DNA of 64,000 nucleotides from Levilinea saccharolytica (GTDB taxonomy: Bacteria; Chloroflexota; Anaerolineae; Anaerolineales; Anaerolineaceae), in NCBI RefSeq assembly GCF_001306035.1, contig NZ_LGCM01000035.1:62001-126000 (forward strand), written 5' to 3'. Each line of letters begins with the position of its first letter. Within the stretch, counting starts at the first letter, position 1. The position numbers and the translations under genes are program-made. Below, piece by piece: positions 1 to 64,000 of the stretch. The notes beneath the pieces were generated by a model, which worked only from the letters and a program-made list of their open reading frames with translations, was not told the origin of the DNA and searched no databases.

Positions 1-1
1 G

Positions 2-637
2 CTCCTCTTCCTGGGCCTCTCCGTTGCCTTTGGCCTCTATCTCCTGCCGCGCATCGTCCGAAAGATTAGCCGCATGCCCATCAGCTTTGGTGTGGTCACC
101 CTTTCCATCGTCATCCTTTTCACCTACGGCCTGGCCGCCGAACTGATCGGCGAAATGGCGGCCATCACCGGCACCTTCATCGCCGGGCTCATGTTTGGGC
201 GCACCTCCGCCAAAAACGAGGTGGAAAGCGGCATCCGCGCCCTCTCTTACAGTTTCTTCGTGCCCATCTTCTTTGTCACCATCGGTCTCAATGTCGACCT
301 GCACAATATCGAGCTGGATATCATCGGTCTGCTTCTGCTCATCTCTGCGGTGGGCATCCTCGGCAAAATCATCGGAGCTGGCATTGGCGCGCGTATCGGC
401 CGATTTTCCTGGCGCGAATCCCTCCAATTGGGTATCGGCATGGTCTCCCGCGGCGAAGTCGGCCTGATTGTTGCCCAGGTAGGCCTGACCAATCAATACA
501 TCACCCCGCAGATCTTCTCTGCTGTGGTCGGCATGGTGCTCATCACCACCCTGGTCACCCCGCCCATGCTCCGCGCCTCATTTAACTCACCCAAGAAAAC
601 AACTCCGCTTGAACCCTCTCAGGAGAAAACCCCATGA
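2..637 (+). CDS. Cation:proton antiporter (CPA2/Kef-like), 5' truncated
   Basis: This is the C-terminal part of an integral membrane monovalent cation/proton antiporter. The open frame runs in from the left edge, so the N-terminal half is outside the window. At least five hydrophobic segments are visible, with the Gly-rich stretches (TGTFIAGLMFG, GIGMVSRGEVGLIVAQVG) typical of the Na+/H+ exchanger domain of CPA2 proteins. The protein ends in a short polar tail without a TrkA-N domain, unlike full-length KefB/C. Its stop codon overlaps the next ATG (ATGA), so the two genes are probably translationally coupled. The ion (K+ or Na+) cannot be read from this part. Confidence 0.85.
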   Translation, partial: LLFLGLSVAFGLYLLPRIVRKISRMPISFGVVTLSIVILFTYGLAAELIGEMAAITGTFIAGLMFGRTSAKNEVESGIRALSYSFFVPIFFVTIGLNVDLHNIELDIIGLLLLISAVGILGKIIGAGIGARIGRFSWRESLQLGIGMVSRGEVGLIVAQVGLTNQYITPQIFSAVVGMVLITTLVTPPMLRASFNSPKKTTPLEPSQEKTP

Positions 638-984
638 ACATGGTTCTCTTTGTTCTGAACGATCCCGAAGCGTTGGACGACCTACTCACCGCCTGGGAAG
701 AGGCCGGGGTGAAAGGCATCACCGTGCTTCCCTCCACCGGTCTGGGTCGTCTGCGCCAGTATGCCCTGTTTGAAGATTTGCCCCTCATCCCCAGCCTGGA
801 CGACATGGAAATCCACCTGGAAAAACTGAGCCGCACCCTTTTCACCATCTGCGACGACGAGCGCACCATTGACCGCCTGGTGGAAGCCACTCAAAAAGTG
901 GTCGGCAATCTCAACGAACCTAACACCGGCATCCTGGCTGTCATCCCCCTGGCGCGCGTGTACGGCTTAAACAAAATCAACTGA
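634..984 (+). CDS. PII-like (GlnB-type) small regulatory protein
   Basis: A 116-residue soluble protein whose size and beta-alpha-beta layout fit the PII superfamily. It has an N-terminal strand (MVLFVLNDPEALDDLLTAW), a helix, a middle segment in the place of the T-loop, and a C-terminal beta strand ending GILAVIPLARVYG. The classical uridylylated Tyr of GlnB is not evident, so it is unlikely to be a standard nitrogen PII. The gene overlaps the antiporter stop by 4 bases. From this pairing I infer that it controls the antiporter, perhaps by binding a nucleotide, as PII-like proteins encoded beside transporters do. The ligand is unknown. Confidence 0.65.
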   Translation: MNMVLFVLNDPEALDDLLTAWEEAGVKGITVLPSTGLGRLRQYALFEDLPLIPSLDDMEIHLEKLSRTLFTICDDERTIDRLVEATQKVVGNLNEPNTGILAVIPLARVYGLNKIN

Positions 985-1025
985 GTCGTCTCTACGCTCA
1001 TCTGGGATTTTGAGCTGATTCCTCT

Positions 1026-2165
1026 ATGAAACTTCTCACGCTTGATATCGGGACGGGAACACAAGACATTTATTTATTCAACAGCCGGGTTTCGCCTGAA
1101 AACGGCTTCAAGCTTGTCTTGCCCGCCCCCACCATGATCGTTCGCCGCCGGATCCAACAGGCCACCCGCCAAAAACGCGCTGTCCTGCTCACCGGCCGCA
1201 TCATGGGCGGCGGGCCTTGCGCCTGGGCTGCCGAAGACCACGCCAAAGCGGGTTTGCCCATTTATGCCACCCCCAGCGCCGCGCGCACCCTCAACGATGA
1301 CTTGACGGCGGTTCAAGCCGCAGGCATTCAAGTGGTCAGCGAGGATGAAGCCCTCCGATTGCCCGCATCCGTCCTCCGTATCCCCCTGACCGACCTCGAC
1401 CTCCCCCTCCTGGAGCGCACCCTCAGCGGCTTTGGGCTGTCCCTGTCCGAAATCGACGGGTTGGCCGCGGCCGTGTTTGATCACGGCAACGCGCCGCCGG
1501 AGGTATCAGACCGCCAGTTCCGTTTTGATTACCTCGCCCGCCAGGTGCAGCGCAGCCGCCGCCTGAGCACCTTTGCCTTTCCCGCTCAGCAAATTCCCGC
1601 CGATATGACCCGCCTGCAGGCCGTGGCCGAGGCTGCCCAGGGATTTGACGGCCCTGTTTTCCTCATGGACACCGCCCCCGCCGCCGTCATGGGTGCTTTA
1701 TACGACCCCCAGGCTGCCAAAACCAATCGCCAGATGGTGGTCAACCTGGGTAATTTCCACACCATCGCATTTCAAATCAGCGCCGAGAAAATTGAAGGTC
1801 TTTTCGAACACCACACCGGCCTGCTCGACCGCGCATCTCTGGAAAACTACCTCACCGCCCTGGCTGCCGGAACGCTCACCCATGCCCAGGTCTTCGATGA
1901 CCACGGCCACGGGGCGTTGCTTACCCACCATATCCCCTTCGATCTTGCCGCGCCCGATGTTCAGCTCACCGTCACGGGCCCCCGCCGTTCCATGCTGGCG
2001 GGCTCCCCTCTTCGTCCCCATTTTGCCGTCCCCTTTGGTGATATGATGATCGCAGGCTGCTTTGGTCTGTTGGGAGCACTGGCAGATCACGTTCCCAACT
2101 GGCGTGAGGAAATTCTCACCGCCCTTTCCAGTACCCAGTCTGCCCCACCCTGGGAATCCGACTGA
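1026..2165 (+). CDS. DUF1786 family protein (ASKHA-like fold)
   Basis: A 379-residue protein that opens with MKLLTLDIGTGTQD. This resembles a phosphate-1 loop of the actin/Hsp70/sugar-kinase (ASKHA) ATPase superfamily and is the hallmark of DUF1786 proteins. A second Gly/Asp segment (MVVNLGNFHTIAFQI, about residues 238-252) could be the phosphate-2 motif. No biochemical role is established for the family to my knowledge. It follows the PII-like gene by 41 bases on the same strand and may be part of that transcript. No strong ribosome binding site is visible. Its length matches the family, with no sign of damage. Confidence 0.7.
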   Translation: MKLLTLDIGTGTQDIYLFNSRVSPENGFKLVLPAPTMIVRRRIQQATRQKRAVLLTGRIMGGGPCAWAAEDHAKAGLPIYATPSAARTLNDDLTAVQAAGIQVVSEDEALRLPASVLRIPLTDLDLPLLERTLSGFGLSLSEIDGLAAAVFDHGNAPPEVSDRQFRFDYLARQVQRSRRLSTFAFPAQQIPADMTRLQAVAEAAQGFDGPVFLMDTAPAAVMGALYDPQAAKTNRQMVVNLGNFHTIAFQISAEKIEGLFEHHTGLLDRASLENYLTALAAGTLTHAQVFDDHGHGALLTHHIPFDLAAPDVQLTVTGPRRSMLAGSPLRPHFAVPFGDMMIAGCFGLLGALADHVPNWREEILTALSSTQSAPPWESD

Positions 2166-2182
2166 CCCACGCCGTCGGAGTC

Positions 2183-3175
2183 TTATCTGCGCCGCCGCGT
2201 GGCCACTCCCCAGCCAATCAGCACCACCCCCAACACCACAAAGCCCTCGATCACGTACAAAATGGTCGTCTGAGGGCTTTTTTCTTTGGCCTCATCCGGC
2301 GGGCTGCCCTCATCGTTCGCCGCCGCAGCCAGCGTCGGGGCCGGCGGCGGCGTGGGGGTGCGCACCACCGTTGTCACCCTCGGCGCGGCCGCAGTGGCGG
2401 TCTCCTTGGGCTGCGGGGTCGCGCTGGGCAATAGGAGCGGGATCAGCAGCTTCTGCCCCGTATAAATGGTCGGAGAATCCGCCGATAACCCGTTGGCATC
2501 CAAAATCGCCTGGATCTTGACCCCATAAGCCATCGCAATCGCCCACAGCGACTGCCCCTGCCGCACGGTGTGCACCAGCTTGCCGTTATCCTGTGGGGTC
2601 GCCGTCACCACCGCAAAGATGTATTGTGAGGCCAGGTCGGCTGCCGCGGGGGTTCCAGAGCGGGCCGGCACAGCCGTTCCAGGGGTATAGGCCGGCCCTG
2701 GGTGGCGGTCGGTATAGGCGGCGATTACAATGTAATACACCGTGCCGTTGTATTCCGCCACCCCCGCGCCGATATGATAATATCGGGCGTCGGCCATCGG
2801 CTTCATATGCAGTTCGTCAGACCACATCATCAGAATGTCGTCAATGCTGGCCGGTCCCATCGCAAAATTTTCGGTCGCCCAGGGCGTGTCCATCACCCCA
2901 TACCCCGCCGCCCAAACGCGGTCTTTCACCCCGCCAATGTGGCCGGTCATTTCATTCAAAGCCATCGTCGTAGCCGTATCCTGCGCCACCTGCATCAAGA
3001 TTGGGTGCACCACCAGCGCAGGCAGACCCAACCCCACGCGGATGGTGTTCACCGCGGTGATCAAATCCTGAGCGGTCACCTCCGGCGCGGGTTCTTCGGT
3101 CTGCGCGCGCCCCACCTGCACCAGGTTTGCCCACAGAAGCACAGCCAAAAACATCGCCGCGGCCATTTTTCGCAT
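2183..3175 (-). CDS. Secreted CAP-domain protein with LysM and C-terminal TM anchor
   Basis: A 330-residue exported protein. The N-terminal signal peptide (MAAAMFLAVLLWANLVQVGRAQ) is followed by a CAP/SCP domain at about residues 35-165, which includes the HIGG and ATENFAMG segments. A LysM peptidoglycan-binding repeat at about 205-250 (HTVRQGQSLWAIAMAYGV, ending TGQKLLIP) comes next, then a Thr/Pro linker and a final transmembrane helix with an RRRR stop-transfer tail. It is probably tethered to the membrane facing the cell wall. The ATG at 3175 lies only 6 bases from a TATAAT box, so the mRNA may be leaderless. A Met three codons later is the alternative start. It is transcribed divergently from rplI. 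Confidence 0.8.
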   Translation of the reverse strand: MRKMAAAMFLAVLLWANLVQVGRAQTEEPAPEVTAQDLITAVNTIRVGLGLPALVVHPILMQVAQDTATTMALNEMTGHIGGVKDRVWAAGYGVMDTPWATENFAMGPASIDDILMMWSDELHMKPMADARYYHIGAGVAEYNGTVYYIVIAAYTDRHPGPAYTPGTAVPARSGTPAAADLASQYIFAVVTATPQDNGKLVHTVRQGQSLWAIAMAYGVKIQAILDANGLSADSPTIYTGQKLLIPLLLPSATPQPKETATAAAPRVTTVVRTPTPPPAPTLAAAANDEGSPPDEAKEKSPQTTILYVIEGFVVLGVVLIGWGVATRRRR

Positions 3176-3181
3176 GCTTCG

Positions 3182-3209
3182 ATTATACAACGCCCACTTT
3201 GCCTTTCAA
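3182..3209 (-). promoter_or_regulatory. Sigma70-type promoter of the CAP-LysM gene
   Basis: On the minus strand TTGAAA (3209-3204), a 16-base spacer and a perfect TATAAT (3187-3182). The expected transcription start falls on or beside the ATG at 3175, which suggests a leaderless transcript. Confidence 0.6.
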
Positions 3210-3225
3210 CCTGTCATTTTCGAAG

Positions 3226-3254
3226 TTGACGCCTGTGCCCACCTCTGGTAAAAT
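3226..3254 (+). promoter_or_regulatory. Sigma70-type promoter of rplI
   Basis: TTGACG (3226-3231), a 17-base spacer and TAAAAT (3249-3254), with a TGG extension just before the -10 box. It lies 64 bases upstream of the rplI ATG and forms a divergent pair with the promoter at 3182-3209. Confidence 0.65.
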
Positions 3255-3317
3255 CCATCCGCTGGGCATGTTGTACCCTTCATACCTGGCGAAAATCCAA
3301 TTTTGAAAGGGCTTGAA

Positions 3318-3833
3318 ATGAAAGTCTTACTGATCAAAGATGTGTACAAACTGGGACACGCGGGCGACATTAAAAAGGTCGCGGACGGCTACGGCCGCAA
3401 CTTCCTCATCCCCCAGGGTTTGGCTGTGCTCGCTACGCCGGGCGCCGTCAAACAGGTCGAACAGATCCGTGCTCAGGCCTCCGTTCGCCGCGCGCAGCTC
3501 AACAACGAAATGAGCGGCCTGGCCGAACAGGTCAAACGCATCACGCTGGCCTTCCCCGGCAAAGCGGGCGAAACCGGCAAACTCTACGGCTCGATCACCG
3601 GCCAGATGGTTGCGGATGCCCTCTCCACCCGCCTGGGCGTCACCATTGACCGCCGCCAGGTGGAAATGGAACCCATCCGCGCCCTGGGTGATCACAAAGC
3701 CCGCGTCCGCCTGACGATTGATGTCATTCCTGAGATCAAAATCGTCGTTCACCGCGAAGGCGAAACGGTTCAGTTCGATGAGCCCGTCGCCGAAAAGGTC
3801 GAGGCCCCGGCCGCAGAGGAAAGCGCGGAATAA
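3318..3833 (+). CDS. rplI: 50S ribosomal protein L9
   Basis: Ribosomal protein L9 binds 23S rRNA in the L1-stalk region of the large subunit. The N-terminal domain carries the family signature (VLLIKDVYKLGHAGDIKKVADGY), followed by the LIPQGLA segment, the long connecting helix and the C-terminal domain with GKLYGSIT. At 171 residues it exceeds the usual length of about 150 because of an acidic Ala/Glu-rich tail. I chose ATG 3318 over the in-frame TTG at 3303 because it gives the family N-terminus and follows a GAAAGGG ribosome binding site. It is not next to rpsF/rpsR, unlike in many bacteria. Confidence 0.97.
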   Translation: MKVLLIKDVYKLGHAGDIKKVADGYGRNFLIPQGLAVLATPGAVKQVEQIRAQASVRRAQLNNEMSGLAEQVKRITLAFPGKAGETGKLYGSITGQMVADALSTRLGVTIDRRQVEMEPIRALGDHKARVRLTIDVIPEIKIVVHREGETVQFDEPVAEKVEAPAAEESAE

Positions 3834-3858
3834 TTTCTTTCCGCTCGTCATGGATCAT

Positions 3859-3894
3859 ACCGGCCAGGTCAGCGAGAGCTGGCCGGCCGGTTTT
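3859..3894 (+). terminator. Probable terminator after rplI
   Basis: An inverted repeat ACCGGCC ... GGCCGGT is followed by TTTTC, 25 bases past the rplI stop. Overlapping GGCCGG repeats allow an alternative fold (CCGGCCAG with CTGGCCGG). Confidence 0.5.
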
Positions 3895-3914
3895 CAATCT
3901 TAGGCGCATTGAGC

Positions 3915-5462
3915 ATGAACAACTCCGTGGGTGAAAAGCTTCGCCAGATGCGGCAATCCAAAGGACTGTCATTGGAGCAGGTCTTTGAAGATACGCGCAT
4001 CGCCCCAGCCTACCTCCGGGCTTTGGAAGAAGACCGCTGGGAAGACCTGCCTTCCCAGGTGCAGGGCAAAGGCTTTCTGCGCCTGTATGCGGGTTTCCTG
4101 GGCATTCCGGTTCAGCCCCTGCTCCAGGAAATGGAGATTCAATCTCAGCCGCCACAACCCACTGAGCCTGCTGCGCCCGCACCCATCGCGCCGGAGGCCA
4201 CTTCTGCCGCCCCCGCGCCTACTGAAGAAACGCCAATCCCCAGCGAAACCACCAGCCCGCAGCCCAGGCCTGCGCTGCTTACTGCCCTGGCCGCGCGAGT
4301 ACAGTCCTTGCGCAGCCGCCTTCCCCAAAAGATCGCCCTCCCCAAAATCACCCTGCCGCGCCGGCCGCAGCAGCAGCCTTCTGTTCCCACCCCACCGGTT
4401 GAACCCGCCAAGCAGCCCGCCTCCACTCCGCAGCCTGACTCCCCCGCTGCTTCCGTACCGGCCATCCCCCAGGGTTCTTCCGCCGAAGTCTTCCAATCCA
4501 TCGGACAGTCGCTGCGACTCCAGCGTGAAAAATTGTCTCTCTCTCTCGCCGACGCTGAACGCTTCACCCATGTGCGCCTGCACTTCTTAGAAGCCCTGGA
4601 AAACGGCGACCTATCTTCTCTGCCCTCCCCGGTGCAGGGCCGCGGCATGCTCAATAATTACGCCCATTTCCTCGGGCTGGATTCAGAAAAACTCCTTAAC
4701 CAGTTCGCCGAAGGCCTCCAGGTTCGCCGCGAGGAATTCGCCGCCCGCACCGCCCTCCCCACGGCCAAACCCCGCCCTCGCGCTGCTCAGGCTCCGGGCT
4801 GGCGCCGATTCCTGACCCCCGATGTATTCATCGGCGGCGCTGTCATTCTCATCCTACTCTCTCTGGCCATCTGGACCACAGCCAACATCACCGCCCGCTC
4901 CAGTGAGCGCGCCCGCACTGCCCTCCCAGGCGTGGGGGATGTGCTCCTCTTCACGGCCACTCCCTCGCTGACCCCCGATATGACCGAGGCGCTCACCCTC
5001 ACCGTAGCTCCCCCGTCCGTTTTGGCGGGTGAAGGTAACGCTGTCATCCCAACCGCCCAGGCCGACCTGGAACTCACTACCCCCACACTGCCCGTCCTGG
5101 ACGATCTCCCCCTGCAGGTGTACATCGTCGCCCGCCAGCGCGCCTTTGTCCGCGTCATCTCCGATAACCGCATACGCTTCAACGGGCGCGTCGCCCCGGG
5201 TAATGCCTACCCCTTTTCAGCCAAAGAAAAATTGGAACTGATCAGCGGAGATGCCTCTGCCATCCAGGTCTTTTATAATCAAAACGATCTCGGCACCCTG
5301 GGTGACAGCGGCGAGGTGGTGCGTCTGATCTTCAGCGCCGAAGGTGTGCTCACCCCCACCCCCGCCTTCACCTTCACCCCCACCCCCACCCTGCCGCCCA
5401 CGGCCACCCTGGAGCCTTCGCCGACCGTTCCCACGGCCACGGTGACTCCCTTCATCCCTTAA
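3915..5462 (+). CDS. RodZ-like membrane protein with two cytoplasmic HTH domains
   Basis: A 515-residue protein. HTH_25/Xre-type helix-turn-helix domains lie at about residues 5-70 (GEKLRQMRQSKGLSLEQV) and again at 194-262 (IGQSLRLQREKLSLSLADA), joined by a Pro/Ala-rich linker. One transmembrane helix follows at 304-326, then an extracytoplasmic DUF4115-like domain at about 390-470 and a Thr-Pro tail. RodZ (one HTH, one TM, DUF4115) links MreB to the cell-wall machinery. The second HTH makes this an unusual variant. ATG 3915 is preferred to the TTG two codons earlier. It follows rplI and precedes rimO by 12 bases. Confidence 0.8.
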   Translation: MNNSVGEKLRQMRQSKGLSLEQVFEDTRIAPAYLRALEEDRWEDLPSQVQGKGFLRLYAGFLGIPVQPLLQEMEIQSQPPQPTEPAAPAPIAPEATSAAPAPTEETPIPSETTSPQPRPALLTALAARVQSLRSRLPQKIALPKITLPRRPQQQPSVPTPPVEPAKQPASTPQPDSPAASVPAIPQGSSAEVFQSIGQSLRLQREKLSLSLADAERFTHVRLHFLEALENGDLSSLPSPVQGRGMLNNYAHFLGLDSEKLLNQFAEGLQVRREEFAARTALPTAKPRPRAAQAPGWRRFLTPDVFIGGAVILILLSLAIWTTANITARSSERARTALPGVGDVLLFTATPSLTPDMTEALTLTVAPPSVLAGEGNAVIPTAQADLELTTPTLPVLDDLPLQVYIVARQRAFVRVISDNRIRFNGRVAPGNAYPFSAKEKLELISGDASAIQVFYNQNDLGTLGDSGEVVRLIFSAEGVLTPTPAFTFTPTPTLPPTATLEPSPTVPTATVTPFIP

Positions 5463-5474
5463 AGGTACCTTGCT

Positions 5475-6824
5475 ATGAAAAACGCCAAAAATTTTTATTT
5501 GGTCTCCCTCGGCTGCGCCAAAAACACCGTGGATTCCGAATCCATGGCCGCCCTGCTGGAAGATGCGGGTTACCGCGGCGTGGACCAGCCCAGCAAAGCC
5601 AGCATCCTCATTGTGAACACCTGTGGGTTTCTCAAGCCCGCCATCCAGGAATCGCTGGAAACCCTTCAGGGGCTGGCCCACCGTAAGCGCCCCGGACAGC
5701 TGCTCATCGCCACTGGCTGCCTCACCGAACGCTACCGCGACCGCGTGGCCCAGGAAGTCCCCGGGGTGGACGGCATTCTCGGCACGCGCCGCTGGATGGA
5801 CATCGTGGATGTGATTCACACCCTGCGTGCCGAAAAACCGCCCGCCGTCCTCTATCACTTGCCCGATGCTCCCACAGTCGGCAAAGATGAACGCGGTGTG
5901 CTGCGCGCGGCCATTCAGGGCGGCAGCAGCTACCTGAAAATCGCCGACGGCTGCCGTCGGCCCTGTGCCTTTTGCGCCATACCTGCCATCAAAGGCACCG
6001 CTGTGTCCCGGCCGCCGGAAGTTATCCTGGATGAGGTTCGCATCTTACAGGACATGGGCTTACAGGAGATCATCCTCATCGCTCAGGACACCTCCGATTA
6101 CGGTCACGATCTGGGCCTTCGAGACGGGCTGTCCGATCTGCTGCTGCGCATCACCCAGAGCGCCCCACGCATCCCCTGGCTGCGCATTTTATACACCTAC
6201 CCCGGCTACGTCACTGACCGGCTGATCGAGGTCATGGCCTCGCAGCCCCAGGTGCTGCACTATCTGGATATGCCCCTCCAGCATGCCCACCCCGACACCT
6301 TGCGCCGTATGCGCCGCCCGGCCAATATGGAATGGGTGCATTCCACCCTGGCCAAAATCCGTACCGCCATGCCCGATGCGGCTTTGCGCACCACCTTTAT
6401 CGTCGGCTACCCCGGCGAGACCGAAGCCGAGTTTCAAGCCTTGCTGGATTTTGTCAAAGAGGTTCACTTTGACCATATTGGCGCCTTCCCCTTCTTTATG
6501 GAAGCTGGCACAGCCTCCGAACCCCTGGGCGATACTGTCCCCGAAGAAGTCAAACAAGACCGTCTGCAGCGCCTGATGACCCTACAAGAGGGCATTTCCC
6601 TTGCCCGCAACCAGGCTCTCGTGGGACGCACCCTGGATATGCTCATCGAAGGCGCCCAGGACGGCATCTCCATCGGGCGTACCTACCGCGATGCACCGGA
6701 AATTGACGGGCTGGTTTTCGCCACCGGTGAAGCCCCCGTGGGACAGATTCTGCCGGTCAGGATCACAGGCGCCCTCACCCACGATCTCACTGCGGAATTC
6801 ATCAGCACCAGCCGCCCACGCTGA
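5475..6824 (+). CDS. rimO: Ribosomal protein S12 methylthiotransferase RimO
   Basis: A radical-SAM enzyme that adds a methylthio group to Asp of ribosomal protein S12. The UPF0004 domain supplies the auxiliary cluster cysteines C14 (SLGCAKN), C50 (NTCGF) and C82 (TGCLTE). The radical-SAM CxxxCxxC is at C160, C164 and C167 (CRRPCAFC), in the RimO-typical context DGCxxPCxFCxIP. A TRAM domain closes the protein. Its 449 residues are normal for the family, and all cluster ligands are present. It is probably co-transcribed with the RodZ-like gene, and a bidirectional terminator follows. Confidence 0.95.
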   Translation: MKNAKNFYLVSLGCAKNTVDSESMAALLEDAGYRGVDQPSKASILIVNTCGFLKPAIQESLETLQGLAHRKRPGQLLIATGCLTERYRDRVAQEVPGVDGILGTRRWMDIVDVIHTLRAEKPPAVLYHLPDAPTVGKDERGVLRAAIQGGSSYLKIADGCRRPCAFCAIPAIKGTAVSRPPEVILDEVRILQDMGLQEIILIAQDTSDYGHDLGLRDGLSDLLLRITQSAPRIPWLRILYTYPGYVTDRLIEVMASQPQVLHYLDMPLQHAHPDTLRRMRRPANMEWVHSTLAKIRTAMPDAALRTTFIVGYPGETEAEFQALLDFVKEVHFDHIGAFPFFMEAGTASEPLGDTVPEEVKQDRLQRLMTLQEGISLARNQALVGRTLDMLIEGAQDGISIGRTYRDAPEIDGLVFATGEAPVGQILPVRITGALTHDLTAEFISTSRPR

Positions 6825-6842
6825 TCGTCACCACCCAGAATC

Positions 6843-6886
6843 AAAACAGCCGCCGGATGGCTATCGTCGGGCGGCTGTTCATTTTA
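6843..6886. terminator. Bidirectional terminator between convergent genes
   Basis: A 10-bp perfect stem AACAGCCGCC / GGCGGCTGTT with a 15-base loop. It has T-rich tails on both sides (TTCATTTT on plus, TTTTG on minus) and lies between rimO and the convergent CopD-like gene. Confidence 0.75.
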
Positions 6887-6897
6887 CGGAAGATCGC

Positions 6898-7410
6898 TCA
6901 GGACACTCTGGCCCAAGCCGTGAAGATTAAGACCAGTGCCGCCAGGATCAAGTTTGCCGCCATCAGGCGGTTTTCCCTCGCCAAAAGACGCTGGTAATCC
7001 TTCTCACTCACGCTTTTTCCCGCCGCCCGCAGCAGCGCAGTTCGCCGCAGCGCCGGGTACATAAACCAGGTCTGGTACACACCCACACCCACCATTCCAC
7101 CAATGACCACATGTTTCAGCAGAATGGCGGTAGCCCACGGGCTGCCAATCGCTAAGAAGCCTTCGTACTGCGGGGCAGCGCTCATCTGAAACATGCCCGT
7201 GCCGATCAACACAAACAGGCTCAGCCAGCCAATTTGCTGCACGCGCGGCACGATTCCATCAAAGAAGGCCGCATAAGTTTCCGAGCTGAGGCGTTTACGC
7301 CCCACGGGGATAAAGATCACCGCCACAGAAATTAATGCACCCACCCAGGCGACGGTGGCAAACAGGTGCAGGCTGTATGCGGCCGTCATGGCCCAGGTGG
7401 GTGAATTCAT
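6898..7410 (-). CDS. CopD-family integral membrane protein
   Basis: A 170-residue protein with four strongly hydrophobic helices. The pattern (AAYSLHLFATVAWVGALISVAVIF, with further helices carrying GTGMFQMS and LLKHVVIGGMVGVGVYQTW) fits the CopD/DUF4149-type domain, which has membrane His residues that may bind copper or heme. Known CopD-domain proteins take part in copper resistance or are poorly characterised. No copper-efflux neighbours are adjacent here, so the metal role is only suggested. It lies 34 bases downstream of the TPR gene on the minus strand and probably shares its transcript. Confidence 0.65.
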   Translation of the reverse strand: MNSPTWAMTAAYSLHLFATVAWVGALISVAVIFIPVGRKRLSSETYAAFFDGIVPRVQQIGWLSLFVLIGTGMFQMSAAPQYEGFLAIGSPWATAILLKHVVIGGMVGVGVYQTWFMYPALRRTALLRAAGKSVSEKDYQRLLARENRLMAANLILAALVLIFTAWARVS

Positions 7411-7444
7411 TGGGTTCAGTTCCCCTTCAGCAGATGAGAGCCGA

Positions 7445-8548
7445 CTAGACTCCGCCCTCCGTTGTGGGCGTGGGAGCTTCGGGGGTCTCTTCGGTCGGCA
7501 CCGGAGTTTCCGGGGTCACCGGTGTGGTTTCCATCACCTCAGGCGTCTTAGTGGGAGGCTGCGGGGTCGAGGTGGGCGGCGAGCACAAAAGCTGTACAGC
7601 CGTCGCCGTCGGGCCCAGGTTGTTATCTTGGCTGATCGAGAGCGCGTTCAAATATTGATCGCGCGCCATGCAGTACTCACCCTTGGCCAGCAGTTGGTCG
7701 CCGTAGCGGATGGAAGCAATGCGGAAACGTTCCACCGCCGTCCAGCCTGAGCCGTCGCGCAAATTGGGAAGAGAGGGGTAGATTTGGCCAAAATATTCCA
7801 GCACCTTCACCCAGTCAATCTCCCAGAAACTTGCGCCCGACATATAAAAGCGCGCCCAATTGCGGTAGGAATCAGCTTCTTTATCAATCGGGCCAAAGTT
7901 TTCGGTCAGCGCCAGATCGTACATGCCGCCTTCCAAATTGCCCTGAGCGATGATTTTATCCACCCCGCGGAAGCGCAGCGCGATGTAATACAGGCCGTCC
8001 ACATCCACCGCTCGGTAACTGATATCTTCTTTCCGCAGCGCATCCAGCGTGTTGATCGCGTTTTCCCATTCTTTATTCTGAATGAACTGCACCGCCTGGG
8101 CGTACAGTTCTTCAGCGCCGCGGTTATCCGGCGTGGGCGTCATGCTGATCGTGGGGGTGATTTCGGGGGTAGGGGTTTTCACCATCGCCACCGCCATCAT
8201 CACTTCCGTCAATTTTTCCTGAGCGCCGGGGAACTTGGGGTCGATCGAAATGACGTACTCAAATCGGCGCTGTGCATTTTCCAATCGGCCGGCGTTTAAA
8301 TCTTCCACACCCAGTTGATATTGGGTGGTTGCGATTAAGGCCACCTGGCTGGCCTGTTTGGCCTTACGGGCCTGAACGGCGGTGCCGTATCCCAAAAGGC
8401 CGCCCACCACGGTGGTCAGGATCACTAAGACAATACCGCCCAACACCCACAAACCCCGCCGGGGTTTGCGTGGAGGCGCTGGCGGCGCGATTGGCTGCGT
8501 ATCATGTATGGGGGTAGGAACAGTTGGTTCAAGGTTGTCCATAGTCAT
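7445..8548 (-). CDS. Membrane-anchored TPR-type protein, function unknown
   Basis: A 367-residue protein. A Pro-rich cytoplasmic start is followed by one transmembrane helix (about residues 33-55, GLWVLGGIVLVILTTVVGGLLGYG). Helical repeats that look like TPR units follow (QYQLGVEDLNAGRLENAQRRFEYVISIDPKFPGAQ, and again around EWENAINTLDALRKED). The C-terminus is a disordered Thr/Pro/Glu tail. It should face the outside and may be a scaffold. A TATAAT sequence sits 7 bases before the ATG, so its transcript may lack a leader. I do not recognise a specific family. Confidence 0.65.
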   Translation of the reverse strand: MTMDNLEPTVPTPIHDTQPIAPPAPPRKPRRGLWVLGGIVLVILTTVVGGLLGYGTAVQARKAKQASQVALIATTQYQLGVEDLNAGRLENAQRRFEYVISIDPKFPGAQEKLTEVMMAVAMVKTPTPEITPTISMTPTPDNRGAEELYAQAVQFIQNKEWENAINTLDALRKEDISYRAVDVDGLYYIALRFRGVDKIIAQGNLEGGMYDLALTENFGPIDKEADSYRNWARFYMSGASFWEIDWVKVLEYFGQIYPSLPNLRDGSGWTAVERFRIASIRYGDQLLAKGEYCMARDQYLNALSISQDNNLGPTATAVQLLCSPPTSTPQPPTKTPEVMETTPVTPETPVPTEETPEAPTPTTEGGV

Positions 8549-8555
8549 GGGCCTA

Positions 8556-8561
8556 ATTATA
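8556..8561 (-). promoter_or_regulatory. -10 box immediately upstream of the TPR gene
   Basis: A perfect TATAAT on the minus strand with only 7 bases between it and the ATG at 8548. No good -35 box is visible 16-18 bases upstream. If used, it would give a leaderless mRNA. Confidence 0.35.
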
Positions 8562-8572
8562 CTCTAGACTGA

Positions 8573-10174
8573 TCACATTTTTAGCAGGATGCGAATTTCC
8601 CGCCAAATCACCGGAAGGGCTGCGGCTCCACCAGCGGCCATGCTGGCCGCGCCCACCAACAGCGGGGAAAGCCCTCCGGCTGCTGCCTGCACCGCCAAAA
8701 CAACGCCCCCGCTCACCAGCCCCGCCGCCAGGCTGCGCCAGGGGGTAGTACCCAGCTGCACCGGGGTCAATATCCGCAGGTCTTCCGCTGCCGCCCCGTC
8801 TTTCGTGCGGAACCGACTGCGGATCCAGCGCACAATCCCCACTGGCGGCCTTCCCAGCAGCACCAACAGCAGCACCGCCTGCACCGTGAAGGCCACAGAA
8901 TCGGTCAGGCTGATGCCAGCCGGGCCGAGAGGCCGGTAGAGCTGGCTGCCCAGGGCAATGTAAATCGTTACATTCACCACCGCCCCCAACAATGGGGTCA
9001 AAGCGTCCTGCTGGGCATAGAAGGAGCGCGCCGCAACTTCCAGCAGTGAGTGCCCGATCAGGCCCAGCAAAAACCCGCGCGTCGCCCACATCAGCAAATC
9101 GGTTCCGGCCGCGTCAAACCCAAAGGCAGCCGCCACCAAAGGACGGAGTCCCAATCCTAAAACCACCGCCACGGGTACGGTCAGGGCCGTCAGCACCTGC
9201 ACCGCACGCGACAGGGTCTGCTCAAATTGTAGACGTTCTTTGCGCGCCACTTGTTCCGCCAATGTGGGCAGCAGAGCTGTGCCGATGGCCGTTCCAATCA
9301 ACGTCTCCGGCAATTGCTGGATCATCCAACCGTAGGTCAGGGCCGTCACTGCCCCCGCTGCCAGGCGCGAAGCCAAATTATCGCGCACCAGGAAAATCAG
9401 CTGCACCAGGAACACGCTGAGCAGCCGCGGCCCCATCACGCGCAGCACCTTCTGCACCTCTGCGGTGCGCAGGCCCAGCCCGAAGCTCCATTGAAAGCGG
9501 TAGCGGATCAGGCCGGGGATCTGAATGGCCAGATGCAGGATGGCGCCCAGGATCACGCCGTACACCAGTCCATACACCCCCAGCCCCATCGCGGGCAAGG
9601 TGACCCCCCCCAATTGGTAGCCTTTCTCCGGCGAAAGCACCAGCGCGCCGAAGATTTGGCCCAGGTTGTACAGCAGTGGGGCCATCGCCGGCAGCAGGAA
9701 ATGCTGGTTGGCTTGCAGCCCTGCCATTACCAGCCCGCTGATCGAGAAAATCAGCGTGGCAACCAGGTTCAGGCGCATCAAGGTGATCACCAGGGCCTGC
9801 TGTTCGCCGCCAAAGCCAGGGGCAATCCCCAGTTCCCATTCCACCATCGGCCGCGCCGCTGCAAACACCACCAGCCCCAGCCCCGCCGTCACCAGAAACG
9901 CCAGATTGGCTACGTTGGAAAAAACCCGCCAGGTGGCCTCACGTCCCTGCCGTGTGAGCACTTCAGTCAGCACCGGGATGAAGGCGATGGCCAGCGCCCC
10001 GCCGGAGATCAGCGCAAACAGCAGATCCGGCACGTTGTTGGCTACGTTGAAAGCGTCCAATTCCGGCGACAGGCCAAACTGTCGGGCAATCACCACCTGA
10101 CGCAGAATCGCCACGGCTTTATCCGCCGCGAAGAAAAACGCCAATAGCAGAGAGGTGCGGGTAAGGTGTGTCAT
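8573..10174 (-). CDS. murJ: Lipid II flippase MurJ (MviN family)
   Basis: A 533-residue polytopic membrane protein of the MOP superfamily that flips lipid II across the membrane for peptidoglycan synthesis. The N-terminal signature is clear (TRTSLLLAFFFAADKAVAILRQVVIARQFG, AFNVANNVPDLLF, SGGALAIAFIPV), followed by about 14 hydrophobic segments. The conserved RxLxxxFxAxQDALTP-type segment appears as RSFYAQQDALTPLLGAVVN. The ATG at 10174 gives the family N-terminus; the longer frame adds 27 unrelated residues. The gene ends 24 bases before the TPR gene on the same strand. Confidence 0.92.
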   Translation of the reverse strand: MTHLTRTSLLLAFFFAADKAVAILRQVVIARQFGLSPELDAFNVANNVPDLLFALISGGALAIAFIPVLTEVLTRQGREATWRVFSNVANLAFLVTAGLGLVVFAAARPMVEWELGIAPGFGGEQQALVITLMRLNLVATLIFSISGLVMAGLQANQHFLLPAMAPLLYNLGQIFGALVLSPEKGYQLGGVTLPAMGLGVYGLVYGVILGAILHLAIQIPGLIRYRFQWSFGLGLRTAEVQKVLRVMGPRLLSVFLVQLIFLVRDNLASRLAAGAVTALTYGWMIQQLPETLIGTAIGTALLPTLAEQVARKERLQFEQTLSRAVQVLTALTVPVAVVLGLGLRPLVAAAFGFDAAGTDLLMWATRGFLLGLIGHSLLEVAARSFYAQQDALTPLLGAVVNVTIYIALGSQLYRPLGPAGISLTDSVAFTVQAVLLLVLLGRPPVGIVRWIRSRFRTKDGAAAEDLRILTPVQLGTTPWRSLAAGLVSGGVVLAVQAAAGGLSPLLVGAASMAAGGAAALPVIWREIRILLKM

Positions 10175-10307
10175 CGAGTCCCAAATATAGCATAACCCCA
10201 CCTTTCCTGCCAGGACAGTCTCATCCAATATCCGTCCGCCCCGGCTGCGTCTCAAGCCGGGTTATAATCTAGGTGTACTTCTCATTCTTCTGGAAAGGAT
10301 CCTCCGC

Positions 10308-11033
10308 ATGCCCGCTGCCATCGGCACCTTATCGATTGTTGCCACGCCTATTGGGAATTATCAGGATATCACCCTGCGCGCCCTGGAAGTGCTCAAGGCG
10401 GCGGACTGCATCATCTGTGAAGAGCTGCGCGAGGGCAGCACCCTGCTGAAAAAGCTCAACTTGCCCCCCAAGCCCCTCATCACCCTCAACGAGCACAACG
10501 AAAAACAGCAGATCGCCGATATTGCCGTGCGGCTGGCCCAGGGTCAGCAGTTGGCCTTGGTGTCAGATTGCGGCACGCCGGTCTTCGCCGACCCAGGCGC
10601 AGCCCTCATTCGTGAAATCAGCGAAATGGGCTTTCCCGTCACCCCTATCCCTGGCCCGTCCTCGTTGATGGCCGCCTTTTCCATCCTGGATTTCAAACTG
10701 GAACGCTACTTCTTCGCGGGGTTCCTCCCGCGCGACCCGCAGACCCGCCAGGCCGAGCTGCTGCGCCTGCGCGCCATGCGTGTGCCGGTGGTGCTCATGG
10801 ACACCCCCTACCGCCTGGACCGCCTGCTGGATGAGGTTGCCCGCGCCTTTGGCAAAGGCCACCCCCTTACCCTGGCCTGCGACCTGACCCTGCCCACCGA
10901 GCAAATTTTCCGCGGGCCGGCAGCCGAAGTGCGTCAGGCCGTCAACGGCCGCAAAGCCGAGTTCATTTTGATCCTGCATGAGTCGTCTTCCCCCGGCCCC
11001 CGCACCCCCCAGCGTGACCGCCCGCCCCGCTAG
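10308..11033 (+). CDS. rsmI: SAM-dependent methyltransferase, RsmI family
   Basis: Probably the enzyme that 2'-O-methylates C1402 of 16S rRNA. It carries the tetrapyrrole-methylase fold motifs of RsmI: LSIVATPIGNYQDITLRALEVLK at the N-terminus, LVSDCGTPVFADPGAALI, and the PIPGPSSLMAA loop. At 241 residues it is shorter than typical RsmI (about 280) and lacks most of the C-terminal extension. The usual CEDTRxTxxLL segment is changed to CEELREGSTLLKKL, so a relative with another target is possible. A TATAAT at 10263-10268 is a candidate -10 box. The repeat region begins directly after the stop. Confidence 0.8.
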   Translation: MPAAIGTLSIVATPIGNYQDITLRALEVLKAADCIICEELREGSTLLKKLNLPPKPLITLNEHNEKQQIADIAVRLAQGQQLALVSDCGTPVFADPGAALIREISEMGFPVTPIPGPSSLMAAFSILDFKLERYFFAGFLPRDPQTRQAELLRLRAMRVPVVLMDTPYRLDRLLDEVARAFGKGHPLTLACDLTLPTEQIFRGPAAEVRQAVNGRKAEFILILHESSSPGPRTPQRDRPPR

Positions 11034-11048
11034 CCTCGCGCCAGATGT

Positions 11049-11436
11049 CGTGGCCTGCCGCCGTTTTTTTAGCGGCACGGCGATCTCTACCTCGCCATGT
11101 CATCGCGACCACCGAAAACCGGTGGCCTGGCCGCCGTTTTTTGGCGGCGTGGCGTTCACCACTTCACCATGTCATCGCGAGCCCCCCCCCGTTCTTTGGG
11201 GGGCGTGGCGATCTCCGCGCCAATCAATAATCACTCGATTGTAAAGAACTGGCCTAGCCCCCGCCTTTTAGGGGTGCAGCGATCTCCGCTTCACCCTGTC
11301 ATCGCGACCACCGAAAACCGGTGGCCTAGCCGCCGCACTTTGGCGGCGTGGCGTTCACCACTTCACCATGTCATCGCGACCACCGAAAACCGGTGGCCTA
11401 GCCGCCGCACTTTGGCGGCGTGGTGATCTCTACGCC
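11049..11436 (+). repeat. Cluster of palindromic intergenic repeats (family shared with 17102-17335)
   Basis: About five imperfect copies of a 65-75 base unit. The frame is CATGTCATCGCGA, then a variable hairpin, then GTGGCGATCTC (or GTGGCGTTCACC). Full copies start near 11096, 11296 and 11367 and carry two hairpins: CCACCGAAAACCGGTGG and GCCGCC(N)GGCGGC. Shorter copies are near 11049, 11168 and 11251, with other stem sequences (CCCCCCCGTTCTTTGGGGGG). Stem sequences differ while pairing is kept. This resembles REP/BIME-like extragenic palindromes of the GTCATTGCGA...GCAATCTC type known in several phyla. No gene lies here. Confidence 0.8.
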
Positions 11437-11486
11437 AATCTTCTAATTACCCAAAAAGAAAACGACCCTTCTCAGGGTCCTCATTG

Positions 11487-11940
11487 TGCCCCAACGAGAT
11501 TCGAACTCGCGTTTTGGTCCCTCGTCTCTCGATGAGATTGAAAGGGCTAATAAAAAACGACCCACTTCTGGGTCGTTTGTGTGCCTCCAGCGAGATTCGA
11601 ACTCGCGTTTGGGTCCCTCGTCTCTCAATGAGATTGAAAGCGCTAATAAAAAACGACCCACTTCTGGGTCGTTCTTGTGCCTCCAGCGAGATTCGAACTC
11701 GCGTTTTGGTCCCGCGTCTCTCGATGAGATTGAAAGGGCTAATAAAAAACGACCCTTCTCAGAGTCGTTTTAGTGCCTCCAGCGAGATTCGAACTCGCGT
11801 TTTGGTCCCTCGTCTCTCAATGAGATTGAAAGGGCTATATTCCCCAAGAAAAAACAGCCCTAATTGGGCTGTTTGTGTGCCTCCAGCGAGATTCGAACTC
11901 GCGTTTTGGTCCCTCGTCTCTCAATGAGATTGAAAGGGCT
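11487..11940 (-). repeat. Tandem array of five tRNA-Glu 3'-half copies with terminators
   Basis: Five units lie at about 11487-11548, 11581-11644, 11677-11740, 11774-11836 and 11878-11940, with periods of 94-104 bases. Read on the minus strand, each begins AGCCCTTTCAA, identical to the tRNA-Glu anticodon stem-loop. A foreign segment of about 22 bases follows (TCTCATTGAGAGACGAGGGA and variants). Each unit then ends with the tRNA variable region, T-arm and 3' acceptor strand (AAAACGCGAGTTCGAATCTC, then GCTGGAGGCA). The D-arm and 5' acceptor strand are absent. Each unit is followed by a Rho-independent terminator (11555-11578, 11647-11673, 11744-11772, 11849-11876; weaker at 11453-11480). Unit 1 has a diverged acceptor strand (TTGGGGCA). 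See findings. Confidence 0.85.
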
Positions 11941-11952
11941 ATATTCCCCAAG

Positions 11953-11980
11953 AAAAAACAGCCCTAATTGGGCTGTTTGT
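11953..11980 (-). terminator. Terminator of the tRNA-Glu gene
   Basis: On the minus strand CAGCCC AATTA GGGCTG is followed by TTTTTTC, starting directly after the tRNA 3' end. The same hairpin recurs behind array unit 5. Confidence 0.75.
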
Positions 11981-11981
11981 G

Positions 11982-12054
11982 TGCCTCCAGCGAGATTCGA
12001 ACTCGCGTTTTAGCCTTGAAAGGGCTGCGTCCTGGTCCCCTAGACGATGGAGGC
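11982..12054 (-). tRNA. tRNA-Glu (anticodon TTC)
   Basis: A 73-base cloverleaf. The acceptor strands GCCTCCA / TGGAGGC pair fully and are followed by discriminator A. The D-arm region reads TCGTCTAGGGGACCAGGAC. The anticodon loop is CTTTCAA on a stem AGCC / GGCT, with a C-A mismatch at the top pair (27-43). The T-arm is GCGAG TTCGAAT CTCGC. CCA is not encoded; CAC follows. It is the apparent parent of the adjacent 3'-half array. Confidence 0.93.
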
Positions 12055-12069
12055 TTGATTGCGAGCAAG

Positions 12070-12098
12070 ATTTTATCACGGCTCCCCCAAAGGGTCAA
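12070..12098 (-). promoter_or_regulatory. Promoter of tRNA-Glu
   Basis: Minus-strand TTGACC (12098-12093), a 17-base spacer and TAAAAT (12075-12070). The expected start lies a few bases before the mature tRNA 5' end at 12054. A second TTGACG lies about 20 bases further upstream. Confidence 0.7.
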
Positions 12099-12134
12099 GC
12101 CATTGCGAAAAAATTCGTCAAATTGCTTTTCCCC

Positions 12135-12815
12135 TCAGGCAGAAACCTCCACCTTCTGAATGCACTCCGCCGTATCCACGCCGGCCCGGTTCACCAACCG
12201 TGACACCGCATAGGCCGTCATCTCCTCCGCCGGGTACGGGCGCAGCAAAGCCTCCAACCCCGCGCGTGAATCCCCATGCAGCCACCCGCCCATGGCCTCA
12301 CCGCGCAGCAGCACCGGCATACGATTGTGATACTGTGCCAGCAGCGTATTCGGCGCACAGGTCAAAATCGTGCAGCTCAGCAGCGGCTCGGCAGCCCCCT
12401 CCGGCTGCCAGCGTTCCCACAGCCCCGCGAAGGCGAACGGACGCCCGTCTCGCATCCGGAAATAATACGGCTGGCGCGGCCCTTTCTGCCCCACTTCTTG
12501 TTTCCACTCGAAAAAGCCGTCCGCAGGGATCAAGCACCGCTGTGCTTGAAACGCCCGCCGGAAGGAAGGTTTCTCCGCCGCCGTCTCCGCCCGCGCGTTG
12601 ATCAGCTGGCTGCCTACGCTGGGGTCTTTGGCCCAAAACGGCACCAACCCCCACCGCATCCATTCCACCAACCGGCGCGGCCCCTCGCGAATCACCCCCA
12701 CCATCTGAGTGGGCGCCACGTTGTAGCGCGGCTTCCAATCCGGGGGAGCGCTCTCCAAATCAAACGCCATCTGCAGGCTGTCTGCATCAATGGTGATCGT
12801 AAATCGTCCGCACAT
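12135..12815 (-). CDS. SRAP family protein (YedK/HMCES), abasic-site DNA shield
   Basis: A 226-residue SOS response-associated peptidase domain protein. Members of this family (YedK, HMCES) cross-link to abasic sites in single-stranded DNA through Cys2. The start is fixed by the essential N-terminal MCGRFTI, which puts the catalytic Cys at position 2 after Met removal. Other hallmarks are YNVAPTQ, the LINARAETAAEKPSFR segment with the active-site Asn, and PADGFFEW with the conserved Glu. The longer frame upstream is not used. The gene stands alone between the tRNA-Glu promoter and the divergent FTCD gene. Confidence 0.92.
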   Translation of the reverse strand: MCGRFTITIDADSLQMAFDLESAPPDWKPRYNVAPTQMVGVIREGPRRLVEWMRWGLVPFWAKDPSVGSQLINARAETAAEKPSFRRAFQAQRCLIPADGFFEWKQEVGQKGPRQPYYFRMRDGRPFAFAGLWERWQPEGAAEPLLSCTILTCAPNTLLAQYHNRMPVLLRGEAMGGWLHGDSRAGLEALLRPYPAEEMTAYAVSRLVNRAGVDTAECIQKVEVSA

Positions 12816-12945
12816 CTTCGCCTCTCCCTTCCTGATCCGAACCGCGCCCCCTGTCTGGATTGTAGCACAGCCCATCACCCGAAAGACCATCCGATCTCCA
12901 TAAGGCGAGTATAATTACCATCATCCCATACAGAGAGGACCTCCC

Positions 12946-14469
12946 ATGCCCAATCCCCTCGTTGAATGTATCCCCAACTTCTCCGAAGCCCGACGCCCCG
13001 AGATCGTGGACCGCATCGTCGCTGCCATTCAGGCCGTGCCCGGCATCCACCTGCTCGACCGCCATTCCGACCTGGACCACAACCGCACCGTCATCACCTT
13101 TGTCGGCGCACCCCAGGCCGTGGAAAAAGCCGCTTTCGATTCCATCGCCGAAGCCTCCAAATGGATTGACCTCAACCAGCATCAGGGCGAACACCCCCGC
13201 ATCGGCGCCACCGATGTAGTCCCCTTCGTGCCCATCAGCGATATCACCATGGCCGAGTGTGTCGAAATGGCCCGCCGCCTGGCACAAAAAGTCAGCTCTG
13301 AGCTAAAAATCCCCACCTATCTCTACGAAGAAGCCGCTTCCCGCCCCGACCGGCAAAATCTGGAAAACATCCGCCGCGGGCAATTTGAAGGTCTTAAAGC
13401 TGAGATTCAAACCAACCCCGACCGCGCCCCCGATTTCGGCCCCAGCTTTTTAGGCCCTGCCGGAGCCACCGTCATCGGCGCGCGCCAACCCCTCATCGCC
13501 TTCAACGCTTACCTCACTACCAATGACGTTTCCATCGCCCAGAAGATCGCTAAAGCCATCCGCCACTCATCCGGCGGGCTGCGCTACGTCAAAGCCATGG
13601 GGGTATTGGTGGAGGGTATGGCGCAGGTCTCCATGAACCTCACCAATTTCCGCCAGACGCCCATCGCGCGCGTGGTGGAAATGATCCGCCGCGAGGCAGC
13701 CCGCTACGGCGTGGGCATCCGCCACACGGAACTGGTCGGCCTCATTCCTCAAGAAGCCCTGACCCACGCCGCCCAGTGGTATCTCCAGCTGGATCAATTT
13801 GAATACGACCAGATTTTGGAAAGCCGCGTTATGGAAAGCGCCCAGCAGCCCACCGCGCCTGATTTCATTGAAGCCCTGGCCGCGGCCACGCCCACCCCGG
13901 GCGGGGGTTCCGCCGCCGCCCACACCGCCGCTGCCGCCGCGGCCCTGGCGGGCATGGTCGCCCGCTTAACCCTGGGCAAGAAGAAATACGCCGATGTCAC
14001 CCCTCAAATGGAAGCCATCGCCGCCTCAGCAGACAGCCTGCGCCAGGAATTGATCACGGCCGTTGCTGAAGACTCGGCCGCCTTTGAAGACATCTTGGCC
14101 GCCTTCCGCCTGCCCAAAGATACCCCTGAGCAGGCAGCCGCCCGCGATGCGGCCGTTGAAGCCGCCACTTTCCACGCCTCCGCCGTGCCGCTGCGCGTGG
14201 CCGCCCGCGCGGTGCAGGTCATGGATCTCAACCTCCAGGCCGCCACCCTGGGCAACCTCAACGCCATCAGCGACGCAGCCAGCGGCGTCTTCTTGGGTAA
14301 CGCCGCCTTTGCCAGCGCCGGCCTGAACGTGCGCATCAACCTGCAAAACGTCAAAGATCAGGCCCAGGCTGCCACCATGCTCACGAAATTGTCTGCTCTG
14401 CAGCAAAAAGCCGCTGCCGTCGAATCCTCACTTTTATCCGTACTCAAGGAACGCGCCAATCTGGGCTGA
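12946..14469 (+). CDS. ftcD: Fused glutamate formimidoyltransferase / formimidoyl-THF cyclodeaminase
   Basis: A 507-residue bifunctional enzyme of histidine degradation and folate metabolism. It moves the formimino group from formiminoglutamate to tetrahydrofolate, then releases ammonia to form methenyl-THF. Residues 1-300 are the transferase (LVECIPNFSE, and GEHPRIGATDVVPF with the catalytic His at 83). Residues about 310-500 are the cyclodeaminase (TPTPGGGSAAA, LTLGKKKY). The two-domain fusion is as in animals and some bacteria. A TATAAT at 12910-12915 and an AGAGGA ribosome binding site precede the ATG. No other hut genes are visible. Confidence 0.93.
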   Translation: MPNPLVECIPNFSEARRPEIVDRIVAAIQAVPGIHLLDRHSDLDHNRTVITFVGAPQAVEKAAFDSIAEASKWIDLNQHQGEHPRIGATDVVPFVPISDITMAECVEMARRLAQKVSSELKIPTYLYEEAASRPDRQNLENIRRGQFEGLKAEIQTNPDRAPDFGPSFLGPAGATVIGARQPLIAFNAYLTTNDVSIAQKIAKAIRHSSGGLRYVKAMGVLVEGMAQVSMNLTNFRQTPIARVVEMIRREAARYGVGIRHTELVGLIPQEALTHAAQWYLQLDQFEYDQILESRVMESAQQPTAPDFIEALAAATPTPGGGSAAAHTAAAAAALAGMVARLTLGKKKYADVTPQMEAIAASADSLRQELITAVAEDSAAFEDILAAFRLPKDTPEQAAARDAAVEAATFHASAVPLRVAARAVQVMDLNLQAATLGNLNAISDAASGVFLGNAAFASAGLNVRINLQNVKDQAQAATMLTKLSALQQKAAAVESSLLSVLKERANLG

Positions 14470-14482
14470 CGCACCACCGCCT

Positions 14483-14633
14483 ATGTTCAAACCCTTCTTA
14501 TCTGTAAAACTGTGGGGAATCCTCGCGCTGCTCGCTCTGGCGAGCAGCGCCTGTTCTGCCGCGCCCCAAACTGCGGCAGCCTCTGGCCCCACCGCCGCCC
14601 GGCCAACATTCATTTCAGGAAGGGGACCCCACC
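14483..14633 (+). pseudogene. Vestigial lipoprotein N-terminus between FTCD and pxpA
   Basis: An ATG at 14483 opens a frame that encodes a typical lipoprotein signal peptide with a candidate lipobox Cys at residue 24 (LALLALASSAC) and an Ala/Thr/Pro-rich start of a mature chain. After about 50 codons it runs into pxpA in the wrong frame and stays open to 14974 without making sense. I infer the remnant of a lipoprotein gene whose body was deleted. It contains a perfect 11-bp hairpin at 14525-14550. Confidence 0.45.
14525..14550 (+). other. Perfect 11-bp inverted repeat
   Basis: GCGCTGCTCGC, loop TCTG, GCGAGCAGCGC. It lies 56 bases past the FTCD stop and has no T-run, so it is not a canonical terminator. 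It could stabilise the FTCD mRNA end or act in pxpA expression. Confidence 0.5.
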
Positions 14634-15383
14634 ATGGATTTAAACTGCGACCTTGGAGAAAGCTTCGGAGCCTATCAAATCGGCAGCGACGAAGCCATGA
14701 TGCCGTTGATCACCTCGGCCAACATCGCCTGCGGCCTGCACGCGGGCGACCCCGTGGTCATGCAGCGCACCGTGCAGTTGGCCGCCCAGCAGGGCGTGCG
14801 CATTGGGGCGCACCCCGGCTACCCCGACCTGCAAGGCTTTGGCCGCCGCAACCTGGACCTCACCCTGGAAGAAGCCGCCGCCTTCACCCTCTACCAGTTG
14901 GGGGCGCTGTCGGCCTTTGCCCGTCTGGTGGGGGCAGAATTGACCCATGTCAAACCCCACGGCGCGCTGTATAACCAGGCCGCCCGCGACGCCTCTTTGG
15001 CCTCGGTCATCGCCCGCGCCACCGCCAAATTCAGCCGCTCGCTGGTGCTGGTGGGGCTGGCCGGTTCACGCCTGCTCAGCGCCGGTCTGGACGCGGGCCT
15101 GCGCGTGGCGGGCGAGGGCTTTCCCGACCGGGCCTACGAGCCGGACGGCAGCCTGCGTTCGCGGCGCCTGCCGGGGGCCCTTCTGGAAGACCCCGCCGAC
15201 ATCGCCGCCCAGGCCATCCGCCTGGCGCGCGAAGGGGTGCGCGTGGAAACCGGCGGCGAACCGCGCTTTTGGATGGTGGAAACTCTGTGTCTGCACGGAG
15301 ACCATCCCCGCGCCGTGGAAAATGCCCGCGTGGTGCGCGCCGCCCTCAAACAGGCCGGGGTCTTGATTCAGCCCCTGTCTTAA
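14634..15383 (+). CDS. pxpA: 5-oxoprolinase subunit A (LamB/YcsF family)
   Basis: A 249-residue protein that matches PxpA along its length: MDLNCDLGESFG, NIACGLHAGDPVVM, GAHPGYPDLQGFGRR, HVKPHGALYNQ and GEGFPDRAYEPDGSL. With PxpB and PxpC it hydrolyses 5-oxoproline (pyroglutamate) to glutamate using ATP. No pxpB or pxpC is nearby, so either they are elsewhere or the subunit works alone. The ribosome binding site GGAAGGGGA precedes the ATG. Its 3' end overlaps the convergent moaA by 4 bases. Placement behind FTCD, also a glutamate-forming enzyme, may be functional. Confidence 0.92.
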   Translation: MDLNCDLGESFGAYQIGSDEAMMPLITSANIACGLHAGDPVVMQRTVQLAAQQGVRIGAHPGYPDLQGFGRRNLDLTLEEAAAFTLYQLGALSAFARLVGAELTHVKPHGALYNQAARDASLASVIARATAKFSRSLVLVGLAGSRLLSAGLDAGLRVAGEGFPDRAYEPDGSLRSRRLPGALLEDPADIAAQAIRLAREGVRVETGGEPRFWMVETLCLHGDHPRAVENARVVRAALKQAGVLIQPLS

Positions 15384-16360
15384 CCCCCAATTTCGCTCAT
15401 CGTGCGGTTAAGGGCCACCTCCCCCTGGGCCAGTCCGTGGCCCCAGGGCTTGTGCCATACCCCGTCCAGAATCAACTGGCGCAGTTCGTCTATGCCCGCC
15501 CCCGCGCGCAGCGGGGTGAGCAGATCCACCTCTTTTTCCCGCAGCAAACACAGCCGCAGCTTGCCGTCCGCGGTCAGCCGCGCCCGCGTGCAGGCCGCGC
15601 AAAATGGCGCGCTGACCGACGAGATAAAGCCCACCTGCCCGGCCGCCCCCCGCAGGCGAAAAATGCGCGCCTCTCCATCCAGCTGACCGTCGTTCTCCGG
15701 CTGCAAAGGCCCGTGAACGGCCTCAATCCGCGCCATGATCTCCTCGGCGCGCACCACATGGTTCAATTGGGTGTCCGTCTCCCCCGCAAAGGGCATCATC
15801 TCAATAAAGCGCACCTGCCAGGGGTGCTCCAGGGTCAGGCCCGCCAAATCGGCGGTGTCCGCCTCGTTGTACCCGCGCACCACCACCGCATTCAGCTTCA
15901 GCGGAGTCAGCCCGGCCCGCTCCGCCGCCAAAATCCCCTCCCACACTTGATCGAAGGATCCCCAGCGGGTCAGCTGGCGAAAACGCTGCGGGTTGAGGGT
16001 GTCCAGGCTGATGTTCACGCGCTGCAGCCCGGCGGCCTTCAGCGGCTGGGCCAGTTTGCCCAGCAGCACCCCGTTGGTGGTCATGCTCACCGCGCGAATA
16101 CCCGGGGTGGCGGTGATGGCCTGCACCAGGGGCACAATCTGGGCGCGCACGGTCGGCTCGCCGCCGGTCAGGCGCAGCTTGTCGAAACCCAGGCTGGCGA
16201 ACAGGCGCACCAGCAGCAAAAGCTCGTCATCCTGCAGCATTTCGGCGTTGGGGCGAAAGGTCATATCCTCCGGCATGCAGTAGCGGCAGCGCAGGTTGCA
16301 GTGGTCGGTCAGGCTGATGCGGAGGTAATGGATATGGCGGCCAAAACGGTCAAAGGACAT
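15380..16360 (-). CDS. moaA: GTP 3',8-cyclase MoaA
   Basis: The radical-SAM enzyme for the first step of molybdenum cofactor synthesis, converting GTP to 3',8-cyclo-7,8-dihydro-GTP. The N-terminal cluster motif is C21, C25, C28 (DHCNLRCRYCMP). The C-terminal cluster has CAAC, 13 residues, then C. The GTP-binding C-terminus ends in the required Gly-Gly (SEIGG). Its 326 residues are normal. No other moa or moe genes are adjacent; a MOSC-domain gene lies at 33261-33806. Confidence 0.95.
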   Translation of the reverse strand: MSFDRFGRHIHYLRISLTDHCNLRCRYCMPEDMTFRPNAEMLQDDELLLLVRLFASLGFDKLRLTGGEPTVRAQIVPLVQAITATPGIRAVSMTTNGVLLGKLAQPLKAAGLQRVNISLDTLNPQRFRQLTRWGSFDQVWEGILAAERAGLTPLKLNAVVVRGYNEADTADLAGLTLEHPWQVRFIEMMPFAGETDTQLNHVVRAEEIMARIEAVHGPLQPENDGQLDGEARIFRLRGAAGQVGFISSVSAPFCAACTRARLTADGKLRLCLLREKEVDLLTPLRAGAGIDELRQLILDGVWHKPWGHGLAQGEVALNRTMSEIGG

Positions 16361-16394
16361 GAGCGCCTCGATATATTCAGAGTTAATTACTCCA

Positions 16395-16403
16395 ATTATA
16401 GCA
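16395..16403 (-). promoter_or_regulatory. Extended -10 promoter of moaA
   Basis: Minus-strand TGCTATAAT, 34 bases before the moaA ATG. No good -35 box is seen; the TGC extension can compensate. Confidence 0.45.
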
Positions 16404-16410
16404 TAGGCAC

Positions 16411-16443
16411 AAACAAACGCCCCGCCGGTGAGGGCGGGGCGTT
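16411..16443 (-). terminator. Terminator after the zinc-ribbon gene
   Basis: An 11-bp stem AACGCCCCGCC / GGCGGGGCGTT. Read on the minus strand it is followed by TGTTTG. It separates this gene from moaA. Confidence 0.75.
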
Positions 16444-16462
16444 CAACGGGGGAAGAACCTAC

Positions 16463-16969
16463 CTATAAGGAATTTCCGCAGTAAGGGCAGTGACTCCATC
16501 CCTCCTGCACCGGCTTGCTGCACTGCCCGCAAACAGCCGTCGAAACGCTTTCCACCGGGGCTGGGACGGCTGCGGGCTGCCGCCCGCGCCGCACCAGGGC
16601 AACCACGCCCCAGGCCGCCAGCCCCAGCAAGGCCAGGGGGATCACCAAACGGCCCAGCATGAACAAGCCGCCGCCCAGCATGCCCCAGGCGCCCATGCGG
16701 CTGTTCATCATCGAACGGCCGTAGTTATCATACATGCGGCCGCGGCCAAAATCGCGCGGACCGTCAAACCCTGGACGGTCAAAATCGCGCGGGCCATCAA
16801 ACCCTGGGCGGCCCCAATCGCGGTCCATCATGGGGTGTCCCCAGGTCGGCCCGCTGAAGCTGCTCATGCGCTGCCAGCGCGTGCCCATGCCAAAAGCCAG
16901 CGCGGCCAACAGGGCCAAAACAGCCACCGCGCCCACACTGATCAAAATCCACCGAACGGTTTTACTCAT
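16463..16969 (-). CDS. Membrane protein with C-terminal zinc ribbon, function unknown
   Basis: A 168-residue protein. A transmembrane helix at about 6-28 is followed by a polar loop with a tandem repeat (DRPGFDGPRDF, GRPGFDGPRDF) rich in Asp, Arg, Gly and Met. A second hydrophobic stretch comes at about 100-128, then a C-terminal zinc ribbon with two CxxC pairs (CGQC and CPYC). The ribosome binding site GGAGT precedes ATG 16969. The Met/Asp/Arg-rich loop resembles SHOCT/zinc-ribbon small envelope proteins but no family is certain. It is a single-gene unit with its own terminator. Confidence 0.6.
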   Translation of the reverse strand: MSKTVRWILISVGAVAVLALLAALAFGMGTRWQRMSSFSGPTWGHPMMDRDWGRPGFDGPRDFDRPGFDGPRDFGRGRMYDNYGRSMMNSRMGAWGMLGGGLFMLGRLVIPLALLGLAAWGVVALVRRGRQPAAVPAPVESVSTAVCGQCSKPVQEGWSHCPYCGNSL

Positions 16970-17101
16970 GGTTTTACTCCTAAAAGAGAATCGCGATAGA
17001 TACAGGTTCCAACACACTCCAGCATACCCAAAACTTATGAAGATTTGATGAAGATCTGATGTAGACTTTGAAAGAAATGGGCGCGGGTGTTGACGTTTGG
17101 A

Positions 17102-17335
17102 CGGGCAGCAAAATTTCTATGCCCGGCGTAGGGGTCCAATCATGTCACCGCGACCCTCAGTGCGGGGGCGCGGCGGTCTCTCCTCCATTTTACAATGAGA
17201 TCGTACGGACACCGCTTGGGCAGGCAGCAGGTTTCCATGCCCGGCGTAGGGGTCCAATCATGTCACCGCGAGGCCGGTGATCTCCCGGCCGTGGCGGTCT
17301 CTCCTCCTGTCAACAATGAGATCGTACCGAGGCCG
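17102..17335 (+). repeat. Two tandem copies of a palindromic repeat related to 11049-11436
   Basis: Two units with a period of 118 bases share ATGCCCGGCGTAGGGGTCCA, then ATCATGTCACCGCGA, a variable hairpin, (C/T)GGCGGTCTCTCCTCC, and CAATGAGATCGTAC. The variable hairpins are CCCTCAGTGCGGGGG in copy 1 and GGCCGGTGATCTCCCGGCC in copy 2. The core TGTCACCGCGA...GGCGGTCTC is the same design as TGTCATCGCGA...GGCGATCTC at 11 kb, with matching A-to-G changes in both arms. It fills the 430-base gap between two minus-strand genes; no gene is seen here. Confidence 0.75.
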
Positions 17336-17348
17336 TATGACCGCCAAC

Positions 17349-17377
17349 AAAAAAGGGGCGCGCCGCTGGCGCGCCCC
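17349..17377 (-). terminator. Terminator after the flavin reductase gene
   Basis: A 10-bp stem GGGGCGCGCC / GGCGCGCCCC with a 3-base loop, followed on the minus strand by TTTTTTG. Confidence 0.85.
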
Positions 17378-17402
17378 GTATATCATCTTTTCTCAGCTCG
17401 CC

Positions 17403-17933
17403 TCAGGCGGCCTGATATTTTTCCGTGCCCAGCACCGCCAAAATCTCACCAAAGTAAATGCGGTGATAATCTTTCAGGGAATAATGGCGGGCGATGTCAT
17501 CCGCGATGAACCGCGCCGGGTCCATATCATCCCAGTACTGCTTGCGGCACTCCACCACCAGCTCCGCCTCGGCAAAAGCCGGGGCCGCCACGCTGGAAGC
17601 AGCCACCGGGGTCAGCCCCGCCGCGGCAATCTTATCCCCATCCCGACCGGAGCGCGTCCCCAACAGATTCAGCGCCTCGTGGTACTGCATGGGAAAAGCG
17701 CACAGGGTGAAGGTGTCGTATTTCTCCATGAATTCAAAGGTGTAGCGGGTGGGCCGCACCACAACCTGCGCGAAGGGCTTGTTCCACATACGCCCAAAAC
17801 TGCCCCACCCCACCGTCATGGCGTTAAACTTCCCGCTGGCAAAATCCCCGGCGGTCAGCAGCAGCCAATCCTTACCCCACAGACTGCAGCAGCGCAGCAG
17901 CCAATCTTCGACCTGAATCGGTTTCACAGACAT
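17403..17933 (-). CDS. Flavin reductase-like FMN-binding split-barrel protein
   Basis: A 176-residue protein with features of the flavin reductase domain: FNAMTVGWGSFGRMWNKPFAQVVVRPTRYTFEF near the middle (the FMN-binding loop) and the C-terminal IYFGEILAVL strand. Such proteins bind FMN and reduce it with NAD(P)H or serve as electron carriers. The substrate here is unknown. I placed the start at ATG 17933, directly behind a strong GGAGGGAAAG ribosome binding site, rather than 8 codons upstream. It is the last gene of a minus-strand run with the two genes that follow. Confidence 0.8.
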   Translation of the reverse strand: MSVKPIQVEDWLLRCCSLWGKDWLLLTAGDFASGKFNAMTVGWGSFGRMWNKPFAQVVVRPTRYTFEFMEKYDTFTLCAFPMQYHEALNLLGTRSGRDGDKIAAAGLTPVAASSVAAPAFAEAELVVECRKQYWDDMDPARFIADDIARHYSLKDYHRIYFGEILAVLGTEKYQAA

Positions 17934-17984
17934 CTTTCCCTCCAGTTCTGGTCTCATGGGTGAAGCCGCCGGTCCGAGCAGCCC

Positions 17985-18515
17985 CTACCCGTACAAATCC
18001 CGATTCTTGAAAGGAATCAGGGCCAACACAACCCCCTCGCTGATCAATCCGGCGCGATCCAACACATCACCCGTCAGCAGCCCCACCGCCCCATTCTGGC
18101 GGCTGGAACCGTTTCTGCCAAACACACGGTCGTCGGCCTCGCCCAGCGCCACCCCCTGCCGCACCCATTCGGCCACCGCCGGGGGCAGGAAGAACGCGCC
18201 CGTGCGCGCCTTGCCCGAGCAGCCTTCGGCCAAAATCACCACCCAGGCAAAGGCCGCCAGCCCGCCGCCCATCTCTTCCACCCCACCTTCCACGCCCACC
18301 CAAAAATCCGCCTGCGGATTCTGGCGGGCGGCGTTGCGCGCGCGGTTAAAAGCGCCCCGCAGCGTTTCTTCATCCGAAAACGGCTGTTCCGCCACTTCGG
18401 AAGGCACGTTGACGCCATCAAAGGCCAGGGGCTCTTCAGGGAACATGCGCTGAAACCCGCTGCGCACCGCCGCCAGCTTGGCCGGGTTATCCGAAGCCAA
18501 CACCACGCGCCTCAC
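17985..18515 (-). CDS. Inosine/xanthosine triphosphatase (YjjX/DUF84)
   Basis: A 176-residue house-cleaning NTPase of the YjjX family, which hydrolyses non-canonical ITP and XTP. It shows the family N-terminus (VVLASDNPAKLAAVRSGF), the FSDEETLRGAFNRARNA segment, FWVGVEGGVEE, and the GRNGSSRQNGAVGLLTGDVLDR motif. The length is typical. Its start overlaps the stop of the upstream phosphatase by 4 bases (ATGA), so the two are co-translated. Confidence 0.88.
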   Translation of the reverse strand: MRRVVLASDNPAKLAAVRSGFQRMFPEEPLAFDGVNVPSEVAEQPFSDEETLRGAFNRARNAARQNPQADFWVGVEGGVEEMGGGLAAFAWVVILAEGCSGKARTGAFFLPPAVAEWVRQGVALGEADDRVFGRNGSSRQNGAVGLLTGDVLDRAGLISEGVVLALIPFKNRDLYG

Positions 18516-19210
18516 CGGATCAGCCTCCCCGAAGGGTCAAAATCCTGCGGGGTGGTGAACCCCAACACAAATTGGGCCGCCGGGCCGGAAAGATGCTCTA
18601 CCCGGCACCAGCTGACCAAATCCGCGCGCACGCGGCCGTTGCATTCCGCCAGGCGAATTTCACTGATGGAGCAGTTTTGGTTCGGTTCGCGCCGCAGCGC
18701 CATCGCGTCCACATCCGGACACAAATCCTGCAAACAAAACGAGAACATGCCCCCGTGGCCGACCACCGCCATGCGCTGGCCGGTTTTTCCCGCGCACATC
18801 TGGCGCAGCCCGTCTTGAAACCGCGCCCACACCGAATGGTAATTTTCGCCGCCAGGCATGGAAACGTCCAGCTGGCCCGCTTTCCAGGCTGCGATCACCT
18901 GGTCGTGCGCTTCCCACACATCCTGCGTGGGGGGCACACCCTCCAGGTCGCCCACGTTCACCTCGCGGAAGGCCTCAATCTCCACCGGCTGCAAGCCCAC
19001 CGCCGCCCCAATGATCTCGGCGGTCTGGCGCGCCCGCCGCAGCGGGGAACAGTACAGGTGATCAATGGCCTGACCGCGGAAAAACTCCGCGGTCTGCCGC
19101 GCCTGCAGCACGCCTTTGGGCGTCAATGCATAGTCTACTTTTCGATAGGAAAATTCTTTGGTCAAATTCGCCAGGTTTTCAGCATGGCGAACCAGGAAAA
19201 TGGTGTTCAT
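18512..19210 (-). CDS. Histidine phosphatase (phosphoglycerate mutase-like) family protein
   Basis: A 232-residue enzyme of the histidine phosphatase superfamily. The phosphate-pocket motif is LVRHAEN near the N-terminus, with Ala in place of the common Gly. The second Arg is in CSPLRRARQTAE, the acid is in FREVNVGDLEG, and the second catalytic His is in VVGHGGM. The substrate cannot be read from the sequence. Coupling to the YjjX gene suggests a role in nucleotide or metabolite clean-up, which is an inference. Confidence 0.85.
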   Translation of the reverse strand: MNTIFLVRHAENLANLTKEFSYRKVDYALTPKGVLQARQTAEFFRGQAIDHLYCSPLRRARQTAEIIGAAVGLQPVEIEAFREVNVGDLEGVPPTQDVWEAHDQVIAAWKAGQLDVSMPGGENYHSVWARFQDGLRQMCAGKTGQRMAVVGHGGMFSFCLQDLCPDVDAMALRREPNQNCSISEIRLAECNGRVRADLVSWCRVEHLSGPAAQFVLGFTTPQDFDPSGRLIR

Positions 19211-19312
19211 CCCTTACCCTTAAGTTGAAATGTGAGAACAGGCTCATTTCCATTCTACCCTAAGATGGCCGCAGGAAAACCCTCGCAGCGGTATTTTTTT
19301 CGGTCACCCTGA

Positions 19313-19347
19313 TAAAAATACCCCCCTGGTGCAGGCACCAGAGGGGT
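19313..19347 (-). terminator. Terminator after the SIMPL lipoprotein gene
   Basis: Stem CCCC(C)TGGT / ACCA(GA)GGGG with one bulge, followed on the minus strand by TATTTTTATC. It lies in the 159-base gap before the histidine phosphatase gene. Confidence 0.65.
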
Positions 19348-19369
19348 GGGAAGGGGGGAAACCGAGGAA

Positions 19370-20095
19370 TTAGCGGATGGTGTAGGTCAAATCAGCGTTC
19401 ACGGTGATCATCAGCTGGCCCGCCGAAACCGGAGGGGCCGCCGCGTCCATGGCCATGCCGCCCTTGCCTTCAAACACCGGGATAGGCGCGCCGGAGGTGT
19501 AGGAGTTGAGGCTCATCAGGTCGCCCAGTTCAACCCCAGCCGCACCGGCCAGTTCCACCGCGTTGGCTTTGGCGTTGGCGATGGCCAGCTTGCGCGCCTC
19601 AGAAACCGCGGCGCTCTTGTCGGCCACATCAAACGAGATGCCGTTGATGGTGTTGGCGCCCACCGAGACCACCTTGTCCAACAGTTCGGGAAGCACCTGC
19701 AAACTGCGCACGGTCACGTACACGGTGTTGTTCACCTGGTACACTACGCCCGTCATCTCGCCCGTGGGGCTGTACTGCTGCATGGGGAAGATGTTGAACG
19801 AGCTGGTCTGAATGTCTTTGCCCTCCACGCCCAATTCCTTCAGCGCGTCTGCCACAGCCTGGGCTTGCTGGTTGTTCTCACGCAGCGCCGTGGCCACGTT
19901 GGGCGACTGGTTCTGCACACCGATAGAGACGTAGGCCAGGTCTGGGGTCAAATACACCTCACCCACACCGTTAGCGGTCATCTGACGAACGGGCGCATTG
20001 GCAGCCGGGGCGGCCACTGAGGCCAGCGGAGCGCAAGCACCCAAAGCCAGAGCCAGAACAGCGGTGATCATTAAAACTGCAAAACTTCGTTTCAT
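19370..20095 (-). CDS. SIMPL-domain (DUF541) lipoprotein
   Basis: A 241-residue predicted lipoprotein (lipobox LALGAC) with a SIMPL/DUF541 domain. The family start is GVGEVYLTPDLAYVSIGVQ, followed by VEGKDIQTSSFNIFP, and the C-terminal half carries ARKLAIANAKANAVELAGAAGVELG. Family members sit in the periplasm or on the outer membrane-side surface and are linked to oxidative-stress defence and amyloid-like rings; the mechanism is unsettled. ATG 20095 follows a textbook TAAGGAGGAAACA ribosome binding site. A long hairpin at 20240-20280 lies in its upstream region. Confidence 0.88.
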   Translation of the reverse strand: MKRSFAVLMITAVLALALGACAPLASVAAPAANAPVRQMTANGVGEVYLTPDLAYVSIGVQNQSPNVATALRENNQQAQAVADALKELGVEGKDIQTSSFNIFPMQQYSPTGEMTGVVYQVNNTVYVTVRSLQVLPELLDKVVSVGANTINGISFDVADKSAAVSEARKLAIANAKANAVELAGAAGVELGDLMSLNSYTSGAPIPVFEGKGGMAMDAAAPPVSAGQLMITVNADLTYTIR

Positions 20096-20239
20096 TGTTT
20101 CCTCCTTAATCGGAACCTCTTTTGATGTACCTAAGACGAACACCCTGCCAAAAAGTTCCAGGAACTGCCCGTCAAAAAATGAGAAAACTCTAAGCTCCAG
20201 GTAGTTGAATTAATTCAATAAACGTGATACTATATCGTT

Positions 20240-20280
20240 AGTTCGTCAACCGGTTGCCCCCCTCAATCGGTTGGCGAACT
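20240..20280 (-). other. Strong hairpin upstream of the SIMPL gene
   Basis: A 13-bp inverted repeat with one wobble pair: AGTTCGTCAACCG on the plus strand pairs with CGGTTGGCGAACT across a 15-base loop. It lies 145 bases upstream of the SIMPL ATG in a 270-base gene-free gap. It may be an operator, an mRNA leader structure or part of a terminator; no T-run of five or more follows. Confidence 0.5.
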
Positions 20281-20302
20281 GCTTTTAACCTCGAATTTTC
20301 AC

Positions 20303-20340
20303 CAAAAACCGCCGCCTGACAGCATGCCCAGGCGGCGGTG
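20303..20340 (-). terminator. Terminator of the LiaF/PspC cluster
   Basis: Stem ACCGCCGCCT / AGGCGGCGGT with a 12-base loop, followed on the minus strand by TTTTTGG. It lies 26 bases beyond the stop of the last cluster gene. Confidence 0.8.
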
Positions 20341-20365
20341 ATTTTTAACCGTTGAGAAGAAGCCT

Positions 20366-21448
20366 TTACGGCAGGGTGACGATGCGCAGGCTGCCCATAG
20401 GCACTTCCACGCGTACGCGCAGCACATTCGCCGCGCCTTCGGCCCCGGGGGAATAGATGCTGCGGCCGTTTTTGCTGTAGCCCGCCGGAAGCGAGATGCC
20501 GGTGATGCCCGTGTCGGTGTCAATCTGCACATGCGCACCCGCCGGAACGCGCAGCACCACCGAACCGATCGCCACCTTGACCTTCGCGTCCAAAGTCCCC
20601 TCGGCCGGCAGGGTCAGCGTGGATTCGCCGATGGCCATTTCCACCGCCGCCTCGTTCACCTGGGTGCCGCTCAAATCCACCTGCTGCTCGCCAATAGCCA
20701 GATGCGTGCGCAGAGACAGCGGCACAGCCTTGGTAAGAGTGAAATCCAACCCCATCTGGCGGTTGAAGCCCAGGAAGGTGGTGGTATCACCCACCGCGCT
20801 CACGCGCAGACTGCCCACCCCACCCGACACCGCATAATCTTGAGTCAGGCGCAAATTGGAAGGCAGGCTGGAAACGCCCGAAATCAGTTCACCCGCGGCA
20901 GCTCCCCCCTCCAGTTTCAGCGAGCCGACCGGCAGATCCAGGTTCACATCCGCGCTGGTGGCGCCCTGCAGCGGCTGGCTGAAGTTGGAACCCTGCACCA
21001 CCAGGCCCGCCGCCGAAGAGGACAGCACCAGCCAGAAGAGCGCCGCCACCACCACCAGCCCCAGGCCCACACCCAACAGGCCCGAAAGCAGCCCGCGGCG
21101 GCCGATGAGCAGATCCAGACCCCAGGCGATGATGAAAAACGGCCAGTAGCGGATGAGAATGCCGAAGGAACTGGCGGTCACCATCCCCAGGTTCGAAAGC
21201 AGCAGCAGCACGCCGAACCCGATAAAAATGACGTTGCCCGCGAAGCCCTCGCGTTGGTAGAGCCCGTCCAGGCCGCCCACCACGAACAGCAGCGGCCACA
21301 AGCGCCAGATGGAACTCCAGGTGGTCTGCGGCAGAACGTTTAAGGTGTTGAGCAGCAGCAGCGCGCCCGCCAGGATCATCATCAACGGCCAAAAGATGCT
21401 GTGCGGCCGCCGACGAACTTCCCATTTCACAGAGGTTTTTTCAGACAT
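20366..21448 (-). CDS. LiaF-like membrane protein with C-terminal beta-repeat domain
   Basis: A 360-residue protein. Several short hydrophobic segments at the N-terminus (LiaI/LiaF-type TM region, about residues 15-150, with RLWPLLFVVGGLDGLYQREG) are followed by a beta-rich region. Its strands repeat GxxxxxLxLPxG-like units (DLPVGSLKLEG, LAIGEQQVDLSG, MAIGESTLTLPAEG, VAIGSVVLRVPAG), the toastrack/LiaF C-terminal type. Known LiaF proteins damp cell-envelope stress signalling. It is the last of four genes, starting 2 bases after the PspC gene stop. The ribosome binding site is GGGAG. Confidence 0.75.
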   Translation of the reverse strand: MSEKTSVKWEVRRRPHSIFWPLMMILAGALLLLNTLNVLPQTTWSSIWRLWPLLFVVGGLDGLYQREGFAGNVIFIGFGVLLLLSNLGMVTASSFGILIRYWPFFIIAWGLDLLIGRRGLLSGLLGVGLGLVVVAALFWLVLSSSAAGLVVQGSNFSQPLQGATSADVNLDLPVGSLKLEGGAAAGELISGVSSLPSNLRLTQDYAVSGGVGSLRVSAVGDTTTFLGFNRQMGLDFTLTKAVPLSLRTHLAIGEQQVDLSGTQVNEAAVEMAIGESTLTLPAEGTLDAKVKVAIGSVVLRVPAGAHVQIDTDTGITGISLPAGYSKNGRSIYSPGAEGAANVLRVRVEVPMGSLRIVTLP

Positions 21449-21450
21449 GG

Positions 21451-21882
21451 TTAACTCCCTCGCAAACTGCGGGTCAGCAAAGCCACACCCGCCACAATCA
21501 ACAGTCCCGCCCACACCACTTCCCCGCGCAAAAAGTGCAGCCAGGGGATATTGAGGCTTTGCAGCAAGAAATACACGCCCACCAGCAGCAGGGCAATCCC
21601 CACCAGACGGGTGCGGTTGGTGTCTGAACGGCGCATGGCCTCGCCAAATTCCTCACCCATCCGCCGGGCGCGGTCGCCAAAATCTGCCTGCGAATCCGGC
21701 TCATCTTTCACCGGCAGCAAAATCCACAGCAGGAGGTAAATGCCCACCCCCATGCCGCCGGTCAAGGTGAACAGGAGGAAGAAAAGGCGCACGATAGTCA
21801 CATCAATGTTCAGGTATTCCGCCAGCCCAGCGCACACCCCGCCCAGCATAGCTTCTTTCCGTATCCGGTATAGACGGTTCAT
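21451..21882 (-). CDS. PspC-domain membrane protein
   Basis: A 143-residue protein. An N-terminal PspC domain (RLYRIRKEAMLGGVCAGLAEYLNIDVTIVRLFFLLF) leads into its TM helix (GGMGVGIYLLLWILLPV). A charged loop and two further TM helices follow. PspC proteins take part in envelope-stress sensing, in Gram-positive-like lineages often with LiaI/LiaF proteins, as here. It sits 7 bases after the upstream gene and 2 bases before the LiaF-like gene, so the cluster is one operon. Confidence 0.88.
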   Translation of the reverse strand: MNRLYRIRKEAMLGGVCAGLAEYLNIDVTIVRLFFLLFTLTGGMGVGIYLLLWILLPVKDEPDSQADFGDRARRMGEEFGEAMRRSDTNRTRLVGIALLLVGVYFLLQSLNIPWLHFLRGEVVWAGLLIVAGVALLTRSLRGS

Positions 21883-21889
21883 CTTAACC

Positions 21890-22528
21890 TCAAGACCCGC
21901 GAATGGAGCGGAAGATCAGGTACACGCCGCCCAAAATCAGCGCGGCAGGCCAAACGTAATTCACCAGCGCGCCCGCCGAAAAGAGCACGCCCACGCCCAG
22001 CACCAGCAGCACGCCCGCCGGAATCCAGGGCCAGCTCATGCGCTCTTTGGGCAGCAAGGCCACCAGCGCAAAGGTGAGCGCCAGACCCAGGAAGAAGACC
22101 CCGCCGCCTTCCAAGGCAGCGAACTCATCCAGCGCCGCCACCACCGCCAGGGTGGTCAGAGTCCCGGCCGGAATCAGCGCCCACCAGAAATCGCGGCGCA
22201 GCACATAAACCAGCCAGAAGGCCAAAGCGATGCCGCCCAGGAAGAACCCGCCGCCCTTATCCGCAAAAGCGGGAAAGAACTGAGTCAGCAGCATCAGCCC
22301 GCCCAAGGAAAGCAGCACCATGCCGGGGATGACCGCCCACCAATGCTCGGTGCGGTTGCCCCACACCACCGAAAGGAAAGCCAGCCCGCCCAGGGCAAAC
22401 AACACGCCGAACAAAACCGCCACCAGGCTGCCGGAGGGGGATAAAATCCCCAGGCTCTGCAGCAGTGCCAGCGCGCCCAAAGCGATCAGACCCACCCCCA
22501 AAATCGTACGCCAATCCCGTGCTTTCAT
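21890..22528 (-). CDS. Polytopic membrane protein of LiaI/DUF5668 type
   Basis: A 212-residue protein built almost entirely of about eight hydrophobic helices in pairs, each pair with a Gly-rich turn (ILGVGLIALGALALLQSLGIL, VLFALGGLAFLSVVWG, VLLSLGGLMLLTQFF, ALILGGVYLIFRSIRGS). The final IFRSIRGS is nearly the same as the RSLRGS end of the adjacent PspC protein. The helix pairs look like tandem LiaI-like units. ATG 22528 is preferred over an ATG three codons earlier because its ribosome binding site spacing is better. Confidence 0.65.
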   Translation of the reverse strand: MKARDWRTILGVGLIALGALALLQSLGILSPSGSLVAVLFGVLFALGGLAFLSVVWGNRTEHWWAVIPGMVLLSLGGLMLLTQFFPAFADKGGGFFLGGIALAFWLVYVLRRDFWWALIPAGTLTTLAVVAALDEFAALEGGGVFFLGLALTFALVALLPKERMSWPWIPAGVLLVLGVGVLFSAGALVNYVWPAALILGGVYLIFRSIRGS

Positions 22529-22558
22529 GATTCCCATCCTTCCGCAAACAAGTGAAAC

Positions 22559-23350
22559 TTATAGAATTTGAATAGAAGCCGCGCCGCCCTCGACGAAGAT
22601 ATCCACGCGGTTGGCAGCCGTGGCGTAAGAGTCGGATTCATAGAAGCCGTCGCGCTTGGGGAAGCGGCTGGTGTTCACGTCAATGCCCATCAGGCCCGAC
22701 GAAACTTCAATATGCGCCGCCACACCTTCAGGCACGCGCAGCCGCACCGAGGCCGCGCCGCATTCCACCTTCACGCGCGTCATGCCCGCCTGCTCCGGCA
22801 GCATCATCACCAGCGAGCTGGCCCCGGTTTCCACCTTGATGTCCGCCACCTTCAGGTGGGTCAAATCCACCTGGGCTTCATTGGCGCCCATCTCAAACTT
22901 CAGTTCCAACGGAATTTCACGCGTCAGGCGCACATCCCAGGAAAAACCTTCGGTGTTCAACAGGCCGGGGACGATCACCAGATTATCGGCTTTCAAATGG
23001 ACCTCGGCCAGGTCGCCCAACCGCTCGGCCGTGGGCTGCACCCCGCCCACAAAGGTGCCTTGCAGCAGCGCGCCCGTCCCCGCCCCATCCCGCACGGAAA
23101 GCCGCCCGGCTCCGTGGTTAAAGCGAATGGAAGCCCGCCGCGCGCCTTCCAGCGGCAGGTCCAGGGTTTCTTCTTCCCGGTTGGGCTTAAACAGGCGCGG
23201 GCCGATCAAAAACCACAGCCCCGCGAAGATCAGCAAGCCCGCCCAAAAGAAATTGAGCCAGCCCTGGGGCAGCACCCCAATGGAATTCGCCAGCAGGGTG
23301 ATGCCGATGACAGTGACGACGATTCCCCAAAACAGTGTGTTCTTACGCAT
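22559..23350 (-). CDS. LiaF-like protein: two TM helices plus toastrack domain
   Basis: A 263-residue protein. Two N-terminal TM helices (FWGIVVTVIGITLLANSIG, FFWAGLLIFAGLWFLIG) are followed by a beta-repeat domain (INHGAGRLSV-like, MGANEAQVDLTHLKVADIKVETGASSL, VECGAASVRLRVPEG, FVEGGAASIQIL) of the DUF4097/LiaF C-terminal kind. It is the first gene of the four-gene envelope-stress cluster and similar in layout to the last one, so the two may be paralogues. The upstream gap (23351-23559) has an inverted repeat GAGAC/GTCTC near 23384 that could be an operator; no clear promoter is seen. Confidence 0.75.
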   Translation of the reverse strand: MRKNTLFWGIVVTVIGITLLANSIGVLPQGWLNFFWAGLLIFAGLWFLIGPRLFKPNREEETLDLPLEGARRASIRFNHGAGRLSVRDGAGTGALLQGTFVGGVQPTAERLGDLAEVHLKADNLVIVPGLLNTEGFSWDVRLTREIPLELKFEMGANEAQVDLTHLKVADIKVETGASSLVMMLPEQAGMTRVKVECGAASVRLRVPEGVAAHIEVSSGLMGIDVNTSRFPKRDGFYESDSYATAANRVDIFVEGGAASIQIL

Positions 23351-23559
23351 GATTTTCGCTCCTGAACAACAAAAAAAGTGAGACGACGGTCTCTATCCAT
23401 GTATACGCAGATGAAAGCCAAGAGTTGCAAAATGATACTGCAAACCCGCCGCAGCGGCGCAGAAATGGACACCTGACCAACCAAAACCCTACTTACGGCC
23501 AGGATGCAGGTGCGGTGTATTCGATTGGGTGCAACCTTTAAGAAGAAGTGTGCGCGAGA

Positions 23560-23943
23560 TTAAACCAATGGATAACCGGCGGCGCGCAGCGCGGCGCAGG
23601 CCGCCTCCAGCGTTTCCGCTTTGACCAGCACATAATCGGTGTCAAAGGTCGAAATGGCAAAAATGCTGATACCCGCCTCCGCCAGGGGACGGGCAATCCC
23701 CGCCAACACACCGGTCAGGCCAAAATCCAGCGGGCCTGAAACCTTCAAGATGCGCCATCCACCTTCGCAGCGCCCCTGCGCGGGGGCGGCGGCCTGCGGC
23801 ACCACCAGCGAAAGCTCCTCATCCGTGCGCACCGCCGCCCAGAACGGTCCGGCAGCCCCCTCCGCGGGCCATTCAGCCCGCCGATCGAGGCGGCACACCG
23901 CATATTCCCCCGGTAAAACCGTCAGCGCCGGTAAAGCGGCCAT
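23560..23943 (-). CDS. ACT-domain protein (COG3603-like)
   Basis: A 127-residue soluble protein with two ACT-like halves. It begins ALTVLPGEYAVCRLD and has a C-terminal unit, LDFGLTGVLAGIARPLAEAGISIFAISTFDTDYVLVK, that is a good ACT signature. ACT domains bind amino acids or other small ligands. I start it at ATG 23943, which follows AAAGGTGA; an ATG at 23958 overlapping the uvrB stop is also possible. The gene is directly behind uvrB and is probably read on the same mRNA. It has no stated link to DNA repair. Confidence 0.75.
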   Translation of the reverse strand: MAALPALTVLPGEYAVCRLDRRAEWPAEGAAGPFWAAVRTDEELSLVVPQAAAPAQGRCEGGWRILKVSGPLDFGLTGVLAGIARPLAEAGISIFAISTFDTDYVLVKAETLEAACAALRAAGYPLV

Positions 23944-23957
23944 ACTCACCTTTCCCA

Positions 23958-26015
23958 TCAGGCGTCGTCGGGTTCGTTCCGGCTGGCCAGCAGGCGCGCC
24001 TTCTGCCATTCCGGCACATGACTCTCTTCGGCCAGCATCAGTTTCAGCTCATACATCTGGTCGCGCAGGGCGGCCGCTCGTTCAAATTCCAGGTTGCGCG
24101 CCGCCTCTTTCATCTGCTTTTCCATCTCCGCGATCACCCGCTTCAGCTCGTTCTTGGGCAGCACCCCGGCGCCTTGCGCCCCGGCCTGATATTCTGCCCG
24201 CGCCTCGGCCACATAAGAGGGCGACAGGCGCGCGGTGATGTCTTTGATGGCCTTGAGGATGGTCGCCGGTTCAATGCCGTGTTCCTGGTTGTAGGCCTGC
24301 TGCTTGGCGCGGCGGCGGGTGGTTTCGTCAATCGCGCGCGCCATCGAATCGGTGATGCGGTCGGCGTACATGATCACCCGCCCGTGGGCGTTGCGCGCCG
24401 CCCGCCCGATGGTTTGGATCAGGGCGGTGTCGGAACGCAGGAAACCTTCTTTGTCCGCGTCCAGGATGGCCACCAGAGAGACCTCCGGCAAGTCCAAGCC
24501 TTCGCGCAGCAAGTTGATGCCCACCACCACGTCGAACACGCCCAGGCGCAGATCGCGCAGAATGCCGATGCGCTCCAGCGTCTCCACTTCCGAGTGCAGG
24601 TAATGCACCTTGATGCCCAGCTCCATCAGGTACTCCGAAAGGTCCTCGGCCATACGCTTGGTCAGCGTGGTCACTAGGGTGCGTTCGCCAATCTCTATCC
24701 GCTTGCGGATTTCGCCCAGCAGGTCGTCCACCTGCCCCTGGGTGGGGCGCACCTCCAGCTCCGGGTCCACCAGACCGGTGGGGCGGATGATCTGTTCCAC
24801 CACCTGATCGGTCAGCTTCATCTCATACGGGCCGGGGGTGGCCGAAATGTACATGGTGTAGCCCTTGTGCGCCTCAAATTCATCAAAGGTCAGCGGGCGG
24901 TTATCCAGCGCGGAGGGCAGGCGGAAGCCAAATTCCACCAGGGTGCCCTTGCGTGAACGGTCGCCGTTAAACATGCCGCGCACCTGCGGGATGGTCATGT
25001 GCGACTCGTCAATGATCAGCAAATACTCGCTGGGCAGGTAATCCATCAGAGTCCAGGGGGCCGAACCCGGCGCGCGCTGATCCAGATGGCGGGAGTAGTT
25101 CTCGATGCCGGAGCAGTAGCCCACCTCGCGCAGCATTTCCAGATCGTAGCGCGTGCGCTGCTCAATGCGCTGGGCTTCCAGCAGCTTCTCGTTGGCGCGG
25201 AAGTTCGTCAGCTGGCTTTCCAGCTCGTTTTCAATATCGGTGATGGCCTGCTTCAGGCGGTCTTCCTGGGCGATGTAGTGCTTGGCGGGGTAAATATCCA
25301 CCTGGGTCAGCGTTTCCACGATTTCGCCCGTCACCGGGTTAACTGCCAGGATGCGCTCCACCTCATCCCCAAAGAAGGTGATGCGGTAGGCCAGGCGGTC
25401 TTCATAGGCCGGAAAGACCTCCAGCGTATCCCCGCGCACGCGGAAGATGCCGGGGCGCACTTCCAGGTCGTTGCGCTGGTACTGGCTCTCAATCAGTTGG
25501 CGCAGCAAGGCGTTACGGCGGTAAATCGCCCCCGTCTCCAGGTGGATGACCACCTTGCCGTAGGCCGAAGGGTCGCCCAGACCGTAGATGCAGGAAACCG
25601 AGGCGACGATGATCACATCCCGCCGCGACATCAGCGAAGTGGTCGCCGCCAGACGCAGCCGGTCAATCTCTTCGTTGATTTGCGTCTCTTTTTCAATGTA
25701 CAGGTCGTGAGCCGGGACGTAGGCTTCCGGCTGATAGTAGTCGTAATACGAAACGAAATACTCCACCGCATTGTTGGGGAAGAACTCTTTAAACTCGGCG
25801 TACAGCTGTGCGGCCAGGGTCTTGTTGTGGGCGATGACCAACGCAGGCATCTGCGCCTGCTGGATCACATTGGCGATGGTGAACGTCTTGCCGGTGCCGG
25901 TGGCGCCCAGCAAAACCTGGTTGCGGTATCCTTTACGCAGGCCTGCAACCAGCTCCTGAATGGCTTCAGGCTGGTCGCCGGTGGGCTGGTAGGGCGAATT
26001 CAGTTGGAATTGCAT
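23958..26015 (-). CDS. uvrB: Excinuclease ABC subunit B
   Basis: UvrB is the damage-verifying helicase-like subunit of nucleotide excision repair. The 685-residue protein has Walker A GATGTGKT at 37-44, the damage-probing beta-hairpin region ([12 protein letters not shown]), DESH, helicase motifs ([23 protein letters not shown]), and the C-terminal UVR motif ([23 protein letters not shown]) that binds UvrC. All parts are present. Start ATG 26015 follows AAAGGGG; the upstream TTG is ignored. Confidence 0.98.
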
Positions 26016-26062
26016 ACGGATCAACCCCTTTGCTAAGCAGGCAATTGAAGGACAGAAATTCT

Positions 26063-26093
26063 ATTATACCGGAAAGGCGGAGGATTTTCACAA
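26063..26093 (-). promoter_or_regulatory. Promoter of uvrB
   Basis: Minus-strand TTGTGA (26093-26088) and a perfect TATAAT (26068-26063), with a longish 19-base spacer. No LexA-like box is evident. Confidence 0.5.
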
Positions 26094-26100
26094 CGAGTTC

Positions 26101-26147
26101 AAAAAAGAAGGCAGCAGCGGGAGGGAGGGGAGATCCGCTGCTGCCTT
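26101..26147 (-). terminator. Terminator after the DUF3048 lipoprotein gene
   Basis: A 13-bp perfect stem AAGGCAGCAGCGG / CCGCTGCTGCCTT with a 14-base loop, followed on the minus strand by CTTTTTTG. Confidence 0.85.
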
Positions 26148-26169
26148 AGGAAGTGGGCAAAGAAGGGGG

Positions 26170-27465
26170 TTAGGGTGTCTCCACCGGCGGCGCATAATAG
26201 TGGAAGATCCAGATGCCGGAGCCGGGTTGGGTTTTCTTTTTCAGGTCAAAATAGGCGGTTGAATCGACAGTTTCATTATACTGAATTCCGCGTCCAATTA
26301 CCATCACCCAAGTTTGCCCAGGTTTTAAAGGAAAGGGCTTTCCCTGGGCGTCCACAAAGCGAATCGGGCGAATTTTGCCGGTGGTCTTTTCGTAGGTCTC
26401 GTTGCGCGTGCTCCAAAACACTTCATACATCTGCCCGTCGCGGAAAACCACCGCCGGCATCTTGGTGATGTACAGGAAATCAATGCCAATCACCGTCTCG
26501 GCCTCGGCGTGGTGATCGGCAAACAGCACTACCACGTTCTCAAAGCTCAGCGGCTCGCCGGTCAGGCGGTCGGTCATCTCGGTAAAGGTGCTGCCGTCGG
26601 CGTTGTCCTGCCAGCGGTGATAGCCGCCGGTTTTTTCATCGTAGCGCCAAAAGACCTGGTTCAAGAAGCTCCACGGCAGCCACAGCACCGTGCCGGCCTT
26701 GCCGCCTTCCGGCGGCACAGAGGCGTAGCGCTGCCCGCTCAATTGGACCTCACCCAGGCGCTTCTGCTCAGCGCGGGCCACCTCTTCCAGGCGGGTCACA
26801 TCCACCATCGCGCTGTTGATGTCGTCGCTGTCGCTGCCGAACACGTTGGTGACGTAATTCAACTGGCGGGCGATCTTCTCCGCCGCCGAAGCCATCACCA
26901 AAAAGCCGCTGTACAGTTTGCGCAGGGCCTCATACGGCTTGCGGCCAGAACGCACCGGCCCCACCGCGGGGTTCTTGGATTGATCCTTATCTTTTGCGTC
27001 CGCCAGGGTGGGGTAATCGCCGTAAAACACCGCCAGGAAGCGCGAAGTGCCTTCGCCGATGTACATTTCATACACCACCGGGCTGAAGGACAACCCCGCC
27101 TGCGGGCGCGCCGAGGGTGGGAAATTGGTGATCGAAACCAGCGCGGGCGGGATCTTGAGCGCATCGGGATCTTTCACCGGCAGACCGGTGAGGGGGTTGA
27201 CCCCTGCCGGAAAAGTGTCGGGGCCAACATCCACCCCCGCATCCTTTTTGGACTCGGCGGAGGCAGCGGTGGGTGCGGTTGTGGGGACGGCGCTGGGCGC
27301 CGTGGTGGGGGTAACTTTCGGAGTTGGAGCCGTGACCGTGGGGGCAGCGGCCGCCGGGGCCTGCGCCTGGGCCGTGATCGGCGCGGCGGATAACCCCGCG
27401 CGCTGCAAACTGCACCCGCTCACCAGTAAACTCAGCACTAAGAACAAATAAATCGCCTTACGCAT
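26170..27465 (-). CDS. DUF3048-domain lipoprotein
   Basis: A 431-residue lipoprotein. The signal peptide with lipobox LLVSGC is followed by a Thr/Pro/Ala linker to about residue 85. A DUF3048 domain follows with its typical segments: NPLTGLPV, PPALVSITNFPPSARPQAGLSFSPVVYEMYIGEGTSRFLAVFYG, VGPVRSGRKPYEALR, and the C-terminal GRGIQYNETVDSTAYFDL. DUF3048 proteins (YerB-like) are common on Gram-positive-type surfaces; their role is not settled. ATG 27465 follows GGGAGAGGG. It is a single-gene unit with a strong terminator. Confidence 0.88.
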   Translation of the reverse strand: MRKAIYLFLVLSLLVSGCSLQRAGLSAAPITAQAQAPAAAAPTVTAPTPKVTPTTAPSAVPTTAPTAASAESKKDAGVDVGPDTFPAGVNPLTGLPVKDPDALKIPPALVSITNFPPSARPQAGLSFSPVVYEMYIGEGTSRFLAVFYGDYPTLADAKDKDQSKNPAVGPVRSGRKPYEALRKLYSGFLVMASAAEKIARQLNYVTNVFGSDSDDINSAMVDVTRLEEVARAEQKRLGEVQLSGQRYASVPPEGGKAGTVLWLPWSFLNQVFWRYDEKTGGYHRWQDNADGSTFTEMTDRLTGEPLSFENVVVLFADHHAEAETVIGIDFLYITKMPAVVFRDGQMYEVFWSTRNETYEKTTGKIRPIRFVDAQGKPFPLKPGQTWVMVIGRGIQYNETVDSTAYFDLKKKTQPGSGIWIFHYYAPPVETP

Positions 27466-27590
27466 ACCCTCTCCCATCCATACCAAAAGCGTGGGGATAC
27501 CCCAATTGGAATCCCTTTAAAGCCATTGTACTCGTTTCAGCGCCAGATTCACCTTTCAAAATTGATGCGTTCGGCGTAGGGTACAGCCCT

Positions 27591-28658
27591 TCACGGCGTG
27601 CTCATGCGCCACACCGCGTCCAGGGCCTGCAGCGCCGTCAGGTTGCGGTTGGGCCAGCCGTATTCGGGCAGCTGCCAGCGGTCAAACTGACACAGCCCGC
27701 CGGTGCTGGGGGAATAGGTGAAATGCGCCCCATCCTCGCGCAGCCCAAAGCCCGGCAGATCGCGCGTGGCCCGCCACAAATTCCACACCGGCACATTGTA
27801 TTCCATCGCCAGGCGGGCGATGATGCCGTTAAAGCTCTCATCCCCTTCCAGGTTGTCTGCCTTGGTGGCCACAATGGGCACAATCCCCTGTTCCAGGGTG
27901 AATTCCAAAATGCGCCGCAGGCTCTGTTCAAACAGTGTGGGGCCTTCGTTCACGTCATTGGTCCCCAAAGCCACAAAGGCGTAACTGGGGCGGTACAGAC
28001 GGTATTCGCAGGCCAGCGCAGATTCGTTCTCCAGGCAAGCCCCGTCCTCCCCCCAATCCAGCGAAAGCGCCCCGGTGGCGGTCAGCCCATTGCGCGCCAC
28101 GCGGCTGGTGCGCGCAAACGACCCGGCAAATTGCTCAACGGCCGGCTGTAAATCCGTGTAGGCCCCCAGGTTGTAGGCGTGCGGCCCCTGGTCAAAACAG
28201 GCCAGGAAAAACGGCATGGTGCTGTTGCTGTCGCCCACCTTCGAAAACACGCGCGGGTTGGCGCCGCGCTCTTGACCCAGGGCGAAGATTTGCGCCGCAT
28301 GCGCGTTGGCCGCGGGGATCACCGGCCATTCGCGCCAGCCGCTGGAATCCGGCGTGGACGTGGGCAGCGAGGTGTAGGTGGGAGCCAGCGTTTCGCTTGG
28401 GCGCGGTTGAGGGGTGCGGCTGGGCAAGGCTGTGAGGCTGGGCAGGGGCGCAGGCGTGGACGTGATCGTGGGTATGGGGTTGGGCGCCAGCCAGGCGGCC
28501 GCCGACCAGGGCGCGACGAAACCCGCGCCAAACAGCAGAATTTGCAAGCCCAGGCAGACTCCCATGCCAGCCGCCGCCGCAAAGAGCAGCCAGCGCCGCA
28601 CATTTTTGGTGCGCGCGGCATGGGGCGCTCTTGGAAGGGTGGGAATTTCGTGTGTCAC
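27591..28658 (-). CDS. Membrane-anchored SGNH/GDSL-type hydrolase
   Basis: A 355-residue protein. A TM helix at about 22-50 and a Thr-Pro linker to about residue 105 lead into an extracytoplasmic SGNH hydrolase domain. Block I is GDSNS (142-146) with Ser144 as the likely nucleophile. Block III is LGTND (231-235). The catalytic Asp/His are D309 and H312 in EDGAHF. The oxyanion Gly of block II is less clear (around NLGAYTD). Such enzymes remove acyl groups from polysaccharides or lipids; the substrate is unknown. It is convergent with nothing and stands alone. Confidence 0.75.
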   Translation of the reverse strand: MTHEIPTLPRAPHAARTKNVRRWLLFAAAAGMGVCLGLQILLFGAGFVAPWSAAAWLAPNPIPTITSTPAPLPSLTALPSRTPQPRPSETLAPTYTSLPTSTPDSSGWREWPVIPAANAHAAQIFALGQERGANPRVFSKVGDSNSTMPFFLACFDQGPHAYNLGAYTDLQPAVEQFAGSFARTSRVARNGLTATGALSLDWGEDGACLENESALACEYRLYRPSYAFVALGTNDVNEGPTLFEQSLRRILEFTLEQGIVPIVATKADNLEGDESFNGIIARLAMEYNVPVWNLWRATRDLPGFGLREDGAHFTYSPSTGGLCQFDRWQLPEYGWPNRNLTALQALDAVWRMSTP

Positions 28659-28873
28659 AAGCGCTATTGTAACTTAACCTGAGGCCCCCTGCAGCCCCGC
28701 CGGGTGGAAATATTCACCAAACAACTCAGGATTAATATCAGGCAAAATGAGTGCTTTACTCTTAATGAAATGCCCCCCTGGGTTGATACAATGATTGCGG
28801 GCGGATACCCCCTGGGGGGTGTGTTTCGTGACCCTCCGATCCGATCTAATCCATTTTTTCATGAGGAATTCTT

Positions 28874-30427
28874 ATGCCAGAAGAAGATCCCCGAATCCTT
28901 GAACTGCGCGCTATGCGGGAAAAAGCCCGTCAGGGCGGTGGGAAAAGCCGGATTGAGAAGCAGCACGCCAAAGGCAAGCTGACCGCGCGGGAGCGCCTGG
29001 AACTGCTCCTGGACCCCGGCACCTTCCACGAATTGGAACCCTTCGTCGTGCAGCAGGCAGACGAGCTGGGCATCAGCGATGAAAAATTCCTGGGCGACGG
29101 CGTTGTCACCGGCTACGGCATGATCGAAGGCCGCACGGTGTACACCTATGCGCAGGATTTCACCGTCAACGGCGGGGCCCTGGGCGAGATGCAGAGCCGC
29201 AAGATCTGCCGCGTGATGGACCTGGCCGTGGCCAGCGGCGCCCCCATCGTCGGTCTGATTGATTCGGGCGGCGCGCGCATTCAGGAAGGCGTTCACAGCC
29301 TGGGCGGCTACGCCGAAATCTTCCGCCGCAACGCCCTATATTCCGGTGTGGTGCCCCAGATCAGCCTGGTATTGGGGCCTTGCGCGGGCGGCGCGGCCTA
29401 TTCCCCCGCCGTCACCGATTTAATCATCATGGTGGATCAGCAGTCCTACATGTTCCTCACCGGCCCCGAAGTGATCAAGTCCGTCACCGGCGAGATCATT
29501 GACTTCGAAGGCCTGGGCGGCGCCGCCGTTCACCTGGGCGTCAGCGGAACCTGCCATTTGATGGCCGCCAGCGAACAGGACGCCCTGACGCTGTGCCGCA
29601 CAGCCCTGGGCTACTTCCCCGCCAATTACATCGAGAATCCCCCCGCCCAAGACAATCAGGACGACCCCCAACGCATGGACCCCGCCCTCAATGAGATCGT
29701 CCCTCTGGATCCTGGTTTGGCTTACAGCATGCACGAAGTCATCAACCGCGTGGTAGACCGCGGCTCCTTCCTGGAAACGCAGAAAACCTTCGCCTGCAAC
29801 GCCATCACCGGCCTGGCCCGCATGGGCGGCATGCCCGTGGGCATCGTGGCCCAGGAACCCAGCGTGATGGCCGGCGTGATTGACATTGACGCCGCCGATA
29901 AAATCTCGCGCTTCGTGCACATGTGCGATGCCTTCAACATCCCCCTGGTCACCTTCGTGGATTCGCCAGGCTTCCTGCCGGGTGTGGATCAGGAACACCG
30001 CGGCATTATCCGCCACGGAGCCAAAGTGCTGTATGCCTATTCGGTCGCCAGCGTGCCCAAGGTGAGCATTGTCACCCGCAAGGCCTACGGCGGCGCGTAT
30101 GTGGTCATGAGCAGCAAGTACATGGGCTGCGACGTCAACTACGCCTGGCCCTCCGCCGAGATCGCCGTCATGGGGCCGGAAGGGGCTGCCAACATCCTCT
30201 ACCGCAAGCAGATTGACGCCGCCGCTGACCCCGCCGCCGAGCGCACCCGCCTGACGGATGAATACCGCAAGAGCTTCCTGAACCCCTATGCTTCCGCCAA
30301 AGCCGGTTACATTGATGACGTCATCGAGCCGCGCGAAACCCGCCCCCTGGTCATCGCCGCGCTGCAGGCCCTGCGCACCAAGGTAGCCCAGACCCAGCCG
30401 CGCAAACACGGCAACATGCCGGTATAA
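28874..30427 (+). CDS. mmdA: Carboxyltransferase (alpha) subunit of a Na+-translocating acyl-CoA decarboxylase
   Basis: A 517-residue carboxyltransferase of the MmdA/PccB family. It moves the carboxyl group from an acyl-CoA, probably methylmalonyl-CoA, to biotin. Family motifs are present: ERLELLLDPGTFHELEPF, AQDFTVNGGALGEMQSRKICRVMDLA, LIDSGGARIQEG, GPCAGGAAYSPA, SPGFLPGVDQE and KAYGGAYVVMSSK. The three following genes encode the gamma/delta, biotin and beta subunits. This favours a Na+-pumping decarboxylase over a propionyl-CoA carboxylase, for which a biotin carboxylase would be needed. The weak -10 TACAAT at 28785-28790 may be its promoter. Confidence 0.88.
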   Translation: MPEEDPRILELRAMREKARQGGGKSRIEKQHAKGKLTARERLELLLDPGTFHELEPFVVQQADELGISDEKFLGDGVVTGYGMIEGRTVYTYAQDFTVNGGALGEMQSRKICRVMDLAVASGAPIVGLIDSGGARIQEGVHSLGGYAEIFRRNALYSGVVPQISLVLGPCAGGAAYSPAVTDLIIMVDQQSYMFLTGPEVIKSVTGEIIDFEGLGGAAVHLGVSGTCHLMAASEQDALTLCRTALGYFPANYIENPPAQDNQDDPQRMDPALNEIVPLDPGLAYSMHEVINRVVDRGSFLETQKTFACNAITGLARMGGMPVGIVAQEPSVMAGVIDIDAADKISRFVHMCDAFNIPLVTFVDSPGFLPGVDQEHRGIIRHGAKVLYAYSVASVPKVSIVTRKAYGGAYVVMSSKYMGCDVNYAWPSAEIAVMGPEGAANILYRKQIDAAADPAAERTRLTDEYRKSFLNPYASAKAGYIDDVIEPRETRPLVIAALQALRTKVAQTQPRKHGNMPV

Positions 30428-30439
30428 AGGAGATTGGTG

Positions 30440-30802
30440 ATGGGATCTGCGTTGACAAACGCCCTGTTAATCACCGCCATCGGCATGGGCCTGGTATTTT
30501 TGGCCATCCTGGCGTTGTGGGGGCTGATGGAATTGATGGTGCGCCTGGGGGCAGACCGGGCAGAGGCTGCGGAAGAAAGCTCCGCTTCCGAAGCTGCCGA
30601 TGAAACCCCCGTGCTGACCGACCCGCGCAAAGCGCGCGCGGCCGCCCTGGCGGTGTCTGTGGCCCTGGCCCTGCGCCAGCGCTCCGCCGCTCCGGCTGCC
30701 CCGGCCAGCGGGTTAAGCGCCTGGCAAGCCGTTCTGCGCGCTGGCCAGCTGACCCAGCAGATGCAATCTTATAACCGACGATCTCGAGGAAATCAGCGAT
30801 GA
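30440..30802 (+). CDS. OadG-family small membrane subunit of the decarboxylase
   Basis: A 120-residue protein. One N-terminal TM helix (ALLITAIGMGLVFLAILALWGLMELMV) has the OadG pattern GMGxVFxxLxxL. A charged, Ala/Glu-rich soluble tail follows. In known complexes this gamma/delta subunit ties the soluble carboxyltransferase to the membrane beta subunit and aids assembly. ATG 30440 is chosen because AGGAG lies 9 bases upstream; TTG and GTG codons just before are in frame. It overlaps the next gene by 4 bases. Confidence 0.85.
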   Translation: MGSALTNALLITAIGMGLVFLAILALWGLMELMVRLGADRAEAAEESSASEAADETPVLTDPRKARAAALAVSVALALRQRSAAPAAPASGLSAWQAVLRAGQLTQQMQSYNRRSRGNQR

Positions 30803-31230
30803 AAATTCGTGTCAAAATTGATGAACAAACCTATGATGTCGAGGTCGGCGACCTGAACGCCCGCCCCATCCTGGCCACCCTCGAAGGCGAGACCTTCGAA
30901 GTGTGGCCCGCGGAGGAAAGCGCAGAGCTGAGCCCCGCGGCGGTGGAACCCGGCTGCGAGCCCACCCTTGCCGCTCCCGCTCCTGCGGCGGCGGGCGGCC
31001 CGGCTGTGGATAAATCCAAATCCGTGCAGGCCCCCATCCCCGGCGTGATCCTCTCCGTGGCGGTTAAGGCCGGCGATACGGTCAAAACCGGCCAGGAACT
31101 CTGCCTGTTGGAAGCCATGAAGATGAAAAACGCCATCCGCGCCAACCGCGATGGGAAAATTGCCAACGTGCTCGTCGCCTCCGGCGACGCCGTACGGCAC
31201 GGCCAGGTATTGATGGAATTTGCGGATTAA
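30799..31230 (+). CDS. Biotin carrier subunit of the decarboxylase
   Basis: A 143-residue protein. It has an N-terminal region (MKIRVKIDEQTYDVEVGDL), an Ala/Pro linker, and a C-terminal biotinyl domain at about 75-143. The motif EAMKMKN gives biotinyl-Lys108, and IPGVILSVAVKAGDTVKTGQ and SGDAVRHGQVLMEF complete the domain. Carboxybiotin formed by the alpha subunit is swung to the membrane beta subunit for decarboxylation. It overlaps the OadG-type gene (ATGA) and precedes the beta gene by 11 bases. Confidence 0.93.
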   Translation: MKIRVKIDEQTYDVEVGDLNARPILATLEGETFEVWPAEESAELSPAAVEPGCEPTLAAPAPAAAGGPAVDKSKSVQAPIPGVILSVAVKAGDTVKTGQELCLLEAMKMKNAIRANRDGKIANVLVASGDAVRHGQVLMEFAD

Positions 31231-31241
31231 GGGGCGGTCTG

Positions 31242-32360
31242 ATGGACTTTACCCAACTGCTGCAAGATATCTCGCGCGGGGTCACCTCCTTCACCTGGGG
31301 TAACGCGGTCATGATCGCCGTCGGGTTGATCCTGATCGCCCTGGCCGTGGTGAAAGAATATGAACCCGTGCTGCTGCTGCCGATTGGCTTCGGCTGCATT
31401 TTGGCTAACCTGGGGATGTCGGTAGAATCCGGCATGATGAAGGTGATTTACGACGCCGGCATCAAAACCGAGCTCTTCCCCCTGTTGATCTTCATCGGCG
31501 TGGGCGCCATGATTGACTTCCGCCCGCTGCTGGCCATGCCTCACATGGTGCTGCTGGGCGCCGCCGGACAGTTCGGCATTTACGGCACGCTCATCCTGGC
31601 CACCCTGCTGGGCTTCCCCCTCAACCAGGCGGCCTCCATCGGCGTGATCGGCGCCATTGACGGCCCCACCGCCATCTTCGTGGCCAGCAAACTCGCCCCC
31701 GAAATGTTGGGCGCTATCGCCGTGGCGGCCTACTCCTACATGAGCCTGGTGCCCATCATCCAGCCGCCCGTCATGCGCCTCATGACCACCCGCAAAGAGC
31801 GTCTGATCCGCATGGAATACACCGCGCGGCCCGTCTCCAAGCGCGTGGTCATCGCCTTCCCCCTGGTGGTCACCGTCATCGTCAGCATCCTGGCCCCCGA
31901 CGCGCCCCCCCTCATCGCCACCCTCATGCTGGGCAACCTGCTGCGCGAAAGCGGCGTGGTGGAACGTCTGAATAAGACCGCCCAGAACGAACTGATCAAC
32001 ATCACCACCCTCTTCCTGGGCCTCGCCATCGGCGCCACCATGACCGCCGCCTCATTCATCAAGTGGCAAACCATCATGGTGCTGCTGCTGGGTCTGCTGG
32101 CCTTCGTGCTCGACACTGTGGCCGGTCTGCTGTTTGGCAAGCTGATGTGCTTCATCACCCGCGGCAAGATCAACCCGCTGATTGGGGCCTGCGGCATCAG
32201 CGCCTTCCCCATGGCCGGGCGGCTTTCCGCGCAGATGGCCCAGCAGGAAGATTACAACAACTTCATCCTCATGCACGCGATGGGCTCCAACACCGCGGGG
32301 CAGCTCGGCTCGGTCATCGCCGGCGGCCTGCTGCTGGCCCTGGTGAGCGGCATGCTCTAG
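31242..32360 (+). CDS. Na+-translocating decarboxylase beta subunit (OadB/GcdB/MmdB family)
   Basis: A 372-residue polytopic membrane protein that decarboxylates carboxybiotin and pumps Na+ outward. It carries the family hallmarks: PIGFGCILANLG, LLIFIGVGAMIDF, the essential Asp in IGAIDGPTAIF (D140), YSYMSLVPIIQPP, and GNLLRESGVVERL. The C-terminal NFILMHAMGSNTAGQLGSVIAGG is conserved too. About 9-11 helices are expected. It is the last gene of the operon, with a strong terminator 24 bases on. The ion is inferred to be Na+ from the family. Confidence 0.95.
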   Translation: MDFTQLLQDISRGVTSFTWGNAVMIAVGLILIALAVVKEYEPVLLLPIGFGCILANLGMSVESGMMKVIYDAGIKTELFPLLIFIGVGAMIDFRPLLAMPHMVLLGAAGQFGIYGTLILATLLGFPLNQAASIGVIGAIDGPTAIFVASKLAPEMLGAIAVAAYSYMSLVPIIQPPVMRLMTTRKERLIRMEYTARPVSKRVVIAFPLVVTVIVSILAPDAPPLIATLMLGNLLRESGVVERLNKTAQNELINITTLFLGLAIGATMTAASFIKWQTIMVLLLGLLAFVLDTVAGLLFGKLMCFITRGKINPLIGACGISAFPMAGRLSAQMAQQEDYNNFILMHAMGSNTAGQLGSVIAGGLLLALVSGML

Positions 32361-32384
32361 ACCTTTTTCTGGCGTAATCCCCCC

Positions 32385-32424
32385 AACGGGGCAGGGAGCA
32401 AGCAGCCCTGCCCCGTTTTGTTTG
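32385..32424 (+). terminator. Terminator of the decarboxylase operon
   Basis: A 12-bp perfect stem AACGGGGCAGGG / CCCTGCCCCGTT with a 9-base loop, followed by TTGTTTG. Confidence 0.9.
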
Positions 32425-32476
32425 TTCACCTGTACAATAAAGAGCAAAGGATTTCAACGCCCAAAAGGAGAGAACC

Positions 32477-33247
32477 ATGAGCGAGCTGCAGCCCAATTTC
32501 AGCCTGGCCGGTCAGGTGGTGATGTTAACCGGGGCCAGCCAGGGCATCGGTTACGGCCTGGCCAAGGCGCTGGCGGGGGCCGGGGCCAAATTAGCCCTGT
32601 GCGCGCGCAGCCTGCCGGCTTTGGAAGGGCTGGCCGCCGAAATTCGCGCCGCGGGGGGCGAAGCCCAGCCCTACGCGCTGGATGTGCGCGATCTGGCCCA
32701 GATTCAAAGCGCGGTGCAGGCCGTCCAGCGCGACTTTGGCCGGATCGACGTGCTGGTCAACAACGCCGGTTTAGGCTCCAACCAAAAGGCCGAGGAAGTC
32801 ACCGAAGCCGAATGGGATGAGATGATGGATGTCAACCTGAAGGGGCTGTTCTTCTGCGCCCAGGCCGCCGGTCGGGTGATGCTGGCCCAGGGGCACGGGC
32901 GCATCATCAACATGTCCTCCCAAGCCGGGGTGGTGGGCATCCGCGAACACGCCGTCTACAGCGCATCGAAAGGCGGCGTCAACCTGCTCACCAAAGTGCT
33001 GGCCCTGGAATGGGCCGCGCGCGGGGTGACCGTCAACGCCGTAGCCCCCACCTTCATCTACACCCCCGGCACCGCCGAACGCCTGGATAACCCCGACTAT
33101 CTGCGCGGGGTGCTGGATCGGCTGCCCATCGGGCATGTCGGCACCATCGCGGATGTGGCCGCCGCGGTGATTTACCTGGCCTCACCCGCGGGCGGCATGG
33201 TCAACGGCACGGTGCTGCTGGTGGACGGCGGCTGGACGGCGCAATAA
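32477..33247 (+). CDS. Short-chain dehydrogenase/reductase (SDR)
   Basis: A 256-residue classical SDR. It has a Rossmann TGASQGIG at 18-25 and NNAG at 95-98, with Ser148, Tyr161 and Lys165 (YSASK) as catalytic residues. The PVAPTFIYTP-like segment after the active site and a C-terminal VDGGW complete the family picture. R44 in LCARS suggests NADP(H) preference. The substrate is unknown; similar enzymes include gluconate 5-dehydrogenase-like and acyl-carrier reductase-like SDRs. It has its own ribosome binding site (AAAGGAG). Confidence 0.88.
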   Translation: MSELQPNFSLAGQVVMLTGASQGIGYGLAKALAGAGAKLALCARSLPALEGLAAEIRAAGGEAQPYALDVRDLAQIQSAVQAVQRDFGRIDVLVNNAGLGSNQKAEEVTEAEWDEMMDVNLKGLFFCAQAAGRVMLAQGHGRIINMSSQAGVVGIREHAVYSASKGGVNLLTKVLALEWAARGVTVNAVAPTFIYTPGTAERLDNPDYLRGVLDRLPIGHVGTIADVAAAVIYLASPAGGMVNGTVLLVDGGWTAQ

Positions 33248-33260
33248 TACAGCCCGCGTC

Positions 33261-33806
33261 TCAGCGTCCCATCTGAAAAATATCCCCGGCGGCGATCCAC
33301 CCGGCCCGCTCCACCCAGGCGGCAATCCCCCGGCGGTGCACGGCCGCCTTGGGAAAGGCCCCCGCCAGATCCGCCCGTTCGGGGAAATGGCGGTTCACCT
33401 CTGCCCCCGCCACGCGGCAAGGCGCGTTTTCCCCCTCCACCACCAGCACCGCATCGCCGGGGAAAAACAGGCGCTTGCCCGGCGGCAGCTGGGTCAGGTG
33501 GGGCAGGCCGGAAATCAGCAGGTTAGCCCCCAACCATTCGGGCAGCAGCGCGGGGATACCCAGCACGCCGGCCACCTCCGCCAGCTCTTCCACCGACACG
33601 ATCGTCAATTGGCGGCTGTTGCGCATGGGCGTTCCACGCGGATACCAGGGCGTGCGCGCGTCCGCCGGGCGGGTAAAGCCGTAGTGCTTGTCCCCCACCA
33701 CGCCTTCCAGGGTCACTTCGATTCTGTCCTGCGCCTCCGCGGCGATAGAATCGGCCTGGGATGCCGTCAACACCTGTTCCACACGGGCCGTCTGATCCAG
33801 ATTCAT
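33261..33806 (-). CDS. MOSC-domain protein
   Basis: A 181-residue protein with a MOSC domain (the fold of the molybdenum cofactor sulfurase C-terminus). Supporting motifs are LEGVVGDKHYGFTRPAD, MRNSRQLTIVSVEEL, LPEWLGANLLISG, and ENAPCRVAGAEV with the conserved Cys. MOSC proteins bind Moco and act on nitrogen or sulfur compounds. It is convergent with the SDR gene and has a strong promoter. With moaA it points to Moco use in this organism. Confidence 0.88.
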   Translation of the reverse strand: MNLDQTARVEQVLTASQADSIAAEAQDRIEVTLEGVVGDKHYGFTRPADARTPWYPRGTPMRNSRQLTIVSVEELAEVAGVLGIPALLPEWLGANLLISGLPHLTQLPPGKRLFFPGDAVLVVEGENAPCRVAGAEVNRHFPERADLAGAFPKAAVHRRGIAAWVERAGWIAAGDIFQMGR

Positions 33807-33850
33807 ATTTCTTCCTCCAAGGGCGTAAAAATATGCGGGTGCGCGTCTAA

Positions 33851-33879
33851 ATTATAGATGATTTTTGTCTGATTTACAA
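33851..33879 (-). promoter_or_regulatory. Promoter of the MOSC gene
   Basis: Minus-strand TTGTAA (33879-33874), a 17-base spacer and a perfect TATAAT (33856-33851), 44 bases before the ATG. Confidence 0.75.
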
Positions 33880-33899
33880 AAAGCACCCCTCCATTTCGG

Positions 33900-33928
33900 C
33901 CGTCAAAATCCCCACCCGCCGGTATAAT
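33900..33928 (+). promoter_or_regulatory. Promoter of the MFS transporter gene
   Basis: CCGTCA (33900-33905), a 17-base spacer and a perfect TATAAT (33923-33928). A 6-bp hairpin CAGCGC/GCGCTG follows at about 33935-33957 in the leader. Confidence 0.5.
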
Positions 33929-33987
33929 CAACAGCAGCGCAAGTCAGGCTCGCGCTGATTTCACCCCACCTCAGGGAGACTCATCCC

Positions 33988-35166
33988 ATGCACACTTCCA
34001 AAACCGTCCGCTACGCCATGTTTGGGCTGCTGTATTTTGCGCAAGGAACCATCCTGGCCTATTTCACCGCCCTCAACGCCCTGTACTTCCTCTCCAAAGG
34101 GCTGAGCATGACGGATGTGTCCATTTTCGCCACCATCGCGCTGATCCCCTTTGTGATCAAGATCTTCCTGGGCATGCTCAGCGACCGGGTCAACCTGCTG
34201 GGCATGGGCCACCGCAAGCCCTACATTTTGCTGGGACTGCTGGTGCAAACCCTGTGTCTGATCCTGGCTCCGTGGATTGACCCCGCCAAACATTACTGGG
34301 GCTTTGTGGTTCTGGCCTTTGTGCTGCAAATGGGCATGGCCCTCTACGACACCTGCACCGACGGCCTGGCGCTGGATACCACCCCCGAATCGGAGCAGGG
34401 CACGATCCAGGGCTTCATGGTCGGCGGGCGGGCGGTGGGGGTCATCGTCACCTCCTCGCTGGTGGGGCTGCTGGCCCAACATGTCTCCTGGAGCGCGGTC
34501 TTCTGGAGCCTGGCCGGCCTCACCCTGCTTCCGCTGGTGCTGGTGCTGGGTGTGCGCGAAGCGGCTCAGCCGGTGGAACGCCAGTTCCAATGGAGCGCCT
34601 TCCGCGCCTTCAAACAAGGCCGGGTGCTGGCCCTGGCCGGCCTGGGGATGATCTTCTTCTTGATCATCGCCGGAGCCAACCAGTTGGTCAATCCCTTCCT
34701 GCAGGCCACCTTTAACATCTCCCTCAGCACCGCCGGGTTCTTGACCACCGTGTGGGGCCTGGGGGTGGTGCTGGGCGGGGCCACTGGCGGCCAGTTATAC
34801 AGCCGGGTGGGCCACCGCCGCGCCGCGCTGATCTGCATGGCGGTCGGCCTGGGGGCCATCGTGCTGCTGGCCTTCACCCCCAGCGCCGCCCTGGCCTGGG
34901 TGCTGGTGGCCTTCTTCGGGCTGGCCTATGGGGCTTACCAAACCCTGTACTTCGCCCTGGCCATGCGCTTCACCGTGCCGCAGATCGCCGCCTCCATGTT
35001 CTCCATCCTCATGGCCGTCACCAATATCGGCCAGGGCATTGGCCTGGGGCTGAGCGGCTTCCTCTCCGACAACATCGGTTTCCAGATGGCCTTCCTGGCC
35101 TTTGCCGCCTTCAACCTGCTGGCCCTGCCCCTGCTGCCCGCCGTCTTTGGCAAAAAGGCGGCCTGA
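33988..35166 (+). CDS. Major facilitator superfamily transporter
   Basis: A 392-residue protein with 12 predicted TM helices and MFS loop motifs: GMLSDRVNLLGMGHRKPYILLG between TM2 and TM3, and TGGQLYSRVGHRRAAL in the second half. It resembles the BT1/folate-biopterin or sugar-transport-like MFS clades, but the substrate cannot be assigned. The ATG follows CAGGGAG. The phosphatase-like gene starts 1 base after its stop, so they form one transcription unit. Confidence 0.88.
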   Translation: MHTSKTVRYAMFGLLYFAQGTILAYFTALNALYFLSKGLSMTDVSIFATIALIPFVIKIFLGMLSDRVNLLGMGHRKPYILLGLLVQTLCLILAPWIDPAKHYWGFVVLAFVLQMGMALYDTCTDGLALDTTPESEQGTIQGFMVGGRAVGVIVTSSLVGLLAQHVSWSAVFWSLAGLTLLPLVLVLGVREAAQPVERQFQWSAFRAFKQGRVLALAGLGMIFFLIIAGANQLVNPFLQATFNISLSTAGFLTTVWGLGVVLGGATGGQLYSRVGHRRAALICMAVGLGAIVLLAFTPSAALAWVLVAFFGLAYGAYQTLYFALAMRFTVPQIAASMFSILMAVTNIGQGIGLGLSGFLSDNIGFQMAFLAFAAFNLLALPLLPAVFGKKAA

Positions 35167-35167
35167 G

Positions 35168-35623
35168 ATGAGCGTGCCGCTGTGGATGCACATCCTCAAT
35201 TATCTGGAAATCTCCGAGCGCCTGGGCACGGGCGGCATGCCCACCCGTGAACAGTTGGCCGCCCTGCCCGCGGCGGGGTATCAGGTGGTCATCAATCTGG
35301 CCGTGCCCGAATCCCCCAACGCCGTCCCAGAGGAAGCCGAACTGGTGCGTCAGTTGGGCATGACCTACCACGCCGTGCCGGTGATTTGGGAACAGCCCAC
35401 TGCCGAAAATTTGCGCGCCTTCTTCGCCGCCCTGGAAGCCCACCCCGAGGAGAAGATCTTCGTCCACTGCGCCATGAACATGCGCGTTTCCATCTTCGTC
35501 TGCCTCTACCGCGTGCTGCGCCAGGGGCTGCCCCTGGTTCAGGCTCTGGAAGATGTGCACCAGATCTGGCAGCCCAACCCCACCTGGCAGGCCTTTTTAG
35601 AAGAAATGCTGTCGGCAGGATGA
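35168..35623 (+). CDS. Tyrosine phosphatase-like protein with a shortened signature loop
   Basis: A 151-residue protein of the DUF442/dual-specificity phosphatase fold. It starts RLGTGGMPTREQLAALPAAGYQVVINL, has the expected strand before the loop (KIFVHCAMNMRVS), and helices after. The catalytic Cys would be C101 and the Arg R106. That is CX4R, one residue short of the canonical HCX5R, so activity is doubtful or altered. The general acid Asp is not obvious. It is translationally next to the MFS transporter. Function unknown. Confidence 0.65.
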   Translation: MSVPLWMHILNYLEISERLGTGGMPTREQLAALPAAGYQVVINLAVPESPNAVPEEAELVRQLGMTYHAVPVIWEQPTAENLRAFFAALEAHPEEKIFVHCAMNMRVSIFVCLYRVLRQGLPLVQALEDVHQIWQPNPTWQAFLEEMLSAG

Positions 35624-35710
35624 CTACCGCCCACTCGGCCCGCTTTCTGGTAAAATCTACTGTCAGGCTCGCCCTGTCCATTTTTCCCCAACCGCTGCAG
35701 GAGGTTGTGC

Positions 35711-37564
35711 ATGCCCTTTGTAATCGGTGAAACCGTAGGGCCGTATCGTCTGACCGAGCAATTAGGTCAGGGAGGCATGGCCACGGTATTTAAAGCCTAC
35801 CATGCAGCCCTCGATCGGTACGTGGCCATCAAAGTCCTGCATCTGGCTTTTATGGAAGACCCCAGCTTTTTGGCGCGCTTTCAGCGCGAAGCCCGCGTGG
35901 TGGCCCGGCTGGATCATCCTCACATTGTGCCCATCTACGATTTTGCCGAACACGAAGGCCGCCCATATCTGGTGATGAAATTCATCGAGGGCGACACCCT
36001 CAAGGCCCGCCTGGAACAGGGACGGCTGCCGCAAAGCGAAATTCTGCGCATCATCGAGACCATGGGCGCCGCGCTGGAATATGCCCACCAGCAAAATGTG
36101 CTCCACCGCGATATTAAGCCCTCCAATGTGCTTGTCGCTCAAGACAACCAACTGTACCTGACCGATTTTGGCCTGGCGCGCATGGCCGAAACCGGCGAAA
36201 GCAGCCTGACCGCCGACCGCATGGTGGGCACCCCCCAATACATGTCCCCGGAGCAGGCCCTTTCTAAGCCCGACCTGGACGCACGCTCTGATATTTATTC
36301 CTTCGGCGTGATGATGTACGAAATGCTGGTGGGCCGCGTGCCCTACAACGCCGATACCCCCTTCGCCATCATCCACGATCACATCTACACCCCCCTGCCC
36401 CTCCCGCGCGAGGTCAACCCCGATATCCCCGCGCCGGTGGAACGCGTGCTGCTCAAGGCCCTGGCCAAAGACCCGCTGGACCGCTTCGCCTCGATGAGCC
36501 GCCTGATCGAAGCCTACCGCGCGGCGGTGGCCCCCGGCGGCGAAGACCTTCTGGCGGGCGAGGTGGGGCTGGACGCCACCCAGTCTGCCCCCAGCCTGTT
36601 CTCCACCTCCACACCTGCGCCTGCGCCCGCGGCGGAGCCTGCCGCCAAGGTGTCCGTTTCGCTCGAAGCGGATGTACCCAAAAAGCGCCGTCCCACAGGC
36701 TGGATGCTGGGCTGCGGCATCAGCGCGCTGGTGATCACCGTGCTGTGCCTGTTCATGGGCCTGCGCGCCTTGATCATGGACACAGATGGATTTGTCACCC
36801 AGGTGCAGACCGGCCAGGCCATGGCCACCAGTATTAACCATCCCGACTTTAACCCCGAAAGCCTGTTAACCCTGGTCCCGGGAGAATTTGGCCCCGAAGC
36901 GATGGCCACCTTAAACGTCCTCTTTGAGGAGAATGGCAGTCAAACCCCCACTCTGGCCGTTTCGCCGTCCACGCCCATTCCCTCGGCTGACCGTGAGGCA
37001 GCCCTTGCAACCCTGCACGAGGCCATCACTGCCTGGGATCAGGGCAACCCCCAAAAAGCGCGCGAACTGCTCAATAAAATGCGCGAACAAGCCGCTGGAG
37101 ATGTGGACGTTTATGAGCAAGGGTTTCAGGTGGTGCGCGAGCGCAACGCCTGGGCGCTTGGAGCCATGATCTTGCTGGAAAAAGAGCGCCGCCTGCCGGG
37201 GGATCTGGTCTTGCTCAAGCTGCCCGCAGCGCATGAGATTGTTTTTGAGGCGGCCAAAGACCCCGCTGTAAAAGATGTGTTTGAGCGCAATGCAGACGAC
37301 CCCTTGCTGGCCGCTGCCCGTATCCGTTATGTGCTGCACCACGGTCGTTTGGAAACCGCCCAGCAGGAACTAGAAAAAGCCCTGAAAACGCCCAAAACTC
37401 TGCGCGATTTCCCAGAAATACATTTGGTTGAAGCCGAGCTGTACATTAAACAGGGTGATGCCGTCAAAGCCCAAAAAACCCTGGAGCAGCTGCTCAAAAA
37501 CCCCGATCTGCTGCCGCCCTGGCTGCAGAAACGGGCTGAAGAAACCCAAAAGGGCTTGCAGTAA
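35711..37564 (+). CDS. Membrane Ser/Thr protein kinase with extracytoplasmic helical domain
   Basis: A 617-residue kinase of the PknB type. The kinase domain is at about 12-275: Gly loop GQGGMATVF, Lys41, HRDIKPSN (D134), DFG 152-154 and SPE 179-181. All catalytic residues are present. A Pro/Ala juxtamembrane linker leads to a TM helix at about 332-356. The C-terminal half outside has TPR-like helical repeats (AITAWDQGNPQKARELLNKM, GRLETAQQELEKAL, GDAVKAQKTLEQLL) instead of PASTA domains. ATG 35711 follows AGGAGG. tpiA starts 46 bases after it. Confidence 0.92.
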   Translation: MPFVIGETVGPYRLTEQLGQGGMATVFKAYHAALDRYVAIKVLHLAFMEDPSFLARFQREARVVARLDHPHIVPIYDFAEHEGRPYLVMKFIEGDTLKARLEQGRLPQSEILRIIETMGAALEYAHQQNVLHRDIKPSNVLVAQDNQLYLTDFGLARMAETGESSLTADRMVGTPQYMSPEQALSKPDLDARSDIYSFGVMMYEMLVGRVPYNADTPFAIIHDHIYTPLPLPREVNPDIPAPVERVLLKALAKDPLDRFASMSRLIEAYRAAVAPGGEDLLAGEVGLDATQSAPSLFSTSTPAPAPAAEPAAKVSVSLEADVPKKRRPTGWMLGCGISALVITVLCLFMGLRALIMDTDGFVTQVQTGQAMATSINHPDFNPESLLTLVPGEFGPEAMATLNVLFEENGSQTPTLAVSPSTPIPSADREAALATLHEAITAWDQGNPQKARELLNKMREQAAGDVDVYEQGFQVVRERNAWALGAMILLEKERRLPGDLVLLKLPAAHEIVFEAAKDPAVKDVFERNADDPLLAAARIRYVLHHGRLETAQQELEKALKTPKTLRDFPEIHLVEAELYIKQGDAVKAQKTLEQLLKNPDLLPPWLQKRAEETQKGLQ

Positions 37565-37610
37565 ACCTCTAATTTGGCAATCTAAACCCAATGGAAAGGG
37601 AGAATTTTTG

Positions 37611-38369
37611 ATGAGAAAACCTTTTGTTGCTGGTAACTGGAAGATGAACAAGACCGCGGCCGAAGCCCGCGCCCTGGTGAGCGAGATGCTGCCGGGTCTG
37701 CGCGCGGTGGAAACGGTGGAACGGGTGATTTGCCCGCCCTTCACCGCCCTCAGCACCGTGGCCGAACTTCTGGCGGGCGGGCCGGTGGGCCTGGGCGCGC
37801 AGAATATGCATTGGGAAGCCTCCGGCGCTTTCACCGGTGAGGTGGCCCCCGCGATGGTGAAAGAATTTTGCCAGTACGTTATCCTCGGCCATTCGGAACG
37901 GCGCGCCTACTTTGGCGAGACGGATCAAACCGTCAACCGCCGCCTCAAGGCCGCTCTGGCCGCGGGTCTGACCCCCATTGTGTGCGTGGGCGAGACCCTT
38001 CAGGAAAATGAAAGCGGTCAGACCTATAAAGTTGTTTCCGGGCAGGTGCGCGGCGGGCTGGAAGGCCTGAGCGTGGAAGAAGTCGGCCGCCTGGTCATCG
38101 CCTATGAACCCGTGTGGGCCATCGGCACGGGCCGCGCCGCCAGCGGCAGCGACGCCAACGCCGTGGTGGACGGCATCATCCGCCCCACCCTGCAGGAAGT
38201 CTTCGGCAATGCCGCCGCCGACGCCATGCGCGTGCTCTACGGCGGCTCGGTCACCGGCGCCAACGCCGCCGAGTTCTTCCAGATGCCCGGCATTGACGGC
38301 GCCCTGGTGGGCGGCGCCAGCCTGAAACCCGCCGATTTCGTCAAGATCGTGCAGGCAGCCGCGCAGTGA
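37611..38369 (+). CDS. tpiA: Triosephosphate isomerase
   Basis: A glycolytic enzyme interconverting dihydroxyacetone phosphate and glyceraldehyde 3-phosphate. The 252-residue protein has the catalytic set N9/K11 (GNWKMN), H94 (GHSERR) and E166 (AYEPVWAIGTG), plus the phosphate loop YGGSV and GGASL. ATG 37611 gives the normal start, after AAAGGGAGA. It is downstream of a Ser/Thr kinase instead of in a gap-pgk-tpi cluster, and overlaps the next gene at GTGA. Confidence 0.98.
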   Translation: MRKPFVAGNWKMNKTAAEARALVSEMLPGLRAVETVERVICPPFTALSTVAELLAGGPVGLGAQNMHWEASGAFTGEVAPAMVKEFCQYVILGHSERRAYFGETDQTVNRRLKAALAAGLTPIVCVGETLQENESGQTYKVVSGQVRGGLEGLSVEEVGRLVIAYEPVWAIGTGRAASGSDANAVVDGIIRPTLQEVFGNAAADAMRVLYGGSVTGANAAEFFQMPGIDGALVGGASLKPADFVKIVQAAAQ

Positions 38370-39127
38370 GCCTGGCCACCTGGGACGGCGTGATCTGGCT
38401 TTTGGCCTGTTTCCTGCCCTTCCTGTGGGTTCAGCGCAGACTGCACCGCGAAATTCAATCGTTTTTTCTGCTTCTGACCCGGCGCCCGCAGGTGGCGCTG
38501 GGTCTTTTTTCTTTGCTGTTCTTCCCCGGTGTGCTGCTGCACGAAGGCAGCCACTACCTGACCGCGCGTCTTTTGGGGGTGCGCACCGGCAGCTTTTCCC
38601 TGCTGCCCCAGGCCCTGCCCGACGGGCGGCTGCGCCTGGGCTATGTGGAAACCGCCCAGGCGGATGTGCTGCGCGAGGCTGCCATCGGCACCGCCCCGCT
38701 GATCACCGGTGCCCTGGTCACCGCCTGGTTGGGGTTGGGGCCGCTGGGTCTGGGCGCGCTGCCCCCCCTGGCCTTCGCTGGAGATTGGAGCGGCCTGTGG
38801 TTGGGGCTGAAGGAAATCCCCCACCGCCCCGATTTTTGGCTGTGGTTTTACCTGGCCCTCACCGTCAGCAGCACCATGCTGCCTTCGGCCTCCGACCGGC
38901 GCGCCTGGCTGCCGCTCTTTTTGGGGCTGGGGGCGCTGGTGGGGTTGGCCGTGCTGGCTGGGGCCGGGGAGTGGATGCTGGCGAATCTGGCCCCCCGCCT
39001 GAACCAGGGGCTGCACGCCCTGGCGGGCGTGTTTGGCATCAGCCTGGCCGTCCACGCCGCCCTCATCTTACCGGCGGCCTTGCTGCGCTGGGGGCTCAGC
39101 CGTTTGACCGGGCTGGAAGTGCGCTAA
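38366..39127 (+). CDS. Polytopic membrane protein with HExxH motif, putative metalloprotease
   Basis: A 253-residue protein with about six to seven hydrophobic helices. Helix two ends with LLHEGSHYLTARLLGVRTGSFSL, where HEGSH fits the zinc-binding HExxH of M50 site-2 proteases. The second half lacks an obvious NxxPxxxxDGG motif, so it is either a divergent M50 member or an inactive relative. It starts with GTG overlapping the tpiA stop, so its translation should be coupled to tpiA. The C-terminus has two further TM helices. Confidence 0.6.
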   Translation: MSLATWDGVIWLLACFLPFLWVQRRLHREIQSFFLLLTRRPQVALGLFSLLFFPGVLLHEGSHYLTARLLGVRTGSFSLLPQALPDGRLRLGYVETAQADVLREAAIGTAPLITGALVTAWLGLGPLGLGALPPLAFAGDWSGLWLGLKEIPHRPDFWLWFYLALTVSSTMLPSASDRRAWLPLFLGLGALVGLAVLAGAGEWMLANLAPRLNQGLHALAGVFGISLAVHAALILPAALLRWGLSRLTGLEVR

Positions 39128-39167
39128 GACTTCACAGATTTGTTAAAAAATCAATCCCGCAAAGAGA

Positions 39168-39196
39168 TTGTCATTTTGCGGGGTTCTGCATATAAT
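39168..39196 (+). promoter_or_regulatory. Near-consensus sigma70 promoter of the SET gene
   Basis: TTGTCA (39168-39173), exactly 17 bases, then a perfect TATAAT (39191-39196). It is the best match to the consensus in the window. It gives a leader of about 200 bases before the SET gene. Confidence 0.85.
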
Positions 39197-39331
39197 AGAA
39201 TATCGTTTGGGTTTTGCCCTATAGCGATCTTCTTTGCCCCCGTTCGCGGGTGGGGAGGGTCACTATTTTTTTTGCCTACACATCTCTTTGTGCAAAACCT
39301 CACCTGAACCGTGTTTAACAAAGGAAGATTT

Positions 39332-39391
39332 ATGTCCCCCAAACTGTCGAAAGGCAACGTCCCCACCGGCAAACTATTAGATTTCAGGTAA
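39332..39391 (+). CDS. 19-residue leader peptide ORF upstream of the SET gene
   Basis: An ATG at 39332 follows AAAGGAAGATTT and encodes 19 residues (starting MSPKLSKGNVPTG). Its TAA overlaps the AAAGGAG ribosome binding site of the SET gene, whose ATG is 10 bases on. Both the ribosome binding site and the spacing suggest that it is translated and coupled. Upstream, a small GC hairpin (39237-39253) and a T8 run (39266-39273) may be an attenuator. It is not similar to anything I know. Confidence 0.5.
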   Translation: MSPKLSKGNVPTGKLLDFR

Positions 39392-39401
39392 AGGAGCTCG
39401 A

Positions 39402-39971
39402 ATGCAAAAATTTCCCACCTCTTCCTACACGTCTCCCAAGATGGAGTTACGCTCTTGCCCAAAGAAGGGCAGCTATGGATTGTTCGCCCGAGAGGCGATT
39501 GACGCAGGTGAGATCCTGTGTGTGTGGGGCGGTGAGGTTGTGACCGAAGAAATGCTTGAACACATCCCCGCCGAACGAGCGCAGCATGGTCTGCAAGTAG
39601 AAGATCACATTTACCTGCTTCCATTGGTGGAAGGGGATCCGGCGGATTACGTGAACCATTCCTGTGATCCCAACGCCGGGCTGAGCGGCCAGATCTGCAT
39701 GGTCGCCATGCGGGACATCCGTGAAAACGAAGAAGTTTGCTTCGACTACGCCATGTGCGACAGCACGGATTACGATGAGTTTGTGTGCGGGTGCGGCAGT
39801 GAAAAATGCCGCCACGTCATCACCGGCAACGATTGGAAAATTCCCGAATTACAAGAACGCTATGACGGCTACTTCGTGCCCTATCTGCAGCGCCGCGTGG
39901 ACGCCATGCGCGCCAAGAACAACGGCCACAAGCACAAAGCCGTCGAGATGGAACTTTCCCTGGGCGACTGA
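39402..39971 (+). CDS. SET-domain protein lysine methyltransferase
   Basis: A 189-residue protein, mostly a SET domain. It has SYGLFAREAIDAGEILCVWGGEVV at the start, NHSCDPNAGL (85-94) for SAM and substrate binding, and EEVCFDYAMCD. A post-SET-like cysteine cluster follows (C-x-C-x4-C: VCGCGSEKCRHVITGNDW) that would bind zinc. Bacterial SET proteins methylate lysines in proteins; the target here is unknown. It has a strong upstream promoter, a leader ORF and a strong terminator, so it is a monocistronic, probably highly transcribed gene. Confidence 0.9.
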   Translation: MQKFPTSSYTSPKMELRSCPKKGSYGLFAREAIDAGEILCVWGGEVVTEEMLEHIPAERAQHGLQVEDHIYLLPLVEGDPADYVNHSCDPNAGLSGQICMVAMRDIRENEEVCFDYAMCDSTDYDEFVCGCGSEKCRHVITGNDWKIPELQERYDGYFVPYLQRRVDAMRAKNNGHKHKAVEMELSLGD

Positions 39972-39996
39972 AACACCCAAACCGCAGCATCCATAC

Positions 39997-40034
39997 AAAG
40001 ACGACCCGTTACCGCTGGGTCGTCTTTATTTTTC
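39997..40034 (+). terminator. Terminator after the SET gene
   Basis: An 11-bp stem AAAGACGACCC / GGGTCGTCTTT, then ATTTTTC. It overlaps the stop of the convergent lipB and could act in both directions. Confidence 0.85.
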
Positions 40035-40739
40035 GCTCCCGCTCTCCGCCCACACCGTCGGCAGGTCAAACACGCGGGCAAAGACGCGCGCCAGAGCCTG
40101 CGCCGCCGCCTGGGTGTCCGGCGGGGCGTCCCGCAGCTCCGCCAGGGCCGTCATGCGCACGCCCGCCAGACCGCAGGGCACAATCCCCTGCCAGTAATGC
40201 ATCTCCGGGGCCAGATTGAGGGCCAGGCCGTGGCGGGTGACGCCGTGCGCATCCACCTTGACCCCAATGGAAGCGACCTTGCCCCATTCCTCGCCCTCCA
40301 GCCGCACCCACACCCCCGTCAGCCCCTGGCGCGCCTGCCCCTCCACGCCGTATTCCGCCAGCAGTTGGATAATCACCTGCTCCAGGCGGCGCAGATACCC
40401 GGTGAAATCAGCCTGCGGCAGGCGCTCGCCCACCCAACCCGGCGGGGCCAGACGCAGCAGCGGGTAGGCCACCAGCTGCCCGGGGCCGTGATAGGTGATG
40501 TCGCCGCCGCGGTCCACCCAATGCACGGCAGCCCCCTGCTGACGCAGCTGGTCGGCATCCCACAGCAGATGTTCGGCATGTCCCTGCCGCCCCAGGGTGT
40601 AGGTGTGGGGATGTTCCAGCAGCAGCAAAACCGGCCCGCGCTGCCCCGCCGCGATCTCCGCTGCCAGTTGATTTTGCAGCTCCCAGCCTGCGCCGTACTC
40701 CACACATCCCAACCAGCGGCATTCCAGCGAAGTGTTCAT
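40026..40739 (-). CDS. lipB: Octanoyltransferase LipB
   Basis: It transfers octanoate from acyl carrier protein to lipoate-dependent proteins, the first step of lipoate synthesis. The 237-residue protein has the LipB signature RGGDITYHGPGQLVAYP at 77-93, the Lys-containing KVASIGVKVDAHGVTRHGLALN, and the catalytic Cys in VPCGL near residue 183. ATG 40739 gives the normal start. lipA is not adjacent. Confidence 0.95.
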   Translation of the reverse strand: MNTSLECRWLGCVEYGAGWELQNQLAAEIAAGQRGPVLLLLEHPHTYTLGRQGHAEHLLWDADQLRQQGAAVHWVDRGGDITYHGPGQLVAYPLLRLAPPGWVGERLPQADFTGYLRRLEQVIIQLLAEYGVEGQARQGLTGVWVRLEGEEWGKVASIGVKVDAHGVTRHGLALNLAPEMHYWQGIVPCGLAGVRMTALAELRDAPPDTQAAAQALARVFARVFDLPTVWAESGSEK

Positions 40740-40813
40740 GCGCCGATTGTACCCGAACTGCGCCCGGAAAGCGATTCTTAGAACGGATATACGCAAAGCA
40801 GGTCGTTTCTGTC

Positions 40814-40842
40814 TTGTTTCCTGGGGCACACCCATGTAGAAT
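40814..40842 (+). promoter_or_regulatory. Promoter of the adenosine-specific kinase gene
   Basis: TTGTTT (40814-40819), a 17-base spacer and TAGAAT (40837-40842), 35 bases before the ATG. Confidence 0.5.
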
Positions 40843-40877
40843 ATAGGCAGTAGAAATTCGCTTCACAGGAGATCTGT

Positions 40878-41363
40878 ATGGAACTATCCCTCGTTCCCAT
40901 CGAAAAGCCTGAGGAGATCAATTTCATCCTGGGGCAGTCGCATTTCATCAAGACCGTCGAAGATATCCACGAAGCCCTGGTCAACAGCGTCCCCGGCATC
41001 CGCTTTGGGCTGGCTTTCTGCGAAGCCTCCGGCGCCTGTCTGGTGCGCTGGAGCGGCAACGACCCCGATCTCATCGCCCTGGCACAGAAAAACGCCCTAG
41101 CCGTGGGGGCCGGCCACAGCTTCATCCTCTTTTTGGGATCCGGCTTCTACCCCATCAACGTGCTCAAAGCCGTGCAGAACGTCCCCGAAGTCTGCCGCAT
41201 TTTCTGCGCCACCGCCAACCCCACCCAGGTGATCGTGGCCGAGCAGGACGGCGGCCGCGGCATTTTGGGGGTGATTGACGGCAGCAAACCCCAGGGCATT
41301 GAGCAGCAAGATGGAATCGAATGGCGCAAGGGCTTTTTGCGCATGATCGGCTACAAATTGTAG
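40878..41363 (+). CDS. Adenosine-specific kinase family protein (PF04008)
   Basis: A 161-residue protein that matches the adenosine-specific kinase family across its length: NFILGQSHFIKTVEDIHEALV, GIRFGLAFCEASG, VGAGHSFILFLGSGFYPINVLKAVQNVPEVCRIFCATANPTQVIVAE and GRGILGVIDG. Only a few archaeal and thermophile members have been studied structurally, and the physiological role is uncertain. The ATG follows AGGAG. It has its own promoter and no coupled genes. Confidence 0.9.
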   Translation: MELSLVPIEKPEEINFILGQSHFIKTVEDIHEALVNSVPGIRFGLAFCEASGACLVRWSGNDPDLIALAQKNALAVGAGHSFILFLGSGFYPINVLKAVQNVPEVCRIFCATANPTQVIVAEQDGGRGILGVIDGSKPQGIEQQDGIEWRKGFLRMIGYKL

Positions 41364-41458
41364 GCTCATCCGCGCCCCTGGCACGCCTTTTGCACGCATC
41401 CAGCCTACGCCGGTTGGTTGCGGCGCGCACGGAAACTCACACTTAAGGAGATACGCTT

Positions 41459-42487
41459 ATGAAGAAGATTCTGCCCTTGCTCCTGATGGCAGCCGTGCTG
41501 CTCGCCAGCTGCAGCGGCGGGGCTGGCGGTATGTCTGACAGCGATATGGCCACCCAGGTGGCGGCCATCCTGACCGGCATGCCCAGCAACACCCCTGGCC
41601 CCACCGAGCCGCCCACCGCCACCAGCCAGCCGACCGAACCCAAAGTGATCGAAATCACCCTGGAGCCCACGGCCACCGCGACGGAACAGCCCACGGAGAC
41701 GGTTGAACCCACCGCCACCGAAGAAGCCGCAGCCGAAGTCTCCCCCACCACCGAAGAGAACCAGTCCGGCGGCGGCAGCCCAGATTCCACCGCGGCCCCC
41801 ACCTCGGCCCCCGGCACCCCCGGCAGCCCCACCGCTCCCATCACCCTGACCCCCGGCGGCACGCCCACGGCCACCGTCATCCCCCCGGATGACCCGCGCG
41901 CGCGCCTGGGCAAGCCCACCTCGCAGGACCCCCTGGACGACGCCGACGCCTGGGTGTGGCCCACGGGCGCCAGCGATTACACCGAAGTGGCCTTCAAGAA
42001 CGGCTCCATGTTCCTCAAGGGCCTCACCGAAGATTCCGGCTGGCGGCTGCCGCTGATTGACTCCGTGCCGGATATGTACATCGAGATGACAGCCGCCCCG
42101 CAGAAATGCGACAAGGCCGATAACTACGGCATTATCTTCCGCGTGCCCAACCTGCGCGACCCCCAACGCGGCTATCTCTTTGCCGTTTCCTGCGAGGGCA
42201 AGTTCGCCGTGTGGAAATGGGACGGCGAGGCCAAGCCCAAGGGCAAAGCCACCATGCTGATCTATTGGAAGGCCGACAAGGCCATCAACGCTGGGGCCGA
42301 CCAGGTGAACCGCCTGGGCGTCATGGCCACCGGCAATCAGTTTGACCTGTACGTCAACGGCGTCAAGGTCGGCAGTGTCAGCGACACGTCCTACACCAAA
42401 GGCTCCTTCGGCGTCTTCGTCAACCCTGCCGCCGACACCGAATTCACCGTGCGCATTGACGAAATGACCGTCTGGCATCTGCCTTAA
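41459..42487 (+). CDS. Lipoprotein with a concanavalin-like (DUF1080/LamG-type) domain
   Basis: A 342-residue lipoprotein. It has lipobox LLASC, a low-complexity Thr/Pro/Glu linker from about residue 40 to 145, and a C-terminal beta-sandwich at about 155-342. Patterns such as DNYGIIFRVPN, GYLFAVSCEGKFAVWKWDG, NRLGVMATGNQFDLYVNGVKVGSVSD and GSFGVFVNPAADTEFTVRIDEMTVW are like DUF1080/LamG carbohydrate-binding domains. It probably sits on the outer face of the membrane. A ribosome binding site AAGGAG precedes ATG 41459. Confidence 0.78.
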   Translation: MKKILPLLLMAAVLLASCSGGAGGMSDSDMATQVAAILTGMPSNTPGPTEPPTATSQPTEPKVIEITLEPTATATEQPTETVEPTATEEAAAEVSPTTEENQSGGGSPDSTAAPTSAPGTPGSPTAPITLTPGGTPTATVIPPDDPRARLGKPTSQDPLDDADAWVWPTGASDYTEVAFKNGSMFLKGLTEDSGWRLPLIDSVPDMYIEMTAAPQKCDKADNYGIIFRVPNLRDPQRGYLFAVSCEGKFAVWKWDGEAKPKGKATMLIYWKADKAINAGADQVNRLGVMATGNQFDLYVNGVKVGSVSDTSYTKGSFGVFVNPAADTEFTVRIDEMTVWHLP

Positions 42488-42510
42488 GTCACCTTCGCTT
42501 TGAGGAAAAC

Positions 42511-42550
42511 AAATCCCCGGTGACCGCTGCGGCGGGCCGGGGATTTTTTA
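42511..42550. terminator. Bidirectional terminator between convergent genes
   Basis: A 10-bp stem AAATCCCCGG / CCGGGGATTT with a 16-base loop and T-rich ends on both strands. It serves the lipoprotein gene and the minus-strand coiled-coil operon. Confidence 0.85.
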
Positions 42551-42568
42551 TGTGCATTCTGCGCCGCG

Positions 42569-43375
42569 CTATTGCAGGGCGGCCTCCAGCTCCAGCAGCC
42601 AACGGTCCAAAATCTCCAAATCCGTGGCGGCGGTGGCCGGGTCGCGGGGCAGCTCACTGCGGGCCAGATCCAAGCGGCTGGCAATCCGCTCGGCGTCCGC
42701 CGGGCTAAGCGCCTGCAAACTGGGCAGGCTTTCGTTCAGCTGCGCCTGGGCGTCCTCCAGAGATTTATGCGCCATCTGTCCATCGCGGCGTTCCAGGGCC
42801 ATGCGCGCCGTGGTCACCGCATAGAGCACTTTGAGCACCTGCGCGCGCGTCTGTCCGCGGGCGGCCAGGCTCTGCGCCTGGTCTCGATCGGCGCGGGCCG
42901 CGGTCAACTGGGTTTCCAGGCTGGCGGCCTGTTCCTGAGCCTGACTGAGCTGCGCCTGGGTGTCGGTCAACTGCGCCTGGGTGCGCTCCAGGCTCTGCTG
43001 GCTGGGCCGCCACAGCAGCAGCACGGCCGCCAGGAATCCCAAAGCCAACAGGCCCACCGTCACCCCGGCGATGCGCACCGCGGCGCGCATGCCGCGCCCC
43101 AGGCGGGTTTCCGGGTTGAACAAAAAGCCCATCACGCGCCGAAAGAGCGGCGGTTTGGGCGGCTCGGTGGGAGTTCCCCCTTCGGCTTCCCCCAATACGG
43201 GGGCTTCCTCCGCTGCCGGGCTTTCGCTCGTTTCGGGCTGGATGGGGGCTTCACCCTCCGCTGCGGCATCCGCAGGGGCCTCCCCCGTTTCAGGCTGCAC
43301 CGGAAGTTCACCTTCCGGGGTCTGTTCCGTTTTTTCAGTTGTTTCTTCTGGTTTTGGCTCCAAAGTTTCGGTCAT
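42569..43375 (-). CDS. Membrane coiled-coil protein C (unknown function)
   Basis: A 268-residue protein. An acidic Pro/Glu-rich cytoplasmic start has an internal repeat (PVQPETGEAPA, PIQPETSESPA). A TM helix at about 101-122 is followed by a Gln/Ala-rich coiled coil at 124-172 and a helical C-terminal domain. That last part contains LPRDPATAATDLE (242-254), which matches LPQDPWLAAQDLE in the upstream gene product. I take the two as paralogues. Third gene of the trio, 9 bases after the second. Confidence 0.65.
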   Translation of the reverse strand: MTETLEPKPEETTEKTEQTPEGELPVQPETGEAPADAAAEGEAPIQPETSESPAAEEAPVLGEAEGGTPTEPPKPPLFRRVMGFLFNPETRLGRGMRAAVRIAGVTVGLLALGFLAAVLLLWRPSQQSLERTQAQLTDTQAQLSQAQEQAASLETQLTAARADRDQAQSLAARGQTRAQVLKVLYAVTTARMALERRDGQMAHKSLEDAQAQLNESLPSLQALSPADAERIASRLDLARSELPRDPATAATDLEILDRWLLELEAALQ

Positions 43376-43384
43376 TCGGCCCTC

Positions 43385-44317
43385 CTAGGGGATAGGGGTT
43401 GGGGTGATCACCGCGGTGGCGGTCCAGGTGGGAATCAGGGTGACGGTCGCGGAAAACTGCGCCGGATCAGGCGTCAGGGTTGGCCAGGGGGTCGCGGAAA
43501 GCAAGCCTGGGTCGGGGGTCACGGTTGGCCAGGGGGTGGCGGTGGCGCCGCGCCCGGCGGCCTCTGGCTGCATGGCATCCCACCCAGCGGACATCAGATT
43601 CCAGACGGCTTCCAGGTCTTGTGCAGCCAGCCAGGGGTCTTGGGGCAGGGCACGGATGACCCCATCCAGCCGTTCCAGCCACACCCGCAGCAGGGCCGCG
43701 CGCGGCTCTGGCAGAGTGAGCGGGTCCACCCCGGCCAAAAGGTCGCGTGCGGCGCGGGCTTCGCTTTGGGCCAGCCCATAATTGGCCTGCGCCGTCCAGC
43801 GCCGTGCCAGATCCACGCGCAGCAAAGCGGTTTGCCAGATGCGCTGCAATTGCAGTTCGTCCAGGGCGGCCTGCCCCACCTGTGAGGTCAAGATCAGCGA
43901 CCCAATCTGCGTGCTTTGATAGGGAACCACGGTCTCCAGCCAGAGATTGGCCTGAGCAGTGCCCTGCAAGGCTGCCGCCTGGGTGTGAACGCGCTCCAGC
44001 TCCTGCGCCTGTCCCTGGCGGGCAGCCTCGGCCGCCTGCAGGGTGGATTCCACCGCCTGAAGCTGTGCGCGCAGCGTGGCCGCCTGGGCCTGGTCGCCGG
44101 CCTGGCGGGTGGCAAGCTGATCCATGCGGGTTTGGGCGGTCACCGCGGCCCGGTTCACCTCGCGGGTCAATTTCTCCGCCCCCAGATAGATGGCGGTGAC
44201 GATTCCGGCGGTCACCACCAAAATCAGCAGCAGGCGTCCCAACGCGCGTAGAAAGGCCAACAGCGCCCTGCCCAAAGGGGAGCCGCCCGCCGGGGGTGTG
44301 GAAGTTTCCATGCTCAT
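43385..44317 (-). CDS. Membrane coiled-coil protein B (unknown function)
   Basis: A 310-residue protein with a TM helix at about 27-46 and an extracytoplasmic coiled coil at 48-120. A helical domain runs to about 245 with the shared LPQDPWLAAQDLE motif (224-236). The C-terminal tail is a tandem repeat (ATPWPTVTPDPGLLS, ATPWPTLTPDPAQFS). ATG 44317 follows GGGAGG; a Met 4 codons upstream overlaps the stop of gene A. No family is recognised. Confidence 0.65.
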   Translation of the reverse strand: MSMETSTPPAGGSPLGRALLAFLRALGRLLLILVVTAGIVTAIYLGAEKLTREVNRAAVTAQTRMDQLATRQAGDQAQAATLRAQLQAVESTLQAAEAARQGQAQELERVHTQAAALQGTAQANLWLETVVPYQSTQIGSLILTSQVGQAALDELQLQRIWQTALLRVDLARRWTAQANYGLAQSEARAARDLLAGVDPLTLPEPRAALLRVWLERLDGVIRALPQDPWLAAQDLEAVWNLMSAGWDAMQPEAAGRGATATPWPTVTPDPGLLSATPWPTLTPDPAQFSATVTLIPTWTATAVITPTPIP

Positions 44318-44328
44318 AGGGCCTCCCA

Positions 44329-45297
44329 TCAAGGCAGGGCCGGCAGTTCGCTGAGGACACGCTGCAAACCTTCCAGGAAACGCTGGAAGGTCTCTGTGCG
44401 CGCTTCGGCCCGCGCCACCCGATCGCTCATCAAATCCGTTTCCTGGCGCAAAGCCGCCAGGTCTGCTTGGGCGCGTTCCAGGCTTTGGCGAGCTTCATCC
44501 AGGCTCTGTTCCACAGCAGAAACACGCCCGCCCAGGGCCTCCACCCGTTCCAGCCGGGCGCGCTGGGTTTCCAGCTCGCTTTGGGCAAAACCCAGGCGCA
44601 GATCCAAATCTTCCACCTGAGCCTGGGTCTGGCTGAAGCGCCCCTGAGTCACAAAAGACAGGCCGCCGCTGGTGAGGGCCAGCAAGCCCAGGATCAGCAG
44701 AATTCCCAAAAGCATCCCCGCCAGGCTGAAGCCCGCCGCGGTGAGATACAGCTCTCTGCGCGTCACCGGCCGCGGGGCAGCGGCCGCGGGCTTTTGCGGC
44801 TCCGGCGGGTTGGCTGCCGGGGCAGGTTCTTCCACCGGCAAAGGCGGCAGCGGCTCGGCGGCCAGGGCTGGGGCGCCCTCCGGCGCTTTCACGGGCGCGG
44901 CAAGCTCCTCGGCGGGGAGTAAAAGCGCTTCACTGGGTGCAGGGGCCTCTTCGACAAGGGCAGCCGCGGGCAATTCAACCGGTGCAGGGGTTTCGTCTGT
45001 TGAAGCCGCGGGCATTTCCGCCAGGGCCGGGGCGTCCTCGTCTGGGGACGCGGAGGGTTCGGCCAGCACAGCCTCCAACGCCGCTGCGGGCGTCAACGGC
45101 GACACGGTCAACTGATTGCGCAGTTCCGCCACCTTCACAGCGTTCAGCCCCGAAACGCGGGCCAAATCTTCCAGCGCGGCGAAAGGCCGCTCCGCCAGAA
45201 TCCGCTGCGCCAGCACTTTGCCAATCCCGCGCACGCTGCGCAGTTCGCTTTCCGTGGCCGTGTTCACATCCACCAAATTGGGGGTCAAGTCACTCAT
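44329..45297 (-). CDS. Membrane coiled-coil protein A with N-terminal helix-hairpin-helix domain
   Basis: A 322-residue protein. Residues 10-62 form a ComEA-like helix-hairpin-helix (VDVNTATESELRSVRGIGKVLAQRILAERPF, DLARVSGL), a non-specific DNA-binding fold. A long acidic Pro/Ala linker to about 180 is followed by a TM helix at 185-210 and a coiled coil at 222-305. With the N-terminus inside, the HhH would be cytoplasmic, unlike ComEA, where it is outside. Starts at ATG 45297 after AAGGGA. First of the three-gene set. Confidence 0.7.
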   Translation of the reverse strand: MSDLTPNLVDVNTATESELRSVRGIGKVLAQRILAERPFAALEDLARVSGLNAVKVAELRNQLTVSPLTPAAALEAVLAEPSASPDEDAPALAEMPAASTDETPAPVELPAAALVEEAPAPSEALLLPAEELAAPVKAPEGAPALAAEPLPPLPVEEPAPAANPPEPQKPAAAAPRPVTRRELYLTAAGFSLAGMLLGILLILGLLALTSGGLSFVTQGRFSQTQAQVEDLDLRLGFAQSELETQRARLERVEALGGRVSAVEQSLDEARQSLERAQADLAALRQETDLMSDRVARAEARTETFQRFLEGLQRVLSELPALP

Positions 45298-45331
45298 GGC
45301 ATTCCCTTTCACAAAAATCCCAAACCGCCGT

Positions 45332-46180
45332 TCACTTCTTGCGCTCACCCGCCCCCGGAGCCGCCGGGCGGGTGGGGTAAGGCATGGGGATATACTCCAC
45401 CGAAGGCCGCCGTGCCGCCGCCTGGGGGAAGAGGTTCATCAGGCGGTAGACTTCCGCGGGCATCTCGGTGGAAATATTCAGCCCCAAAGAGCGCGCTTCT
45501 TCCACACTGATGGGGTAATCGTGGGTCCAGCGCCCCGAAACCAGGGCTTCCTTCAGCTTTTCCACCGCCTCCGGGGTGTAATGACAGCAGGCAATCCGCC
45601 CCACCGTGGCTTCCACCTGACGCACAGCCTTTTGGGCCACTTCCGCCAGGATCAAAGTCTCATCCTTCACGCGGTTCACATCCTTTTGGGCCACCGCCGC
45701 CAGGATGGACACCGCCGGATACTGGCCAATTTGCGGATCTACCGGCCCCAAGACGGCATTTTCATCCATGATGATCTCATCTGCCGCCATCGCCAGAAGC
45801 GTGCCGCCCGACATGGCGTAATGGGGCACCATCACCGTCACGCGCGCCGGGTGGCGCGCCAGGGCGTTGGCCACCTGCTCCGCCGCCAAAACCAGCCCGC
45901 CGGGGGTGTGCAAAATGAGATCAATGGGCACATCATCATCCGTGAGCTTGATGGCCCGCAAAATGGCCTCAGAATCCTGAATGTCAATGTAGCGCGCCAT
46001 GGGAAAGCCCAAAAAGGACAGGCTTTCCTGGCGGTGGATCAGGGCAATGACGCGCGAACCGCGCTTCTCTTCCAGGCTGCGCATCAGCCGCAGACGGCTG
46101 GCGTCTAACATACGCTGCCGGATCACCGGCGTGACCGCGGCGATGACCAGAAAGATCCAAAACAGGTTGAGCAGATCCAT
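45332..46180 (-). CDS. SDH-family Clp-fold membrane serine protease
   Basis: A 282-residue protein of the SDH_protease (PF01972) group, relatives of ClpP/SppA. An N-terminal TM helix (LLNLFWIFLVIAAVTPVI) is followed by the protease fold. Likely catalytic parts are S124 in YAMSGGT, D148 in LGPVDPQIG, and H91 in LILHTPGG. The predicted topology puts the catalytic domain in the cytoplasm or at the membrane surface. The gene is 20 bases behind the rhomboid gene and 34 bases ahead of the HhH gene on the minus strand. Confidence 0.85.
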   Translation of the reverse strand: MDLLNLFWIFLVIAAVTPVIRQRMLDASRLRLMRSLEEKRGSRVIALIHRQESLSFLGFPMARYIDIQDSEAILRAIKLTDDDVPIDLILHTPGGLVLAAEQVANALARHPARVTVMVPHYAMSGGTLLAMAADEIIMDENAVLGPVDPQIGQYPAVSILAAVAQKDVNRVKDETLILAEVAQKAVRQVEATVGRIACCHYTPEAVEKLKEALVSGRWTHDYPISVEEARSLGLNISTEMPAEVYRLMNLFPQAAARRPSVEYIPMPYPTRPAAPGAGERKK

Positions 46181-46200
46181 ACACGCTCCTTATCCAGGCT

Positions 46201-46899
46201 TTACCAGGGGTAATACTCATCCGCATAGCTGCGCGGGGCGCGCCGCCGCGGAGAAAGGATCATCGCCAGCAGCAGCCCAAAGACAAAGCCGCCGATATGC
46301 GCCCACCAGGCCACCCCGCCCATCGCCATGCCCCCCGCCGCGTTGAGCGAAAGAAAACCGGAATATAACTGCGACACGAACCAGACCCCCAAAAAGATCA
46401 CCGCGGGAATTTCGACAAACCAGGGGATGATAAACACCGGGATCAGGGTGATGACCCGCGCCTGCGGGAAAAAATAAAAATACGCACCCATCACCGCGGC
46501 GATCGCCCCGCTGGCGCCGATGGCCGGGATGGTGCTGCCCAGGTTGACCACCGTCTGCAGCCCGCCTGCCGCCACACCCCCCAGCAGATAAAACAGCAAA
46601 TAACGCCCCGACCCCAGGCGGTCTTCCACGTTATCACCGAAGATAAATAAGATCCACACGTTGCTGAGGAAATGGAACCAGCCGCCGTGCAGGAACATAT
46701 GGCTTAAAAAGGGCAGCCAGGTGAGGGGATTGAGCAGGTCAATTTGCGCAGGGATCAGCCCAAAGCGGGCAATCAGCCCCTCCAGGCGCGGGGCGCTCAG
46801 GCTGATTTCAAAGAAAAACACCAGAGCGTTGGCCGCAATCAGCAGCCAGTTGACGATGGGAAACGTGCGAGAATGGATGGTATCGCGCAGCGGCAGCAT
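46201..46899 (-). CDS. Rhomboid intramembrane serine protease
   Basis: A 232-residue rhomboid with six TM helices. The catalytic Ser130 is in IGASGAI and His201 in WWAHIGGFVFG. The oxyanion Asn80 is in HFLSNVWILFIFGDNVEDRLG, and the L1 loop region (FLSHMFLHGGWFH) is complete. It cleaves TM segments of substrates inside the bilayer. It leads a possible operon with the SDH protease, so two membrane proteases are encoded together. The single-TM coiled-coil proteins downstream are plausible substrates (inference). Confidence 0.93.
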   Translation of the reverse strand: MLPLRDTIHSRTFPIVNWLLIAANALVFFFEISLSAPRLEGLIARFGLIPAQIDLLNPLTWLPFLSHMFLHGGWFHFLSNVWILFIFGDNVEDRLGSGRYLLFYLLGGVAAGGLQTVVNLGSTIPAIGASGAIAAVMGAYFYFFPQARVITLIPVFIIPWFVEIPAVIFLGVWFVSQLYSGFLSLNAAGGMAMGGVAWWAHIGGFVFGLLLAMILSPRRRAPRSYADEYYPW

Positions 46900-47037
46900 A
46901 ACACTCCTCGCCAGGCGGCAAGCTCCGCGGCAGTCCCAGCCAACGCTGGCCGGTGAAGGTCGAAAGGCTTGCCAGGTGTGCTTTTAGTATATCCCGCTTG
47001 GCGCGAAACCGCAAACACGCCCGTCCGCTGGGACGGG

Positions 47038-47066
47038 AAAAAAAGCTTCTCCCCTGAGGGAGAAGC
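47038..47066 (-). terminator. Terminator after the copper-type gene pair
   Basis: A 9-bp stem GCTTCTCCC / GGGAGAAGC with a 4-base loop, followed on the minus strand by TTTTTTT. It is just past the HMA gene. Confidence 0.88.
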
Positions 47067-47073
47067 GTAGGTT

Positions 47074-47289
47074 TTATTCGATCAACTGAATGGGATACCC
47101 CATTTTTGCCGCCGCCGCCGTGATCGCCTCCAGCGGCAGGCGCGCCTCATCAAAGGTCACCTCCATCTGCTGGCGGTGATAGCTGGCCTCCACCCGTTCC
47201 ACCCCTTCCAGCTCATCCTCCAGCCCCTCCAGGCGCATCACGCAGGCAGCGCAGTGCATATCGGCAACCTGAAAACGAACCGTGCGCAT
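47074..47289 (-). CDS. Heavy-metal-associated (HMA) domain protein, CopZ-like
   Basis: A 71-residue single HMA domain with the metal motif MHCAAC (C13, C16) and the usual beta-alpha-beta-beta-alpha-beta pattern. It probably carries copper(I) in the cytoplasm. It starts 9 bases after the stop of the TauE/cupredoxin gene and ends in a terminator. No copper ATPase is in the window. Confidence 0.92.
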   Translation of the reverse strand: MRTVRFQVADMHCAACVMRLEGLEDELEGVERVEASYHRQQMEVTFDEARLPLEAITAAAAKMGYPIQLIE

Positions 47290-47298
47290 GCGCCCTCC

Positions 47299-48336
47299 CT
47301 ATTGAAAGCGGATCTGGCCGCCGTACATGCCCATCGAACAGGTGAAAGGCATCACCGTTCCGGCGGTCTGCGGCGGAATCTGGATAATTTCGGTTCCGGT
47401 GGCGGGCAGCAGTTTTTCCACCTTCAGCGCCGGGATGACAAAGGCCCGCGAGCAGGAGCGGGTGTTGTTGGTGACCACATGCAGCTCCAGCGGCTGCCCG
47501 GCTTTGGCCATCAGCACCTCCGGCGCGTAGCCGTCGTTGAGGGCTTCCAAAACCAGGGGGGCGTTCTCATCCGCGAGGGCCGCCGCCGCTGTTGGAGCGG
47601 CGCTGTTGGCCTGCCACAGGCGGCTGACGGCGAAGGGCGCGCCTGCCAGGTTGAGGCCCGCGTCCACCGTCACCAGACCCAAAATCAGAGTGACCGCGGC
47701 CACAAAGATGCGGAAATTCTTTTCCAGGCGTGCGCCCAGCTGGGTGGTTAAGAAGGCCACGGCGAAGAACACCGGGCTGGTGCCCAGGGTGAAGGCGAAG
47801 AGGATGGCCGCACCCGCCCAGGGGCTGCCCGCCCCCACCGCCAGAGCCATCATGGTCTGCGTCACGCCGCAGGGGATGAACACGGTCAGCGCGCCCAAGA
47901 ACACAGGGGCCAGCAGTCCCTCACTGCTGCTGCGCGCTTTGCGGCGGATGTAGCGCGTCAGGAATTTGGGCGGCTCCAGGTTGAAAAAGCGAAAGATGGG
48001 GTGCACGTTCAGCAGGCGCAGGGCGTTGCCGATCATAAACACGCCCACCGCCAGCATCAAGACCGCGCGGGTCAGGGGGGTCATTTGAAACACGGAGCCT
48101 AAGGCCCCCAACAGAAACCCCAGCAGCGTGTAGGCCGCCAGCTTGGCCAACAAGAAACCCGCGATGGGCGCGGCCAGCTGCGCCGAGCGGCGCGGGGAGG
48201 CGGCCACGTCGCGCTCCACCTGATGCGAAAGGGAACTGGCCAGCAGCCCGCCCTGCACCGCCAGGCAGCTCAGTCCGCCGGTGGTCAGCCCGGTGATAAA
48301 CAGCACCAACAAATTAGCAAAAGAAAGGGATTCCAT
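47299..48336 (-). CDS. TauE/SafE-type membrane protein fused to a cupredoxin domain
   Basis: A 345-residue protein. Residues 1-230 form a six-to-seven-helix TauE/SafE or DsbD-like region, with CLAVQGGLLAS in helix 1 and FIPCGVTQTMMALAVGAGSPWAGAAILFAFTLGTSP in the core. Residues 255-345 form a cupredoxin domain (NNTRSCSRAFVIP, MPFTCSMGMYGGQI), whose Cys/Met residues suggest a copper site. Its partner HMA gene supports copper export or delivery. The upstream AT-rich gap holds a partial dyad (ATGCGAC/GTCATAT) that may be an operator. Confidence 0.82.
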   Translation of the reverse strand: MESLSFANLLVLFITGLTTGGLSCLAVQGGLLASSLSHQVERDVAASPRRSAQLAAPIAGFLLAKLAAYTLLGFLLGALGSVFQMTPLTRAVLMLAVGVFMIGNALRLLNVHPIFRFFNLEPPKFLTRYIRRKARSSSEGLLAPVFLGALTVFIPCGVTQTMMALAVGAGSPWAGAAILFAFTLGTSPVFFAVAFLTTQLGARLEKNFRIFVAAVTLILGLVTVDAGLNLAGAPFAVSRLWQANSAAPTAAAALADENAPLVLEALNDGYAPEVLMAKAGQPLELHVVTNNTRSCSRAFVIPALKVEKLLPATGTEIIQIPPQTAGTVMPFTCSMGMYGGQIRFQ

Positions 48337-48431
48337 AGTTACCTGTAAAGTGATCGATATGACTTATTTTGTCGCATTTATCCTGCAAAAAAATTGTATC
48401 ATATTTTCCCCCCAAACCTACCCCCCCATTT

Positions 48432-48926
48432 TCACCAGGGCCGGTCTGGGCTGGCCCATTCCGGCAGGGAACGCACCGCCCGATCCACAATCTGGTCGCC
48501 GCGGTAAGCGAAGTAATATTCCCGCGGGCGCGCCCCGCCCAACACCGCCGGGGCCACATGGTGCAGATTCGACACCACCGCCGGGGCCGTCCACACCCAA
48601 CGGCGCGGCACCCACGCCAACCGTCCCTCGCTGCAGGCGCGAAACGGGCCGTCGGGGGCCTGCGCGGTGAACAGGTACAAACCGCCGTCCGAAATCTCAA
48701 AGCCGCTCCAGGTCAGCACCCCCGCAAAGCGCACCGTGCCCAGTTGGTAACCGGCCTCCTCCTGCACCTCACGCAGGCAGGCCGCCCGCGGCGTCTCCCC
48801 TGGCTCAATGTGCCCGCCGATCCCGTTCCACAAGCCGCGGTTGGGCGGGTTGGAGCGCAGCAGCATGAGCACATGCCGGTCGCGCTGCAAAAAACACAGC
48901 ACAAAACGGGCCAGGGTAGGGCTCAT
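48432..48926 (-). CDS. Nudix hydrolase
   Basis: A 164-residue Nudix protein. The Nudix box is GHIEPGETPRAACLREVQEEAG, matching GX5EX7REUXEEXGU. The N-terminal VLCFLQRDRHVLMLLRSNPPNRGLWNGIGG resembles 8-oxo-dGTP diphosphatases (MutT-like), so house-cleaning of nucleotides is likely. It overlaps the M42 gene by 4 bases (ATGA) and is last of the purD operon. Confidence 0.9.
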   Translation of the reverse strand: MSPTLARFVLCFLQRDRHVLMLLRSNPPNRGLWNGIGGHIEPGETPRAACLREVQEEAGYQLGTVRFAGVLTWSGFEISDGGLYLFTAQAPDGPFRACSEGRLAWVPRRWVWTAPAVVSNLHHVAPAVLGGARPREYYFAYRGDQIVDRAVRSLPEWASPDRPW

Positions 48927-49975
48927 GCGCCCTCTGCCTGCGCCAAAAAGGCCGCCAGCAGATTCACCATCCCGGCCACGTCCTCCAAATCGGCCTGTTC
49001 CACCGGTGCGTGGTGGTAGCGCACCGGCAGCGAAAGGGCCGCCGCGCGCACGCCTGCTCCCGAGTACACCATCGGCGTCAGCGCCGTGCTGATGCCGCTG
49101 ACCACCTCATCCTGTAGGGCTAGCTTTTCCTGTGCCGCCAGCGCCCGCAGCCGCCGCGTCAGGGCCAGATCGGGCACAAAGGCCGCCAGCTTGCCGCGGA
49201 TGGCATCCATCCACTTCAGCGCCGGGCCGCTGCCCAACCGGATGCCCCCGCTCGATTCCTGAAAATCGGGGGTATCGGAGGCCAGGGTGCCGTCCACGCC
49301 GATGAGCAGCTCCGGCTGCCAGGCCGCCATCAACGGCACGCCCCCCGCCAGCATGGTCTCTTCCTGCACAGTGAAAGCCAGCAGCACCTGGGCCGGGGTG
49401 GGCGGCAGGTGGTGGGCCAGGGTCAGCAGGGCAAAACAGCCCAGACGGTCGTCCAGCGCCTTGGCCTGCACGCGTGTGCCGCCCAAAGCCTGCAAGGGTC
49501 CGTCCCAGGTCAGCCCATCCCCCACCTGCACCCCCCACTGCGCCGCCTCTTGGGCCGAGCGCGCGCCGATATCGATAAACAGCTCTTCCAACGGCAGCGG
49601 CTTGCCGCCGTCCAGATGGGCCGGGGGCAGCCCCACCGCCGCCGCCAACTGCCCCGTTTCCGTCCACAGGGTCAGGCGGCTGCCGGGCAAGGCCCGCGCG
49701 CTGGTGCCCCCCAGGCGCTCCACACGCAGAAAGCCGTCCGCGCTGATGCTGCGCACGATCAGCCCGACCTCATCCATATGCGCCGCCAGCATCACCCGCG
49801 GCCCAGCACCGGGGCGCAGCGCCGTCAGGTTGCCCAGCGCGTCCGTGTGCGTCTGCCAGTCCGGCGGTAAAAGCCTGCGCAGGCAGTCTGCCACCGGCTG
49901 TTCACGCCCCGGCAGCCCCGGGGCGGCGGTCAGCTCGGCCAGCCAGGCGCGCTGCAGATCCTGCGCGCTGATCAT
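48923..49975 (-). CDS. M42-family metallo-aminopeptidase
   Basis: A 350-residue dinuclear-metal peptidase of M42 (glutamyl aminopeptidase/FrvX-like). Metal ligands are in AAHMDEVG, KALDDRLGC, QEET with the general base Glu, GVDGT and the final RYHHAPVE. It has the SGxxxGxGPALKWMD segment. It degrades peptides in the cytoplasm and forms large tetrahedral assemblies in known members. It overlaps purD and the Nudix gene at both ends by 4 bases. Confidence 0.93.
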   Translation of the reverse strand: MISAQDLQRAWLAELTAAPGLPGREQPVADCLRRLLPPDWQTHTDALGNLTALRPGAGPRVMLAAHMDEVGLIVRSISADGFLRVERLGGTSARALPGSRLTLWTETGQLAAAVGLPPAHLDGGKPLPLEELFIDIGARSAQEAAQWGVQVGDGLTWDGPLQALGGTRVQAKALDDRLGCFALLTLAHHLPPTPAQVLLAFTVQEETMLAGGVPLMAAWQPELLIGVDGTLASDTPDFQESSGGIRLGSGPALKWMDAIRGKLAAFVPDLALTRRLRALAAQEKLALQDEVVSGISTALTPMVYSGAGVRAAALSLPVRYHHAPVEQADLEDVAGMVNLLAAFLAQAEGA

Positions 49976-51297
49976 AGCACCGGCCTGAGGGCGCGCATAC
50001 GCGCGGTTTTGGTTTCCAGGGTGGCATAGGCGCCGATGTCGCGGCGGTGGCGCAGTTCGGGGGGTTCCATCTCGCTCAGCAGCGCTTCCAGTTTTTCACA
50101 CAGCGCCCCCGGGTGTTCGCCCAGCCCCACCAGCGCCAAAGCCCGCGAGCCCAGCGCCTTCCAGCGCCCCTCTTCCAGCGCGGCGGAGGAAACGATCAGC
50201 TCAAAACCGGCCTGGCGGGCGCGGGCCGCGTCAAAATCAAAGTACACATCCCCCGGCAGCGGGCCGGGGTAGGCCTGGGGCACCAGATATTTCACCAGCG
50301 AGGCCTGCGGGGCAAAACGCACCTGCCCAACCTGCAAACTGCCCGCCGCCAGAGCTGAGAACAGCTCCACGCCGTCCGATTCAAGCAGCGCGCACAGGTT
50401 GATCGCCTCCGGGTCGCCGAAGCGGGTGTTGTACTCGATCAGGCGCACTCCGCGGGCCGTGACCATGAACTGGCCGTAGAGCATCCCGCGGTAGGGCTGG
50501 CCGGTCTCTTCCGCCAGGGCCGCCAGGGTTTCCACCATCAGGCGGTCAGCCTCGGCCAATTCTTCGGGCAGCAGGAAAGGCATGCCGCCGTCGGCCAGGG
50601 TATACGCCCCCATCCCGCCGGTCATCAGCCCCTGGTCGCCTTCATACGCATACTTAAAGTCCTGGGCCACGGGCATGGGGAAAACCCCGCTGTCAGTGGC
50701 AAAAGCCATGCGCGAAAACTCCTCGCCCACCAGGCGCTCTTCCAACAGTACGCTGCCGTCTTTTTGGATCCAGGTGTCCGCATAGGCGGCCGCTTCCTGA
50801 GCATCGCGCAAATGCACGCCCATCACCTGCACCCCTTTGCCGCCCGTCAGACCCAAAGGCTTCACGGCCGCTTCGCCCACCACATCCAAAAAACTCAGCA
50901 CCTCGGCCCGACTGCGGGCCAGGCACCACTGCGGCGCGCCCCACCCCACCCGCCGCTGCAGCAGGTCGCGCATGAAGAACTTATCGCCTTCCAGGCGCGC
51001 CTGAGACTGCGTCGGCCCCACAGTGGGGATGCCCGCAGCGCGCAGCGCATCCACCGCGCCCGCGTTCAGCGGCGCTTCTGGGCCCACCACCACCAGGTCC
51101 ACGTGCGCGGCACGCATGGCCCGCGCCACAGCCTGGGCGTCGTTTAAACTGCCCTTGATCCATTCCCCCGCCAAAGGACGGATTCCGGGGTTGGGGGTGT
51201 TGGAATACACCACCAGCCGTTCTGGGTGGGGGCTGTGTGCCAGAACCCGTGCCAGAGCATGTTCCCGTCCGCCGCTTCCGATTAATCCAATTCGCAT
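49972..51297 (-). CDS. purD: Phosphoribosylamine-glycine ligase
   Basis: The ATP-grasp enzyme that makes GAR in purine synthesis. The 441-residue protein shows the N-terminal MRIGLIGSGGREHAL, VVGPEAPLNAGAVDAL, EGDKFFMRDLL, AVKPLGLTGGKGVQV, LLEERLVGEEFS, MTGGMGAYTLA, and EYNTRFGDPEA metal site. ATG 51297 follows GGAGGG; 51 extra codons upstream are spurious. No other pur genes are close; it heads a three-gene operon with the M42 peptidase and Nudix genes. Confidence 0.95.
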   Translation of the reverse strand: MRIGLIGSGGREHALARVLAHSPHPERLVVYSNTPNPGIRPLAGEWIKGSLNDAQAVARAMRAAHVDLVVVGPEAPLNAGAVDALRAAGIPTVGPTQSQARLEGDKFFMRDLLQRRVGWGAPQWCLARSRAEVLSFLDVVGEAAVKPLGLTGGKGVQVMGVHLRDAQEAAAYADTWIQKDGSVLLEERLVGEEFSRMAFATDSGVFPMPVAQDFKYAYEGDQGLMTGGMGAYTLADGGMPFLLPEELAEADRLMVETLAALAEETGQPYRGMLYGQFMVTARGVRLIEYNTRFGDPEAINLCALLESDGVELFSALAAGSLQVGQVRFAPQASLVKYLVPQAYPGPLPGDVYFDFDAARARQAGFELIVSSAALEEGRWKALGSRALALVGLGEHPGALCEKLEALLSEMEPPELRHRRDIGAYATLETKTARMRALRPVL

Positions 51298-51491
51298 GGC
51301 CGATCCCTCCGCAGGAGAAAATGTACTGCTTACGCACCGTTGTACCATAGATTCGGGGGTCTGAAAAGTCAGAGGCTGACCAGGGTTTGCGTTCGCCGCG
51401 CAGACGCAGTCAGGCGGCCACCTCTCGGCATTCAGGGGTGAAAGCCTCAAAGTTTTTGTATAAGAAATGTATAAATTCGCCCTTTTTCATC

Positions 51492-51520
51492 TTGTATTTC
51501 TACTCCGCATCCGCTATTAT
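51492..51520 (+). promoter_or_regulatory. Candidate promoter of the site-2 protease gene
   Basis: TTGTAT (51492-51497), a 17-base spacer and TATTAT (51515-51520), in the 300-base gap before ATG 51598. The rest of the gap is AT-rich and shows nothing else I can support. Confidence 0.5.
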
Positions 51521-51597
51521 TATGAAAATTAAGATAAATATTCACCTGGCTTATCGGTTGAAAACTTTGGGTTCAGTACCTCGAAAGGAGGCAGGAA

Positions 51598-52722
51598 ATG
51601 AGAAACGGCATACAAATCGCGACGATCTGGAAAGTCCCCGTTCGTCTGGATCTCAGTTGGTTCATCATTTTTGGGCTGGTCACCTGGTCTTTGGCCGGGG
51701 GCGTGCTGGCAGAAGGCCTGCCTGGGGCTGCCCCTGCCCTGCGCTGGGCGCTGGGCGCCGCCGCCGGACTGCTCTTTGCCGCCTCGGTGCTGCTGCATGA
51801 GCTGGGGCACGTCTTCTTTGCCCTGCGCAATCAGGTGCCCGTGCGCGGCGTGACCCTGTTCCTGTTTGGCGGCGTGGCCGAAATCACCCGCGACCCGCAG
51901 ACCCCCGGCGCCGAGCTGCGCATCGCTGCGGCCGGCCCCGCTGTCAGTCTGGCCCTGGCGGGGATCTTTGGCGCGGCGGCCTTTTTCACCCAGGGCTGGC
52001 TGGCCGAGGCGTCGGTTCCAGCCGCCTGGCTGGCGCGCATCAACCTGATGCTGGCGCTCTTCAACCTCATCCCTGGCTTCCCCCTGGACGGCGGCCGCAT
52101 ATTGCGCGCCCTGGTGTGGATGCGCACCGGCAGCTTCGCCCGCGCCACGCGCGCTGCTTCCACCGGCGGGCAGGGGGTGGGTTACGCCTTCATGGGCGTG
52201 GGTTTGTTCTCGCTGCTCACCGGAGGCGCCTTTAACGGCCTGTGGCTGATCTTCATCGGCTGGTTCCTGCGCAACGCCGCCGCCTCCAGTCAGGCCCAAA
52301 CCAGCCTGCAGGAAGCCCTGCGCGGCCTGACCGTGGCCGAGGTGATGGACCGCCGAGTGGACAGCGCGGCCGCCCATCACACCCTGGAACAGGTGGTGCG
52401 CGAGCACGTCCTCAGCGGCAGTCAGCGCGTGCTGCTGGTCACCGACAGCCTGGGCAACGGCATCCGCGGCTGGGTGACTCTGGAAGATATTGTACGCGTG
52501 CCGCGAGGCGCCTGGCCGGTCGTCACGGTGGGGCAGCTCATGTCGCCGCGAGAAAATCTGCTGGTGCTTTCGCCCCAGGCCGAACTGCTCAGCGCGCTGC
52601 AAAAAATGGATGAAAGCAGCCTGTCGCAGGCTCCGGTGATCGCCGAAAATCAGATATTGGGCTGGCTGTCGCGCGAACGCATCCAAAACTATCTGCGGCT
52701 GCGCACCGAACTGGGCATATGA
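51598..52722 (+). CDS. Site-2 protease (M50) with C-terminal CBS pair
   Basis: A 374-residue intramembrane metalloprotease of the Rip3/SpoIVFB-like class. The zinc site is HELGH (67-71), with NLIPGFPLDGGR (D164) as the second ligand site. Six TM helices are present. Two CBS domains at about 245-365 (TVAEVMD, LEQVVREHVL, TVGQLMSPRENLLVL, ALQKMDESSL) bind adenine nucleotides in related proteins, so cleavage may depend on energy state. A strong AAGGAGG precedes the ATG. Substrate unknown. Confidence 0.92.
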   Translation: MRNGIQIATIWKVPVRLDLSWFIIFGLVTWSLAGGVLAEGLPGAAPALRWALGAAAGLLFAASVLLHELGHVFFALRNQVPVRGVTLFLFGGVAEITRDPQTPGAELRIAAAGPAVSLALAGIFGAAAFFTQGWLAEASVPAAWLARINLMLALFNLIPGFPLDGGRILRALVWMRTGSFARATRAASTGGQGVGYAFMGVGLFSLLTGGAFNGLWLIFIGWFLRNAAASSQAQTSLQEALRGLTVAEVMDRRVDSAAAHHTLEQVVREHVLSGSQRVLLVTDSLGNGIRGWVTLEDIVRVPRGAWPVVTVGQLMSPRENLLVLSPQAELLSALQKMDESSLSQAPVIAENQILGWLSRERIQNYLRLRTELGI

Positions 52723-52757
52723 CCCTATAATAGAAGCAGCACATCACACCGCATTGG

Positions 52758-52796
52758 AATCAGCTGGGGTGGGTGCATACCACCCCAGCTGATTTT
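52758..52796 (+). terminator. Long perfect hairpin between the protease gene and mrp operon
   Basis: A 15-bp perfect stem AATCAGCTGGGGTGG / CCACCCCAGCTGATT with a 7-base loop, then TT. It is 35 bases past the protease stop. With only a short T-run it is a likely terminator or a leader structure of the mrp operon. Confidence 0.7.
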
Positions 52797-52874
52797 GAAA
52801 TGGAGGATCGGTTTGAATCGGGCGGTCTGACCATCATCGCAACGCCGCCGTGATCTTTTAGGGAGGATTGGAAT

Positions 52875-55760
52875 ATGAATTTTTTGGCGTGGGTCTTCTT
52901 CGCGCCCCTCTTCTGTTTGCTCGCTGCCCTCGGGGTAAGCCTGTGGGCTCGTTCTGCGCGATCTTCTGTGCGCCTGGGTCTGCTGGTTTCCCTGGCGCCG
53001 CTGGCTGCTTTCCTCAGCGTGGCCGCTGTGCTGCCGCGCGTCACCGCCGGGAACCCGCTGCGCCTGAACCTGCCCTGGATGCCTTCGCTGGGGCTGGAAG
53101 CCGCCTTCTTCTTAGACGGCCTGGGGGCCTTATTCGCCCTGCTGATCAGCGGCATCGGCGTGCTGGTGGTGCTGTACGCCGGATATTACTTTGCAGACCA
53201 CCCCGAAGACGCGCCGCGCTTTTTCAGCCTGCTGATGCTCTTCACAGCCGCCATGCTGGGTCTGGTGCTGGCCGGGGACGTGATCACCCTGTTCATCTTC
53301 TGGGAAGGCACCAGTGTGGTGTCCTTCCTGCTGGTGGGCTTTAAGCATAAGGATGAGGCCGCCCGCCGCGGGGCCTTGCGCGCCTTTTGGATCACCGGCG
53401 GGGGCGGTTTGGCGCTGCTGTTTGGCCTGCTGCTCTTAGCGGAAATGGCGGGCAGCACGCGTCTGAGCGTGATTCTGGCCTCTGGCCCCGTTCTGCGCGC
53501 CCACGCACACTACCCGCTGGCCCTGGTGCTCATCGCCCTGGGAGCCTTCACCAAAAGCGCCCAATTCCCCTTCCACTTCTGGCTGCCGGGGGCCATGAGC
53601 GCGCCCACCCCCGCCAGCGCCTTCCTCCACTCCGCCACCATGGTCAAAGCCGGTCTGTATCTGGTCGCCCGGCTGAACCCCGCTCTGGGCGGCACCGATC
53701 TGTGGTTCTGGCTGTTCAGCCTGACGGGTATGGTCACCCTGCTGGTGGGGGCCTGGTTGGGCCTGCGCCAGCGCGATCTGAAAGCCTTGCTGGCCTACTC
53801 CACCATCAGCCAACTCGGGGTACTGATGATGCTGCTGGGGCAGGATACCTCCATCGCCTTCAAAGGCTTCGTCATCGGCGTCACCGCCCACGCCCTGTAT
53901 AAGAGCGCCCTGTTCCTCACCGCCGGGGCCGTGGATCTGGCCGCCGGGACCCGCGACCTGACCAAGCTGGGCGGCCTGTGGAAGACCCACCGCGGGCTGG
54001 GCCTGGCGGCTGGGGTCGCCGGGCTGAGCATGGCCGGTCTGCCGCCCCTGTTCGGTTTCCTGGCCAAAGAGACCCTGCTGGCCGCCGTCACCCACCCCAA
54101 TATCCCGCCCGTCACCAGCCTGGTCTTCACCGCCAGCACCGTCATCGCCGGGGCCTTGATGCTGGCCCAGGCCGGGCGTTTTGTCGTTGACACCTTCTTC
54201 GGCGAACGGCCTGCCGCCCAACCCCCGGCGCGGCCTTTGGCACGGGCTGTGGCGGTGCTGTGCGCCGTGCCCGCCGGGCTTTCGCTGCTGCTCACCAGCC
54301 TGCCGGAGCCGGAGCCTATCGCCGCCTTTTTGGCCTCCGCGGCCAGCGCGGCCTACGGCGGGCCGGTGAAGGTCTCTTTGGCCCTGTGGACGGGCATCAA
54401 CCCGCCCCTGGTGCTCAGCGTCATCGCCGTCAGCCTGGGGCTGTTCCTGTTTTACCGCCGCGCCCGTGTCATCGCGGATCAGGAATTTTTCTCCGCCTGG
54501 GCCGGCCGCCCCAACCTGGAAACCCCGGCCCGCGCCGCCTTGCGCCTGCTGGACCGCGCCGCCGCGGTTTCTCTGCGCACGCAGAGCGGCAAGCTGCGCC
54601 GTTACCTGGCGGTGATATTGGCCGCCTCCAGCCTGTTGGTGGCCTACGCCTTGCTGCGCCAGCCCATCGCATTTCAGTCCCTGGCCGTGCCCACCCCCGA
54701 CCTGGCGGGCGGGCTGGGGGTGCTGCGCCTGTTTGCCTTGCTGTTGGTCGTGGGCGCCTCCGCCGCCAGCGTCTTTTTGCAGCGCGATCTGATGGCCGTC
54801 CTGGCGTTGGGTGCCTCTGGCCTCAGCGTGGCGGTCTTGTTCGCGCTGGAACCCGCGCCGGATGTGGCCCTGGTGCAGATTGTGGTGGATTTGCTGGTCA
54901 CCACCATCCTCATCCTGGCCCTGCGCCGCATCCCCCGCCCCCTGCGCGAACAGGCCAACGACCGCCGCACCGCCTCTGGCTCTGTGCGCGACGCACTGCT
55001 GGCGGCCGCGGGCGGCCTGTGGATGGCCGCGGTCACCCTGATCAGCCTGACTTCACGCCCGCGCGTTTCAATCGTGACTCCTTTCTACGAGGCCAACGCC
55101 AAACCCCTCACCGGCGCGCGCGACGTGGTGGGGGCCATTGTGCTGGATTTCCGCGGGTTTGACACGCTGATTGAAATCACCGTGTTCGCCGTGGCCAGCC
55201 TGGGGGTTTACACCCTGCTGCGGCGAGGGCTGGGTCTGTACCGCGCTGCACATGAAATGCCCGCGGACGAAAAACCCCACCGCTCCTTCTTGATGGGCAT
55301 CGGCGGGCAGCGGCCGTCGGCCCTGGTGCGGCTGCTGACCGATGCCATCCTGCCGCTCTCCATGGTCATCGCTGTGGTACACATGATGTACGGCCACGAC
55401 CAGCCGGGCGACGGCTTCACCGCGGGGGTGATGGTGGCTCTGGCCACCGGCCTGTGGCACATCGTTTACGGCAACCGTGAGGCGCGCCGCCGCCTGCCCT
55501 GGCTGCACCCTACCCCCCTGGTGGCCGCGGGCTTGCTCACCGTACTGGTTTCCGCGTCCCTGGGTGCCTGGATCAGCGGGTCGTTTTTGAGCGCGGTGGA
55601 TTTTGGCAAACTGTGGGGGCTGAGCCTGCCGCCCGGTTTTGCCCTCAGCACCGCTTTCTTTTTCGAAGTCGGCATCTTCCTGGTGGTCTTGGGCAGCGCA
55701 GCGCGCATGTTGGACACGCTGGCCTTTGGTGAAGAGGCCGCCCCCCGGCAAGGAGGTTAA
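52875..55760 (+). CDS. mrpA: Mrp Na+/H+ antiporter subunit A with MrpB-like C-terminus
   Basis: A 961-residue membrane protein, the largest subunit of the multi-subunit Na+/H+ antiporter. The N-terminal half is NuoL-like (VTLFIFWEGTSVVSFLLVGFKHKD, FPFHFWLPGAMSAPTPASAFLHSATMVKAG, STISQLGVLM). The middle carries MrpA-specific helices. The last 140 residues (PLSMVIAVVHMMYGHDQPGDGFTAGV) match MnhB, so MrpB is fused here. That explains the lack of a separate mrpB. The ribosome binding site is AGGGAGGA. First gene of a six-gene operon; mrpC starts 3 bases after its stop. Confidence 0.95.
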   Translation: MNFLAWVFFAPLFCLLAALGVSLWARSARSSVRLGLLVSLAPLAAFLSVAAVLPRVTAGNPLRLNLPWMPSLGLEAAFFLDGLGALFALLISGIGVLVVLYAGYYFADHPEDAPRFFSLLMLFTAAMLGLVLAGDVITLFIFWEGTSVVSFLLVGFKHKDEAARRGALRAFWITGGGGLALLFGLLLLAEMAGSTRLSVILASGPVLRAHAHYPLALVLIALGAFTKSAQFPFHFWLPGAMSAPTPASAFLHSATMVKAGLYLVARLNPALGGTDLWFWLFSLTGMVTLLVGAWLGLRQRDLKALLAYSTISQLGVLMMLLGQDTSIAFKGFVIGVTAHALYKSALFLTAGAVDLAAGTRDLTKLGGLWKTHRGLGLAAGVAGLSMAGLPPLFGFLAKETLLAAVTHPNIPPVTSLVFTASTVIAGALMLAQAGRFVVDTFFGERPAAQPPARPLARAVAVLCAVPAGLSLLLTSLPEPEPIAAFLASAASAAYGGPVKVSLALWTGINPPLVLSVIAVSLGLFLFYRRARVIADQEFFSAWAGRPNLETPARAALRLLDRAAAVSLRTQSGKLRRYLAVILAASSLLVAYALLRQPIAFQSLAVPTPDLAGGLGVLRLFALLLVVGASAASVFLQRDLMAVLALGASGLSVAVLFALEPAPDVALVQIVVDLLVTTILILALRRIPRPLREQANDRRTASGSVRDALLAAAGGLWMAAVTLISLTSRPRVSIVTPFYEANAKPLTGARDVVGAIVLDFRGFDTLIEITVFAVASLGVYTLLRRGLGLYRAAHEMPADEKPHRSFLMGIGGQRPSALVRLLTDAILPLSMVIAVVHMMYGHDQPGDGFTAGVMVALATGLWHIVYGNREARRRLPWLHPTPLVAAGLLTVLVSASLGAWISGSFLSAVDFGKLWGLSLPPGFALSTAFFFEVGIFLVVLGSAARMLDTLAFGEEAAPRQGG

Positions 55761-55763
55761 CCT

Positions 55764-56096
55764 ATGGAACTGCTCACTGCGCTTGCCATCGGCCTGCTGT
55801 TCGCGTTTGGGCTGTATCAGTTTTTGCGCCGCAACCTGATTCGCTCCGCCGTCGGGCTGATCATCCTTTCCAACGCCATCAACCTGTTTCTCCTCTCCAC
55901 CGGCGCCTACCGGGGGTTAGTCCCCGCCTATGTAGGCGACCCGCTGCAGCACAGCGACGCCCTGCCGCAGGCCCTGGTGCTCACCGCCGTGGTCATCAGC
56001 ATGGGCGGTTTCGCCTTCATCACTGCCATGCTTTCGGGCATCGTCCACCGCTACCGCTCCGGCGACAGCGACGACGTCAGCCAGTTGAAAGGATAA
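55764..56096 (+). CDS. mrpC: Mrp antiporter subunit C
   Basis: A 110-residue NuoK-like subunit with three TM helices. Typical segments are LLFAFGLYQFLRRNLIRSAVGLIILSNAINLFLLSTG and DALPQALVLTAVVISMGGFAFITAM, which hold the conserved helix ends of MrpC/MnhC. A perfect AAGGAGG straddles the mrpA stop. It bridges MrpA and MrpD in known complexes. Confidence 0.95.
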   Translation: MELLTALAIGLLFAFGLYQFLRRNLIRSAVGLIILSNAINLFLLSTGAYRGLVPAYVGDPLQHSDALPQALVLTAVVISMGGFAFITAMLSGIVHRYRSGDSDDVSQLKG

Positions 56097-56101
56097 GGCC
56101 C

Positions 56102-57589
56102 ATGAACCAACCGCAATGGGTACTGTTACCCGTCATCATCCCCCTGGCTGGGGCTGCCGTGGGCTTGCTGCTGCGCCACCAGCGCCGCGTTCAGGCCTAC
56201 GGTTCGCTGGGCGTCATCCTCACCGCCCTGGCCGCCAGCCTGTTCCTGCTGGGGCGCGTGTACACCTATGGGCCGCAGGTGGCCCAATTGGGCGGGTGGG
56301 CCGCCCCCTACGGCATCAGCCTGACGGCGGATCTAACCGCCGCGCTGTTTGTGGTCATGGCTCAGGCGGTGCTGTCCACCGGTTTCATCTACGCCCTGGG
56401 CTGCAACGACCGCTGTTCGCGTTTCCCCACCTTCTACCCCCTCTTCCTGACCCTCTCCACCGGCCTGACCGGCGTGTTCCTCACCGGCGACCTGTTTAAC
56501 CTGTTCGTGTTTGCGGAGCTGCTGGTCATCTCCGGGGCAGCCCTCACCGCCATCTCGGATGACCCCCTGGGGCTGGAAGCGGCCTACAAGTATTTCCTCA
56601 TCAGCCTGCTGGCCTCCCTGTTCCTGCTGGTGGCGGCGGGCAGCCTGTATGTCTCGTACGGCACCCTCAACCTGGCCGACCTTTCCGCGCGCATCGCCGC
56701 CGACCCCACCCGCCCGCTGACGGGCGTGGCCGCCGCCTGTTTGGTGGTGTTTTTCCTGGTGAAAAGCGCCGTAGCCCCCTTCCACTTCTGGCAGCCCGAT
56801 TTTCACACCGTCTCCCCCACCGCCGTCAGCGCCATGCTGTCTTCCGTGGTGGTCAAGGTGGGCGTGTACGGCCTGCTGCGCATGACCACCCTGTGGTTTG
56901 TGCCCTTCGCCGCGGAACTGCGCGCTTTCCTCATCGTTGCCGGTCTGGTCGGCGTGATCTTCGGCGGGCTGACCGCGGTGGGCGCGCAGCATGCCAAGCG
57001 CATGCTGGCCTATTCCACCCTGGGGCAGATTGGTTTCATCCTGGTGGGCATCGGCTGGGGCACGCCCCTGGCGCTGACGGCCGCCCTGGTTTACATCATC
57101 AACCACAGTCTCATCAAATCTGCCCTGCTGATGATCGCTGGGGCCACAGCTAGCCGCGCGCCGGTCAAATCCGCCGCCTTCAGCGCCCTGCGCGGGGTGG
57201 GCAAATTCACCCCCCTGGGCGGCGCGCTGTTCCTGCTGGGCGGGCTGGCCCTGGCGGGCATCCCCCCCACCAACGGCTTTATCAGCAAACTGACCCTGCT
57301 GCGCAGCGGCCTGGCCCTGGGGGACGGTTGGACGCTGGCCGGGTTAGCCGCGGGCAGCCTGTTCTCGCTGGTGTACGTGGGCCGCGCCTACCGCAACATC
57401 TGGTGGCTGCCCGCCCAGGGTGAGATCAAGCCCAAAGCGGGGGGCGACCGCCTGTTGGCCCCGGCCGTCCTGGTGACCCTCTCACTGGTGCTCGGCATCT
57501 GGGCTGAACCGTTCGTCAACCTGTGCCTGCAGGCGGTGGCATGGATGCTCAACCCTGCCGCCTACATTGCTCTGGTTTTAGGAGGTTAA
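56102..57589 (+). CDS. mrpD: Mrp antiporter subunit D
   Basis: A 495-residue NuoM/N-like antiporter subunit with about 14 TM helices. Core motifs are LFNLFVFAELLVISGAALTA with the key Glu, FFLVKSAVAPFHFWQPDFHTVSPTAVSAMLSSVVVKVGVYGLLR with Lys residues in the proton path, and AYSTLGQIGFILVGIG. It starts 5 bases past mrpC. Confidence 0.96.
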   Translation: MNQPQWVLLPVIIPLAGAAVGLLLRHQRRVQAYGSLGVILTALAASLFLLGRVYTYGPQVAQLGGWAAPYGISLTADLTAALFVVMAQAVLSTGFIYALGCNDRCSRFPTFYPLFLTLSTGLTGVFLTGDLFNLFVFAELLVISGAALTAISDDPLGLEAAYKYFLISLLASLFLLVAAGSLYVSYGTLNLADLSARIAADPTRPLTGVAAACLVVFFLVKSAVAPFHFWQPDFHTVSPTAVSAMLSSVVVKVGVYGLLRMTTLWFVPFAAELRAFLIVAGLVGVIFGGLTAVGAQHAKRMLAYSTLGQIGFILVGIGWGTPLALTAALVYIINHSLIKSALLMIAGATASRAPVKSAAFSALRGVGKFTPLGGALFLLGGLALAGIPPTNGFISKLTLLRSGLALGDGWTLAGLAAGSLFSLVYVGRAYRNIWWLPAQGEIKPKAGGDRLLAPAVLVTLSLVLGIWAEPFVNLCLQAVAWMLNPAAYIALVLGG

Positions 57590-58096
57590 ATGGGCAGCGT
57601 TTTGACCTTTTTCCTGCTGGCCGGCGTCTATCTGGCCCTCAGCGGCAGTCTGGTCACCAGCAACCTGATCGCCGCCGCCCTCATCGCACTGGGGATCATG
57701 CTGCTGCTGCGCATGGGCCAGCGCCCCGAGCGCATTCAAACCCTGCCCCGGGTGCTGTGGACCCTGCTGCGCTATCTGGGAATGCTCCTGGCGGATATGG
57801 TCAGCAGCGGCGTTCAGGTGGCGCGCATCGTGCTGGACCCCAAACTTCCCATCCAGCCCGCCATCTTAAAGATCCCCTGCGAGGAACAGTCCGATTTGAT
57901 CTCCGCCCTCAGCGCCCATGCCATCACCCTCACCCCTGGGGAACTGGTGGTGGCCATTGACGAGCAGGGCGGCATGTACACCCACTGCCTGGATATGAGC
58001 CTGTCGGTGGCTCAGCGCGTTGAACTGCTGCGGCACCACCGCGCCATGCTCAAAACCATCCTCGGTGAAACCAATGAAACCAGGGAGGCGCCGTGA
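57590..58096 (+). CDS. mrpE: Mrp antiporter subunit E
   Basis: A 168-residue MrpE/MnhE protein. Two N-terminal TM helices are followed by a cytoplasmic domain with family markers (LLRYLGMLLADMVSSGVQVARIVLDPK, ISALSAHAITLTPGELVVAID, YTHCLDM). ATG directly abuts the mrpD stop; AGGAGG is 4 bases upstream. The subunit is needed for complex assembly in studied systems. Confidence 0.95.
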   Translation: MGSVLTFFLLAGVYLALSGSLVTSNLIAAALIALGIMLLLRMGQRPERIQTLPRVLWTLLRYLGMLLADMVSSGVQVARIVLDPKLPIQPAILKIPCEEQSDLISALSAHAITLTPGELVVAIDEQGGMYTHCLDMSLSVAQRVELLRHHRAMLKTILGETNETREAP

Positions 58097-58371
58097 TCGA
58101 AACCTGGGTGGAATGGACTCTGATCTTCTCGCTGGCCGTGCACATTGTCCTCACCGGCGTGTGTGTGTGGCGCGTGTGGCGCGGTCAAAATGTGATTGAC
58201 CGCCTGATCGGCGCCGATCTGGTGGGGACTCTGGCGCTGGCGGTGCTGGTGCTGATTGCCCTGATCGAGCGCACCAGCATCTATTTTGACGTGGCCCTGG
58301 GGCTGGCCGCCCTGGGCTTCATGGCTTCGATCGTGCTGGCCAAATATCTAGCCGATCAGCGCGTTTTATAA
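58093..58371 (+). CDS. mrpF: Mrp antiporter subunit F
   Basis: A 92-residue subunit with three TM helices and the MrpF signature (VCVWRVWRGQNVIDRLIGADLVG, and FDVALGLAALGFMASIVLAKYL). It starts with GTG overlapping the mrpE stop. Confidence 0.94.
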   Translation: MIETWVEWTLIFSLAVHIVLTGVCVWRVWRGQNVIDRLIGADLVGTLALAVLVLIALIERTSIYFDVALGLAALGFMASIVLAKYLADQRVL

Positions 58372-58386
58372 GGTAAGGTGACAGCG

Positions 58387-58740
58387 ATGGAAACCCTTTT
58401 CGGTCTGATTGTGATCCTTGCGGTGCTGATTGGCACAGCCTTCTCTGTCATCGGCGTGATCGGCTTCATCCGCCTGCCGGATGTCTATACCCGCCTGCAC
58501 GCCACCGGCAAAGTCAGCGTGTTTGGGGTGGTGCTGCTGCTCCTGGCGGGGCTGTTCTGGACGCCGGTCTCCCCCGGCAAAGACATTGTCCTCATCGGGC
58601 TGCTCCTGTTGGCCGCGCCGGTGGCCTCACATGCCATTGCCTCGGCGGCTTACCGCCTAGGCATCCCCCCGCAGCAGCTCATGCGCAACGATCTGGCCGA
58701 GGTGGTGGAAAAAGAAAACGACCCCACCCCCCAGGGGTGA
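58387..58740 (+). CDS. mrpG: Mrp antiporter subunit G
   Basis: A 117-residue PhaG/MnhG subunit with three TM helices and a typical VIGVIGFIRLPDVYTRLHATGKVSVFGVVLLLLAG core. I chose ATG 58387; a GTG three codons earlier (58378) is possible. Its 3' end lies in a hairpin that terminates the opposite-strand operon. It is the last gene of mrpA(B)CDEFG, so the complex is complete. Confidence 0.94.
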   Translation: METLFGLIVILAVLIGTAFSVIGVIGFIRLPDVYTRLHATGKVSVFGVVLLLLAGLFWTPVSPGKDIVLIGLLLLAAPVASHAIASAAYRLGIPPQQLMRNDLAEVVEKENDPTPQG

Positions 58741-58747
58741 GGTCGTT
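58709..58747 (-). terminator. Terminator of the ATPase/reductase operon
   Basis: On the minus strand AACGACC / GGTCGTT is extended by a mostly paired CCACCCC/GGGGTGA stem, then TTTTCTTTTTC. It overlaps the 3' end of mrpG on the other strand. Confidence 0.75.
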
Positions 58748-58774
58748 TGGTCGGCCCGTAAACCAGCCCGCGCT

Positions 58775-58870
58775 TCAGGGCGCGCTTTGCACCAGGGCAA
58801 AAATCAGCGCCGCGATCACAATCACTACCCCCATGCCCACCGCTAACCAGGTCGTAAAACGCTGCCGCAT
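58775..58870 (-). CDS. 31-residue single-TM peptide downstream of the flavocytochrome gene
   Basis: An ORF too short for usual gene calls. It has ATG 58870 with AAAGGAGGG upstream and encodes a basic start (MRQRFTTW), a hydrophobic helix (LAVGMGVVIVIAALIFALV) and a short tail. It lies 17 bases behind the reductase stop and 27 bases before a terminator, so it is placed as the last gene of that operon. It may be a small subunit of the reductase or of the ATPase. No homologue is known to me. Confidence 0.6.
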   Translation of the reverse strand: MRQRFTTWLAVGMGVVIVIAALIFALVQSAP

Positions 58871-58887
58871 CTCGCCCTCCTTTTAGG

Positions 58888-60219
58888 TTAAACCATGTCA
58901 AAGCGTTCGGAGTGGAAATCGCCCATCGGGACCTTGATCTGCACCAGGGCTTTTTCCACCGCGTCCATCATCGGTTTGGGCCCGCAGATGAACATCTCGT
59001 ACATATTTTGGGCGCGCTCCGGGGGCAGATGGCGGGTCAATTTTTCCGCGTTGATGTAGCCTGTTTCGCCCTGCCAGTCCGCGGGGGGATCTTCTAAAAA
59101 GTGGATCACGCGCAGATCCAGACGCTGTTTTAAGGCCTCCAACTCCTCGCGAAAGGTCACGCTTTCCCAGTCGCGGTTGGCATACAGCAGCCACAGGGGC
59201 CGCCGGTCGCCGCGGTCAGCCAGGGTGGACAGCATGCTCATCATGGGGGTGATGCCAATCCCTCCGGCGATGAACACAAACCCGCGCGCATGGGGGTGGC
59301 GGTCCACGCTGAAGGATCCAAAGGCTCCATCCAGGTACACGCGCTGGCCGGGTTTCATGTCCTTCACCGTACTCGTAAAATCACCCAGGGCCTTGATGGT
59401 CATACTCAGGCGCTGGGGGTCTTCGGCGCTGGAAGAGATGGAGAAGGGGTGTTCTGCATCCGCAAAGGGCGAGCTGCCCGCCGTGATCCAGGCAAACTGC
59501 CCGGGCTGAAAACGAAAACCGCGGTGGCCGTCGGGGCGCATGACCAGGGTCCAGGCGCTGCCGCGTTCAGGCCGCACGGCTTCAATCACATACGGCCGCC
59601 GCAGCAGAAGGAGCGGCTTAATCACGCGCACCCACACCAGCAGCCCCACCCAGAACAGGCCGTACCCCACCCACAAGACCTGTTTGGCGGGGGTGTTGAT
59701 GTAATAGCCCACCAAAACAGCGTGAACCAGCCCCAGCCCCACGGCCGCCGCCGCCAAAAAACCGTGCCAGATGCGCCATTGGGTGTATTCAATCTTCCAC
59801 TGCTTGCGGAAAATGCTGATCAGCACCAGGGCGATCAGCGCCGCTGTGGCCGTCACCGCCGCGCGCGCCCGCCAGGGGGCGCTGAACACGTTCAACAGAC
59901 CCAGGGTCTGCGGGTCAAACACAAACAGCAGCAGCGGGTGGGCCAAAATCAAGACAAAGGCCACCAGCGAAATTTGGCGGTGAAAGAAATAGACGATGTC
60001 GCTGCCGTAAGGCGCTTTTAAGAAGCGGAAGCGCGCCGTCAGGGCAAATTGCAAGGCCATCATCGCCAAACCGGCAAAACCCAACGCCACCGAGAAATCT
60101 CGGTAGAACGCCCGGCCGGGGGGGCGCTGCCCCACCAGCAAGATCAGCAAAGGCGCCAGGGTGAGCGCCAGATAGACCACCACCCAAAAAACTCCTTGCA
60201 GAATGCGTCGAGTTCTCAT
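58888..60219 (-). CDS. Ferric-reductase-like flavocytochrome (FNR-type oxidoreductase)
   Basis: A 443-residue protein with six N-terminal TM helices carrying His pairs for heme (FHRQISLVAFVLILAHPLLLF, WRIWHGFLAAAAVGLGLVHAVLVG). A cytoplasmic FNR module follows: the FAD site (FQPGQFAWITAG, HPFSISSS), NAD(P) binding (FIAGGIGITPMMSML), and the FICGPKPMMD end. This matches ferric reductase/NOX-like proteins that move electrons from NAD(P)H through heme to an outside acceptor. It is 14 bases behind the P-type ATPase gene with GGAGG as its ribosome binding site. Confidence 0.88.
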   Translation of the reverse strand: MRTRRILQGVFWVVVYLALTLAPLLILLVGQRPPGRAFYRDFSVALGFAGLAMMALQFALTARFRFLKAPYGSDIVYFFHRQISLVAFVLILAHPLLLFVFDPQTLGLLNVFSAPWRARAAVTATAALIALVLISIFRKQWKIEYTQWRIWHGFLAAAAVGLGLVHAVLVGYYINTPAKQVLWVGYGLFWVGLLVWVRVIKPLLLLRRPYVIEAVRPERGSAWTLVMRPDGHRGFRFQPGQFAWITAGSSPFADAEHPFSISSSAEDPQRLSMTIKALGDFTSTVKDMKPGQRVYLDGAFGSFSVDRHPHARGFVFIAGGIGITPMMSMLSTLADRGDRRPLWLLYANRDWESVTFREELEALKQRLDLRVIHFLEDPPADWQGETGYINAEKLTRHLPPERAQNMYEMFICGPKPMMDAVEKALVQIKVPMGDFHSERFDMV

Positions 60220-60233
60220 GTTCCTCCCCAATC

Positions 60234-62948
60234 TCAGCGCCCGCGCCGCCGCAGGGCTTTTTCCAATTCCACCCCGCCGTAAGCCAGCAGACTGACAGCT
60301 AAAATCTCGGCCCAGGCCAAAGCCGAAATCGGCGCAGTATCAAACAGGTGGTTCATCACCGGCAGATAGGTGAAGGCCGCCTGCAAAACCACCATCGCCC
60401 CCACGCCGATCCACACCCAGCGGTTGCTGAACACGCCGATGGCGAACATGGACTGGGTCAGCGAGCGGCAGTTGAACAGATAGAAGATCATGATCCAGGC
60501 CACAGCGTTAATGGCCACCGTGCGCGCCTCGGCCAGCGGGGCCTCACGCAGTATCTGCCATTCATACAGCCCAAACGCGCCCGCCATCACCAGCAGCCCC
60601 ACAATGACCACCCGACCCAGCAGCACCGGGTTGAGGATGGAAGCGCGCGGGTCGCGCGGTTTGCGCAGCAGGATATCCGGCTCTTTGGGTTCCAGGGCCA
60701 GCACCAACCCCAGCACCCCGCCGATGGTCATGTTGATCCACAGCACCTGAATGGGCAGCACCGGCAGCGGCACGTTGAGGAAGGTGGCCAGCAGAATGAT
60801 CAGCCCTAATCCCAAATTGGTGGGCAGCACCCAGGCGATGATCTTGGTCAAGTTGTCAAAGATGCCGCGTCCTTCCTCCACCGCGGCCTGAATGGTGGCG
60901 AAATTGTCATCCGTCAACACCATCTCAGCCGCCTCTTTGGCCACCTCGGTGCCGGTGATGCCCATGGCCACGCCGATATCCGCCTGCTTGAGGGCTGGGG
61001 CGTCGTTGACCCCGTCGCCGGTCATGGCCACCACGTTGCCGCGCGCCTGCAAAGCCTCCACCAAGCGCAGCTTCTGTTCCGGCGAAACCCGCGCGAACAC
61101 ATCCGTGCGCACTGCCGCCTCGATCAATTCCTCGTCGCTCAGCCGCGCCAACTGTTCCCCGGTCAGCACCTCAGCCTGCGGGCTGGGGATCATGCCGATC
61201 TGGTGGGCGATAGCGCGCGCGGTCAGGGCGTGGTCGCCGGTGATCATCTTCACGCGGATACCGGCCTGCTGACATTTGCGCACGGCCTCGGCCGTCTCCA
61301 GGCGCGGCGGGTCCATCATGCCCTGCAAGCCCAGGAAAGTCAGCCCCTGGGCGTCGCCTTCCCGCACCTGAGTCTGCTCAGCGGGCAGGTCGCGGCGGGC
61401 AAAGGCCAAAACGCGCAGCCCGCGGGCAGCCATTTCATCCACCGCGGTGTGAATGGCGTCCGCATCCAGGGGCGCGGGTTGTCCGGCCGCGTCCATCGCC
61501 TGCACACAGCGCTGCAAAACGGCCTCCACCCCGCCTTTGACGTACAGGCGCTGTCCCTCTGGGAAGGTGTGCAGCGTGCCCATGTATTGATTCTGCGAAT
61601 CAAAGGGGATCACATCCACGCGCGGGTGGGCTGCCGCCAAGGCCGCCAGGTCTAACCCCGCCTTGCGCGCCGAAACCAGCAAAGCCGCCTCGGTGGGGTC
61701 GCCGTTGGCGTTCCAACGGCCGTCTTCCAGCACCAGCCCGGCGTCGTTGCACAGCGCCCCCGCGGTCAGCACCTCGCGCAGGGCGGCGTCATCGGCTAAA
61801 GACACCGCCTGATCCTGAACCTGAACTTTTCCCTGCGGGTCGTAACCCAATCCACTGAAGGTATAGCAGGCTCGCCCGCCGCCGCAGCGTTCCAGCGCGC
61901 CCAATGCCTGCTGCACGGTCATCTGGTTTTGGGTCAGCGTTCCAGTTTTGTCGGAGCAGATCACCGTGACGCTCCCCAGCGATTCCACCGCGGGCAGCTT
62001 GCGGATGATGGCCTGCCGCCGCGCCATGCGCGCCACCCCAATCGCCAGGGTGATGGTCAGCGCCGCGGGCAGCCCTTCGGGGATGGCCCCCACCGCCAGG
62101 GTGATGGCCGCCAGCATGGCCTCCACCGGCGGATGGCGGTACAGCCCCACGCTGATCAAGAAGGTCAGCGCTGCCAGGGCCAGGATGGCATACAGCAGCA
62201 GCTTGCTGAAGGCGGCGATGTTGCGGGTGAGCGGGGTTTCCAGGCTGGAAGCCTCGGAGATCAGGCGGGAGATGCGGCCAATTTCAGTGTTGTCTCCGGT
62301 GGCCACCACCACACCCAGACCCTGCCCGGCGGTGACGAAGGTGGCCGCGTAAGCCATGTTGCGCCGTTCCGCCAACATCAGCTCCTCGGGTAAATCATCC
62401 TCATGGTGTTTCAGCACCGGAACGGATTCACCCGTCAGCGCAGCTTCGGCCAGCTGCAAATCGCGCACGCGCAGCAGGCGCAGATCCGCAGGGATTTTAT
62501 CGCCTGCCGCCAGCAGCACCATATCCCCCGGCACCAATTCTTCGGCGGGAATGCGGCGCTGTTCCCCCGCCCGCAGCACAATGGCTTCGGTGGACATGGC
62601 CTGCGTCAGGGCTTCAATCGCCCGTTCCGCGCGGGCTTCCTGCAGGTAACCGATCAGGGCGTTGATCAGCACCACCCCAAAAATGACCGCCCCGTCCACC
62701 ACGCTTTTCAGCACCGCTGTCACCAACGCCGCGGCGATGAGGATGTACAGCAAGGGGTTGTTAAACTGCGCCAAAAAGCGCATCAGCGCGCTCTTACGCT
62801 GACGCGGGGTCAGCCGATTCGATCCAAAATGCTTGCTGCGCCGTTCCGCCTCAAAGCGGTCCAACCCGCGCTCTACGTTGCTGTCTAAAAGCCGTACCAC
62901 TTCCGCAGCCGGAAGATGATGCCAATGTTTGCCCAGCAATGTTTGCAT
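60234..62948 (-). CDS. P-type cation-transporting ATPase (P2-like)
   Basis: A 904-residue P-type ATPase. It has an N-terminal cation-ATPase domain, TGES 172-175 (dephosphorylation), IPEGLP 289-294 in TM4, and CSDKTGTLTQNQM with phosphorylated D333. MITGDHALTARAIA, TGDGVNDAPALKQADIGVAMG and a six-helix C-terminal cation domain follow. IPEGLP and the architecture point to the Ca2+/Na+ (P2A/P2D) class, not a copper pump; no HMA domain is present. ATG 62948 follows GGGAGG. First gene of an operon with the flavocytochrome and the 31-residue peptide. Confidence 0.93.
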   Translation of the reverse strand: MQTLLGKHWHHLPAAEVVRLLDSNVERGLDRFEAERRSKHFGSNRLTPRQRKSALMRFLAQFNNPLLYILIAAALVTAVLKSVVDGAVIFGVVLINALIGYLQEARAERAIEALTQAMSTEAIVLRAGEQRRIPAEELVPGDMVLLAAGDKIPADLRLLRVRDLQLAEAALTGESVPVLKHHEDDLPEELMLAERRNMAYAATFVTAGQGLGVVVATGDNTEIGRISRLISEASSLETPLTRNIAAFSKLLLYAILALAALTFLISVGLYRHPPVEAMLAAITLAVGAIPEGLPAALTITLAIGVARMARRQAIIRKLPAVESLGSVTVICSDKTGTLTQNQMTVQQALGALERCGGGRACYTFSGLGYDPQGKVQVQDQAVSLADDAALREVLTAGALCNDAGLVLEDGRWNANGDPTEAALLVSARKAGLDLAALAAAHPRVDVIPFDSQNQYMGTLHTFPEGQRLYVKGGVEAVLQRCVQAMDAAGQPAPLDADAIHTAVDEMAARGLRVLAFARRDLPAEQTQVREGDAQGLTFLGLQGMMDPPRLETAEAVRKCQQAGIRVKMITGDHALTARAIAHQIGMIPSPQAEVLTGEQLARLSDEELIEAAVRTDVFARVSPEQKLRLVEALQARGNVVAMTGDGVNDAPALKQADIGVAMGITGTEVAKEAAEMVLTDDNFATIQAAVEEGRGIFDNLTKIIAWVLPTNLGLGLIILLATFLNVPLPVLPIQVLWINMTIGGVLGLVLALEPKEPDILLRKPRDPRASILNPVLLGRVVIVGLLVMAGAFGLYEWQILREAPLAEARTVAINAVAWIMIFYLFNCRSLTQSMFAIGVFSNRWVWIGVGAMVVLQAAFTYLPVMNHLFDTAPISALAWAEILAVSLLAYGGVELEKALRRRGR

Positions 62949-62981
62949 ACCTGCCTCCCAATGGGATTTCTCGCCTGATGA

Positions 62982-63010
62982 AGTATACAAACCTCTCACA
63001 AAGCTTACAA
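62982..63010 (-). promoter_or_regulatory. Promoter of the P-type ATPase operon
   Basis: Minus-strand TTGTAA (63010-63005), a 17-base spacer and TATACT (62987-62982), 33 bases before the ATG. It starts directly below the Lrp gene terminator. Confidence 0.75.
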
Positions 63011-63048
63011 ATAAAAACCGGCCAGGGGTTATACAGGTTCGGCCGGTT
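63011..63048 (-). terminator. Terminator of the Lrp-family gene
   Basis: An 8-bp stem AACCGGCC / GGCCGGTT with a 17-base loop, followed on the minus strand by TTTATTTG. Confidence 0.7.
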
Positions 63049-63078
63049 CGTGGGTTTTAATGAAAAAGGGAGGGCTGC

Positions 63079-63573
63079 TTAGGAAATCGGCTCCGAGCGG
63101 CAGTTGGATTGAGGGATTTGCCAGTCATACACATTCTTAATCACCAGCGGCACAATCATGGTGGTGGTGCGCAGCACCCCGGTCACTTTGCCGATGGTTT
63201 CGGTGACGAAAAAGTGCAGCTCTTCGTTGGAACGCGCCACCACCTGAATGGATACGTCGGTTTCGCCCATCGAACAGGCCACATACGTCACCTGCTCATA
63301 GGTACTCAGGTGGCGCGCCACGGTCAGCACCTGCCCCGGCTCCACCACAATGAACACGTCCGCCGTCACCGTGTACCCCAGCGCGCGCGGGCTGGAAATG
63401 GCCGAAATGCGGATGAAACCCTGGCGCACCAGGCGTTCCTTGCGGTAGCGCACGGCGCGTTCGGTCAGCGTACCCAGGCGCGCGGCAATCTCGGCGCAGG
63501 ACAGTTCGCCGTTTTCAACCAGCAAATCGGCGATTCGCTTATCAATCTCATCAATTTGCGGTGAACGCTGCAT
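63079..63573 (-). CDS. Lrp/AsnC-family transcriptional regulator
   Basis: A 164-residue regulator. An N-terminal winged HTH at about 5-60 (IDEIDKRIADLLVENGELSCAEIAARLGTLTERAVRYRKERLVRQGFI) leads to a C-terminal RAM ligand domain (VTADVFIVVEPGQVLTVARHLSTYEQVTYVACSMGETDVSIQVVARSNEELHFFV). Such proteins form octamers and bind amino acids. It is divergent from a lipoprotein ORF, with TACAA repeats in the shared gap that may be its binding sites. Confidence 0.93.
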   Translation of the reverse strand: MQRSPQIDEIDKRIADLLVENGELSCAEIAARLGTLTERAVRYRKERLVRQGFIRISAISSPRALGYTVTADVFIVVEPGQVLTVARHLSTYEQVTYVACSMGETDVSIQVVARSNEELHFFVTETIGKVTGVLRTTTMIVPLVIKNVYDWQIPQSNCRSEPIS

Positions 63574-63609
63574 CGTCTAAGTTCCTTTCCGAATTTCCAT
63601 GTTGATACC

Positions 63610-63618
63610 AGTATAGCA
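63610..63618 (-). promoter_or_regulatory. Extended -10 promoter of the Lrp-family gene
   Basis: Minus-strand TGCTATACT, 36 bases before the ATG. There is no clear -35 box. Confidence 0.5.
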
Positions 63619-63702
63619 CGATGAGCCAGACGCGTATATGCCAAAAGTGAGGGATTTTTGAATGTGTGCTCCCATTTTCTTGCCAGGGCAGGGGCGGGGG
63701 AT

Positions 63703-63744
63703 GTACAAGTTGGTTTACAAATATTGTACAAAAACATTATACAA
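63703..63744 (+). promoter_or_regulatory. Four phased TACAA repeats, candidate operator
   Basis: GTACAA (63703), TTACAA (63715), GTACAA (63726) and ATACAA (63739) are direct repeats at 12, 11 and 13 bases, close to one DNA turn. They lie between two divergent promoters, ending 15 bases before the -35 box at 63759. This suits an oligomeric regulator such as the adjacent Lrp-family protein. Confidence 0.5.
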
Positions 63745-63758
63745 AGCCGCGCGTTGGT

Positions 63759-63787
63759 TTGACTTTGCCCCTCGCCCCGCGCATAAT
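63759..63787 (+). promoter_or_regulatory. Promoter of the small lipoprotein ORF
   Basis: TTGACT (63759-63764), a 17-base spacer and CATAAT (63782-63787): five of six matches in each box. Its start is about 68 bases before ATG 63862. Confidence 0.75.
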
Positions 63788-63861
63788 AGCCCTATACATG
63801 AACATTTTACAGGTAAACGTAAACAAACACTATTAGAGGAACCAAGAGGAGAAACAAGATC

Positions 63862-63960
63862 ATGAAAAGCACCCGCAAGACCCTGATCGGAACGTTGATT
63901 GTATTGAGCCTGGTATTGGCAGCCTGCGCTCCCGAACAAACAAGGAGGAACACTCGATGA
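63862..63960 (+). CDS. 32-residue lipoprotein-like ORF
   Basis: An ATG after AGAGGAG encodes a complete lipoprotein signal peptide (MKSTRKTLIG, then LSLVLAAC) with only 11 residues after the lipobox Cys (APEQTRRNTR). Its stop overlaps the next ATG (ATGA), which has its own AAGGAGG. It could be a real mini-lipoprotein, like entericidin, or a leader left after loss of a larger gene. Good promoter and ribosome binding site favour expression. Confidence 0.5.
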   Translation: MKSTRKTLIGTLIVLSLVLAACAPEQTRRNTR

Positions 63961-64000
63961 TACCGAATGAAGTTCTCGTCAAGAGCCTGACCGAAGTTGG
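63957..64000 (+). CDS. Start of an unidentified gene, cut by the window edge
   Basis: An ATG behind AAGGAGGAACACTCG begins MIPNEVLVKSLTEVG and runs off the right edge. Fourteen codons and a partial one are too few for identification. It overlaps the mini-lipoprotein stop and shares its promoter. Confidence 0.5.
   Translation, partial: MIPNEVLVKSLTEV

Follow-up and report, generated by a model that had tools for sequence, protein, structure and literature searches.

Two neighbouring genes, A and B, form the wider core of a membrane system that a B profile finds across the class Anaerolineae, and the external coiled coils of the two proteins evolve in length together. They were found, with a third gene C, in a 64,000-nucleotide stretch of Levilinea saccharolytica DNA (hereafter the window). 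We tentatively read the A-B(-C) set as a transmembrane scaffold or tether in which A and B are paired in one rod, a function predicted from sequence. This gives a conserved, unnamed Anaerolineae membrane system with a clear list of parts. It makes a prediction that can be measured, namely a pairing of A and B as rods, and raises a sharp question about the ligand of A's inner helix-hairpin-helix (HhH) domain. If the ligand is DNA, A would be a rare bacterial protein made for tying the nucleoid to the envelope; if it is a protein, the set would be an envelope scaffold, placed in one order beside two membrane proteases.

The three open reading frames lie where a preliminary description of this DNA had put them (Table 1). 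A starts with the ATG at 45297 and B with the ATG at 44317, which is preceded by GGGAGG. In A, a linker of about 120 residues, rich in Pro, Ala and Glu, separates the HHH_3 domain from the transmembrane (TM) helix, whose outer end reads TSGGL; in alignments the relatives carry an N-G-G/T-L motif there. The TM of B covers about residues 26–44, and that of C was placed by hydropathy at 102–120 in L091, a close relative of the same length. The trio had been presented as a unit: its three genes are present, but two protease genes directly upstream (45332–46899) had been overlooked. That no family name fits A, B or C holds against Pfam and NCBIfam, and a literature search limited to open-licence papers returned analogues and papers on ComEA and HhH domains, none on the set. 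PADLOC gave only weak matches to coiled-coil regions of A and C, and a defence system was rejected. No viral relative of B was found among 11 pattern matches in IMG/VR. No RNA element was detected at the locus, the window holding one tRNA at the gathering threshold.

Table 1. Features of the A-B-C locus (positions in the window)
Feature	Positions	Strand	Remarks
Protein A	44329..45297	-	322 aa; predicted HhH and acidic Pro-rich linker inside, a single TM, coiled coil outside
Protein B	43385..44317	-	310 aa; predicted short segment inside, then TM and coiled coil, followed by a helical tip domain and a Thr/Pro-rich tail
Protein C	42569..43375	-	268 aa; predicted acidic segment inside, then TM and coiled coil, followed by a four-helix tip
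HHH_3 domain of A (residues 8-64)	45106..45276	-	Pfam PF12836, E 3.6e-13
TM helix of A (about residues 190-208)	44674..44730	-	hydropathy, alignments
Coiled-coil stalk of A (residues 210-307)	44377..44670	-	
Helical tip domain of B, holds LPQDPWLAAQDLE (43610-43648)	43580..43852	-	homologue of the C tip; low-confidence model
Helical-bundle tip of C (about residues 176-267), holds LPRDPATAATDLE (42614-42652)	42575..42850	-	block pLDDT 94-98
SDH-type ClpP-like serine protease	45332..46180	-	PF01972 E 6.5e-115; NF047768; directly upstream of A
Rhomboid intramembrane protease, GASG motif	46201..46899	-	PF01694 E 1.4e-33; directly upstream of SDH

The predicted order, a cytoplasmic segment, a TM helix and an external coiled coil, agrees with the preliminary description for all three proteins. 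K+R is in excess ahead of the TM (N side) in 29/46 A (opposite in 5, ties in 12), 49/54 B (ties in 5) and 37/40 C (ties in 3). In each of the eight HhH-B fusions the excess likewise falls on the side of B's TM that carries the HhH, so the HhH is predicted to lie inside, as proposed. A crude hydropathy count gives one TM in 45/46 A, 43/54 B and 40/40 C, which makes 'single TM' less clean for B; proteins with X or with E above 1e-20 were excluded from the K+R and TM counts of A, B and C. B and C are paralogues, as had been suggested from LPQDPWLAAQDLE and LPRDPATAATDLE (9/13 identical): a profile-profile alignment extends over 170 columns (probability 99.0, E 7.9e-18). The A and B profiles align only at the TM (34 columns), and paralogy of A with B or C is unsupported. 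The structure model of B is weak (mean pLDDT 63). A fold search with the tip of C (model m16775aff325b) gave generic four-helix bundles among the matches listed (LytS-N, FliS, PsbQ-type and designed proteins). Many unrelated bundles reached Z scores between 14.5 and 12, and none of the matches listed had a Foldseek E <=0.001. A resemblance of the tip to HemX was dropped, as no search supported it.

Conservation of the trio in relatives, whose absence would have counted against the preliminary description, was found: rhomboid-SDH-A-B-C is intact as a block in 18 fetched loci. The strict A-B-C order is nevertheless one arrangement among several, the others being A-B, HhH-B fusions, A alone, C alone and protease-C. 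Of the 43 loci that have both genes, 42 show A immediately before B on the same strand with at most 400 bp between them (406 bp in the remaining one), and C directly follows B in 23/23 loci (gap up to 900 bp). Among 101 relatives C occurs in 60 and B in 36, and A, B and C are therefore not obligate partners. In a class draw of 249 genomes, B-profile matches at E up to 1e-14 occurred in 32, a lower bound since the profile missed the A-B pair of G247, which surfaced only via the C profile and was seen in the fetched locus. At E up to 1e-3 the figure is 111/249, mostly coiled-coil noise, and it was left uncounted. A phylum draw of 251 genomes with the B profile alone gave 14 matches, 13 within the class; the fourteenth (G497) was coiled-coil-only and was rejected, which leaves no B outside Anaerolineae in this draw. 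Three duplicates (L141, L147 and L184, equal to G001, G021 and G013) were dropped before the counts, although all three may be among the 65 rhomboid-SDH loci, and L227, whose A is broken by N, was left out of some counts.

The pairing of A with B was addressed through the lengths of their stalks. Stalk length in A rises with that in B (Spearman 0.73, n 43, a set that contains L227 with length 0). Phylogenetic contrasts computed from a tree of these proteins, with L227 omitted, agree (r 0.75, permutation p 0.0002, n 42), compared with 0.27 (p 0.08) for B tail length and 0.28 (p 0.07) for A cytoplasmic length. As the A stalk also follows A's own cytoplasmic length when no tree correction is applied (Spearman 0.52, p 0.0005), part of the raw A/B signal is lineage. 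It is the genomes outside the order that drive this co-evolution (r 0.73, p 0.004, n 14). Within the order, where A is almost invariant, length matching is absent (r 0.17, p 0.30, n 28); L145 and L151, from named genomes, were scored as belonging to the order in this split, the title of L151 saying only Anaerolineae. Once the two genomes of family f22 are removed, the contrasts give a rank correlation of 0.37 instead of 0.67. Stalk lengths do not match for A against C (r -0.02, n 25) or for B against C (r 0.28, p 0.20, n 23). Among relatives the A stalk varies mostly by heptads, 42/46 lengths sharing one heptad phase (7/11 distinct lengths, simulated p 0.0018); no significant phase was found for B or C stalks. 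Since their stalk lengths evolve together, A and B probably form one structure.

A working model can be drawn from these features. Side by side, A and B would assemble into one membrane-crossing rod, and C would be a B-like rod joining or running parallel to it. Outside, the coiled coils are predicted to end in helical tips (B, C); these tips, with the Thr/Pro-rich tails of most B and of some A of relatives, may anchor in the surface layer or the cell wall. On the cytoplasmic side, the small HhH of A, on its long acidic flexible arm, would reach a cytoplasmic partner. With paired rods, outer docking and an inner HhH arm, the whole set could work as a transmembrane tether or scaffold. In favour of this model count the constant gene order, the matched A/B stalk lengths, the single heptad phase of most A stalks and the exchange of the inner module among relatives, detailed below.

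In a rival reading the trio would be an adaptor or scaffold serving wall synthesis and membrane proteases. It would bring the MurJ flippase, an HtrA-like protease and the two upstream enzymes together in a patch of the envelope devoted to quality control. Envelope genes do recur as neighbours. MurJ occurs in 16/40 loci with C, compared with 0/36 loci with A or B and no C (a group that includes the tandem-HhH proteins L126, L130 and L138 of family f15, dropped elsewhere) and 0/72 SDH loci lacking the set; an HtrA-type lipoprotein and DnaJ occur near the set in 13 distinct loci. Yet 15 of the 16 MurJ loci come from the window's own family, the sixteenth (L142) being titled Anaerolineaceae, so that they reflect a shared gene order and are not independent cases. 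Moreover, MurJ, HtrA and DnaJ gave no match in 38001–52000 around the window's set or at the genus-mate's locus, and A-B pairs outside the order have other neighbours than those within. We consider such a patch rather unlikely.

The two proteases could instead act on A. In that case the external tips would sense a signal, rhomboid and SDH would cut A within or close to its membrane segment, and the HhH arm would be released as a regulator. Both enzymes match their families: the rhomboid matches its profile and has the GxSG serine, and SDH scores 416.6 bits against NF047768 (cut-off 250) and 383.5 bits against PF01972 (cut-off 31.3). Across the 18 loci with the intact block, GASG is conserved in 18/18 rhomboids and MSGG in 17/18 SDH. 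The outer end of A's TM carries a motif that breaks the helix (its N in 44/47), and this and the generic match of the C tip to the LytS-N sensor domain point in the same direction. However, neither rhomboid nor SDH adjoins A-B in 20 fetched class-draw loci or in L262, and in 38 of the 72 SDH loci without A, B and C both proteases lie within the locus: rhomboid-SDH is a pair of wider occurrence than its association with A-B-C. Furthermore, N-in proteins are not known to be the usual rhomboid substrates. A sensor with regulated proteolysis is thus unlikely, and we place it just after the adaptor.

What the inner arm holds bears on a third reading, slightly behind the sensor and likewise unlikely, in which chromosomal DNA would be bound by A's HhH and fixed to the envelope through the stalk. 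A scores 49.9 bits against HHH_3 (PF12836, cut-off 27), its nearest PDB sequences being EEPD1 (9yi2) and the ComEA-related 2duy. The inner module is kept by exchange, as HHH_3, as an HHH_5-type domain or as an HhH on B. Across 47 A loci, HHH_3 is present in 40, an HHH_5-type HhH at the same place in 3 and neither in 4, L240 being counted as HHH_5-like from sequence although it is 'none' by the strict pattern (Pfam was run for L237 and L239); in eight further B loci without A the HhH is carried by B. Among the four A without HhH, two carry an arm stretch that is more basic (+7, +9) than in any HHH_3 arm (up to +4). In L114 the HhH is lost with no visible substitute. Other features compatible with DNA are a median net charge of the HhH of -1 (n 50, including the duplicates L141 and L184) against -3.5 for ComEA domains of the relatives' genomes (n 20), an enrichment of K/R at the positions of B. 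subtilis ComEA 167 (39/48 against 3/20 in ComEA) and 197 (27/48 against 5/20), and RecN adjoining A-B in two genomes of one family. Against it, the position of B. subtilis ComEA K164 is K/R in only 1/48 A/B-type HhH (17/20 in ComEA) and that of K199 in 20/48 (14/20), and the G-h-G hairpin is retained in 31/48 (18/20). The HhH of the small secreted subunit PsbU, which has a similar short loop, binds protein. In the K164-equivalent mutant of G. stearothermophilus ComEA, K166A, no DNA binding was seen in the EMSA described in PMC9747964. The DNA link of the preliminary description is thus compatible with charge, but with the key lysine replaced in 47/48 it is unsupported as stated; what endures of that interpretation is a conserved, unnamed set with its HhH inside. 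We regard a protein as the somewhat more probable cytoplasmic ligand, and DNA as a real but lesser possibility.

Known proteins resemble A in part. EEPD1 is the best PDB sequence match of A's HhH (whole-sequence E 6.4e-13), but EEPD1 is an endonuclease/exonuclease/phosphatase-type protein and has no stalk in common with A. 2duy shares the short R-P-F/Y loop and carries L at the K164 position, but is a 75-residue chain lacking the TM-stalk part. PsbU, which also lacks this part, shows weak sequence matches; at 18.5 bits against PF06514, under the gathering score of 24.5, identity of A with PsbU was rejected. SMC and RecN were excluded as well: the ATPase head domains are missing, and the matches, far under the cut-offs, are confined to coiled-coil stretches of A and C. 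ToxR/TcpP-type regulators (cf. PMC11856585) carry a winged helix in place of the HhH and are not known to have a long coiled-coil stalk; Pfam gave no match to such a winged-helix domain in A, which has the HhH instead. These regulators have an N-in DNA-binding-type domain, one TM, an external domain and a co-encoded membrane partner. A is predicted to share this layout. The mycobacterial Rv3852, which may work in a like manner, differs from A in its C-terminal TM, and to our knowledge it has no external stalk or HhH. It is presented in PMC8233713 as nucleoid-associated, with a one-TM anchor and a link to wall synthesis.

A bolder form of anchoring would make the set a class-wide counterpart of inner-nuclear-membrane tethers: a two-rod complex whose interchangeable inner module (either kind of HhH, or a basic arm, carried by a long, flexible linker) holds the nucleoid while its outer end is fixed in the envelope, the operon of one order adding release by rhomboid and SDH. 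We hold this to be quite improbable.

A ComEA-type DNA-uptake function is very improbable. ComEA and A have in common an HHH_3 domain and one TM, and NCBIfam comE (TIGR01259) is the top name for A, at 31.7 bits against a cut-off of 152.35. In Gram-positive ComEA, as described in PMC9747964, the TM comes first and the HhH last and outside, whereas in A the HhH (residues 8–64) stands ahead of the TM and, from the N-in charge pattern, inside, with the coiled coil outside and the key lysine missing. Domain order, topology and key residue together rule out that A is ComEA, and the same genome encodes a separate ComEA-like protein (L241) of 195 aa with a C-terminal HhH at 128–191.

The assembly that includes the window is 4.23 Mb long, and NCBI taxonomy places Levilinea in Anaerolineaceae, Anaerolineales, Anaerolineae, Chloroflexota. 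The genes for a rhomboid intramembrane protease, an SDH-type ClpP-like serine protease (SDH) and the coiled-coil proteins A, B and C are separated by short gaps or overlap, and the same gene set is present in a genus-mate, G001.

Coordinates of the protease genes and of A, B and C in the window
Gene	Position	Strand
Rhomboid	46201-46899	minus
SDH-type protease	45332-46180	minus
A	44329-45297	minus
B	43385-44317	minus
C	42569-43375	minus

In A, an HHH_3 domain (residues 8-64) is followed by a Pro/Ala/Glu-rich arm, one TM helix (about 190-208) and a coiled coil; B and C have in common a TM helix, a coiled coil and a helical tip. C (9 sequences) was modelled by AlphaFold as a single helix at 91-195, then helices at 199-223, 225-241 and 246-267, ten-residue blocks from residue 101 averaging pLDDT 88-98 and the first 70 residues lying below 50. 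The B model (5 sequences; 309 residues, initiator Met omitted) resembles C in order, at the low confidence of a mean pLDDT of 63. In a fold search the C tip matched generic four-helix bundles only. Thr/Pro-rich tails form the C-terminal end of B in most of 27 aligned sequences and also occur on A of several relatives. Convergent to C lies a gene for a lipoprotein with a Laminin_G_3-like domain (window:41459-42487), with homologues near the set in L091, L102, L110 and L140 (fetched loci of relatives) and, in L229, immediately upstream of A.

The paralogy of B and C proposed in the preliminary description was borne out by hhalign (probability 99.0, E 7.9e-18, 170 columns). B aligned with A over 34 columns only, all TM, so that it is not established that A shares an ancestor with B and C. 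The earlier statement that no family name fits all three holds for B and C, which reached no Pfam or NCBIfam cut-off and have no family in the libraries searched, while A passed these cut-offs for HhH profiles only. As a general kind, coiled-coil proteins that are bitopic and carry a binding domain in the cytoplasm already have analogues.

When 101 genomes, that of the window among them, were searched with single sequences, A was detected in 75 (ComEA-type HhH proteins counted in), C in 47 and B in 33. Profiles (E up to 1e-10) matched B in 37 of the 101 and C in 62; among these, the G065 match to B was judged to be a cross-hit on C, and the G071 and G084 matches to C were judged to be cross-hits on B. 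Of 249 class genomes drawn evenly, at least 32 had a B match (E up to 1e-14), a lower bound since G247, missed by this search, carries an A-B pair. C profile matches outside the order were partial, and those compared fell on B genes. From the phylum draw (251 genomes), B was matched in 13 genomes of the class, plus one coiled-coil-only match. A-B is thus a feature of the class as a whole, and C has the look of an addition in or near the order.

Among the fetched loci after de-duplication, 43 have both A and B; in 42 of them A immediately precedes B on the same strand (gap up to 400 bp). C directly follows B in 23/23 (up to 900 bp). From the 32 class-draw genomes 20 were fetched. A adjoined B in 15 of the 17 loci outside the order (one A broken by N), and the remaining 2, one of them at the edge of a contig, had B by itself; the 3 in the order had an HhH-bearing B and no A.

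Stalk length was taken as the distance between the residue that ends the TM and a conserved position close to the distal end. A lengths share one phase of seven in 42/46 proteins (7/11 distinct lengths, p 0.0018), the pattern that a coiled coil should give; the phase was not significant in B (9/29, p 0.11) or C (3/7, p 0.43). A and B lengths were correlated (Spearman 0.73, n 43, including the broken A of L227), also as contrasts on the tree of A and B (0.75, p 0.0002, n 42). Control contrasts gave 0.27 for B tail length (p 0.08) and 0.28 for A cytoplasmic length (p 0.07; 0.52, p 0.0005 before tree correction). The A-B contrasts were 0.69 (rank 0.37) without two genomes of family f22, 0.55 (p 0.001, rank 0.43) without the four longest A stalks and 0.73 (p 0.004, rank 0.84, n 14) outside the order; inside it the correlation was 0.17 (p 0.30, n 28). 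The values were -0.02 (n 25) for A-C and 0.28 (p 0.20, n 23) for B-C. The A-B correlation is indirect evidence that A and B form one structure. We tentatively prefer, at somewhat under an even chance, to read the set as a transmembrane scaffold or tether, which would hold DNA or protein on the cytoplasmic side and the envelope on the outer side.

A scaffold for protease and wall is rather unlikely. MurJ was found in 16/40 loci with C, in 0/36 with A or B but no C (three loci of family f15 counted in) and in 0/72 SDH loci that lack the set. Genes for an HtrA-like lipoprotein and for DnaJ were found in 13 distinct loci. These are envelope and protein-quality genes; gene order is shared among related genomes, so the counts are not independent, and none of the three genes lies within 38001-52000 of the window. 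In five loci where C stands without A, B and the proteases (L106, L134, L135, L139 and L140), a MurJ flippase gene still lies within about 3 kb. In two genomes of a single family, RecN is the next gene upstream of A-B (L125:4624-8402, L129:1682-5269).

That the set is a protease-gated sensor is unlikely as well. Rhomboid, SDH, A, B and C occur together in 18 of the de-duplicated fetched loci, including the window and the genus-mate; neither protease was nearby in the 20 fetched class-draw loci. Of 80 SDH loci listed from named genomes, 4 have A-B-C (L141, L145, L151, L184) and 4 C only (L142, L146, L147, L163); the other 72 gave no A, B or C match at E below 1e-10 (in L171, C matched weakly at 6e-6), so the protease pair is wider than the set. 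Rhomboid directly precedes SDH on the same strand in 54/65 listed loci holding both (duplicates included), making this (45332-46899 in the window; L141-L220) a wide protease pair that, judged from record titles, spans several phyla.

The inner module of 47 A loci was HHH_3 in 40, a different HhH in 3 (Pfam HHH_5 in L237 and L239; L240 assigned by sequence) and absent in 4. The most basic 25-residue stretch of these HhH-less proteins carries +7 (L110), +1 (L114), +3 (L236) and +9 (L238); 39 HHH_3 arms range from -6 to +4, so L110 and L238 alone stand out. Arms of the HHH_3 type are acidic, at a median of 101 residues and net -19. HhH is carried on B in 8/54 B loci. Such module exchange suggests that the inner binding module matters. 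The family whose A bears the other HhH type has a TPR protein directly upstream of A (L237:6724-7851, L239:6990-8150, L240:612-1844; TPR by Pfam in the first two, from the sequence start in L240).

A nucleoid anchor in the strict sense, which overlaps with the scaffold or tether reading, is likewise unlikely. For DNA binding speak a net HhH charge no lower than in ComEA domains of 20 genomes from the same search, and K/R at the positions of B. subtilis ComEA 167 (39/48 set HhH vs 3/20 ComEA) and 197 (27/48 vs 5/20). Against it, the K164 position is basic in 1/48 vs 17/20, K199 in 20/48 vs 14/20, and the G-h-G hairpin is intact in 31/48 vs 18/20. When the first of these lysines was lost, G. stearothermophilus ComEA no longer bound DNA in EMSA, and B. 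subtilis transformation fell about 200-fold (PMC9747964); HhH domains can take protein as well as DNA, ComE1 being reported to bind fibronectin and DNA (PMC2601033). DNA is a possible ligand of the A HhH, though we lean slightly against it.

K+R counts were higher on the N side of the TM in 29/46 A (5 opposite, 12 tied), 49/54 B and 37/40 C, favouring an N-in orientation for all three, and on the HhH side in 8/8 HhH-B fusions. The HhH of A is thus predicted inside, not outside, the position that by the preliminary description would have made A a ComEA-like uptake protein; with a predicted domain order the reverse of that of ComEA, the competence DNA receptor, ComEA-type uptake is extremely improbable. 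Another cytoplasmic-HhH/TM/outer-domain design was seen elsewhere in the order, in a different family whose adjacent genes (L126:3629-6561, L130:4260-6425, L138:3054-6835) encode tandem-HhH proteins (at least two domains and, by eye, as many as about four) with one TM, some with a large outer part; a match to the lipoprotein domain of the window is found in L138:5183-6835.
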